Assembly: GCA_036397255.1 (NCBI GenBank)
Contig: DASWJH010000014.1
Coordinates: forward strand, 1-36,220
Reading direction: 5' to 3'
DNA from: Nitrospiria bacterium
GTDB lineage: Bacteria > Nitrospirota > Nitrospiria > DASWJH01
DNA: 36,220 nucleotides
The notes under the pieces were generated by a model. The model searched no databases and was not told where the DNA came from. It worked only from the letters and a program-made list of their open reading frames with translations. The position numbers and the translations under genes were made by a program. Shown here one piece after another: positions 1-36,220 of this stretch (position 1 is the first letter of the stretch; each line of letters starts with the position of its first letter).

Positions 1-266
1 AAGACAGGTCAGACCGGTACTCTCAGAACCTGACAAGAACAGCGGCCAACAAAGGCCAAATCTCTGATGAGGAGAGAGTGCGCGGATTCCATCGGGGCCA
101 GGAAACTAATCAGATTTCCACTCACAGGCCGGATATATGTAAGCAATCTGTTCCTTGTTTGCCTCAATTGAAAAACATCCTTGCGAAACGGGATGGGTCC
201 ATATATGTTTTAGGGATCCTCTATTCGTTTCCAAACGGGGATAATTGAAAATAGGCAAGGTCCTTT

Positions 267-2087
267 TTATTTTTCCCCATGTAATTCACTAAACACTTGT
301 TCCGCCAAATTTGGGGAAATACCCGGTACTTTTTGAAGCTCCTCCAAGGGGGCTTCTCTCATCCGTTCCAGGCTCCCAAAATATTTTAATAGTAACCTTT
401 TTCGGACAGGTCCCACTCCGCTTATAAAATCAAGGGATGATGCAAAGCCTGTTTTTTTCCGTAGCTTTCTATGGTAGGTAATTGCAAATCGATGGGCCTC
501 ATCCCGGATTCTTTGAAGAAGATGGGTGGCGGGGGAGTCAGGGGGCATGGGAATGGCTTCCGGTTGACCCGGGAGAAAAACCCTTTCCTCTTTTTCTCCT
601 TTTGCTTTTGCCAGCCCCAAAACTTCAATTCCCTGAAGACTTAGCGTTTCCAAAATCTCGCACCCTGCATTTAACTGGCCTTTACCTCCATCGATTATTA
701 TGAGATCAGGCTTTTCTTTTCCTTCTGTTATCACCTTTAAATAATGCCGATGAAGCACCTCCTGAAGCATGGCAAAATCATTTGACCCTTTGACGCTTTT
801 AATCCGAAAATGACGATATTCTTTTGGCCTTTCTGACCCCCCTTTCCACACCACCATGGATCCCACGGAATCCCCTCCCATCAAATTGGAAATATCAAAA
901 CCTTCGATTCGGTTAGGAATAACCCTTAACCCTAAAAGTTTTTGAAGGGTCTCACTTTCTTTGATCCCTTTCTTTAAACCCCGAAGTTTTTCACGAAGTG
1001 CAACAGAGGCATTTTCCTGGACCAACCGGACCAACTCCAAATCTTTCCCTCTTTGAGCCCAAACCAGGCGTAATGGCCCCTTTCGTTGTGATGTTAACCA
1101 TTCCGTCATCAGAGGGGCTTCCTCCAAGGGTGTTGGAAAAATAATTTTCTCAGGAATCAAACGATCCCCAAGGTAAAACTGGGAAATAGCAGTTCGGAAA
1201 ATCTCCTGATCCTTCATCTCTCCCACATCTTCCCAAAAGAAATCTTTACGCCCGATCAATAATCCCCCTCGGACAAAAAAGATCTGAAGATCTGCGGCGC
1301 TCCCTTCCCTTGCCAACGCAATCACATCAAGGTTGCTTTGGTGGACGGATGTAATCCGTTGTTTCTCAAGAATGCGTTCAATTTTTGCAACTCGGTCCCT
1401 CAAACGGGCGGCTTCTTCAAAATGCAGGAGCTGTGCTTCTTGGACCATTTTTTTCTTTAAAGATTTCAACAACTCTTTATTCTTCCCTTCCAGAAAAAGA
1501 CGGACCTGATGGACAATTTTGAAATAATCCGTCTGACTTTGATTCCCTGTGCAAGGAGCCAAACACCGCTTTATTTCAAATTCTATACAAGCTCTGGGGG
1601 CTTTGCCGTCAATCTCAATCTCACAGGTTGCCAGGGGAAATGTTTTATGGATGACTTTAAGTGTTTCACGAAGAGCATTGGTGGGTACAAAGGGGCCAAA
1701 ATAAAGGGCCCCGTCATTTTGAATCCGGCGAACCACTTCTAACCGGGGAAAAGCGTCTTGGATGGGAAGCCTCAAATAAGGGTAATTTTTATCGTCCCTT
1801 AAAACCACGTTATAACGGGGCCGGTGTTTTTTGATGAGGTTATTCTCAAGAATCAGTGCTTCCAATTCGCTCTGCGTAACAATATATTCCACATGAAACA
1901 CCTGGTTGACCATGGATTGAGTTTTTGGAGTCAGGGTTGCGCTTTTTTGGAAATACGAACCCACCCGGTCTGATAAAACTTTGGCCTTTCCAATATAAAG
2001 GATACTTCCCCTTCTATCCTTCATGAGGTAAACCCCGGGATTATTGGGAAAATGTTTAATGGTGTCTTGAAGGCTTTCCTTTTTCAT
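267..2087 (-). CDS. uvrC: UvrABC excinuclease subunit C
   Basis: Dual-incision nuclease subunit of nucleotide excision repair, acting in the cytoplasm with UvrA and UvrB. The N-terminus carries the GIY-YIG nuclease signature (PGVYLMKD...ILYIGKA). A UVR motif for UvrB contact lies near residues 200-235 (HFEEAARLRDRV), followed by the RNase H-like second nuclease domain. The C-terminus has a double helix-hairpin-helix (ISGVGPVRKRLLLKYFG...VPGISPNLAEQV). About 606 aa is normal for the family. I place the start at the ATG at 2087 (MKKESLQDTIKHFPNNPGVY), which leaves the usual short stretch before the GIY-YIG domain. A TTG at 2114 would add nine residues. It is the last gene of its strand block and its neighbours are functionally unrelated. 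Confidence 0.97.
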   Translation of the reverse strand: MKKESLQDTIKHFPNNPGVYLMKDRRGSILYIGKAKVLSDRVGSYFQKSATLTPKTQSMVNQVFHVEYIVTQSELEALILENNLIKKHRPRYNVVLRDDKNYPYLRLPIQDAFPRLEVVRRIQNDGALYFGPFVPTNALRETLKVIHKTFPLATCEIEIDGKAPRACIEFEIKRCLAPCTGNQSQTDYFKIVHQVRLFLEGKNKELLKSLKKKMVQEAQLLHFEEAARLRDRVAKIERILEKQRITSVHQSNLDVIALAREGSAADLQIFFVRGGLLIGRKDFFWEDVGEMKDQEIFRTAISQFYLGDRLIPEKIIFPTPLEEAPLMTEWLTSQRKGPLRLVWAQRGKDLELVRLVQENASVALREKLRGLKKGIKESETLQKLLGLRVIPNRIEGFDISNLMGGDSVGSMVVWKGGSERPKEYRHFRIKSVKGSNDFAMLQEVLHRHYLKVITEGKEKPDLIIIDGGKGQLNAGCEILETLSLQGIEVLGLAKAKGEKEERVFLPGQPEAIPMPPDSPATHLLQRIRDEAHRFAITYHRKLRKKTGFASSLDFISGVGPVRKRLLLKYFGSLERMREAPLEELQKVPGISPNLAEQVFSELHGEK

Positions 2088-2162
2088 AGATCCGGTTATC
2101 TTACTGATCCTCAATAAACCCTGTCAATGAACAGATTAATTCAAAAATGACCAACCATAGAG

Positions 2163-2194
2163 AAAAAAAAAGCCCCGGGAGAAATCCCGGGGCT
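2163..2194 (-). terminator. Rho-independent terminator of the 2212-3615 gene
   Basis: A perfect 10-bp inverted repeat (AGCCCCGGGA / TCCCGGGGCT) encloses a 4-nt loop. It is followed on the minus strand by an uninterrupted run of eight or nine T. It lies 18 nt past the stop codon of the beta-barrel gene, so it should separate that gene from uvrC. Confidence 0.93.
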
Positions 2195-2211
2195 CAAAGA
2201 GAACCAAATCA

Positions 2212-3615
2212 CTAAAAAACAAAACTTAATTCAAGAACACCGACAATTTTATCATCGGGAGAAGGGCCACCAGCTGCGGTTTTCCAAAAATCTCCCGCAA
2301 TCAGGTAACCAATTCCCGCCAAAAAGCTTAAATTCTCATCTAACTGAATTTTTGCGGTTCCATCTATTTCTACACCCACGTCTTTTTCATTAATAGTTGC
2401 TGAACGATCCTCCGCAGATCTTGCCCAAATCACATCTCCTTGTAAAGTTAACCTTTCCATAGGGCTCATACTTCCGGTTCCTTTTACTGCAAGTAATCCA
2501 GCTCCACCAATACAATTAGGAACCCCACCTAAACTTGCCCCAGTTACACTTAAACAGGTTCCATCTTTGGGAGCCAGTGATCGTGCACCCCCGTTGGTAA
2601 GGATGATCCCTGTGGGGTAATTCCCATCTATTCCATTGATGTTGACATCCGAATCAGTTGGGTCATCACCGGAGGCGTACAAAAAGGTTAGACCCACATT
2701 TGCAGGGCCAACATCCATTGCGCCAAAGAGCTCAACATTCAGACCCTCCACATCCACGTCCCCGCCCCCAATGAGGTCGGCACTTCCATTAAAGAAATCA
2801 ACTTCACCACCCACTGTGAGAGGCCCCACATTGGCATCCGCGGTTAACCCCACCAAAATGGTATTCCAATCCAAAGAAGGAACTGTTCCAGCCGGAGCAA
2901 AATAAGCTGCATTAGGGGCACGATCTTGTATATAACCGATAAACAAATTTGTTTTTAGTTCAGGGGTAGGGTCAAAAGCCACATTTCCAACGTAAACGTC
3001 CGTATCAGATCCGGCACCAAACCCACTATTTCCAATGGCAACCCCCGTACTGGTATTGTCAATTACTTTATAATTTGAAACCGAGAGGGTTGCCGGGCCT
3101 AAGGGAACATCCACAAAAATACCATCCACTGGATCATCAAAAACGATGCTATGTCCGAGGATGTTTAGTTTCCGACCTGCCGAAAGCTTTGCAACCTGCA
3201 AATCGGCTTCAATATAGGCTTGGAGCAAAGCAAAACGGTTATCGGCTGGTCCAAAAGGCACATCACCCTCAACAGGGGTTCCAGCGTTACCGCCTGACCC
3301 AAAACGTAAGTTACCTGTATTACCCTGACTCGTGTAATCAAGAGTAACAACACCTTTTGCTATTCCCGCCGTGACTGTTGTGGTTAAAAGAAACCGCATA
3401 CTGTTGTAAGCTTCCTCATCATCACAATTTGCATTAGAGTTAGCCGCACAACCAGTAGTCCCACTAGTCCCTTTATCATAATGGTCAACGAGGTTGTCTG
3501 TGTAAAACCCTCTGACTCTAAAATCCCCGTCCACTTCAATATTTGCCGCCAATGACGGCAGAACATCTAAGAAAAGAAAGACAGCTACTATTGAAAGTCC
3601 TATCCACTTTCTCAT
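2212..3615 (-). CDS. Putative outer-membrane beta-barrel (porin-like) protein
   Basis: 467-aa precursor with a clear Sec signal peptide (positively charged MRKW, hydrophobic core, cleavage near SLAA/N at about residue 24). The rest is a run of short amphipathic strands rich in G, D, N, V and T with aromatic girdle residues. It ends in a beta-strand with a terminal phenylalanine (LELSFVF), the usual BAM-recognised end of outer-membrane barrels. Two close cysteine pairs (around residues 56/64 and one in the second half) could form loop disulphides, which suggests surface-exposed loops. The start is fixed by a strong SD (GAGGAGGAGA) just before the ATG. A near-consensus promoter lies about 170 nt upstream and a perfect terminator follows. 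I cannot assign a substrate; solute porin or part of an electron-transfer conduit are both possible. Confidence 0.75.
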   Translation of the reverse strand: MRKWIGLSIVAVFLFLDVLPSLAANIEVDGDFRVRGFYTDNLVDHYDKGTSGTTGCAANSNANCDDEEAYNSMRFLLTTTVTAGIAKGVVTLDYTSQGNTGNLRFGSGGNAGTPVEGDVPFGPADNRFALLQAYIEADLQVAKLSAGRKLNILGHSIVFDDPVDGIFVDVPLGPATLSVSNYKVIDNTSTGVAIGNSGFGAGSDTDVYVGNVAFDPTPELKTNLFIGYIQDRAPNAAYFAPAGTVPSLDWNTILVGLTADANVGPLTVGGEVDFFNGSADLIGGGDVDVEGLNVELFGAMDVGPANVGLTFLYASGDDPTDSDVNINGIDGNYPTGIILTNGGARSLAPKDGTCLSVTGASLGGVPNCIGGAGLLAVKGTGSMSPMERLTLQGDVIWARSAEDRSATINEKDVGVEIDGTAKIQLDENLSFLAGIGYLIAGDFWKTAAGGPSPDDKIVGVLELSFVF

Positions 3616-3790
3616 GTTCTCCTCCTCAAGTTAATGGTGGATTTAGTCTATTTCCTTAATACAACTTTATCGGTCTCTGAGGGTTAATTCTTAAAGTTAT
3701 TTTCTTGCGATACAATCACCCCCTCATTCTAATTGATGGTTGAAATATTCACCATAAAAAGAGAAAACTTTTTCCTAAAAAATCGGAGGG

Positions 3791-3819
3791 ACTATAACAC
3801 CGTTTTTTTGGGTTGTCAA
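3791..3819 (-). promoter_or_regulatory. Sigma70-type promoter for the 467-aa barrel gene
   Basis: On the minus strand TTGACA (3819-3814) is followed after exactly 17 nt by TATAGT (3796-3791). This is a perfect -35 and a 5/6 -10. Predicted transcription starts near 3784, leaving a leader of about 170 nt before the ATG at 3615, long enough for leader-mediated control. Sequence match only. Confidence 0.65.
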
Positions 3820-3972
3820 GAATTTAATTTTAAAATTAAGGGGATATACAATTTTTTTTCCGAATGGACTAAAACCACTCTTCAGGAATAATATTTTATG
3901 GTGGGACTGTCTTCTATTTCCCCCTGAAAAGGAAATTAAACCAACTAGACATTTTCTAGTCACCTTCTTTCT

Positions 3973-4008
3973 AAAAAAAACCCGGCCAAAAATTGGAATC
4001 TGGCCGGG
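3973..4008 (-). terminator. Rho-independent terminator of the 4035-5210 gene
   Basis: An 8-bp GC-rich stem (CCCGGCCA at 3981-3988 / TGGCCGGG at 4001-4008) with a 12-nt loop is followed on the minus strand by eight T. It begins about 25 nt after the stop codon of the porin-2-like gene. Confidence 0.9.
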
Positions 4009-4034
4009 CTTTCATATTGTGATACCTGGGATTC

Positions 4035-5210
4035 TTAAAAGCTGTAGACGACTCCCACGGTGACCGTGTCTTGCTGACTTTTATCAGACGATCCGGTATC
4101 CGAGGCGAAGACGCTTTCCGTTGACCAATCACGACGGTATTCCAACCGTGTTAAAAGACCATCCGAGACTTTGTATTCGCCTGTGAGGGTAACCTCCTTG
4201 GCAATCTGGAGTGCACCCGTGGTACCGGCTTTATCGTCATCATACCATTCAAAACGAGCCGCAACGGCCGAGGCATCTGTGGGCGTGAATCTGGCATAGG
4301 CGGCAATTCCAGTCCAAATGGCGTCCGGCGCAGTTGGAAACGTATACCAACCATAATCATAGTTGAGCGCGAAGGACAACATATCCGTGGGGGCATATGT
4401 CACGATCGTGTCCAGCACATGCCGCTTGTCACCCACGGCTTCAGTTCCCCCAATCCAGTTCTGGATAATCGTAAGTCCCTCAATTGGAGTAACCCCTAAT
4501 GTGGCGCCGAATGTCTTGCCAGCATTGTTCTCAACCACATTATTCCAGCCGTTATAGACATAGCCGTTGATCCAGAAGTTCTCATGGGCATGGCTGACCC
4601 GTATCCCGGAGTGATAGAAGGGGATGGCGAATGAAAATAGAAACCCTCTGGAGTAGTTCCAGTTGTCCTGGCTTTCGATCACCTCATAACCCATGTGGGT
4701 TACAAACTTTCCCGCATCGATGACCCACATGGAAGACGGCGACCAACTCACATAAGCCTGCTGAATATTTTTAAAAGGCTCTTCGGTATCCGCGTCCCCT
4801 GCTGTATCACAATTGACGGAGCCACAGTGGACAAAATCGGTGGTCGTTCCATAGTCCAAATCGACTCGAAATCCTACCGGTTCAGGAGCCCTGGAAATCG
4901 CCAATTCCGCCAGGCTTAACGCAAATTGATCATTATAGAAATCAAAGTTTCTAAATTGATTCATCCTACCTGCTGGCCCGCTACCCGGATCGTTAAAGTT
5001 ATAGCCGTAATACACATCCACAAACCCTTCCACCTGAACATTCTCAAACCACTTTTCTCCATCTTGTGCAAAAGAAGCTCCTGGGTCTATGAGGCCTAGG
5101 CTCATCAGAAAACCAGCCAGCACCATGATTCTAGACCCTTGCGCTATCAATTTTCCTAAACCAAAGAACTTGAACCTTCTAGGATTTTGAAATATTCGCT
5201 GCTTTTTCAT
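4035..5210 (-). CDS. Porin-2/OmpL-like outer-membrane beta-barrel protein (BBP2 family)
   Basis: 391-aa precursor. A long, basic N-region (MKKQRIFQNPRRFKFFG) precedes a hydrophobic core and a cleavage site near ASFA/QDG at about residue 49. The mature start (VQVEGFVDVYYGYNFNDP, then NQFRNFDFYNDQFALSLAELAISR) matches the pattern of the putative beta-barrel porin-2 family. The protein continues as alternating strands and ends in VTVGVVYSF with terminal Phe. SD AGGAAG sits 8 nt before the first ATG, which supports the long N-region over an internal Met. Own terminator downstream. Function in the family is poorly defined; an outer-membrane channel for small solutes is the working call. It lies between another barrel gene and two periplasmic cytochromes, which allows but does not prove a role in envelope electron transfer. 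Confidence 0.8.
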   Translation of the reverse strand: MKKQRIFQNPRRFKFFGLGKLIAQGSRIMVLAGFLMSLGLIDPGASFAQDGEKWFENVQVEGFVDVYYGYNFNDPGSGPAGRMNQFRNFDFYNDQFALSLAELAISRAPEPVGFRVDLDYGTTTDFVHCGSVNCDTAGDADTEEPFKNIQQAYVSWSPSSMWVIDAGKFVTHMGYEVIESQDNWNYSRGFLFSFAIPFYHSGIRVSHAHENFWINGYVYNGWNNVVENNAGKTFGATLGVTPIEGLTIIQNWIGGTEAVGDKRHVLDTIVTYAPTDMLSFALNYDYGWYTFPTAPDAIWTGIAAYARFTPTDASAVAARFEWYDDDKAGTTGALQIAKEVTLTGEYKVSDGLLTRLEYRRDWSTESVFASDTGSSDKSQQDTVTVGVVYSF

Positions 5211-5339
5211 GTTCTACTTCCTTTCATTTTTTAAAGAGACTTTAACACAGTTTACCTTCACTTCCCGAACTGCCCAGGGGTAGAACAACTTTTAACGAAC
5301 ATAAAACTCCAAATAACATCCCTCCCTGGAGCCGACATC

Positions 5340-5353
5340 AATGTCATGACATT
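5340..5353. promoter_or_regulatory. 14-bp perfect palindrome, possible operator
   Basis: AATGTCATGACATT is a perfect palindrome 130 bp upstream of the porin-2-like gene, in a 193-bp gap. A second palindrome, CTCGCCGGCGAG, lies at 5384-5395. The size and symmetry suit a dimeric repressor or activator site, but no regulator gene is nearby and I see no clear promoter beside it. Confidence 0.3.
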
Positions 5354-5403
5354 TCACATCGCTGTGTTAGTTTCCGACGGACACTCGCCGGCGAGACGGG
5401 CAA

Positions 5404-5865
5404 TCACTCCTTTGGTTGCCCCAACGATCTTTCATAAAGTAAAACAAGCCAGCCTTCTTCTTCGTTTATGACCGACCCAATCATCGGCATCATAGCTGTA
5501 CCAGGACTGCCGTTTTTAATTACCCAATAAAGCTCCCCATCGGTTTTTGCCTCGTGAAAAGCTGAATTGGTGAAATTTCTAGGAGAAGGATCCAATCCGG
5601 GAGCGGCTAAACCGTCCCCTTTTCCTTCCTTTCCGTGACAGGTAAAACAGGTTCCCTTTCCATGGTATAAAACGCTTCCCCTCGCGATGTTTTCTGCGGT
5701 TGGGGGAAAGGGGTTTTTAACTGCCTGGGCTTTCTCCAATTGATCGTGAGAAACCCGAGGCTGAAGGGGATCCCGTTCGGCTCCCCATAGTGGAGCCGAA
5801 GAAAGAGCCACCCACATAAACAGTAAATAAAGGGCGGAAGACTTCATACGGCCCCAAAATCTCAT
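5404..5865 (-). CDS. Periplasmic monohaem cytochrome c (second of tandem pair)
   Basis: About 153-aa precursor with a Sec signal peptide (cleavage near WGA/ERD, residue 29) and one class I haem site, CFTCH at residues 73-77, in the context KGTCFTCHGKEGKGDG. A late Met in GTAMMPM is the probable sixth ligand. The mature protein is very close to that of the upstream gene (VPADQL/VSHDQL, NPFPPT/NPFPAT, LDPSPRNF, WxIKNGS, LxERSLG), so the two are tandem duplicates. The ATG at 5865 follows the upstream stop by three nucleotides and has GGAAAG as SD. A TTG at 5868 is the alternative. Likely role: soluble periplasmic electron carrier, probably linked to the large bc/bd-like operon nearby; the partner is not identified. 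Confidence 0.88.
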   Translation of the reverse strand: MRFWGRMKSSALYLLFMWVALSSAPLWGAERDPLQPRVSHDQLEKAQAVKNPFPPTAENIARGSVLYHGKGTCFTCHGKEGKGDGLAAPGLDPSPRNFTNSAFHEAKTDGELYWVIKNGSPGTAMMPMIGSVINEEEGWLVLLYERSLGQPKE

Positions 5866-5868
5866 CAA

Positions 5869-6312
5869 TTACTTTCCGCCGCCGAGGCTCCTTTCAAAAA
5901 GAATGGTGAGCCACGCTTCATCCTCGGTAATAATTGCGGGTGCATAGGAAATCATACCGGTTCCCGCACTTCCGTTTTTAATAATCCAATGCATTTCTCC
6001 TTCGGTCCTGATTTTATGGAATTCAGGATTGGAAAAATTTCGGGGTGAGGGATCCAGTGCCGCACCGGCTGGGCCGTCACCCTTCCCCTCATTACCATGA
6101 CAGGTAAAGCAAGTCCCTTTTCCTGTGAAAATTTCCTTACCCTTTGCGATATTCTCAGGGGTGGCAGGGAACGGATTTTTCATGGCTTTAGCAGCTGCCA
6201 ACTGATCGGCTGGGACACGGGTATCTTTAATATCCGCTTCCACTGCAAAGCTATTGGTTGCTATGAAGACAGTGAGCATTGCCATTAACATTCCAACTTT
6301 CCAAAACTTCAT
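5869..6312 (-). CDS. Periplasmic monohaem cytochrome c (first of tandem pair)
   Basis: About 147-aa precursor. Signal peptide MKFWKVGMLMAMLTVFIATNSFA with cleavage near residue 23. One CXXCH (CFTCH at residues 68-72) within KGTCFTCHGNEGKGDG, and a probable distal Met in GTGMISY around residue 120. I start it at the ATG at 6312, because a strong SD (GGAGGAGG) lies just before it. A start up to 14 codons upstream would put that SD inside the gene and add a charged, non-signal extension. Paralogue of the following gene, with which it forms a two-gene operon from the promoter at 6502-6530. Expected role: small periplasmic electron shuttle. Duplicates may differ in potential or partner. Confidence 0.9.
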   Translation of the reverse strand: MKFWKVGMLMAMLTVFIATNSFAVEADIKDTRVPADQLAAAKAMKNPFPATPENIAKGKEIFTGKGTCFTCHGNEGKGDGPAGAALDPSPRNFSNPEFHKIRTEGEMHWIIKNGSAGTGMISYAPAIITEDEAWLTILFERSLGGGK

Positions 6313-6458
6313 TTCTCTTTCCTCCTCCATTTTCTTTCTCGTTATCTTAACCAAACAATTTTGTTTTCAATTCCAAATACCAATTTTGCTTCGGGTTTGT
6401 TTTGTCTCTTTTGAAAGAATCACAAGAAAAGCCATTGGCAGATGGAAACTTCAACCCC

Positions 6459-6474
6459 TTTCTTTCGAAAGAAA
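6459..6474. promoter_or_regulatory. 16-bp perfect palindrome in the cytochrome leader
   Basis: TTTCTTTCGAAAGAAA lies about 28 bp downstream of the -10 box of the minus-strand cytochrome promoter, so inside the predicted leader of about 180 nt. It could be an operator that blocks elongation or initiation, or part of an RNA structure. It has no loop, so a DNA-binding site is more natural than a terminator. Confidence 0.4.
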
Positions 6475-6501
6475 AGGCTCTTTTTTAGAAAACAAGGGGG
6501 T

Positions 6502-6530
6502 AATATAAGGATAAAGGGGTTAGTTGTCAA
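6502..6530 (-). promoter_or_regulatory. Promoter of the tandem cytochrome c operon
   Basis: Minus strand: TTGACA (6530-6525), 17-nt spacer, TATATT (6507-6502); perfect -35 and 5/6 -10. Predicted start near 6495 leaves a leader of about 180 nt before the first cytochrome ATG at 6312. It stands back to back with the plus-strand promoter at 6580-6608. Confidence 0.65.
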
Positions 6531-6579
6531 GCACTTTTTGCTTCATTCAAATTTTAAAATAAGGGCAAAAAAGGTATTC

Positions 6580-6608
6580 TTGACAGTGTTTTTTAATTTG
6601 AGTAATAT
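6580..6608 (+). promoter_or_regulatory. Promoter of the ubiC-ubiA-ubiD-like operon
   Basis: TTGACA (6580-6585), 17-nt spacer, TAATAT (6603-6608). Perfect -35, moderate -10. Transcription would begin around 6614, so the TTG at 6612 is unlikely to be the start codon and the first gene would have a very short or no leader. Confidence 0.5.
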
Positions 6609-6617
6609 CTCTTGTTC

Positions 6618-7211
6618 ATGGCTTTTTCGATGCATCCTACCTTTCCCTGGACCGACCTGAAGGGCCTTTTAACCCTTGACAAAAAAAAAGGCCTTAACCC
6701 TTTATTCCGACTGATCCTGACATCGGATGGAACGGTCACCCGGTTAATTGAAATTTTAACCCTTCATCCGGTCACCGTGGAAATGATTTCCCATAAAAGG
6801 ACCCCCTTAGAAAAAGAAGAGGCCTATTTTCTTGAACTGGACCCTGGAAAACCAGCCATTGAACGAACCGTTTGGCTCCGGGTTTTGAACCAACGCTTGG
6901 TTTTTGCCACCTCCTTTATTCCCATGGAAGATTTAAACCAAACCGTTTATGATAGGCTGGAAGAAAGTAAAAAATCTTTGGGAACCCTCATATCCGAATT
7001 TCATTTCCCGGTCATTCGGGATAAAATGAGTTTCTGCCAGGTTCTATGTCCTGAAATCGCACAGGCATTGGAAAAGCCCCCTTTAGAGCTTTTCTGGGCC
7101 CGACGTTACCGTTTAAAAATAGAAAAGGTTCTTCAGGCTTTTATTATCGAGGTTTTTTCACCCCATTTAGAGACAACTCCCTATCCTCCAAACGGCTCTT
7201 TATTAAAATGA
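6618..7211 (+). CDS. ubiC: Chorismate lyase-like protein (UbiC/DUF98 type)
   Basis: About 197 aa. The layout FRLILTSDGTVTRLIEILTLHPVTVEMI...LDPGKPAIERTVWLRVLNQRLVFATSFIPMEDL fits the chorismate pyruvate-lyase superfamily, which removes pyruvate from chorismate to give 4-hydroxybenzoate. The conserved Arg of the ERTVWL strand and the SxFIP strand are in the expected order. The assignment is strengthened by the genes that follow at once: a UbiA-type prenyltransferase and a UbiD-type decarboxylase, the next steps for 4-hydroxybenzoate. Start uncertain: ATG at 6618 or 6630. Neither has a clear SD, and the predicted transcription start near 6614 argues against the TTG at 6612. Cytoplasmic, no signal peptide. 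The symbol marks the reaction, not proven ubiquinone production. Confidence 0.8.
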   Translation: MAFSMHPTFPWTDLKGLLTLDKKKGLNPLFRLILTSDGTVTRLIEILTLHPVTVEMISHKRTPLEKEEAYFLELDPGKPAIERTVWLRVLNQRLVFATSFIPMEDLNQTVYDRLEESKKSLGTLISEFHFPVIRDKMSFCQVLCPEIAQALEKPPLELFWARRYRLKIEKVLQAFIIEVFSPHLETTPYPPNGSLLK

Positions 7212-7254
7212 ACCCTTTGAACCCAACACCTTTTAAAAATGCAGGATATTTTTG

Positions 7255-8142
7255 GTGAGTTCTAACCCCCACTGGAAAACCATTTCAGAGTTAATTCGGT
7301 TGGATCGATCCTATGGAACCCTCCTTCTCCTTCTTCCAACCCTTTGGGCTTTAATCCTGGCAAGTGAGGGCGTTCCCTCCATGAAACTTCTTTTGGTTTT
7401 CACCGTTGGAACATTTCTGATGAGAAGCGCTGGATGTGTTGTGAATGACATGGCAGATCAGAAAATCGACCGGTGGGTAGCTCGCACCAAAGAAAGGCCT
7501 CTCGCCTCTCAACGAATATCACAAAAAGAAGCCCTTATGGTTCTGTTTGTTTTCCTCCTCCTCTCTGCTTCCCTGCTTTTCTTTTTAAACCCACTGACCC
7601 GCTTCCTTAGTTTCGTCGGCCTGGGTTTAGCCATGATTTATCCATTCACGAAAAGGATCACCCATTATCCTCAGTTGGTTCTGGGAATTGCTTTCGCCTG
7701 GGGTCCTCTGATGGCTTGGGCAGCGGTACGAAATTCCATTGAACTGCCTTGTATTTTTATTTTTTTGGCTACTTTATGTTGGACCATGGGATACGACACC
7801 ATCTATGCACTGCTCGACAAAAATGATGATCAGAAGATCGGAATAAAATCCACAGCGATTCTCTTTGGAGAAAAAACCTGGGTTGCACTGGGAACGTTTT
7901 TTGCCCTTACTTTTTTGTTTCTCTTTTGGGTTGGACTCCTGACCCAGCGGACGTTTGTTTATTACGTTTTTCTCTTTTTGATCGCCCCGAGCTTTATTTA
8001 TCAAGTCTACAAAATTAAAACCAACCCGGAATCCCCATTGGCCTTTACCCTTTTTAAATCCCACGTTGGAATTGGGACCTTGGTTTTGATAGGCATCCTT
8101 TTGGATTTTTGGAATCAACAGCAAACCGGAGCATTCCCCTGA
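7255..8142 (+). CDS. ubiA: 4-hydroxybenzoate polyprenyltransferase (UbiA family)
   Basis: About 295-aa integral membrane protein with eight or nine hydrophobic helices. It has both Asp-rich motifs of the family: NDMADQKID near residues 64-72 and YDTIYALLDKNDDQKIG in the second half. These bind the Mg-diphosphate of the polyprenyl donor. GIKSTAILFGE and the early ELIRLDRSYGTLLLLLPTLWAL are typical of 4-hydroxybenzoate prenyltransferases rather than of haem O synthases or MenA. Expected reaction: attaches a polyprenyl chain to 4-hydroxybenzoate at the inner membrane. The start is GTG at 7255 with AGGA 8 nt upstream; the TTG at 7252 is possible. Its stop overlaps the next ATG by one base (TGATG), so it is translationally coupled to the UbiD-like gene. 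Confidence 0.93.
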   Translation: MSSNPHWKTISELIRLDRSYGTLLLLLPTLWALILASEGVPSMKLLLVFTVGTFLMRSAGCVVNDMADQKIDRWVARTKERPLASQRISQKEALMVLFVFLLLSASLLFFLNPLTRFLSFVGLGLAMIYPFTKRITHYPQLVLGIAFAWGPLMAWAAVRNSIELPCIFIFLATLCWTMGYDTIYALLDKNDDQKIGIKSTAILFGEKTWVALGTFFALTFLFLFWVGLLTQRTFVYYVFLFLIAPSFIYQVYKIKTNPESPLAFTLFKSHVGIGTLVLIGILLDFWNQQQTGAFP

Positions 8143-9599
8143 TGCCTTACTCAGACCTTCGCGATTTTTTAAAATTTTTGGAGCAAAAAGGACAGCTTTT
8201 GCGGATTAAATCCGAAATTGATCCCCGCTTAGAAATTACCGAAGTCCTCAATCGCCTGCTGGCAAAAGGGGGTCCGGCGGTCCTATTTGAAAAGGTAAAA
8301 GGACATTCTATTCCCGTGGTGGCAAACCTCTTCGGGACGTTGGAGCGGATCGCCTGGGGGCTGGACACAACAGTGGAGGGCCTGAAGGAAATTGGAGAGT
8401 TTCTAGCTTTTCTACAGCACCCGGAACCTCCAAAAAGTTTGGTGGATGCCGTTAAAAAACTTCCTCTGTACGGTCAGGTATTCACCTTAGCACCCAAAAA
8501 AGTAAAAAAAGCTCCCTGTCAAGAAGTCATCCTAGAAGGAAAGGATATTGATCTTTCCAAATTTCCGATTCTCACCTGCTGGCCCGATGATGCAGCCCCC
8601 CAAATTACATGGTCTTTGGTTATAACCAAACCTCCGGATGATGGCCCCTATAACATCGGGATTTATCGAATGCAGGTCGAAGGGCCAGATCGAACACTGA
8701 TGCGGTGGCTCAAACATCACGGAGGGGCCAAACATTATCGAGCATGGAAAAAAGCGGGGAAAGCCATGCCCGTGGCAGTCGCCATTGGCACCGATCCAGG
8801 AATGATGGTGGCCGCCGTCACGCCGGTTCCTGAACGAATGAGTGAATTCCACTTTGCCGGTCTACTTCGAAAAAAAGCCGTGGAATTGGTTTCTTGCCGG
8901 ACGATTCCTTTAGAGGTCCCGGCAACCAGTGAAATGATATTAGAAGGGGAAATTCATCCCGATGAAGAAGCCCCTGAAGGGCCCCATGGAGATCATACCG
9001 GTTATTATAATTCGGTGGAACCCTTTCCTGTTTTCCGGCTCAAATGTATTACACATCGCCGAAATCCTTACTATTTGACCACCACCACCGGTCGGCCTCC
9101 CCGAGAGGATGCCATGACCGGTCTTGCCCTCAATATTATATTTCTACCCCTTCTTCGGCAACATTTTCCAGAAGTGGTTGATTTTCACCTTCCCATGGAA
9201 GGAGTTTCCTACCGTTTTGCGATTATTTCCATTAAGAAAGAATACCCCGGCCACGCCAAACGCATGATGATGGGACTTTGGGGGTTTTTAAAACAATTTT
9301 TATATGTGAAATTTATCATCATTGTGGATGATGATATCGATGTAAGGAAATGGGAAGATATTATATGGGCCATCGCCACCCGGGTGGATCCAGTCCGGGA
9401 CGTAACCATGATTGACCATAGCCCCATTGATTATCTTGATTTTGCCTCCCCTCTCCCAGAGTTGGGGTCCAAAATGGGAATTGATGCCACCACCAAAATC
9501 CCTCCCGAAACCATTCGGGAATGGGGTAAAAAAATTACCATGGATCCAGAAGTGGTTAAACGGGTTGACCAGCTTTGGAAGGAGCTGGGCCTAAATTAA
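8142..9599 (+). CDS. ubiD: UbiD-family decarboxylase (3-polyprenyl-4-hydroxybenzoate type)
   Basis: 485 aa, close to the usual length of UbiD. UbiD enzymes use prenylated FMN to decarboxylate prenylated 4-hydroxybenzoate. Characteristic segments are NIGIYRMQ (171-178), MRWLKHHGGAKHY, VAIGTDPGMMVAAVTPVP, a Glu-rich DEEAPEGPHGDHTGYY and FRLKCITHRRNPYY. They occur in the family order and contain the Arg and Glu residues that build the active site. The ATG overlaps the ubiA stop (TGATG) and has GGAG about 10 nt upstream, so I reject the TTG at 8109, which would overlap ubiA by 34 bases. No ubiX (prenyl-FMN synthase) is in this window; it must be elsewhere. Third gene of a chorismate-to-polyprenylphenol operon. 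Confidence 0.93.
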   Translation: MPYSDLRDFLKFLEQKGQLLRIKSEIDPRLEITEVLNRLLAKGGPAVLFEKVKGHSIPVVANLFGTLERIAWGLDTTVEGLKEIGEFLAFLQHPEPPKSLVDAVKKLPLYGQVFTLAPKKVKKAPCQEVILEGKDIDLSKFPILTCWPDDAAPQITWSLVITKPPDDGPYNIGIYRMQVEGPDRTLMRWLKHHGGAKHYRAWKKAGKAMPVAVAIGTDPGMMVAAVTPVPERMSEFHFAGLLRKKAVELVSCRTIPLEVPATSEMILEGEIHPDEEAPEGPHGDHTGYYNSVEPFPVFRLKCITHRRNPYYLTTTTGRPPREDAMTGLALNIIFLPLLRQHFPEVVDFHLPMEGVSYRFAIISIKKEYPGHAKRMMMGLWGFLKQFLYVKFIIIVDDDIDVRKWEDIIWAIATRVDPVRDVTMIDHSPIDYLDFASPLPELGSKMGIDATTKIPPETIREWGKKITMDPEVVKRVDQLWKELGLN

Positions 9600-9601
9600 A
9601 A

Positions 9602-10426
9602 ATGGTCCGTTTGGTTACCGTCCTCATACTTTTCCCGACTCTTTTGATGATTTATTTCACTATGACCGGGTGCACCAGTACGCCCCATGACATGGTCTGG
9701 GTTCCCGGTGGGCCTTTTATCATGGGAACCCATGAAGTAGACACCGAGGGGAAAGCACTGGAGTTAGGAATTGTGAAACCCTGGTTTTCAGATGAACACC
9801 CTTCCCACAAGGTTACCCTGGATCCTTATTATATTGATCGTTATGAGGTAACACAGGGTGAGTACGGCCAGTTCGTCTCCAAAACAAACAAACGTCCTCC
9901 AGCAGACTGGAGTGGAAGAAGATCTCCCCCAGATCGGGAACGCCATCCCGTGGTTTTCGTCAGTTGGCGGAACGCAAGCGACTATTGTAAATGGAAGGGT
10001 AAACGGCTCCCGAATGAAGCAGAATGGGAAAAGGCAGCGAGAGGAAATGATGAAAGAATTTACCCCTGGGGAAACACCTTTGACCAAAACCGCTCCAATA
10101 TCGGGGGTTTCATTGGAAAAACCCTTCCGGTGGGAAGTTATGAAAATGGAAAAAGCCCCTACGGCGCATACGATATGATCGGAAACGTTTGGGAATGGAC
10201 CTCCGACTGGTATCAGGCCTACCCGGGAAATACTGAAAATTCTGAGGATTTTGGGGAAAAATTCAAAGTGTTACGGGGAAGTTCCTGGGCCGGGGTGGGG
10301 CATTTCCCGGGAGAGGAAGCCGGAAAAATCCTAGCCCATAATTCCCGTGTGACCTTTCGTCTTTTTTCAAACCCGGAGGAAAGTGAATTAAATGATGTGG
10401 GTTTTCGCTGTGCGAAATCAGCCTGA
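9602..10426 (+). CDS. SUMF1/FGE-sulfatase-domain lipoprotein
   Basis: About 274 aa. A lipoprotein signal ends in the lipobox TMTGC at about residue 24. The remainder is a single SUMF1-type domain (MVWVPGGPFIMGT...YYIDRYEVTQGEYGQF...VSWRNASDYCKWKGKRLPNEAEWEKAARG...YGAYDMIGNVWEWTSDWY...VLRGSSW...VGFRCAKSA). True formylglycine-generating enzymes carry two catalytic cysteines after the RGGS motif. Here that segment reads RGSSWAGVG without Cys, so it is probably not an FGE but a scaffold or ligand-binding relative. Start ATG at 9602; AAGGAG is 17 nt upstream, rather far, so translation may depend on the ubiD-like gene whose stop is 2 nt away. It overlaps the oppositely oriented cytochrome gene by 9 bases at the 3' ends. 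Confidence 0.88.
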   Translation: MVRLVTVLILFPTLLMIYFTMTGCTSTPHDMVWVPGGPFIMGTHEVDTEGKALELGIVKPWFSDEHPSHKVTLDPYYIDRYEVTQGEYGQFVSKTNKRPPADWSGRRSPPDRERHPVVFVSWRNASDYCKWKGKRLPNEAEWEKAARGNDERIYPWGNTFDQNRSNIGGFIGKTLPVGSYENGKSPYGAYDMIGNVWEWTSDWYQAYPGNTENSEDFGEKFKVLRGSSWAGVGHFPGEEAGKILAHNSRVTFRLFSNPEESELNDVGFRCAKSA

Positions 10427-11281
10427 CTTACCGCTGTTTCCTTTCTCGGCCTTTGGAATATCGGCCTGGAGGGTTTTTAAGTAAAGGGTAATGGCCAAGG
10501 CATCCTGATCGGGCATGGCAAAATCTGGCATTTTGGTTTCTTTTTTAATGGAGGAAGCATACTGTATCCAACGATAAATCCATTTGGAATTAAACCGCTT
10601 TCCTGCGCGTGATAAATCAGGTCCCACTTCTCCTCCCTCACCATTAATTTTGTGACAGCCCATACAAGCATATTTTTCATTAATAAGGTACGCTCCCTCT
10701 TTAACCAAACGGTCTTTTTCTGCATTTTGAATGCCGTCAAAATCCACATTCACAGGTTTTTGGACCGAACCCTTTTTTTCATGAATTTCTTCAGCTTCCA
10801 CCACCACCTTTTCCGCATCGTTTTTATGAAGGGTTCTGATAAAAGCCACTAAAGACCAAATCTCATCATCCGAAAGGGTGGAACCCCAATAGGGCATCAA
10901 TGTTGAGCCAAAACCATATTCTTCATCCATAACCTTTGCAGGTTTAATGGACCCATCATCCCAAACAACCCCGGATAACCCTTTCTTTATGGCATTAAAG
11001 ATATCGTCATTGCTTGCATCGGCCATATACCGCTCACCCGCATCGGTTAAATCTCTAGGGTGGGGATCCAGATTATCCGCATTAAAGCCTTTTCCGTTGC
11101 CTTTTTCCCCATGACAAGCGGCGCAATAGAAAGAAAAAAGTTTTTTTCCATGGGAAACCTCTTTGCTCTCAAACAGGGCACAGCTTACAAAAAGGGTGGT
11201 AAAAACGCCAAGGAGGGTAAAATAAAGGAAAGGTTTAAATCGTTCAAAGGGTTTTATAGGTTTACTGTAATGGTTAAGCAT
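10418..11281 (-). CDS. Dihaem cytochrome c lipoprotein, last gene of respiratory operon
   Basis: 287 aa. N-terminal hydrophobic helix with lipobox LFVSC (Cys34), so probably membrane-tethered on the periplasmic side. Two cytochrome c domains: CAACH at 53-57 (YCAACHGEKGNGKG, with a probable Met ligand in STLMPYWG) and CMGCH at 206-210 (KYACMGCHKINGEGG, Met in KMPDFAMP). A charged linker of about 45 residues separates the domains. The start is ATG at 11281, inside the end of the preceding gene (8-nt overlap) with AGG as SD, which indicates coupling. Eleventh and last gene of the 20.7-to-10.4 kb operon. Role inferred: electron transfer between the bc/bd-like complex and a periplasmic partner. 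Confidence 0.88.
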   Translation of the reverse strand: MLNHYSKPIKPFERFKPFLYFTLLGVFTTLFVSCALFESKEVSHGKKLFSFYCAACHGEKGNGKGFNADNLDPHPRDLTDAGERYMADASNDDIFNAIKKGLSGVVWDDGSIKPAKVMDEEYGFGSTLMPYWGSTLSDDEIWSLVAFIRTLHKNDAEKVVVEAEEIHEKKGSVQKPVNVDFDGIQNAEKDRLVKEGAYLINEKYACMGCHKINGEGGEVGPDLSRAGKRFNSKWIYRWIQYASSIKKETKMPDFAMPDQDALAITLYLKTLQADIPKAEKGNSGKSG

Positions 11282-12080
11282 TTGATGACCTTTTTCTAAT
11301 TCGACGTATCAAAAACCATTCAAAGAGAAAGGCTCCAGCCACTGCAAGACCTGCATAAAAATAAATCCCTTGATCAGGGAGAGGCTCTGCCCTGAAATAC
11401 CACCAGGAGGAAATAGCCTTTTTACTTCCTTCTTCCCGGTTTTCTCCATCCCAAATGGCAAAAGCTATCTGTTTAAACTCACCGGGTTTGATCAGAACAT
11501 CTTTTTCATCACCGGTTTCCAATTTTCTACTAAAAACAACCCGCCACACCCCATCTTTCCAAACCCCGTGTCCAGTCACATCTTGCTGGCTATGGGCTTT
11601 CAGGGTTCCAAAACCCTTGGCCTGCATATCCATAAACTTATCTTCCTTCCAATACCAAATGTTCACAAAACCACCCTCCACCTGGATCATGGGTTGGGCA
11701 TGGGCAAAATGGGATTTTTCCTCACCCACGGGGAATTCAATGGCAGCCGCATCTTTAGGTCCCTGTACGGGATCCTGGTATTCGAGCAAAATAGCGAGTT
11801 CCTCTCCGTTATGAAGTGATCGAACTTTTACCGTTTTGGCCGTGGGCTCCGAATACAGCCTCGGCTCCCAATGAACCTGAGCACTCATGGGAAATTCTAC
11901 AACCTGACCTTTTTCATCCCAAAGGGGTGACATCGGATCATCCCCTGGAACGGGCCCATCGATGAGTTTTGAATAAACCACAACCCCACCTTCCTGGGCC
12001 AATGCTAAACCAGTGTGAAAGGAAAAACCAAAAACCATAAGAGGAATAAATAGGATGAAATTTATTTTTAATTTTTCCAT
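11274..12080 (-). CDS. Ethylbenzene dehydrogenase gamma-like haem-b protein, membrane anchored
   Basis: About 268 aa. Signal peptide (cleavage near LALA/QEG, residue 28), a beta-rich domain and one C-terminal TM helix (about 241-260) followed by a basic tail. The domain (MSAQVHWEPR...VKVRSLHNGEELAILLEYQDP...AAAIEFPV...QPMIQVEGG...VNIWYWKED...GVWRVVFSRKL...KQIAFAIWDG...KKAISSWWYF) follows the haem-binding gamma subunit family of type II DMSO-reductase enzymes (EbdC, NxrC-like). In EbdC a Met and a Lys bind haem b; Met131 and Lys220/221 are the candidates here. No molybdopterin alpha or FeS beta subunit gene is present, so it probably works as a b-haem relay inside the respiratory complex. Start at 12080, one nt after the upstream stop, gives the proper signal peptide. 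Confidence 0.82.
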   Translation of the reverse strand: MEKLKINFILFIPLMVFGFSFHTGLALAQEGGVVVYSKLIDGPVPGDDPMSPLWDEKGQVVEFPMSAQVHWEPRLYSEPTAKTVKVRSLHNGEELAILLEYQDPVQGPKDAAAIEFPVGEEKSHFAHAQPMIQVEGGFVNIWYWKEDKFMDMQAKGFGTLKAHSQQDVTGHGVWKDGVWRVVFSRKLETGDEKDVLIKPGEFKQIAFAIWDGENREEGSKKAISSWWYFRAEPLPDQGIYFYAGLAVAGAFLFEWFLIRRIRKRSSNA

Positions 12081-12081
12081 G

Positions 12082-12819
12082 TTATTCCCACGTTCTCGGC
12101 TCATGTCCTGAGGCACTAAATTCATAATGAATAATTTTCCAAATATCCTCATCCGATAAAGGTTTCCCTCCACGTGCCGGCATTTTTCCCCATCTGGGCA
12201 TGGCCGAGTTCCAGGGCTGCCCCTCCACAGGAAGGCCTACCCCACCATTCTTGATTCTCCAAAACAGATAGGATTCCTGCAACATGGCAATGGTGGTGGG
12301 GTCCTTAAAATTAGCGGGCGGAGGGTTAAACCCGTGGGCCTGAGGTCCTTTTCCGTCCAATTTTCCTCCATGACAGGGCGCGCAATACACGGAAAAAAGC
12401 GCTCCCCCATATTGGATGTTGGTTTTTGTTTTGGGAACCGGATTGGAAAGCCCCATAAATTCTGATGGAGGGGCCGGGTGGACCACGCGCTGTTCCGCAG
12501 GAGGCTGATCGCTGGGGGCCAATTTTCCATACACATTCATTCCGATGAAGAGAGGAAAAATAATCAGGACACCAATACGAAGGAAAGAACCCACCCCCGA
12601 TTGGCCTTTTCCTCCCGCCAAAAATCGGGATATGGGGCCATAAAACTCCTCGCTTTTATCCTCGAAAAGACTAACATAGACCAATATGGCGATTAAGGTC
12701 AGGACCATATACATCATGACCATGCTGAAGGGAAGGGGGGGTTGAATCAGTTTTACGCCAACGTAAACCACGATAAGGAGTATTACAGCCTTTATCAAAA
12801 TGGACAGATTTTTAAACAT
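12082..12819 (-). CDS. Three-TM membrane cytochrome c (monohaem)
   Basis: 245 aa. Two adjacent TM helices (about 8-24 and 33-51), a short charged loop (FEDKSEEFYG), a third helix (about 80-98), then a periplasmic cytochrome c domain with CAPCH at 146-150 (YCAPCHGGKLDGKG) and a probable Met ligand in SAMPRWGKMP. SD AAAAGGAGGGAGG precedes the ATG. Its layout (3 TM helices plus C-terminal haem domain) repeats that of the cytochrome at 17852-18694, each lying in the same half-operon as one bd-like subunit. That suggests the operon contains two related modules. Expected to hold a c-type haem at the periplasmic face beside the bd-like subunit. Confidence 0.87.
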   Translation of the reverse strand: MFKNLSILIKAVILLIVVYVGVKLIQPPLPFSMVMMYMVLTLIAILVYVSLFEDKSEEFYGPISRFLAGGKGQSGVGSFLRIGVLIIFPLFIGMNVYGKLAPSDQPPAEQRVVHPAPPSEFMGLSNPVPKTKTNIQYGGALFSVYCAPCHGGKLDGKGPQAHGFNPPPANFKDPTTIAMLQESYLFWRIKNGGVGLPVEGQPWNSAMPRWGKMPARGGKPLSDEDIWKIIHYEFSASGHEPRTWE

Positions 12820-12848
12820 CTTGTAACCTCCCTCCTTTTACGAACCCC

Positions 12849-13613
12849 TTACATATCTTCCGAAACGGTTTTAAATTGCCCCAAATAGGCGGTAAGGTCA
12901 TTTAAATCTTTTACCGACAACCTGGCACTGAAACCTTTGTGATCGGAGGTTGTGGTTTCTTGTAAAGCGCCCATTAAGAAAATGGCATTCTCTTGCTGTG
13001 ATTTCGGTAAAAGGTCGGAAACCTCTTTTGCCTTGGATTGGGATTTTGTTTCTCCATGGCAATTTCCACAACCGAGTTTACCAAAAACCGCACGCCCTTG
13101 ATTCGGGTCACCCGAAACCATGATCACGGCTTCAGCCGGTTTCACCAGCTCCGAAGGATCCACCGTAACATATTCTTGACCCCCTGTGCTTTGAACAAAG
13201 GCAATCACAGCAAGAAGTTCGTTTTCTGAAAGCCCAATGGGGGGTTTATTGATTGGGGGCATTTGTGCCCCAAAAGCCTTTGGAGGGCTGTATTGATATT
13301 GCTTATAAATAAATGCGCTGGGTTGGGTTAGGCTTTCATAGATAAATTCACGTGAAAGTTTAGCCCCCACTCCGGAAAGATTAGGACAACGTCCCCCCTC
13401 ACCACCAATGGTATGGCAAAGGGCACACTTTCCTTTTCCGAAGAAAATGGCTTGTCCCAGGGAGACCAGGTCTTCTTTGGTCTCAATAGCGGCGAAGTCA
13501 AGGGTTCCTTCGTCCGGGGGTAAAGAAGGCTGGGAAGGAATGGAATAGGCAATGTAAGCAAAAACCAAGAGGACACTGGCCACAAAGAAAAGTGTTTTAA
13601 GGAAATAATGCAT
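12849..13613 (-). CDS. Membrane-anchored dihaem cytochrome c
   Basis: 254 aa. One N-terminal TM anchor (about 5-24, no cleavage motif), then two cytochrome c domains: CALCH at 63-67 (GKGKCALCHTIGGEGG) and CGNCH at 182-186 (KLGCGNCHGETKSQ). Probable distal Met in AQMPP (about 118) for the first haem and in FLMGAL for the second. GGGGGATCC precedes the ATG. It lies between the larger bd-like subunit and the 3-TM cytochrome in the operon, so it is likely a fixed electron-transfer subunit of the same assembly rather than a free carrier. Confidence 0.88.
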   Translation of the reverse strand: MHYFLKTLFFVASVLLVFAYIAYSIPSQPSLPPDEGTLDFAAIETKEDLVSLGQAIFFGKGKCALCHTIGGEGGRCPNLSGVGAKLSREFIYESLTQPSAFIYKQYQYSPPKAFGAQMPPINKPPIGLSENELLAVIAFVQSTGGQEYVTVDPSELVKPAEAVIMVSGDPNQGRAVFGKLGCGNCHGETKSQSKAKEVSDLLPKSQQENAIFLMGALQETTTSDHKGFSARLSVKDLNDLTAYLGQFKTVSEDM

Positions 13614-13657
13614 TGGAGTGGATCCCCCTATTCAAAAAAAACTTGTTCAAATAAAGC

Positions 13658-15463
13658 TCAGACAGAATCTTTTGCCTCCGCCATTGCACCTTCCTGGAGA
13701 CCTGTGTAAGGCTTTTTCTCCCCCCCTTTTTGGGTAGCCAGGGAAGCAACCCAAAAGATAAATGCCACCAGCAAACAAAATATAAAGGTACAAAGCGCCA
13801 TAAAAGCGCCCGCATGACCCAAAGCCGGTGAATAGGCATAGGGGGTCATATCTCGCATCACCCCGTAAATATGCCAGTGAACCCGAGAGGCTGATCGGGC
13901 ATAACCCATTAAGGTCATGGTTAAAATGACAATGACCGCGTTTAAAACCAGGCAGTACTGAGCTCGGGCTGGCATCCGTCCCCAGGTCATTTTAGTGGTC
14001 ATCTTCGCGCTTTTTAAAAGAGCCCCCGTCAATGGGGTAACGGAAATGAGGACAAATAAAACAATAAGAACTTGCGCAACCGAAAACTGGTTAATTCGGA
14101 CAATGGCCGGGACAAAATACCCCCAAACCCCAAGAACAATCACCCCAATCACTGCACCACCGAACAACAGGTACTGCAACCAATCGGCCACTTTGAACCA
14201 TTTTACGATGGGTTCCTTACCCGCCCGCCAATACATCAGAAAGCTGATAAAGGTAACCAGAATCATAATATTCACAACGGTGAGTTTTGCGGACATCACC
14301 CCGAAAACCCCCAAAATCGGATGGTGGGTTCCACCCAACTTTCTCGCTTCCTCAAGGCTGGCCACAAGGCTGTGGGGGGTCATCCACACCGCCAGACAGA
14401 CGATGAGAATGGAAAGCATCATCAACATATATTTCCGATATTTTATTCCACCACCTTCAATTCGATACACCAATCCGGTCCAAAAATAATAGTTGGCCCC
14501 AATAAAGAGGACCCCAATTAAGATGGCTTGAAGAATAAACAACCAAGAAAGAAATCCGCCCATGAGGGTAATCCCCATTTGCTGGTTGTATTCATAAACC
14601 TCCCGCATCAGCCAGTATCCTGCAAAGGGAAGGGGGAGAAGCCCAAAAATCCCGATGAAGTTCCCAATATAACCCATCCAGTCGTAGTGTTCTCTCTCCT
14701 CCTGAGTCTTGGCCCCCAGATATCGGATCCCAGCATAGGCACCGCAAATAAATCCACCCAAAACGATATTTGCAATAAAACGGTGAATATTGACAGGCCA
14801 CCAGGTGGGGTTATGAACAGCCGCCCAGGCTTTTTCCATGGCATTCATGGCTTCGGGAAGGACCACAGGACTCGCCTGGAAGGTGGCCCAGGCGTTTGCG
14901 GTAATCATGATATAAAAACCGAAGACATTGAGCATCAACCCCAGGAAAAGATGGAGCCATTTTCGGTTCATCATGGCATCCCAGCCATACCAATAAAGAT
15001 AAAGAACCGGTGTTTCTAAAAGAAAAAGAATGCCGTAGACCACATAGGAAGGGAAGAAAATATCCGATAAGTATGTAAAGAACTTGGGATAAAGCCCAAT
15101 CAATAAGAAGAGGAGGATTCCTCCAAAAAGAGCCGTTGTTGCATAAGACGCGGTAAGTAGTTTGGTGAATTCCTTCGCCAGTTTGTCAAACCGCATATCC
15201 CCTGTTCGAAATCCGATGAACTCGCAAATAAGGGCAAAGATCGGCACACCCAAAACAAAACCCGCAAACAGGAGATGGATTTGAGCAATAATCCAAATGA
15301 GGTTGCGGCTTCCGATAAAGGGAATATCATTATAGGCAGGACCTGTTGCGGCTTCTTCTTGGGCAAGGCTCGGTTCCGCTAAAACCATAAGCCCTAATAA
15401 AAAAGCAAAACCTGCCATATGCAAGGGGTTAAAAACAGTGAAAATGTTTTTAAACCGTTTCAT
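13658..15463 (-). CDS. Cytochrome bd-like oxidase subunit (CydA-like, long form B)
   Basis: 601 aa, about 14 TM helices. An apparent cleavable signal peptide ends at SLAQ (about residue 35). The core aligns by eye with CydA: His63 in QIHLLFAGFVLG (like the b595 ligand His19 of E. coli), Glu150 in FLLETPVLYLYWYGWD (like Glu107), His227 in WWPVNIHRFIANIVLGGF (like His186) and Met263 in YDWMGYIGN (like Met393). The equivalent of Glu99, eight residues before Glu150, is Val142, and the GRQPW quinol-loop motif is missing. There is no cydB in the window. ATGA overlap with the preceding 91-aa gene. This is the bd-like group seen in Nitrospira. Whether it reduces O2 or passes electrons elsewhere cannot be read from the sequence. 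Confidence 0.85.
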   Translation of the reverse strand: MKRFKNIFTVFNPLHMAGFAFLLGLMVLAEPSLAQEEAATGPAYNDIPFIGSRNLIWIIAQIHLLFAGFVLGVPIFALICEFIGFRTGDMRFDKLAKEFTKLLTASYATTALFGGILLFLLIGLYPKFFTYLSDIFFPSYVVYGILFLLETPVLYLYWYGWDAMMNRKWLHLFLGLMLNVFGFYIMITANAWATFQASPVVLPEAMNAMEKAWAAVHNPTWWPVNIHRFIANIVLGGFICGAYAGIRYLGAKTQEEREHYDWMGYIGNFIGIFGLLPLPFAGYWLMREVYEYNQQMGITLMGGFLSWLFILQAILIGVLFIGANYYFWTGLVYRIEGGGIKYRKYMLMMLSILIVCLAVWMTPHSLVASLEEARKLGGTHHPILGVFGVMSAKLTVVNIMILVTFISFLMYWRAGKEPIVKWFKVADWLQYLLFGGAVIGVIVLGVWGYFVPAIVRINQFSVAQVLIVLFVLISVTPLTGALLKSAKMTTKMTWGRMPARAQYCLVLNAVIVILTMTLMGYARSASRVHWHIYGVMRDMTPYAYSPALGHAGAFMALCTFIFCLLVAFIFWVASLATQKGGEKKPYTGLQEGAMAEAKDSV

Positions 15464-15735
15464 TTGTCACCCCCCTTTTGGGAATCTTTTTCCTTTGGGT
15501 TCTTTTCTTTTCCCTCTTTTTCCTTTTCTACTATGTTTTCTTCCACTTGAGTTAAAATCCCTTCGACCGTCAAAATAGCTTCTTCAGGCTCAAGCACCTT
15601 AATTACCTCTTCTTCATCCCCTTCCTGATGTTTGCTGAAATGCACAGGCAAAAAAATCCAAAACAAAAAAACCGTAAAAAGAGAAATGCTCAAAAAAACG
15701 GTGAGGGTTAACCCCTGGTCTTTTGGAATACTCAT
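15460..15735 (-). CDS. Small single-TM protein with acidic/basic tail
   Basis: 91 aa, not recognised. One TM helix (about 9-30, LTVFLSISLFTVFLFWIFLP) is followed by HFSKHQEGDEEE and a tail of about 50 residues rich in Glu and Lys that ends in repeated KEKE/KGGDK patterns. The stop codon overlaps the start of the long bd-like gene (ATGA), and the gene sits between cytochrome b and that subunit, so tightly coupled synthesis is likely. Its place and size recall small accessory subunits of oxidases (CydX-like or CcoQ-like in role), but I see no sequence match to them. Inferred: assembly or stabilising subunit of the complex. The start ATG at 15735 has only a G-rich stretch upstream as SD. Confidence 0.7.
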   Translation of the reverse strand: MSIPKDQGLTLTVFLSISLFTVFLFWIFLPVHFSKHQEGDEEEVIKVLEPEEAILTVEGILTQVEENIVEKEKEGKEKNPKEKDSQKGGDK

Positions 15736-15809
15736 GGAATCAAACCCCCAGCCCCTATTTCAAATTTGATTTCCAAAGGTTTTTTTATATTTTCCCCTTC
15801 CAGTTTCAT

Positions 15810-16883
15810 TTAATGGTTCTCTCGACTGAGAATAGCCAGCCATGTGAGAACAGCAATTGAAATCATGGTTAGGCTCCATCCCATAATGGCGAAAGGGCGT
15901 TTCTTGAGATGACGTTCAGGGCTTACGTTAAGAAACGGAAGAAGAACCAAAACCAAGGCAAAAAGGCCGGGAATTCCAACCGCTCCCATAAAACTCCCGA
16001 ATTCTCCCGAAAAAATGGGAATGCGCAAAAGTTGAAACAGGAACAGAAAATACCATTCGGGCTCGGGGTTAAAATCCGAGGCCTCTGGAGAAGCTTCTTC
16101 CATTAAATGAACAGGCTCGATAAAGGTCATTAAAACAATCAGGACAAACACCACTCCCATGGCCACAATATCTTTATAAACCTGAGTGGGAAAGAAATAC
16201 TCGGATTTTTTTTCAAGTTCCTCCTTGGAACCCTTAAAAGGACCTGCGGGACCAGCCCTTCGGAATAAAAACACGTGCAATCCAGCCAATCCCATAAGAG
16301 AAAGGGGAAGAATCATGACATGAATCACATAAAAACGGTTCAAGGTTTGGGCTCCTGGAATAGCCCCCCCTTTTAAAAACCTTCCCATGAAATCGCCCAA
16401 AATAGGAATTTTGTCAAAAATTTCCACGCCAACCGTGGTTGCCCAATAAGCCCGCTGATCCCACGGAAGCAGGTAACCCGTAAAACCGAAGCCCAAGACC
16501 AAACTTAGAAGAACCAAACCCACCAACCAAACCATCTCCCGTGGTTTTTTGTAGGCCCCCCACAAAAAAACCTGAGACATATGAATGACCGCCATGATCA
16601 CCATGGCCGATGATCCCCAAAAATGAAAGCTGATGATAAACCAGCCATAGGGAAGTTCGTTAATAATGTATTGGGTGCTATCATAGGCATGATCGGCAGA
16701 GGGGGTGTAATAAAACATGAGCATGATGCCCGTGAGGACTTGAAGGGAAAAAATAAACAGAAGGCAGGATCCGAAGGTATAGGCATACCGGGCCCCACCA
16801 GGGATGGGCTCGTTGAGCATCTTGGCTTGGAGCTGTTTTAAATCAATCCGCTCGTCAACCCAGTTATAAATCTTTTCAAACAT
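15810..16883 (-). CDS. Cytochrome b of a Rieske/cytochrome b complex (fused b6-subunit IV type)
   Basis: 357 aa, seven or eight TM helices. The haem ligand pairs are His87/His101 (13 residues between) and His188/His203 (14 residues between). The 14-residue spacing in the second pair is the b6f-type pattern, against 13 in proteobacterial and mitochondrial bc1. The Qo-site motif PEWY is at 275-278 (NPEPEWYFLFLFQLLR). The length equals b6 plus subunit IV joined rather than a 400+ aa bc1 cytochrome b. Expected role: quinol oxidation at Qo and electron bifurcation to the Rieske protein and the b haems, in the inner membrane. It starts 3 nt after the Rieske stop codon. No separate cytochrome c1 gene with a typical c1 fold is visible; the 3-TM or dihaem cytochromes may fill that place. 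Confidence 0.95.
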   Translation of the reverse strand: MFEKIYNWVDERIDLKQLQAKMLNEPIPGGARYAYTFGSCLLFIFSLQVLTGIMLMFYYTPSADHAYDSTQYIINELPYGWFIISFHFWGSSAMVIMAVIHMSQVFLWGAYKKPREMVWLVGLVLLSLVLGFGFTGYLLPWDQRAYWATTVGVEIFDKIPILGDFMGRFLKGGAIPGAQTLNRFYVIHVMILPLSLMGLAGLHVFLFRRAGPAGPFKGSKEELEKKSEYFFPTQVYKDIVAMGVVFVLIVLMTFIEPVHLMEEASPEASDFNPEPEWYFLFLFQLLRIPIFSGEFGSFMGAVGIPGLFALVLVLLPFLNVSPERHLKKRPFAIMGWSLTMISIAVLTWLAILSRENH

Positions 16884-16886
16884 GAG

Positions 16887-17837
16887 CTATAAAATCCGGA
16901 TAACGTGAGTCCGTCCCGCCTTATATTCGGCGTCAATCACCTCTACGGTTCCCCCGGGACTCACTTTGGTGGGCATTATATCGAGGGGACGGGGGGCAGG
17001 TCCATCCAGCACTTCCCCGTCTGGGCCATAAATGCTGAGGTGGCAGGGGCACCAAAACACCCTTCCAAAGCGTTTATGATTTTCTTTCCAGCGGTAAGCA
17101 CAACCTAAATGTGGACATTTTCCAGAGAAAACGGTGAATTCAGAATCTGCATCATTCTCCCAAATCACCTTTCCATCGGTACCATGAAACTCCAGGGCTT
17201 TGCTTCCGTAGAGTTTCTCTCTTAGGTTGATCACCTTTTCTTTGAGATTATCCGATGTCCTAACCACCCAATGAGACTTTTTAAATTTCCGGACCAGGTA
17301 GCCCTCTTTAATTTCACGCTCGAAATGGACAAGTTTTGGAACATCCGTTTCTGGAAATTGTTGTGCCCTTGCAACGGTAAACCAGGAGTTATTAAATGGT
17401 TGATAGAGTGGGTGAATCAGATACCGAATAATGGGGTAAACCAGGGGAAGGGCAATCACAACCCCAATGGCATGGGTAAACTTCATAAAAAAAGAACGTC
17501 GGGACAAATCTTTTTCCAGTTCTGGAAGGGGAACCAGTGTCTCACCGGGGGAAACCTCCTCCATCCGGCGCTCCAATCCCGCAATTTCAACTTCACTGAG
17601 TTGGACAAAATTCTCCCGTTTCAGCTTGGGAAAATTTGAAAACTCCGATGAAGAACAACTTAAAACCGCATGTTCTCCCTCCACCGCAACCAAATTAAAA
17701 GGGACCACCCATTCCTGGCTTCTTCCCCGAACCACAATGTGGCTGATATTTTTGGTAATAGGATCGGCGATAACCCTTGAAATTTCACCGACCTCTTCAT
17801 CACCACATCTGACTTTGAATTTAATTTTAATGGACAT
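16887..17837 (-). CDS. Rieske iron-sulphur protein with N-terminal PRC-barrel-like domain
   Basis: 316 aa. Residues 1-75 look like a PRC-barrel (CGDEEVGEISRVIADPITKNISHIVV...WVVPFNLV...LSCSSSEFSNFP). A linker of about 35 residues follows. Then a twin-arginine motif SRRSFFMKF (112-120) directly precedes a TM helix (about 120-141), as in Tat-inserted Rieske proteins. The C-terminal Rieske domain has CPHLGC (241-246) and CPCH (263-266), giving the 2 Cys + 2 His cluster ligands and the two disulphide cysteines. GPDGEVLDGPAPRPL is also typical. So a cytoplasmic barrel, an uncleaved anchor and a periplasmic 2Fe-2S domain are joined in one chain. The start ATG at 17837 lies 14 nt after the preceding cytochrome gene. 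Forms the bc core with the cytochrome b encoded next. Confidence 0.93.
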   Translation of the reverse strand: MSIKIKFKVRCGDEEVGEISRVIADPITKNISHIVVRGRSQEWVVPFNLVAVEGEHAVLSCSSSEFSNFPKLKRENFVQLSEVEIAGLERRMEEVSPGETLVPLPELEKDLSRRSFFMKFTHAIGVVIALPLVYPIIRYLIHPLYQPFNNSWFTVARAQQFPETDVPKLVHFEREIKEGYLVRKFKKSHWVVRTSDNLKEKVINLREKLYGSKALEFHGTDGKVIWENDADSEFTVFSGKCPHLGCAYRWKENHKRFGRVFWCPCHLSIYGPDGEVLDGPAPRPLDIMPTKVSPGGTVEVIDAEYKAGRTHVIRIL

Positions 17838-17851
17838 AATTTATTTGAATA

Positions 17852-18694
17852 TTAATGTTTGTTATGATCGTGGTGAATCAACTTAGGCGTATCCACTTTG
17901 GGGTTTTTCAAAGTGAGAAGGTAGGCAACGAGCGCATCTAACTCGGATTCATCCATTAGCTCGGAATAATTATCGGGCATGGTCTCCTTTTTATGTTCCT
18001 TCTCAAACCCCTCGGAATAAGCGAAATTAGGCTCAAAAACTTTCCTTTTAATTTCCTCTGCAGGAACGATATTTCCAATATTATCCATTTTGGGTCCCCG
18101 CTTTTTAGTTCCCCCTTTTCCCCCGATCTTGTGGCAGTTATAACACTCATAAAGGTCATACACCTCCGCGCCGTAAGCGATGGTTTCTTCGGGACTCAGT
18201 TTTTCCCCGGGTTTCCGTTTTTTTTTCATAATATCTTCTAAATTGAGTTTAAGATCCCCACCCCCCTCCAACTGTTCTAACCTGACGAGTAGGGTATCTG
18301 CTTTTTCCGTTAATTCCTGCGATTTTGCATAAAGATCATGAAGAGACACCGCTTGAGAACCTTCGTATTTTTTAAGGATTTTTGCAATTTTTCCTTTTTC
18401 CCACTCAGGATCATATTGTGGAAGAAGGTTTGCGGCGACGGTAAACACCGCAGTACAAACGATGAAAAATACGGCTATTCCAATGGTCGCTTTTACCCCC
18501 GAAAATTCCTTCATGGGGGGCTTATCCAACAGGACAAAAACCATTAATCCCAAAAGCGCATAGAAAGCAAACATGGCCTGAAAGACGAAAGCAAACCCTA
18601 ATAAACCGGAACCAAAAAAAAGGCCAACGCCAATGATCACGGAGGCAATCACTTTCCACTTTAGGATTTCAAACCAACTTTTTGGATGGTCCAT
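17852..18694 (-). CDS. Three-TM membrane cytochrome c (monohaem) with coiled linker
   Basis: About 280 aa. Three TM helices (about 13-33, 36-56, 68-90), an extended charged, probably helical linker (about 95-160, ILKKYEGSQ...LYAKSQELTEKADTLLVRLEQLEGG), and a cytochrome c domain with CYNCH at 184-188 (YECYNCHKIGGKGG). The probable Met ligand is in ETMPDNYS. A His-rich tail (HHDHNKH) ends the protein. The start ATG at 18694 has AAGGA about 10 nt upstream; a TTG at 18703 would sit directly on the SD. It lies between the bd-like subunit A and the Rieske gene. Same architecture as the product of 12082-12819. It may take the place of cytochrome c1 or c-f next to the Rieske/cytochrome b core. Confidence 0.88.
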   Translation of the reverse strand: MDHPKSWFEILKWKVIASVIIGVGLFFGSGLLGFAFVFQAMFAFYALLGLMVFVLLDKPPMKEFSGVKATIGIAVFFIVCTAVFTVAANLLPQYDPEWEKGKIAKILKKYEGSQAVSLHDLYAKSQELTEKADTLLVRLEQLEGGGDLKLNLEDIMKKKRKPGEKLSPEETIAYGAEVYDLYECYNCHKIGGKGGTKKRGPKMDNIGNIVPAEEIKRKVFEPNFAYSEGFEKEHKKETMPDNYSELMDESELDALVAYLLTLKNPKVDTPKLIHHDHNKH

Positions 18695-18716
18695 CTCTTT
18701 CAAGTCCTTCTTTTGA

Positions 18717-20234
18717 TTATTTTGCCTTTGCTTCTCCGCCCACCTTAAGGCTCAACCAAATGGCCAATGTCACCACAGCAAAAAATACAAGGGTCAAAAT
18801 GGTAATCAGAATACTGGAATAGGCCAGGGTAGGGGTAAAAGACTCCTCCGTAAAATCGGGAAGAATTAGATACACATGAAAATACTTTCGAACCAGGGAA
18901 CGAACCGTTCCCATGAGACCCATGGTCCAAATAACCGATAGAGCAAGGAAAATCAATACAAACTGGGAAGTAAAATCGATCTTACCCCACTGAATGGTCC
19001 CTGTCCGAATGGCCCGGTTGTACAAGATATAGTTGACGATGGTCACCAAAACAATCAGGAGGGCAGCGGTATTTTTCGCGGGCATCAATGCTAGGAAACC
19101 CCATTCAGAGGGAAGCTCAGTCTCCTCTGTAGCCATAAACTGGGTAGCGGCAAACCCATGGGGGGTCATCCAAATGGCATTGCCCACCAACACAATGGCA
19201 AATCCCACTTTGACCACCGTCGTAAATCGTTCAGCCCCAGTGATCCGCTTCATGGAAAGCCAAATATAATAGTTACTGCCCAAGAAAATTAAACCCACCA
19301 TGGCTCCTTGCATCTCAAAAAACATGGAAAGCTGATCCGCCATCATATAGGGCCCAATGGAGGCATCAAAATCAAAAAACTCCGCAGCGAGGATGTATCC
19401 AAACAGAGGAAGAAAGAGTAGTGCGCCTACCCCGATTAAATTTCCGATATAGCCCATCCAATCATAGTGGGCTTTTTCCTTCTCTGTTTTTGCAAACATG
19501 TACATATAAGCAGCAATTAGCCCAGTGATAAACCCACCAAACGTGATATTCCCAATGAGTCGGTGGAGGTTTAACGGCATCCAACTATGGTTATACATTA
19601 ACTGCCAAACCGAAGCGGCGGTATCCACAAAGATCCGCCTGTCCATATCCAGCCCTTCGGGGACATCCGGGGGGGTATTCATAAATGAGGTAGGGCCGTC
19701 AATAGCAAAAAGTGTTACTGTTCCAATAATATTCAATAAGACCCCGATTGCAATATGACGCCCCTTTTTATCCCCTGACAAGGAATCCCACGTGTACACA
19801 TAAAAATACAGGACAATGGTCTCTGCAATAAATAGGAGGGGGTATGCAATGGCAAAAATGGGAAAGAAAAGAGAGGTGAGCCAGGAAAAGAAATGAGGAT
19901 AAAGGGCCAGGGCGATCATCACAAAAAGACCACCGGTTAAAGCTGTCATGCTATACAGTATGGCCGTCACCTTGATGACTTCTCTGGCAAGCCGGTCATA
20001 CCGGAGATCTCCTTTCCTCTTTCCCAACCATTCACAGGTTACCGCAAAGATTGGGGCCCCCAAAATAAAAGCTGCAAAGAGGATATGAAGCTGCGCAGCA
20101 ATCCAAACTGCTGTACGGTTTCCGATATACGGAAAATCAATCGGTTTGGGGTCAGGGGGTTGGGCATATACAACCCCTACCGCCAACACGGCAAAAACAG
20201 TTAACCCGCAAAATATTCCGGCCCACTTTTTCAT
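18717..20234 (-). CDS. Cytochrome bd-like oxidase subunit (CydA-like, form A)
   Basis: 505 aa, about 13 TM helices, with a signal-like N-terminus ending near VYAQ (residue 25). CydA-like haem ligands by eye alignment: His50 (AAQLHILFAAFILG), Glu138 (FIAETIVLYFYVYTWD), His224 (WMPLNLHRLIGNITFGGF) and Met260 (HYDWMGYIGN). The Glu99 equivalent is Ala130, and no GRQPW loop is present. It shares IGNRxxxW, HYDWMGYIGN, FLGSNYYIW/FIGANYYFW and WMTPHG/S with the 601-aa paralogue in the same operon, which is about 95 residues longer. The ATG follows the stop of the lipoprotein cytochrome gene with no gap. No CydB partner. Likely an electron-transfer or oxidase subunit of the bc/bd-like complex. Confidence 0.86.
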   Translation of the reverse strand: MKKWAGIFCGLTVFAVLAVGVVYAQPPDPKPIDFPYIGNRTAVWIAAQLHILFAAFILGAPIFAVTCEWLGKRKGDLRYDRLAREVIKVTAILYSMTALTGGLFVMIALALYPHFFSWLTSLFFPIFAIAYPLLFIAETIVLYFYVYTWDSLSGDKKGRHIAIGVLLNIIGTVTLFAIDGPTSFMNTPPDVPEGLDMDRRIFVDTAASVWQLMYNHSWMPLNLHRLIGNITFGGFITGLIAAYMYMFAKTEKEKAHYDWMGYIGNLIGVGALLFLPLFGYILAAEFFDFDASIGPYMMADQLSMFFEMQGAMVGLIFLGSNYYIWLSMKRITGAERFTTVVKVGFAIVLVGNAIWMTPHGFAATQFMATEETELPSEWGFLALMPAKNTAALLIVLVTIVNYILYNRAIRTGTIQWGKIDFTSQFVLIFLALSVIWTMGLMGTVRSLVRKYFHVYLILPDFTEESFTPTLAYSSILITILTLVFFAVVTLAIWLSLKVGGEAKAK

Positions 20235-20732
20235 TTATTTAGCCGATGCTGTTTCAGGAGTAAATTCAGTGGTGAAATCATCATGGGGCGATGGTGTTCC
20301 CCCATGAGAAAAAGCATGCTCGTAGGCCATAACCTTCCAAATCTCTTCCTCACTAAGCTTTTCTTTCCATGGTTTCATTTTCGTTCGGGGAACCCCTTCC
20401 GACACTCTCCAGAACCAGGCGCTGTCAGAATAGAGTTTCATCCGGTCTTGAACACGGAAATCCCTCGCCCCACGCTTGACCGGTTTTCCATCTTTACCAT
20501 GGCAGCTTGCGCAATTCACATCTGGATTTTCTTCCCCAGTAAAGAGGAGCCTTCCTTTTTCAATAATTTCCGGGTCGGTCCACCACCCATCAGGCATATG
20601 CTTATCCGCATAAGCCGCAGGAACTGGGGGTGGAGGTTGAATAGGGCCTTCTCCTCCTCCAGAACAGCCCACACCAATGATCCCTGAAAAGAGGAAGATG
20701 GCACTTAAAACAAAAAATCTCATCGTCTTCAT
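20235..20732 (-). CDS. Monohaem cytochrome c lipoprotein, first gene of respiratory operon
   Basis: 165 aa. Lipoprotein signal with lipobox GVGC (Cys23), a Gly/Pro-rich linker (GGGEGPIQPPPPVP), and one cytochrome c domain with CASCH at 74-78 (VNCASCHGKDGKPVKRG) and a late Met in RTKMKPW as probable ligand. The context WxDPEIIEKGRLLF...WFWRVSEGVP...SEEEIWKVMAYE is typical of small class I cytochromes that dock on oxidases. Start ATG at 20732 with AAAGGAG 13 nt upstream; the next ATG, three codons on, is less well placed. Leads the eleven-gene minus-strand operon; its stop touches the next ATG. Probable membrane-tethered electron carrier on the periplasmic side. Confidence 0.9.
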   Translation of the reverse strand: MKTMRFFVLSAIFLFSGIIGVGCSGGGEGPIQPPPPVPAAYADKHMPDGWWTDPEIIEKGRLLFTGEENPDVNCASCHGKDGKPVKRGARDFRVQDRMKLYSDSAWFWRVSEGVPRTKMKPWKEKLSEEEIWKVMAYEHAFSHGGTPSPHDDFTTEFTPETASAK

Positions 20733-21175
20733 TCGCTTACACAGACTCCTTTCTTTAAAAGTTGTATTTTTTCTGAGGTTTAGTGGAGTTTTCTGTTTGA
20801 CGAGGACACTTTTCCTTATAAATGAATTAAAATCTTATGCGCCTAGGGAAAGCATCATTGGGGTTTGGGAGGCTGAATTTTTTGTTAGTAACCCACCCAC
20901 ATCTACCGTGCACCCGCCTTCTCCATCATTCGCTATCAGACCTAACCAGATACCGCAATATCTTTTGTATTTAATGAGCCTGTTTTCCTCAAACAATTAA
21001 AAATATTTAAATGGATCATCTAAATTCCTCTTTAAAATTTAACCGAATTAAGATTCCCTCTTTATCCATCTGAAAGAGGTCGAAAAATATCATAGGGAAA
21101 AATAGATGTCAAGAAATTTTTAAGGAGAGAAAAAACGCGGGATTGATTTACCTAAAAAGGAATAAAAAGAATTGT
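20733..21175. other. Intergenic region: promoter and long leader of the respiratory operon
   Basis: 443 bases without a credible gene. A promoter-like sequence at 21084-21112 (minus) would give a leader of about 345 nt. A 17-codon open frame (MDKEGILIRLNFKEEFR) begins near the start of that leader but has no SD. I see no strong hairpin with a T-run, so transcription from the CBS/CarboxypepD_reg pair upstream could also read through. Confidence 0.5.
21084..21112 (-). promoter_or_regulatory. Candidate promoter of the bc/bd-like operon
   Basis: Minus strand: TTGACA (21112-21107), 17-nt spacer, TATTTT (21089-21084). Perfect -35, weak -10 (4/6). It lies 64 bp past the stop of the CarboxypepD_reg-like gene and about 345 nt before the first cytochrome gene. 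A second promoter nearer the gene cannot be excluded. Confidence 0.4.
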
Positions 21176-21718
21176 TTAGGACTCTTTTTTAGAGGACTTT
21201 TTTTGCTTGTTTTGAGAAGGATTTTTCTTCTTTTTTAGAAATCCAAAGAAATAAACGACTCCGATTACCAATATCACCGCAATGGCATATAACCAAACCG
21301 GAATCTCTGTCTTTTTTTCAGGAACGCTTGCATCAAAATCGATTTGCACCCTTCGTTCCGTAGTCCGGTCGCTTGGATCAAAAGAAACGATGACTTCTTT
21401 TTTTTGCCCTACCGCGGAGACTTCAACCGTATCCCCTACATCCTCATTATGAAGATGAATAATAACATCATAATAACCATCCTTATTGGTGAAAACGGTG
21501 GAACCCGCCCCATTTCGCTTGGCCACCACGATAACCTTTCCATCCACCAAAGGGTTTCCCTGTTGATCTTTTATAGTTCCATATACTTTAAATCGATGGT
21601 CTATTTCATGGGTCGCCCATAATGAAATAGGAATCACAAAAAAGATTAAAAGGAAAAGACCCCCGAAACCCAGAGCTTTGTATCTGCTGAAAGTGGAGCG
21701 TTTATTTAAATGAAACAT
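21176..21718 (-). CDS. Membrane-anchored CarboxypepD_reg-like domain protein
   Basis: 180 aa. N-terminal signal or anchor (about 15-35, GFGGLFLLIFFVIPISLWATHE). Then a beta-sandwich of the carboxypeptidase regulatory-like/transthyretin type (KVYGTIKDQQGNPLVDGKVIVVAKRNGAGSTVFTNKDGYYDVIIHLHNEDVGDTVEVSA). A C-terminal TM helix (about 142-162) and a very basic tail (KKKKNPSQNKQKKSSKKES) follow. The domain would therefore be exposed in the periplasm with the tail in the cytoplasm. The ATG is 2 nt after the CBS gene stop, so both are probably expressed from the promoter at 22181-22209. No specific function known. Lying upstream of the respiratory operon on the same strand, it could assist its assembly, but that is a guess. 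Confidence 0.72.
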   Translation of the reverse strand: MFHLNKRSTFSRYKALGFGGLFLLIFFVIPISLWATHEIDHRFKVYGTIKDQQGNPLVDGKVIVVAKRNGAGSTVFTNKDGYYDVIIHLHNEDVGDTVEVSAVGQKKEVIVSFDPSDRTTERRVQIDFDASVPEKKTEIPVWLYAIAVILVIGVVYFFGFLKKKKNPSQNKQKKSSKKES

Positions 21719-21720
21719 TT

Positions 21721-22113
21721 TTAAGAATCTTCCTCTTCGACAATATAGAGGGGGTGAAGCAAATCGCGGACAGACACAATTCCAACAATCTGATCCCCCT
21801 CGGTTACACCAAGATGACGCACACGATGTTGATCCATCAGATCATTGGCATCTACAACGGATTTTTCCGGTTCAATGGTCAATAACGGACTGCTCATTAC
21901 ATTCTCAACACGGGTTGCAGAAGCATCGGACCCGTTTGCGACGACTTTCTGGACAATATCCATTTCGGTTACGATCCCCAAAATCTCATGTTCCTTTCGA
22001 ATCAGTAGACTTCCAATGCTTTTTTCTTTCATGAGTTGGGCTGCTTCTTGAACGGTTGTTCCAACTTTCACCTGAACAATTTGTTTTGTCATGATGCGTT
22101 TAACGGGAATCAT
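21721..22113 (-). CDS. CBS-domain pair protein
   Basis: About 130 aa made of two CBS motifs (VKRIMTKQIVQVKVGTTVQEAAQLMKEKSIGSLLIRKEHEILGIVTEMDIVQKV and VENVMSSPLLTIEPEKSVVDANDLMDQHRVRHLGVTEGDQIVGIVSVRDLL). Such stand-alone pairs usually bind adenosine nucleotides and act as energy or redox-state sensors on partner proteins. I start it at the ATG at 22113. A longer reading up to 22251 would span a near-perfect promoter, so the extra 46 residues are very unlikely. No clear SD precedes 22113. Co-transcribed with the CarboxypepD_reg-like gene. Partner unknown. Confidence 0.9.
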   Translation of the reverse strand: MIPVKRIMTKQIVQVKVGTTVQEAAQLMKEKSIGSLLIRKEHEILGIVTEMDIVQKVVANGSDASATRVENVMSSPLLTIEPEKSVVDANDLMDQHRVRHLGVTEGDQIVGIVSVRDLLHPLYIVEEEDS

Positions 22114-22180
22114 AAGGCTATGGAAGAGGACCAATCCCGAGTTTAAAATCGAAGGATTGAAAGAATTTTCATTTAGAAAA

Positions 22181-22209
22181 TATATAGCATGAAGGGTTAT
22201 GATTGTCAA
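22181..22209 (-). promoter_or_regulatory. Promoter of the CBS gene operon
   Basis: Minus strand: TTGACA (22209-22204), exactly 17 nt, TATATA (22186-22181). Transcription would start near 22173, about 60 nt before the CBS start at 22113. One of the best sigma70-type matches in the window. Confidence 0.72.
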
Positions 22210-22257
22210 ATGAGAAGTCTTTGAGATTTCAATCAAAATCTTAAAAACCAAATTTTA

Positions 22258-22287
22258 TTGACATCTGATATTGCCTGAGAATATGAT
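22258..22287 (+). promoter_or_regulatory. Promoter of nadK and downstream gene
   Basis: TTGACA (22258-22263), 18-nt spacer, TATGAT (22282-22287). Predicted start near 22294. This places the upstream in-frame TTG and ATG codons (22271, 22283) outside the transcript and points to GTG at 22325 as the nadK start. Divergent from the CBS promoter. Confidence 0.65.
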
Positions 22288-22324
22288 TTTAACGATGGTC
22301 ATCAAGGGAGAAAACCAAAACCCC

Positions 22325-23179
22325 GTGAAAAAAATTGGAATCATTGTAAAACCCCAGGCCACCGGGGTCAAAGATATATTGAATTCCCTGGTTCAATGGC
22401 TTTCCGAACAGGGGAAGGAAGTTATCATTGACGAGGAAACCGCCCAATTGGGGGGTGGGCACTCACCTCACCCTAAATCAAAAATCCCATCCATGGTGGA
22501 TTTGATAATTGTTTTGGGAGGGGATGGAACCCTGCTAGGGGTAGCGCGCTTAGCCGCCGGGTTTGACGTTCCGATTCTGGGTGCTAATTTTGGAGGGCTA
22601 GGCTTCTTAACCGAGGTCACCCTGGAAGAAATTCAGCCCATTCTTTTAAAGATTTTTACCAATAATTATGTGATCGATGAAAGGGTTTTACTTCAAATTC
22701 AAATTATGCGAAATGGAAAAAAGGTAGCGGAATCCAATGCGCTCAATGATATCGTTGTGAGCAAAGGAACATTGGTTCGAATGATTTCTTTAGAAATACG
22801 GACCAACGGGGATTTAATTACATCCATTCGAGGAGATGGCTTGATCGTTTCTACCCCAACGGGTTCCACCGCCTACTCCCTTTCTGCAGGAGGGCCTATC
22901 CTTCATCCCTCCGTGGAAGCCCTTCTGCTCACTCCCATTTCTCCCCATATGTTAACCAATCGCCCCGTGGTGATCCCATTGAGCGCAAGGGTGGAAGTCA
23001 TATTAAAAACACAGGAAAAAGGCCCTCTGACCATAATCGACGGACAGGTAGGGTTCGAGCTTTTTCCAGGGGACCTCCTGGAAATTTCAAGGGGAAAGCA
23101 TAGGGTTCAATTAGTCCGATCTCCGGAAAAAAATTATTATGAAGTTCTTCGAAAGAAACTTAAATGGGGTGAAGGCTAG
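22325..23179 (+). CDS. nadK: NAD kinase
   Basis: ATP- or polyphosphate-dependent NAD kinase making NADP, cytoplasmic. From the GTG at 22325 the protein is 284 aa and begins (M)KKIGIIVKP, the usual family start. GGDGT lies at 65-69 (IIVLGGDGTLLGVAR), followed by GANFGGLGFLTE, NALNDIVVSKG, DGLIVSTPTGSTAYSLSAGGPILHP and a final DGQVGFEL strand, all in family order. SD AAGGGAG lies 14 nt before the GTG. Upstream in-frame ATGs at 22283 and 22295 are discounted because the predicted transcription start is near 22294. It overlaps the propeller lipoprotein gene by 41 bases. Confidence 0.95.
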   Translation: MKKIGIIVKPQATGVKDILNSLVQWLSEQGKEVIIDEETAQLGGGHSPHPKSKIPSMVDLIIVLGGDGTLLGVARLAAGFDVPILGANFGGLGFLTEVTLEEIQPILLKIFTNNYVIDERVLLQIQIMRNGKKVAESNALNDIVVSKGTLVRMISLEIRTNGDLITSIRGDGLIVSTPTGSTAYSLSAGGPILHPSVEALLLTPISPHMLTNRPVVIPLSARVEVILKTQEKGPLTIIDGQVGFELFPGDLLEISRGKHRVQLVRSPEKNYYEVLRKKLKWGEG

Positions 23180-24416
23180 GCTCCTTTCAACCCGGCTTTT
23201 AACCCTCTTCATTTTTTTATCTTTTTTAACTATTTTAACGGGATGTACCAATCAATCAAATACCACCCCTTCTGCCTCGCCTGAAAAAAATTCCAACCCC
23301 TCTAAGGAGTCTTTTCCCTCGGCTCCAGGCCCCAATGAGAATTCTGTTTCAGTATCCGTCGGGGGGGAAGAACCCTTTGAAGAAATGGAAGTTCCTCCCG
23401 GACACATTTTACCATGGACCAGTTGGGCCATCGGTGCTTTAATCCGGGGTCTTGCCCCTGATGGGGACAACCTATGGATCGGAACCACCAACGGCCTGAT
23501 CCGATTTCATAAAAAGAATGAAAGCTACAAAGTATTTACCACCAAAGATGGTCTCATGAATAATATTATTGTTTCCATTTTAGTGGGTCCGGATGGGGGA
23601 AAGTGGATCGGAACTTACGGAGGGGGATTACAGTATTATGATGATGAACAGTGGCGGGTGTTTACCCCCTATGGGAGAGGCACAACCCATTATGGCCCCC
23701 AATGGGTCAGCTATTCCCCTGGGGAAGGACTGGGGGACTTATGGGTTTATTCGGCCCTTTTTGATCCAGGAGGAGTTCTTTGGGTGGCCACTTGGAAAGG
23801 CGTGAGTCGGTTCGATGGTAAGGTGTTTAAAACCCTCTCTACCGGAGATGGAATGGTAGATAAATGGGTTTACACCATTAACGTGGATCGGGATGGGTCA
23901 CTTTGGTTTGGAACCGAAGGAGGGGTCAACCGTTATGACGGTAAAAATTGGGACGTGTGGACCCATCAGGACGGGTTAGGGGCAGTTGAGAGCCTCATAC
24001 GAGAAGAAGAAAAAGGAGCCCCTCAACTCCCACAAGGGCACCATCTGCAGGAAGGGAAAGGGGCCTCCGGATATAACCCCAATTATATTGTGAGTTCGGT
24101 AATCGATCAAAAAGGAATAAAATGGTTTGGGACCTGGGGAGGAGGGTTAAGCCGATTTGATGGGAAAAAGTGGAAAAATTACACCACCCAGGATGGTTTA
24201 GCAGGAAATACGGTTAATGCCATTGCCTTGGATCCCAATGGAATCCTTTGGATCGGGACGAATAATGGGGTCAGCCGTTATGACGGAAAAAACTTTAAAA
24301 CATTTCAAACCATGGACGGTTTGCTTTCCAACAGCGTTTTTGCTGTGGCCATTGATGAAGACGGAGCAAAATGGTTCGGAACCTATGGGGGAGTCAGCCG
24401 TTATACCGGGCCCTAG
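23139..24416 (+). CDS. Seven-bladed beta-propeller lipoprotein (two-component-regulator propeller repeats)
   Basis: 425 aa. Lipoprotein signal with lipobox LTGC near residue 36, then a Ser/Pro/Asn-rich linker and seven repeats of the Reg_prop type. Each repeat has a core like LWIGTxxGVSRYDGKxFxxFxTxDGL. By eye the blades end in LIRF, LQYY, VSRF, VNRY, LSRF, VSRY and VSRY. Seven blades close a full propeller by themselves. No histidine kinase or GGDEF domain follows, unlike the well-known hybrid sensors, so it is a free-standing lipid-anchored propeller, probably facing the periplasm or outer membrane. The start is ATG at 23139 inside nadK; a GTG at 23169 would also keep the lipobox. The coupling to nadK is odd functionally. 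Ligand unknown. Confidence 0.85.
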   Translation: MKFFERNLNGVKARLLSTRLLTLFIFLSFLTILTGCTNQSNTTPSASPEKNSNPSKESFPSAPGPNENSVSVSVGGEEPFEEMEVPPGHILPWTSWAIGALIRGLAPDGDNLWIGTTNGLIRFHKKNESYKVFTTKDGLMNNIIVSILVGPDGGKWIGTYGGGLQYYDDEQWRVFTPYGRGTTHYGPQWVSYSPGEGLGDLWVYSALFDPGGVLWVATWKGVSRFDGKVFKTLSTGDGMVDKWVYTINVDRDGSLWFGTEGGVNRYDGKNWDVWTHQDGLGAVESLIREEEKGAPQLPQGHHLQEGKGASGYNPNYIVSSVIDQKGIKWFGTWGGGLSRFDGKKWKNYTTQDGLAGNTVNAIALDPNGILWIGTNNGVSRYDGKNFKTFQTMDGLLSNSVFAVAIDEDGAKWFGTYGGVSRYTGP

Positions 24417-24611
24417 GAAAATCCCCAAGTAAAACCAGCTGATTCAAAAGCAACTTTCCTTGCAACATAACTCAGCCTCTTTCAAAAAAAAACTAAATAG
24501 TTTACACTAAATTTACCCTTCCCTTTTTTTCTTAAAAAAATCCTCCCACTCTACACTTCCAACGCGTTGCATTTTTTGGAACCCCGGTGTATATTTTTCT
24601 AAGGAGTCTAA

Positions 24612-25610
24612 ATGCCTGAATTAAGAAAAGATCCCATCACCGGGAGATGGGTCATTATTTCATCGGAACGGGGAAAAAGGCCCTCCGATTTTCAGCCGGA
24701 ACAAACAAAAGGAAAAAGTCTGTTTTGCCCTTTTTGCCCGGGAAATGAATCCTCCACCCCCCCTGAAATTCTTTCCTTTCGCGAAATAGGAAGTATCCCC
24801 AATGGCCCCGGCTGGAGCCTTCGCGTCGTTCCCAACAAATTCCCAGCGCTTCAAATTGAAGGGCAGCAGGACAAATCCGGCGAAGGCCTTTACGATAAAA
24901 TGAACGGGATCGGGGCCCATGAAGTTATTATTGAAACCCCAGACCATCACACCTCATTGGCCAACCTTCCCTTAAAAAAAATTGAAGATATCTTTTGGGC
25001 CTACCGGGATCGAATAATGGATTTAACTAAAGATCAACGGTTTAAATATATCCTCATTTTCAAAAATGAGGGAGAGGTTGCAGGGGCGACACTGGAACAC
25101 GGTCATTCACAACTCATTGCGCTTCCCATTGTTCCCCGGCAGGTTTCCGAAGAAATTGATGGGGCATCTCATTACTTTGAGTATAAAGAGCGATGCATTT
25201 TTTGTGATATTGTTCGGCAGGAACTAGATTCTGGGCGTCGGCTCATTGCAGAAAACAATCACTTCGTTGCTTTGACCCCTTTTGCCCCGCGATTTCCCTA
25301 TGAGACCTGGATCCTTCCGAAAAGACACAGCGCAAGTTTTGAACACTCACAGTCCGCAGATTTTGAGAGCCTTGCAAAAATGATCAAATTGATTCTTTTA
25401 AAAATGGATAAAGTGTTGAATATTCCGCCTTACAATTTCATGATTCACACCTGCCCTATTAAAAACCACATTGAAGAGTTTTTTCATTGGCACATTGAAA
25501 TTATTCCAAAACTGACCCGAATCGCTGGTTTTGAATGGGGATCCGGATTTTATATCAACCCCACCGCCCCCGAGGAAGCCTCTTCCTTTCTTCGAGAGGC
25601 CAACGTATAA
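24612..25610 (+). CDS. galT: Galactose-1-phosphate uridylyltransferase family protein
   Basis: 332 aa, cytoplasmic. GalT of the HIT superfamily moves UMP between UDP-glucose and hexose-1-phosphate. The N-terminus (ELRKDPITGRWVIISSERGKRPSDF) is typical. CPFC at 39-42 and a second CIFC give zinc-ligand cysteines, and the nucleophile motif HGHSQ is at 163-167 (ATLEHGHSQLIALP). HWHIEIIPKLTRIAGFEWGSGFYINP marks the C-terminal half. SD AAGGAG is 7 nt before the ATG. In bacteria without a Leloir operon this family often sits with glycogen genes, as here beside glgA (9 nt apart), so it may act as a general hexose-1-phosphate nucleotidyl-exchange enzyme. A weak promoter candidate (TTGCAT-17-TATATT, 24567-24595) precedes it. 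Confidence 0.93.
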   Translation: MPELRKDPITGRWVIISSERGKRPSDFQPEQTKGKSLFCPFCPGNESSTPPEILSFREIGSIPNGPGWSLRVVPNKFPALQIEGQQDKSGEGLYDKMNGIGAHEVIIETPDHHTSLANLPLKKIEDIFWAYRDRIMDLTKDQRFKYILIFKNEGEVAGATLEHGHSQLIALPIVPRQVSEEIDGASHYFEYKERCIFCDIVRQELDSGRRLIAENNHFVALTPFAPRFPYETWILPKRHSASFEHSQSADFESLAKMIKLILLKMDKVLNIPPYNFMIHTCPIKNHIEEFFHWHIEIIPKLTRIAGFEWGSGFYINPTAPEEASSFLREANV

Positions 25611-25619
25611 TCTCCCTTG

Positions 25620-27068
25620 ATGAACCCAAAGAACATTCTAATGCTATCATCCGAGGTCTCTCCTTTTGCAAAAACGGGGGGTTTAGGAGATGTCCTGGGG
25701 TCGCTTCCTTTGGCCCTTCGGGAATTGGGTTTTGACGTGCGGATCATGATGCCCCGGTACCAAGGTATCCACCCTGACCATTACTCCCATTCCCCCATCA
25801 TTCCTTCCCTTCCCATTTCAACCGGTGGAGATTCCATCACCACCCAGGTTTGGGAAGGACGCTTGGGTCAAACCCTTCCCGTTTATTTTATTGACGCCCC
25901 CGCCTATTTTCAACGTGAAGGATTTTACGGAGATTCCCAAGAAGATTATCCCGATAATGCAGAACGGTTTTCTTTTTTCAACCGAGCAGCACTGGAAATA
26001 ACCCGTACCCTCTCTTTTATCCCTCATATTATCCATTGTCATGATTGGCAAACCGCCCTTGCACCGGTATACTTAAAATTCCTTTACCCCAAGGACCGTT
26101 TTTTTAAAGAAACCCGAACCGTTTTTACCATCCATAATTTGGGGTTCCAGGGGCTTTTTGAGGCTTCCCATTTTTCCAAACTGGGACTTCCCCCCGAACT
26201 GTTTTCACTTGAGGGTTTGGAGTTTTATGGAAAAATTAACTTGATGAAAGGGGGACTTCTTTTTGCCGATCATCTGACCACCGTCAGCCAAAATTATTGC
26301 CAAGAAATCCAAAAAAAACCCTTAGGAAGTGGTTTAGAAGGCGTCCTGAAAAAAAGGTCAAACGATTTGGTGGGAATCCTCAACGGAATCAATACCCAAC
26401 AATGGAATCCCGAAACAGACCCAAACTTGAAAGAGCGTTATTATCCAAAAAACCTGACGGGAAAGATCATCAATAAAGAAGAACTGCAACGCCAGCATGG
26501 GTTCCCCATCAAAAAAAATACGCCGTTAATCGGAATGGTCACCCGCTTGACCCGACAAAAGGGACTGGACCTGATCACCGATGCAGTGGATGAACTGATG
26601 AAATTGGACCTACAGCTTATTATTTTAGGAGCAGGGGAAAAACAATACCAGAATTTTTTATTAAATTTATCGAAAAGATACCCTCAAAAAACCCAGGTGA
26701 GAATCGGGTTTCAAGAAACACTGGCCCGCCAAATTTATGCTGGGTGCGATTTCTTTCTAATGCCCTCCCTGTATGAACCTTGCGGAATCAGTCAATTAAT
26801 CAGTCTACGTTACGGAACCATTCCTATTGTAAGAAAAACAGGAGGTTTGGCAGACACGGTAAAAGAATTTAATCCCATTACCGGAAAAGGGCATGGCTTT
26901 TTATTCAACCATTACGAAAAGGAGAGTCTGTTAGCCACCCTCAATCAGGCATTGGACTGTTATAAAAACCCCCAACATCGAAAAAAACTCATTTTGAATG
27001 CCATGAAGTTGGACTTTTCCTGGAAAGCCTCCGCCCTCCTCTACAGGCAATTGTATGAAAAATTTTAG
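25620..27068 (+). CDS. glgA: Glycogen (starch) synthase, GT5 family
   Basis: 482 aa. Transfers glucose from ADP-glucose to a growing alpha-1,4-glucan. The N-terminal ADP-glucose-binding loop KTGGLGDVLG follows ILMLSSEVSPFA. Family signatures HCHDWQTALAP, TVFTIHNLGFQG, GILNGINTQQWNP, GMVTRLTRQKGLDLI, MPSLYEPCGISQL and RKTGGLADTV are all present. The start is ATG at 25620 directly after a TTG (25617). No good SD is seen, so translation probably depends on the galT gene ending 9 nt upstream. The two genes indicate storage-glucan metabolism; branching enzyme and ADP-glucose pyrophosphorylase are not in the window. Confidence 0.96.
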   Translation: MNPKNILMLSSEVSPFAKTGGLGDVLGSLPLALRELGFDVRIMMPRYQGIHPDHYSHSPIIPSLPISTGGDSITTQVWEGRLGQTLPVYFIDAPAYFQREGFYGDSQEDYPDNAERFSFFNRAALEITRTLSFIPHIIHCHDWQTALAPVYLKFLYPKDRFFKETRTVFTIHNLGFQGLFEASHFSKLGLPPELFSLEGLEFYGKINLMKGGLLFADHLTTVSQNYCQEIQKKPLGSGLEGVLKKRSNDLVGILNGINTQQWNPETDPNLKERYYPKNLTGKIINKEELQRQHGFPIKKNTPLIGMVTRLTRQKGLDLITDAVDELMKLDLQLIILGAGEKQYQNFLLNLSKRYPQKTQVRIGFQETLARQIYAGCDFFLMPSLYEPCGISQLISLRYGTIPIVRKTGGLADTVKEFNPITGKGHGFLFNHYEKESLLATLNQALDCYKNPQHRKKLILNAMKLDFSWKASALLYRQLYEKF

Positions 27069-27147
27069 AGAAACCAAAGGTTGAAATTACAATAGGGGAT
27101 CCGAAGGATTCTCTCCTCCCCTCAATGGACCCAATTTAATAAAAAAA

Positions 27148-28470
27148 ATGGAACCTTCAACCCCACATTCCCCAGAACCCTTAGACACCTTTGAGATCCA
27201 CATTGAGAAGTTGGTGGAAGGGGGGATGGGATTGGGCTATTTAAACGGGAAGGTGGTCTTTGTCCCCTGGACCCTCCCCGGTGAAAAAATTGAAATAAAA
27301 CCAAACGACGGTCAAAAAGATTATATTAAAGCAAACCCAAGCCGGATACTCTCCCCCTCTCCCCACCGAATAAAACCCCCGTGCTCGTTCTACCAGGTAT
27401 GCGGGGGATGTAATCTTCAACACATGGATTACACCCATCAGACCATTGAAAAAACCAACATTTTCAAGGAAACACTTTACAGAATTGGTAAGATTAGTCC
27501 TTCTCTCATCTTCCCCACGGTGTGCTCTAAACGCCCTTATTTTTATCGAAATCGGTGCCAGCTCCGGGTCCGTTTCCATGAGGGACGGAACCTTCTGGGT
27601 TACAACGAATTCCACACCCATCGCATTGTTCCGATAGAGGAATGTTTACTTTTGGAACCCCCGCTCAATGAAACCCTCAAAACCTTATCCCATACCTTTT
27701 CAGGCGCCTTGGCCATTCCCAATCTTCGGAGGATTCACATTCAATTTTCTTCCTCGGAAAAACAATTTTTGCTGTCACTTTATTCAGTAGGCCCCCTTTC
27801 CTTTCCCTTAAAACGCATCTATGACGCGCTCCGTTCTAATCTCCCGTTGAAAGGACTCATTGCTTACTCCTCCTCAGGCAGGCAAGTCCTCGGTTTGGAT
27901 TTCCTTTTTCACCAATTGGGAACCTTTTCCTTCCGGGCAGGAGACCGAACCTTTGTTCAAATCCATTGGGAGCTTAATCACCTGTTGGTTGACCTCCTTT
28001 TAAAATGGATGTCCCCTTTGGCCGGAAAAAAGGTTCTGGAATTGTATTCCGGAATGGGAAATTTTTCACTTCCTCTTGCCCAGGAGGGGGCCACGGTTAC
28101 CGGTTTGGATGAAAACCCCCACGCCATTCAGGATGCAATCCAAAACGCCAAACAAAATCAGGTTGAATCTTGCCGGTTCCAGCCTGCAAACTTATATTAC
28201 GGCCTCCCAAAAAAACAGGATATTCCCAGAGAAGTGGATGCCCTCCTGGTGGACCCACCCCGGGAAGGCCTTTCCAAAAAGCTATGTCAGGATATTTTAG
28301 CCTTAGCTCCCCCGAGTATCGTTTACATTTCTTGTTCTCCATCTACATTGGCCCGGGATCTCCATCTTTTGACCCAAAATCATTTCCGCATAAAAAGGAT
28401 ACAACCCGTTGATCTTTTTCCCCAGACCCCGCATTTGGAGGCCATCGCTCATTTAGAACGAAAAGGATAG
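27148..28470 (+). CDS. rlmD: 23S rRNA (uracil-5-)-methyltransferase, RlmD/RumA family
   Basis: 440 aa. An N-terminal TRAM domain (EIHIEKLVEGGMGLGYLNGKVVFVPWTLPGE), then the [4Fe-4S] cysteines Cys79, Cys85 and Cys88 (CSFYQVCGGC) with a fourth in EECLLLEP. The C-terminal SAM-dependent fold has LYSGMGNFSLPLA for SAM binding, DPPREGL, and the nucleophile Cys in YISCSPSTLARDL. The final HLEAIAHLER is also typical. Methylates C5 of a uridine in 23S rRNA; RlmD (U1939) is the nearest description, but RlmCD-type dual specificity cannot be told apart by eye. Start ATG at 27148, with no clear SD. Confidence 0.93.
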   Translation: MEPSTPHSPEPLDTFEIHIEKLVEGGMGLGYLNGKVVFVPWTLPGEKIEIKPNDGQKDYIKANPSRILSPSPHRIKPPCSFYQVCGGCNLQHMDYTHQTIEKTNIFKETLYRIGKISPSLIFPTVCSKRPYFYRNRCQLRVRFHEGRNLLGYNEFHTHRIVPIEECLLLEPPLNETLKTLSHTFSGALAIPNLRRIHIQFSSSEKQFLLSLYSVGPLSFPLKRIYDALRSNLPLKGLIAYSSSGRQVLGLDFLFHQLGTFSFRAGDRTFVQIHWELNHLLVDLLLKWMSPLAGKKVLELYSGMGNFSLPLAQEGATVTGLDENPHAIQDAIQNAKQNQVESCRFQPANLYYGLPKKQDIPREVDALLVDPPREGLSKKLCQDILALAPPSIVYISCSPSTLARDLHLLTQNHFRIKRIQPVDLFPQTPHLEAIAHLERKG

Positions 28471-28555
28471 TCCCTTTTGAACTCATTGGGAAAACAGAAT
28501 GAGCCAAAGAGGTCCATCGAAGAAAAAAATAAAACAAAACCGAATTTTCTAAGGG

Positions 28556-28585
28556 ATGACACGGGAAAGGAAACTATGGTATATT
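28556..28585 (+). promoter_or_regulatory. Extended -10 promoter for the 112-aa gene
   Basis: ATGACA (28556-28561), 18-nt spacer and TATATT (28580-28585), preceded by TGG, giving an extended -10 (TGnTATATT). Predicted start near 28592, about 58 nt before the ATG at 28650, which has GGAG as SD. Confidence 0.5.
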
Positions 28586-28649
28586 GCAGATTGTAAGATT
28601 TTAATGAGTATAAACGAACCAATAGAAATGTTTTCAATGGAGTTCAAAA

Positions 28650-28988
28650 ATGACGGTTCAGGAATTAGTAAATCGGTTTCCCGAAATCCCACAGGATCTT
28701 CACAACGAACCTGTTTTGGCCCAATTTGCCGAAGCCTGTGATGAAATTCTCAGAAAAGCACAAAAACCCAGTGCTTGTTCCACTGAACATGATGCCGGAA
28801 ACCAATTTTACTTAAAACTCATTGGTCCTTTATCGATCTACCGATATGGCCTCTCAACACGGGAAAAGGTTCTGAGCCAATTGCAGGAGATCCTCGATCA
28901 CCAAAAAACAGACCCAGAAGGTTTTTCGGAACGCCTTCTCACCCCAGATACGGTGGATAAAGAGGTCAAAGGGCCCGGTTGCTCTTAA
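28650..28988 (+). CDS. Unknown small cytoplasmic protein
   Basis: 112 aa, not recognised. No signal peptide or TM segment. It opens TVQELVNRFPEIPQDLHNEPVLAQFAEACDEILRKAQKPSACS, mostly helical. It then has YLKLIGPLSIYRYGLSTREKVLSQLQEILDHQ and ends GPGCS. Two cysteines (one in the middle, one as penultimate residue) might bind a metal or form a disulphide; this is only a possibility. SD GGAG before the ATG and an extended -10 promoter about 60 nt upstream support a real gene with its own transcription. The following aminotransferase gene starts 74 bp later and may be co-transcribed. Confidence 0.75.
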   Translation: MTVQELVNRFPEIPQDLHNEPVLAQFAEACDEILRKAQKPSACSTEHDAGNQFYLKLIGPLSIYRYGLSTREKVLSQLQEILDHQKTDPEGFSERLLTPDTVDKEVKGPGCS

Positions 28989-29062
28989 ACTCTATAAAAC
29001 ACCCTCGGGTAAGGGTCAAACCGGTATTTCTTCCTCTTTAAGATTGGCCCTCCAAACCGTTC

Positions 29063-30244
29063 ATGTTTTCTCAATTTGCCTCTACATTTTGCCAAGACAT
29101 CAATCCTCTCTATCGTGAATACCATCGGATGGTGGCCCAGGGTGAAACCATTATCGATCTGATATCGGGTAATGTAAGCCATCAAAACCTCTTTTATCCC
29201 CAAAAGACCTTAAAAAAGATCCTGGCCAAAGCCACTCATCGGGCCAAACGCTACCACCCTCACCCCTTAGGTCAGGCTATGGCACGAAAAGCGGTTTGTG
29301 ATTTTTATCTTTCTAAAGGAATTGAATTTGATTTAAACCATATTCTTCTCACCCCAGGGACTAGCATTTCCTACTGGTACTGCTTTCAGCTTTTGGCCAA
29401 CCCGGGGGATGAAATTCTTTGCCCAAAACCCTCCTATCCTCTATTTGAATACATTGCCGCCTTATGCGGGATCCGTTTGACTTATTATCCCCTGCATTTG
29501 GATCCGGACCACCCCATTGCTATGGAAGAGGTGGAAGCCCAAATCACCTCAAAAAGCCGGGCGATCATCCTCATTTCACCCCACAATCCCACCGGAATTG
29601 TTTTCAACCAAAACGGTTTGGAAAAAATAGCCACGTTGGCTAAGCAGCATCAGCTTCCCCTTATTTCAGATGAGGTATTCAGTGAGTTTCTTTTTGACCG
29701 ATCCCACCTTCCAAGAGCTGCCGCTACCCAGGCACCCCTGGTTTTTACCCTCAATGGCTTTTCCAAAATGTTTGCCCTGCCCGGACTCAAAATAGGGTGG
29801 ATGGTAGTGTCGGGAAAAAGGTCTTTAGTTGAAAAAACAGTGAAAACATTGGAAATGATATCGGACACCTTTCTCCCGGTGGGGGAGGTTCAACAATTCG
29901 CGGTCCGCGACATTTTCAGGGAGGGGAAAACATTTTTAAAAAATTTCACAAAAGAGATCCAAAAACGTCGTAATTTAACCCTCAAGATCCTTTCCCGATT
30001 TCCTCACCTTTGTCCTTTCCCCCCTCAAGGGGGTTTTTATTTAACCATAAAATTAAAAAAACAGTGGAAGCAAGCCAACCCTGACCAGTGGGTGCTTGAC
30101 CTCCTTACCCAAAAGCGAATTTTAATTCACCCGGGTTACTTTTATGATATGGAACCCTTTCACCTGGTCACCAGCTTCGTATCGCGTCCCATGATTTTAA
30201 GGAAAGCGCTTCAGGGAATGGGTGATTATTTTTTAGAGAAGTGA
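29063..30244 (+). CDS. PLP-dependent class I/II aminotransferase
   Basis: 393 aa, fold type I. Visible signatures: LTPGTSISYWYCF (PLP-phosphate region), PKPSYPLFEYIAAL, ISPHNPTGIVFN (Asn binding the PLP ring oxygen), SDEVFSEFLF (Asp on the pyridine nitrogen), the Schiff-base lysine in LNGFSKMFALPGLKIGWMV, and a late substrate-carboxylate Arg in SFVSRP. Closest in style to alanine/aspartate aminotransferases of the AlaT/AspC group; the substrate is not decided. Start ATG at 29063 (MFSQFASTF) without a good SD. It converges on the ExeA-like gene. Confidence 0.9.
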   Translation: MFSQFASTFCQDINPLYREYHRMVAQGETIIDLISGNVSHQNLFYPQKTLKKILAKATHRAKRYHPHPLGQAMARKAVCDFYLSKGIEFDLNHILLTPGTSISYWYCFQLLANPGDEILCPKPSYPLFEYIAALCGIRLTYYPLHLDPDHPIAMEEVEAQITSKSRAIILISPHNPTGIVFNQNGLEKIATLAKQHQLPLISDEVFSEFLFDRSHLPRAAATQAPLVFTLNGFSKMFALPGLKIGWMVVSGKRSLVEKTVKTLEMISDTFLPVGEVQQFAVRDIFREGKTFLKNFTKEIQKRRNLTLKILSRFPHLCPFPPQGGFYLTIKLKKQWKQANPDQWVLDLLTQKRILIHPGYFYDMEPFHLVTSFVSRPMILRKALQGMGDYFLEK

Positions 30245-30381
30245 AGGGGAAATCAGCTCTTAAAGGCCTTGGAGGTGGGTTATTGGTGATCTGAAATTTC
30301 TGGGTTTTGAAACTGAATGTAGGGGGGAAATCCGGTTTTTGAACCAGGTTAAAAGTGGAATAAAAATCCGTCTCATTGAAC

Positions 30382-32229
30382 TTATCCAGCATCATTGAAG
30401 ACCAAGTTGGGTGACTCTGGTTCATCCTTCGGATCAGTGACCAAAGGTTTTTCCAATGAGGGGGCTCTATTTCCAAGGATCTTTTTGGTTAAAAAAAGAG
30501 CCGTTTCCTCTCCAAAATCCCCATTTTCTGGAAGCCCCAATTCTTTTTGAATCTTAAAAATCGCTTCCATGGTAAACCACCCGAATTGTCCATCTACCTT
30601 TGCTGTATAAAACCCTTCTTTTTTTAACCAATTCTGAAGATTGGCCACATGGGGGCCTTGATCTCCTATGCCCAAGGGAAACATGATTCCCCGAAGCGGC
30701 TGCCAAAGGATTTCTCCCTGACTTCCCCAACGGTTTTTCAGCTCCTGTAACGACAACTGCTCCTTTCCACGAATCGGATTCAACACTATAACCTCTCCCC
30801 CTGCAATATGTCGTAATACAACGGTTTGTTCCCTTCCTTCCCGATTCAGGGTTAGAATTACGGGTTGATCCAGAATTTGAATCCAATCCCATTTCAAAGG
30901 TATAACGGTTCTTTCAAAACCAAAATGCGCCAGTAACCCTTGTAGGTCCGAACCCCACCCCAGGGCACTCTCTAGAAAAAGGTCCGTGTAAAAGCGGGAG
31001 TCCCATAATGCCATTAGTGTGATCCAGGAAGCAAACCGGGTATTTTCCAAACTATTTTCTCTAAAAATTCCGTTGGAATCCCATCGACTGTCCCCGGTCA
31101 TGGGGGAAAAAGAAGAAATTTCCTGGAGGTGTCCCCCTCCACCGGGTTTGAAAATGTCCTCTTGAATATTCTCCTCCGAAGATAAAATCCGAATGTCCTG
31201 AAAGGGTTGGATCACCTTTTTTGGAATAGCAAAACCACCTAATTTAAAGTTAGAAAGTTCCATAAAATTTTCCCCGTTTCCTAAAAAAGGAATGGAAAGA
31301 AGGAGGAAACAGGCCGCCACCCCGAAAGCAGGAAGAAAAACTTTTTTGAATTTTTGGCTTTTTTCCCTTTCGATGAATTTCCTCTTTTTTCTTTTTTCCG
31401 AGTCAGGGGAATAGACCTTCGTGACTAAACCCTTTAATTCGGATGCGGCTTCTTTGACCATATCCCTTGAGATTATGTGACTCTCCGAAACATAAGCGGC
31501 CAGCAAGGCTTTATCACAAAATATGTTGATTAAACGGGGAATACCCCCTGTCAGTCGATGAATATCCTGAACCGCTTCGGGCGTAAAGTATGCCCTTTCT
31601 CGGCCATTCACAATTTTCAATCGATACGCAATGTATCCATCCACTTCCCCTTCGTTTAAAGGAAGGAGGTGATACCGAAGGGCAATTCTTTGATTGAGTT
31701 GCCTCAATTCGGTTTGGTGCAACTTTTCCCGGAGTTCGGGTTGCCCGACCAAAAGGATTTGGAGGAGTTTTTCATTTTCAGTTTCAAGATTGGAAAGCAT
31801 TCGGATTTCTTCCAAGCATTGAACGGTCAGATTTTGGGCTTCATCAATGATCAAAACCGCATTTCCACCTCTTCCAATTTCCTTAAGTAAAAATTGGTTG
31901 AGGTCATCCACCAGTTCTTTTTTGGATGATTGATTTCCCGCTAAACCAAAATCTTGATTCACGGACTTGAGTAGTTCAAGGGTGGAAAGGTTCGGGTTAA
32001 AAATCAAAGAGGTTTTAACGTGGGAACCCAAATGATCCAATAAAAGGCGGCAAAGGGTCGTTTTCCCAGTTCCCACCTCTCCGGTAATTAAAACAAAACC
32101 TTTTCGTTGCTGGATTCCATAGGTCACATGGGAAAAGGCTTCCTGATGGTTTTTGCTCAAATAAAAAAACCGGGGATTAGGGGTAATCTGAAATGGGAGT
32201 TGGGAAAACTGGAAAAAGGTTTGGTACAT
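30382..32229 (-). CDS. ExeA/GspA-like AAA ATPase with C39-like and peptidoglycan-binding domains
   Basis: 615 aa. Residues 1-270 are an AAA+ ATPase of the ExeA type: FFQFSQLPFQITPNPRFFYLS, Walker A GEVGTGKTT (50-58), Walker B VLIIDEAQ (125-132), sensor region ILLVGQPELREKL, and GGIPRLINIFCDKALLAAY. A TM helix lies near 298-317. The periplasmic part has a linker, a C39-peptidase-like domain (about 410-520, without an obvious catalytic Cys), and a PG_binding_1 domain (about 525-590, GIGDQGPHVANLQNWLKKEGFY...VDGQFGWFTMEAIFKIQKELGL). In type II secretion, ExeA/GspA opens the wall for secretin assembly. No gsp or pil genes are adjacent here. The start ATG at 32229 has no clear SD. Confidence 0.9.
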   Translation of the reverse strand: MYQTFFQFSQLPFQITPNPRFFYLSKNHQEAFSHVTYGIQQRKGFVLITGEVGTGKTTLCRLLLDHLGSHVKTSLIFNPNLSTLELLKSVNQDFGLAGNQSSKKELVDDLNQFLLKEIGRGGNAVLIIDEAQNLTVQCLEEIRMLSNLETENEKLLQILLVGQPELREKLHQTELRQLNQRIALRYHLLPLNEGEVDGYIAYRLKIVNGRERAYFTPEAVQDIHRLTGGIPRLINIFCDKALLAAYVSESHIISRDMVKEAASELKGLVTKVYSPDSEKRKKRKFIEREKSQKFKKVFLPAFGVAACFLLLSIPFLGNGENFMELSNFKLGGFAIPKKVIQPFQDIRILSSEENIQEDIFKPGGGGHLQEISSFSPMTGDSRWDSNGIFRENSLENTRFASWITLMALWDSRFYTDLFLESALGWGSDLQGLLAHFGFERTVIPLKWDWIQILDQPVILTLNREGREQTVVLRHIAGGEVIVLNPIRGKEQLSLQELKNRWGSQGEILWQPLRGIMFPLGIGDQGPHVANLQNWLKKEGFYTAKVDGQFGWFTMEAIFKIQKELGLPENGDFGEETALFLTKKILGNRAPSLEKPLVTDPKDEPESPNLVFNDAG

Positions 32230-32618
32230 TTTTTAAAATGGCCTAAATTTTATTTTTTATTGGGAATGGGAAAACGGTCATACCCCTCCTCTAGAAGGGT
32301 CCTCAACCGGTTTTCTCTGGAAAAAGGGAAACACCCAGCATTTTCCCAATCCTTATAATAATACCCCAAATCCTAAAATACGACAAAATATCACAAAAGG
32401 GACCAAAAATTGCCATTCTCGCCATTTTCTTCAAATGGTTCCCTAAGGCTTCCCGCTGGTTTCCCACGCCTTACCCCAGAGGTGCTGAAGACAGGAAACC
32501 CTTCTTTAGAAGGTCGCCAACACATCCTAAGGGTTAAACCCGATTGATTGACATTCCCCCACCCCTCCCTTAAAGTTTATTTAGGTAGAAAATATAAAAT
32601 CTTGAAACGGATGGATGT
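32230..32618. other. Divergent intergenic region
   Basis: 389 bases between the ExeA-like and UbiB-like genes. It contains a 7-bp inverted repeat (GGTTTCC 32458-32464 / GGAAACC 32494-32500), a small hairpin CCTTCT-TT-AGAAGG (32500-32513), GGGTTAAACCC (32531-32541) and a promoter candidate at 32548-32576. No credible protein gene is present. A small RNA is possible but unsupported. Confidence 0.4.
32548..32576 (+). promoter_or_regulatory. Candidate promoter of the UbiB-like gene
   Basis: TTGACA (32548-32553), 17-nt C-rich spacer, TAAAGT (32571-32576). Perfect -35, weak -10. Transcription would begin near 32583, about 36 nt before the ATG at 32619. Confidence 0.45.
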
Positions 32619-34256
32619 ATGTTCATGAGCAATCTCTCCCTTCATGGGAGAATGATTCATATTCTGTATCTCACCTTCAATATATTATTCAGTTATCAAT
32701 TTCATTTTATCTTCTTTTTCTTTACACATAGCGAAAAGAGACGCGTCCGTTTAAGCCAACTTCATCGCCGCAAAGCCCAGCAACTGCGGGAAACCGCTCT
32801 CAAACTCAAAGGGGTATTAGTCAAAATTGGCCAATTTATGAGTACGCGGGTTGATCTTCTGCCCCCGGAGTACACACAAGAGCTGGCCTTACTTCAGGAT
32901 CAAGTTCCTCCACAAGATTTCCCAGGAATTGCCAATCGCATTCAAATAGAACTGGGAAAGGACATTTCACACACCTTTTCCCGATTTAATGAAGAACCGA
33001 TAGCGGCTGCCTCCCTTGGACAGGTTCATGAGGCCTGGCTCATGGATGGGCGTCACGTGGCGGTAAAGGTCCAATATTTGGGAATTGAGGAAATTGTTAA
33101 AACCGATCTGAAAGCCATTCGGTGGGTTACTCTTATACTTCAATGGCGTTTTAAGAAAGTGCGTTTTAATCTTCTTTACAATGAATTTTCCAGACTCCTA
33201 AAAGAAGAACTTAATTATATCCAGGAAGGTCGTAACGCAGACCATTTCGGAAAAAACTTTAAAGATGATCCCAGAATTATCGTTCCGAGGGTGATTTGGG
33301 AACATACCACCTCCCATGTCCTCACCCTAGAATTTGTGGATGGCGTCAAGATTAATGACCTCGATGGGTTAATGGCCCAAGGAATGGACACCAAAAGCAT
33401 TGCCCAGCTTTTGGTAGAGTGCTATATGAAACAAATCCTCCAACACCATTTCTTCCATGGAGACCCCCATCCCGGAAATATTTTTGTTCAACCAGGACCC
33501 TGCCTGGTTTTTGTCGATTTTGGCCTGGTTCAAAAAATAACCCCATCTATTGATAAGGCAATAAAACAAACCGTGATGGCCATCATCCAACGGGATACAG
33601 AAGCCATCATTCAAGGATTAATGGATCTGGGTTTCATTGTGCGCACGGAAAACCCTTCGGATTTGGAACAAGTGGCCTCTTATTTTATGGAAAAGTACAG
33701 AGATATGTCTCCAAGGGAATTTCGGGAAATTACAGTGGCCCATGTTGCTGAGGATCTTTCGAAACTTTTACGAGTCCATTCATTTTTACAAATACCCAAC
33801 CATTTTATTTTATTTGCGAGAACGGCCGGAATGTTGAATGGAATCAACATGGGATTGAACCCTGATCTTAACATGGTTGAACTCGCGAAGCCGTTTGCGC
33901 AGGAATATATTAAAGGAGAAAACGATTGGGTCGAAAATATTCTGATTCAAGGTAAAGATTGGGGTTCGACTCTTTACCACCTTCCTAGACAATTAGAGGA
34001 CTTTTTAAAACAGGCCCGCCGGGGCGAGTTTAAAACAAAAATGACCTCTGAAGATGTAACGGGAATTTTAGGTAAAATTTATAAATTAGGACTCCGTTTG
34101 GTACTGGGCCTCATGGCGTTTCTTTTCCTCCTTCTACCCACAATCACACATGACCTTTTTTCCCAACAATTTCAAAATCTTCTCGGTTTGATGGGAATGA
34201 TCCTATTGATCCCCATTACATTTTCCCTCATAATGGATCTCTTTAAAAAATCTTAA
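32619..34256 (+). CDS. ubiB: UbiB/ABC1/AarF-family kinase-like protein
   Basis: 545 aa. Atypical kinase-like ATPase required, in characterised species, for coenzyme Q or other isoprenoid-lipid metabolism. The hallmark KxGQ motif occurs in KGVLVKIGQFMSTRVDLLPPEYT, and the Ala-rich loop that replaces the Gly-rich loop is AAASLGQVHEA. VAVKVQYLGIEE carries the ATP-site Lys, HHFFHGDPHPGNIFV the catalytic-loop equivalent, and VFVDFGLVQ the metal-binding DFG equivalent. Two TM helices close the protein (about 490-540). The first 40 residues are unusually hydrophobic and aromatic (HFIFFFFTH), so the true start could be a little further in, though no better one with an SD is seen. The ubiCAD-like genes 22 kb upstream make a quinone role plausible. 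Confidence 0.92.
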   Translation: MFMSNLSLHGRMIHILYLTFNILFSYQFHFIFFFFTHSEKRRVRLSQLHRRKAQQLRETALKLKGVLVKIGQFMSTRVDLLPPEYTQELALLQDQVPPQDFPGIANRIQIELGKDISHTFSRFNEEPIAAASLGQVHEAWLMDGRHVAVKVQYLGIEEIVKTDLKAIRWVTLILQWRFKKVRFNLLYNEFSRLLKEELNYIQEGRNADHFGKNFKDDPRIIVPRVIWEHTTSHVLTLEFVDGVKINDLDGLMAQGMDTKSIAQLLVECYMKQILQHHFFHGDPHPGNIFVQPGPCLVFVDFGLVQKITPSIDKAIKQTVMAIIQRDTEAIIQGLMDLGFIVRTENPSDLEQVASYFMEKYRDMSPREFREITVAHVAEDLSKLLRVHSFLQIPNHFILFARTAGMLNGINMGLNPDLNMVELAKPFAQEYIKGENDWVENILIQGKDWGSTLYHLPRQLEDFLKQARRGEFKTKMTSEDVTGILGKIYKLGLRLVLGLMAFLFLLLPTITHDLFSQQFQNLLGLMGMILLIPITFSLIMDLFKKS

Positions 34257-34319
34257 AACAACCCAATGAGATCTTAGTGGTGAACCCATTTGAAAAAATA
34301 CGAAGAGGAGAGTCAAACA

Positions 34320-34760
34320 ATGCTTAAAGTTTTAGGAGTTCTTTTTATGATTTTGTTAACCTTTGGAGGGGGGTTTTACCTAGGCAGCAACCGTCTTGGA
34401 GAGATATCCAATTCCCTAATTGGTTTTAAAAAGGAAATGGGCAAAAAGACCTCGGTCCTAGAAAAAGAAATCAACAAACTTCGCCTTCGAATGACACTCG
34501 TTGAAATCCGAAATCATTTAAATAACTCTATGGAAGAACACCGAAAAAGAAATTTTGGGAACGCCCAGGGGGAAATCAAAGAAGCCCAAACAAAATTAGA
34601 GAAATCCATTCAACTGGCAGACGAAACCTTGAAGGTAAACCTAATTAAAATAAGCAACCAATTATCCACCCTTGAGACTAAAGCAGCCATGGCTGATTCC
34701 AGGGTCATTGCAAAAATCGATAAAATGAGGGAAAAAGTAAGCCAATTAATTGATGAATAA
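34320..34760 (+). CDS. Single-TM coiled-coil protein, unknown function
   Basis: About 146 aa. N-terminal TM helix (about 3-22, LKVLGVLFMILLTFGGGFYLG) followed by a long, charged, almost fully helical region with heptad-like spacing (VLEKEINKLRLRMTLVEIRNHLNNSMEEH...AQGEIKEAQTKLEKSIQLADETLKVNLIKISNQLSTLETKAA). No cleavage motif, so it is probably anchored with a periplasmic coiled coil. The start is ATG at 34320 with GAGGAG 9-10 nt upstream; the TTG at 34290 would place that SD inside the gene. It lies 63 nt after the UbiB-like gene and is probably co-transcribed. No specific function can be assigned. Confidence 0.78.
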   Translation: MLKVLGVLFMILLTFGGGFYLGSNRLGEISNSLIGFKKEMGKKTSVLEKEINKLRLRMTLVEIRNHLNNSMEEHRKRNFGNAQGEIKEAQTKLEKSIQLADETLKVNLIKISNQLSTLETKAAMADSRVIAKIDKMREKVSQLIDE

Positions 34761-34877
34761 ATCCGGAGGGTTACCCAAAAGAAAACTACCTTCAAATTGC
34801 TCAATTTTCCTTTTTCCTGGAATCATCGGGAGTAGAAAAACGACCTTTATCTACTGAATGAATTTCTTTTTGTTTTT

Positions 34878-35183
34878 TTAACCTTTTTCACCTGACTCCT
34901 TTTTCTCCTCCTGAGCTTCCTCTTTTGCCTCTGCTATGGCCTCGCCCTGGGGTTCTCTTTGAACTTCAACTTTTGAATCCAATTTAGCCTCTACCTTAGG
35001 ATCCTTTTTTTCCTCAACCGCTTGAGCCAATAACACTCTTCGCCGTCTCTGTTTTCTTTTCAATTCCTTTCGGAGATTTCTGAGGGCAAGATCAATTTTG
35101 AAATTCTCTGTTCCCTTTCGACGATCACCTACTTCTTTTTTTAATTTTTGAATTCCTTTTTCCAAAATTTGAACCGTTTGCAT
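34878..35183 (-). CDS. Small highly charged protein, unknown function
   Basis: 101 aa. The first half is basic and helical (LEKGIQKLKKEVGDRRKGTENFKIDLALRNLRKELKRKQRRRR). The second half is low-complexity, rich in Glu, Lys and Ala (KVEAKLDSKVEVQREPQGE...KEEAQEEKKESGEKG). No TM or signal. GGGGAAA precedes the ATG, and the reading frame is not a shadow of another gene, so a real gene is likely. The tail is probably disordered. A nucleic-acid- or ribosome-binding role would fit the charge but is not shown. Confidence 0.6.
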   Translation of the reverse strand: MQTVQILEKGIQKLKKEVGDRRKGTENFKIDLALRNLRKELKRKQRRRRVLLAQAVEEKKDPKVEAKLDSKVEVQREPQGEAIAEAKEEAQEEKKESGEKG

Positions 35184-35304
35184 TGCTATTTCCCCTTTTT
35201 TTTATTTTACATTGTCCCAAGAAAATAGGACCCTCTTTCACCCATTAAACCTGATTCCCACGACAAAAAGAACCTTAATAAAAATAAAAAAAAAATTCCA
35301 GTTT

Positions 35305-36027
35305 CTAATTTTGGGTTAAGGTTACAAAGGGCTCTAAACCTTGATGCCGGATGAGCTTCCTCGCCATGCGATGTGCCTCTTGAGAGGTTTCAAATTTCCC
35401 CACCCTAACCCTAAAAAATTTCCCCTCCTGGTTCTCAAAGGGTTCAACCACCACCGGATCATACCATTTTAGAAGCCTTTTTTTCAATTGTTCTGCACTA
35501 CGGGAAGTCCTGAGGGATGCCACCTGTATGGTAAAGTTTTGTTCGTAAAGGTCAGGGGTACCCTTGTCCCTCTTAGGGTGAAAAACCTCGACTCTAACAG
35601 GTGCTATCCCAGTTTCGACCATTCCTAATTCCCTCGCTGCCCCGTAGGATAAATCTAAAAACCTTCCACGGACGAAGGGGCCACGATCATTAATTTTGAC
35701 CTTCACACTTTTCCCCGAGGTTTGATGGGTCACTTTTAAAAAGGTTCCGAAGGGAAGAGAACGATGGGCTGCGGTTAAACCGTACATGTTATAAATCTCA
35801 CCATTGGCTGTCTTACGTCCATGAAACTTTCCCCCATACCAGGATGCCATCCCCTTCTGCCGAAAGGAGGGATCCTTATCCTGTTGCAACCCTGCACAGG
35901 CGGATAAAGAAAAACCAAATAAAAAACAAAGACCTATAAAAAACAGAGAATTTCCATTTTTCTTAAATTCTCTGGTATTTTTAAAAAATAATTTAAAAGG
36001 GTCAACTGATTTTGTACCTCCTGCCAT
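35305..36027 (-). CDS. rlpA: RlpA-like septal-ring lytic transglycosylase lipoprotein with SPOR domain
   Basis: About 240 aa. Lipoprotein signal with lipobox LSAC (Cys44 from the ATG at 36027). A double-psi beta-barrel RlpA domain follows (GMASWYGGKFHGRKTANGE...AAHRSLPFGTFLKVTHQTSGKSVKVKINDRGPFVRGRFLDLSYGAARELGM) with the catalytic-type Glu in NGE and Asp in NDRGP. A C-terminal SPOR domain (FTIQVASLRTSRSAEQLKKRL...FFRVRVGKFETSQEAHRMARKL) binds denuded glycan at division sites. RlpA cleaves glycan strands lacking stem peptides. The start is ATG at 36027 with GAGGG about 10 nt upstream; GTG at 36042 is the alternative. Confidence 0.95.
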   Translation of the reverse strand: MAGGTKSVDPFKLFFKNTREFKKNGNSLFFIGLCFLFGFSLSACAGLQQDKDPSFRQKGMASWYGGKFHGRKTANGEIYNMYGLTAAHRSLPFGTFLKVTHQTSGKSVKVKINDRGPFVRGRFLDLSYGAARELGMVETGIAPVRVEVFHPKRDKGTPDLYEQNFTIQVASLRTSRSAEQLKKRLLKWYDPVVVEPFENQEGKFFRVRVGKFETSQEAHRMARKLIRHQGLEPFVTLTQN

Positions 36028-36160
36028 GGATTCATCCCTCACGTGGTTTGGTTATGGATTGAGTAAAAGGAAATAATATAATTGGGTCTTCGTGTAATCG
36101 AGTGGGTAAAAATTGTTAAAAAGTGTTTAAGGTCCATACAGGGCAAGGGTCAAGTCAAAG

Positions 36161-36220
36161 TCATTCTGTGGTTGAAGCCTTTGAAGTATTAGAGGTTCCT
36201 GCAAAATCCAGTTCGTCATT
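36161..36220 (-). CDS. Possible C-terminal end of a gene running off the window
   Basis: On the minus strand an open frame enters from the right edge and ends with TGA at 36163-36161. The visible residues are NDELDFAGTSNTSKASTTE, a hydrophilic tail of the kind common at protein ends. It would lie 133 bp upstream of rlpA on the same strand. Only 19 residues are visible, so this is tentative. Confidence 0.3.
   Translation of the reverse strand, partial: NDELDFAGTSNTSKASTTE

Follow-up and report, generated by a model that had tools for sequence, protein, structure and literature searches.

A candidate cytochrome c-fed bd-like oxidase encoded with Rieske and cytochrome b genes in a conserved operon of Nitrospiria

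Among the bd-family oxygen reductases, Murali et al. reportedly described the OR-N1 and OR-N2 classes in 2021. Proteins of Nitrospira and Nitrospinota have been classed as OR-N1/OR-N2 CydAA' and treated as oxidases of aerobic nitrifiers (PMC10839748, PMC12342949). Cytochrome c, not quinol, is the probable electron donor of these CydAs, and their function and subunit make-up are still without experimental confirmation (PMC10839748). In Nitrospira moscoviensis, Mundinger et al. 2019 described a cluster composed of complex III_1, bd-like_1, bd-like_2, alt_nxrC_1 and several c cytochromes (PMC6606698). The cluster was strongly transcribed on nitrite, and a III-IV supercomplex with possible contact to nitrite oxidoreductase (NXR) was proposed (PMC6606698). 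Related TO clusters are carried by the Manganitrophaceae (PMC9040806).

We analyzed a window of 36,220 nucleotides from a Nitrospiria bacterium, which is one entire contig of a 3.35-Mb genome that is 97.5% complete. Eleven open reading frames lie on the minus strand at 10418-20732, and checking their coordinates bore out the preliminary description of one-strand genes with small gaps and several overlaps. There is no gap at the 20234/20235 junction of cA and CydA1, the small transmembrane (TM) gene and CydA2 share an ATGA overlap at 15460-15463, the EbdC/NxrC-like gene and cE overlap by 8 nt at 11274-11281, and the largest intergenic gap is 74 nt. Transcription would begin with cA (20235-20732), a monohaem c cytochrome with a lipoprotein-like signal, followed by the bd-like subunit CydA1 (18717-20234), the three-TM monohaem c cytochrome cB (17852-18703), a Rieske 2Fe-2S protein (16887-17837) and a cytochrome b of the fused b6 plus subunit IV type (15810-16883). 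Next come a conserved single-TM protein of 91 aa (15460-15735), the second bd-like subunit CydA2 (13658-15463), the membrane-anchored c cytochrome cC (12849-13613) and the three-TM monohaem c-type cytochrome cD (12082-12819). The last two genes encode an EbdC/NxrC-like haem-b subunit with a signal peptide and one C-terminal TM segment (11274-12080) and cE, a periplasmic dihaem c-type cytochrome with an N-terminal anchor or signal (10418-11281). The most plausible start of the EbdC-like gene is the ATG at 12080, where the predicted signal peptide begins MEKLKINFILF, so it is separated from the preceding gene by a 1-nt gap and does not overlap it.

Family scans and motif counts agreed with the gene contents that had been named earlier. 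Pfam and NCBIfam matches comprised Cyt_bd_oxida_I (both CydAs), Cytochrome_B, Rieske, Cytochrom_C/CBB3, EB_dh and TIGR03477, and the scans assigned all five c cytochromes to class I. These five proteins hold seven CXXCH motifs: one each in cA, cB and cD, and two each in cC and cE. Promoter- and terminator-like sites at the operon were no more frequent than in shuffled sequence; the spacing and synteny of the genes suggest that they are transcribed together.

The N. moscoviensis CIII_1 cluster (L094) matches all eleven genes, their order and their domain content. In both genomes a membrane-anchored NxrC-like subunit is encoded downstream of CydA2 and two c cytochromes, and by synteny the EbdC/NxrC-like protein is the ortholog of alt_NxrC_1. 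The operon is a new member of this Nitrospira-type system, which is known but has never been purified. The loci differ in CydA1, which has 505 aa here as against open frames of about 570-590 aa in the N. moscoviensis type. CydA1 of Nitrospira-like genomes at first seemed to lack its C-terminal third, but the difference proved to be an insertion, not a replacement. The organisms differ too, as N. moscoviensis oxidizes nitrite with NXR whereas the present host has no NXR. The TO_2 operons of Ca. Manganitrophaceae (L153, L155) share a cA-like c cytochrome, CydA2 with a c domain, cD, NxrC, Rieske and cytochrome b, but have two antiporter-like subunits in the place of CydA1 (PF00361, tested on L153), a split cytochrome b and a tetrahaem c cytochrome. 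The bd-like_3/TO_1 cluster, of which the host has a copy on contig C6 (L058), shares the CydA-c-c-NxrC module order, but it lacks the bc genes, has Gln-His (QH) in place of a His-His (HH) pair, and its NxrC carries two c haems.

To assess conservation, we compared 20 loci of the class and a second set of 80 loci from named genomes, counting gene order only where a named locus extended at least 9.9 kb downstream of CydA1 (58 loci). The order cA-CydA1-cB-Rieske-cytochrome b-CydA2-cC-cD-EbdC-cE was found on one strand in 54 of the 58, including N. moscoviensis, a recurrence among independently named loci that is not attributable to chance. A small TM gene was detectable in 45 of the 54, and the 20-locus set showed the same order across four families. 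A 300-aa fusion of the small TM protein in Nitrospira was dismissed as a stop-to-stop artefact of high-GC DNA. The operon is also probably longer than eleven genes: orthologs of the minus-strand gene at 21176-21718, a single-TM protein with a carboxypeptidase-regulatory-like domain, precede the operon in most relatives of both sets (13 matches among the 20 loci and 43 among the 80), and such a protein also occurs inside TO_2-like operons (L153, L155), making this gene a probable twelfth member. The preliminary description had named related clusters in Nitrospira and Ca. Manganitrophus and supposed a variant of a known but little-studied system, against which scattered genes in close relatives would have spoken. 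It was borne out on these points: the gene order is kept, N. moscoviensis has the same cluster, for which a supercomplex was already proposed in 2019 (PMC6606698), and TO_2-like operons share parts of it (PMC9040806).

The two CydAs are paralogs with 37% identity that belong to separate, well-supported tree groups. By profile alignment, H19, H186 and E107 of E. coli CydA correspond to H50, H224 and E138 of CydA1, and by profile and paralog alignment to H63, H227 and E150 of CydA2. The alignment to E. coli CydA revealed conservation of neither the canonical E99 position nor the quinol-binding Q-loop, and no alignment was obtained for the C-terminal half of either protein. The Q-loop, E99 and CydB partner of a canonical CydAB quinol oxidase are all missing. 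The combination observed, with H19, H186 and E107 equivalents but no Q-loop or CydB, is that of the OR-N type, and the OR-N1/OR-N2 pair of Nitrospira is likewise without both. CydA1 and CydA2 correspond to OR-N1 and OR-N2, an assignment made from synteny and later papers. Structure models of the two CydAs were of moderate confidence (mean pLDDT 61 and 68), and the top ten structure matches of each were bd subunit I chains. In the search of solved structures the only matches were distant bd oxidases, and the complex itself had no solved relative among them.

Aligning 38 bd-like proteins separated the paralogs further. CydA2 has a His380-His381 pair (codons at 14321-14326, minus strand) that is present in all OR-N2-type and TO_2-type rows and missing from every CydA1-clade row. 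At this position most C6-type rows have QH, another operon type has YH, and proteins encoded with an NXR/NAR-like enzyme have TH or IH. CydA2 also retains a larger share of the proposed ligands than does the C6 bd-like protein. In a Nitrospina variant, a residue proposed to ligate copper is reported to have changed from His to Gln (PMC8026999); the His380-His381 contrast would fit this report if the positions are equivalent, and metal binding is a candidate role for the pair. In L038 and L054 the C-terminal end of CydA2 is joined to a cC-like c cytochrome, and CXXCH within the CydA2 frame points to a fusion in L153-L155 as well. Such fusions favor a direct passage of electrons from cytochrome c to CydA2. 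These observations make CydA2 the best candidate for O2 reduction. As CydA1 has no His-His pair and its clade also occurs with molybdoenzymes, the two CydAs should not be treated as equivalent.

The remaining redox proteins are also conserved. Two CXXCH motifs occur in cE in 54/54 orthologs, whereas cC is monohaem in 56 of 57 named orthologs and dihaem here. Several of the operon's c cytochromes are membrane-anchored. Quinone chemistry is expected because the cytochrome b Qo motif PEWY is retained (68/70 open frames of relatives), as are the Rieske boxes, with CPHLGC in 72/74 and the CPCH-S-Y box (CPCHLSIY here) also kept. No gene of the operon matched a cytochrome f or c1 family; the neighboring cB, relatives of which also adjoin CydA1-clade genes outside the class, is a candidate acceptor in their place. 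The Rieske protein has a long N-terminal region that is weakly PRC-barrel-like, but a PRC domain was not accepted with a score below the Pfam cut-off. Nitrospira quinones are methyl-plastoquinones with a potential of about +57 mV (PMC12324825). UbiC-, UbiA- and UbiD-like genes stand in a row at 6612-9599 (plus strand), converging on the operon, and the UbiA-like protein exceeds the TIGR01474 cut-off. This row may be a benzoquinone-type synthesis cluster and is consistent with a benzoquinone-type pool in the host.

Other flanking genes were recorded. A formylglycine-generating-enzyme-like lipoprotein gene (9575-10426, plus strand) converges on the operon, and its relatives also occur near C6-type bd-like clusters (L156-L158, L163). 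At 5404-6354 (minus strand) lie genes for two small monohaem relatives of Leptospirillum cytochrome 579, beside porin-like genes at 2212-3615 and 4035-5210. We dropped the idea that such cytochromes mark the host as an iron oxidizer, as they were present in 15 of 15 sampled genomes of the class.

Targeted searches of the host genome detected neither COX1, and hence no haem-copper oxidase, nor CydB. PF01654 matched three genes only: CydA1, CydA2 and one on contig C6, where a 644-aa CydA of the QH type is encoded with a dihaem c cytochrome, a further c cytochrome and an NxrC-like protein with two CXXCH motifs. The only two molybdopterin-family matches were both NuoG by gene context, from which we conclude that NXR is absent. 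With completeness below 100%, these absences are strong evidence rather than proof. Given that haem-copper oxidase and CydB are missing, the operon is the host's best terminal-oxidase candidate and is probably how the bacterium breathes. A second Rieske/cytochrome b in the host, together with the C6 cluster, could share this work, which counts against a sole role for the operon. Contig C13 encodes a 456-aa protein (19603-20742) with both N- and C-terminal signatures of [NiFe]-hydrogenase large subunits, so H2 is a possible donor.

Our preferred reading, to which we assign a probability of roughly 0.58, is that the operon encodes a c-cytochrome-fed OR-N2 (CydA2) oxidase joined to a bidirectional Rieske/cytochrome b quinone branch, conserved across the class Nitrospiria. 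Electrons from a periplasmic donor would enter through cE, EbdC, cD and cC, a chain passing them to CydA2, which would reduce O2. The cA-CydA1-cB group would connect the c pool with Rieske/cytochrome b. Under a high-potential donor, a share of the electrons would move uphill from cB through Rieske and cytochrome b to the quinone pool and feed reverse transport; under a low-potential donor, the same branch would run forward from quinol to O2. We infer O2 reduction by CydA2, the direction of flow, the physical assembly, the role of CydA1 and the catalytic site from what was observed: gene content and order, the CydA2-c fusions, the Qo and Rieske motifs, the ligand pattern and the lack of other oxidases and NXR.

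The strongest challenge to joint assembly is that complex III and the bd-like oxidase might be two separate, co-transcribed enzymes linked by diffusible cytochromes, with no supercomplex. The evidence for assembly is gene order, CydA2-type modules exist without bc genes (the C6 type), and CydA1-type modules exist with no CydA2 alongside (L039-L041). Yet the interleaving of CydA1, cB, Rieske, cytochrome b, small TM gene and CydA2 is kept across families, and several c cytochromes have membrane anchors. We regard separate enzymes as a serious but minority possibility. Much less can be said for the operon as a docking or electron-accepting station for NXR through its NxrC-like subunit, even though this was proposed for alt_NxrC_1 of N. 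moscoviensis (PMC6606698) and most Nitrospira-type genomes have NXR-like proteins. With NXR absent from the host, the operon there cannot depend on it. Moreover, among 147 genomes of the class, strong NXR-like matches (ORFs of about 1150 aa) were common in Nitrospira-like families, but none occurred in the host, family f7 or G297. An operon-type NxrC ortholog is kept in five genomes without such a match (G161, G231, G263, G302 and G297), and operon genes were directly seen in the first three; in G263 CydA2 carries the c domain as a fusion, and no separate cC was found. This retention argues against docking as a general function, which we consider very improbable.

A further alternative holds that CydA-like proteins are general membrane electron-transfer, perhaps ion-moving, subunits that link periplasmic redox enzymes with quinone, and that another enzyme, such as the C6 bd-like complex, reduces O2. 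The closest CydA1 relatives outside the class (49-57% identical; L039, L040, L041) are encoded with three different molybdenum oxidoreductases, 4Fe-4S subunits and cA- or cB-related c cytochromes, with no NrfD/NarI-type anchor in view. The iron-sulfur protein of L040 scores above the curated cut-off for type II DMSO reductase beta subunits; L041 additionally encodes a cytochrome c554-like tetrahaem protein. Since no other anchor is seen with these enzymes, a role in electron transfer is likelier for CydA1 than one as an oxidase. In L149, L151 and L161, one operon combines a CydA2-like gene with genes for two c cytochromes and for complete NxrA-, NxrB- and NxrC-like proteins; the NxrA/NarG-like enzymes have 1148-1159 aa, and the CydA2-like proteins have lost H63 (His63 to Met) and H364. 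Homologs are found beside NXR/NAR-like and other molybdoenzymes, so homology cannot by itself reveal an oxidase role, and the antiporter-like proteins at CydA1's place in TO_2-like operons point the same way. However, with haem-copper oxidase and CydB missing, O2 reduction in an aerobic cell would have to fall to a bd-like protein, CydA2 has the fuller ligand set compared with the C6 protein, and in published reports aerobic nitrifiers are taken to use OR-N proteins as their oxidases. A role for all CydA-like proteins as general subunits is therefore unlikely in our estimation. A bolder version, in which one assembly splits c-cytochrome electrons between O2 (through CydA2) and quinone (through CydA1, cB, Rieske and cytochrome b) and the CydA1 clade comprises general electron-transfer subunits replacing the NrfD/NarI-type anchors of molybdoenzymes, is in our judgment more doubtful still. 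Taken together, the loci suggest that CydA-like proteins may act as a membrane module for electron transfer, with OR-N2 as its likely oxygen-reducing form.

Further arrangements were observed. L147, L148, L150 and L160 contain another CydA-c-c-NxrC group of the YH type, which in the first three adjoins ABC transporter-like and accessory-like genes. In L152, a short contig carries an OR-N2-like gene that keeps HH and, not far from it, a gene for haem-copper oxidase subunit I.

New here are the host free of NXR and haem-copper oxidase, the ligand contrast between the CydAs, the CydA2-c fusions and the molybdoenzyme neighbors of the CydA1 clade. Compared with OR-N1/OR-N2 as described, the HH pair is confined to CydA2, and the CydA1 clade extends to molybdoenzyme operons. 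The ligand contrast and these neighbors single out particular residues and partners for experiments. The system bears on O2 reduction, and on the uphill transfer of electrons to quinone, in Nitrospira-type lithotrophs, and its occurrence in a genome that lacks NXR, haem-copper oxidase and CydB sets it apart from nitrite oxidation.
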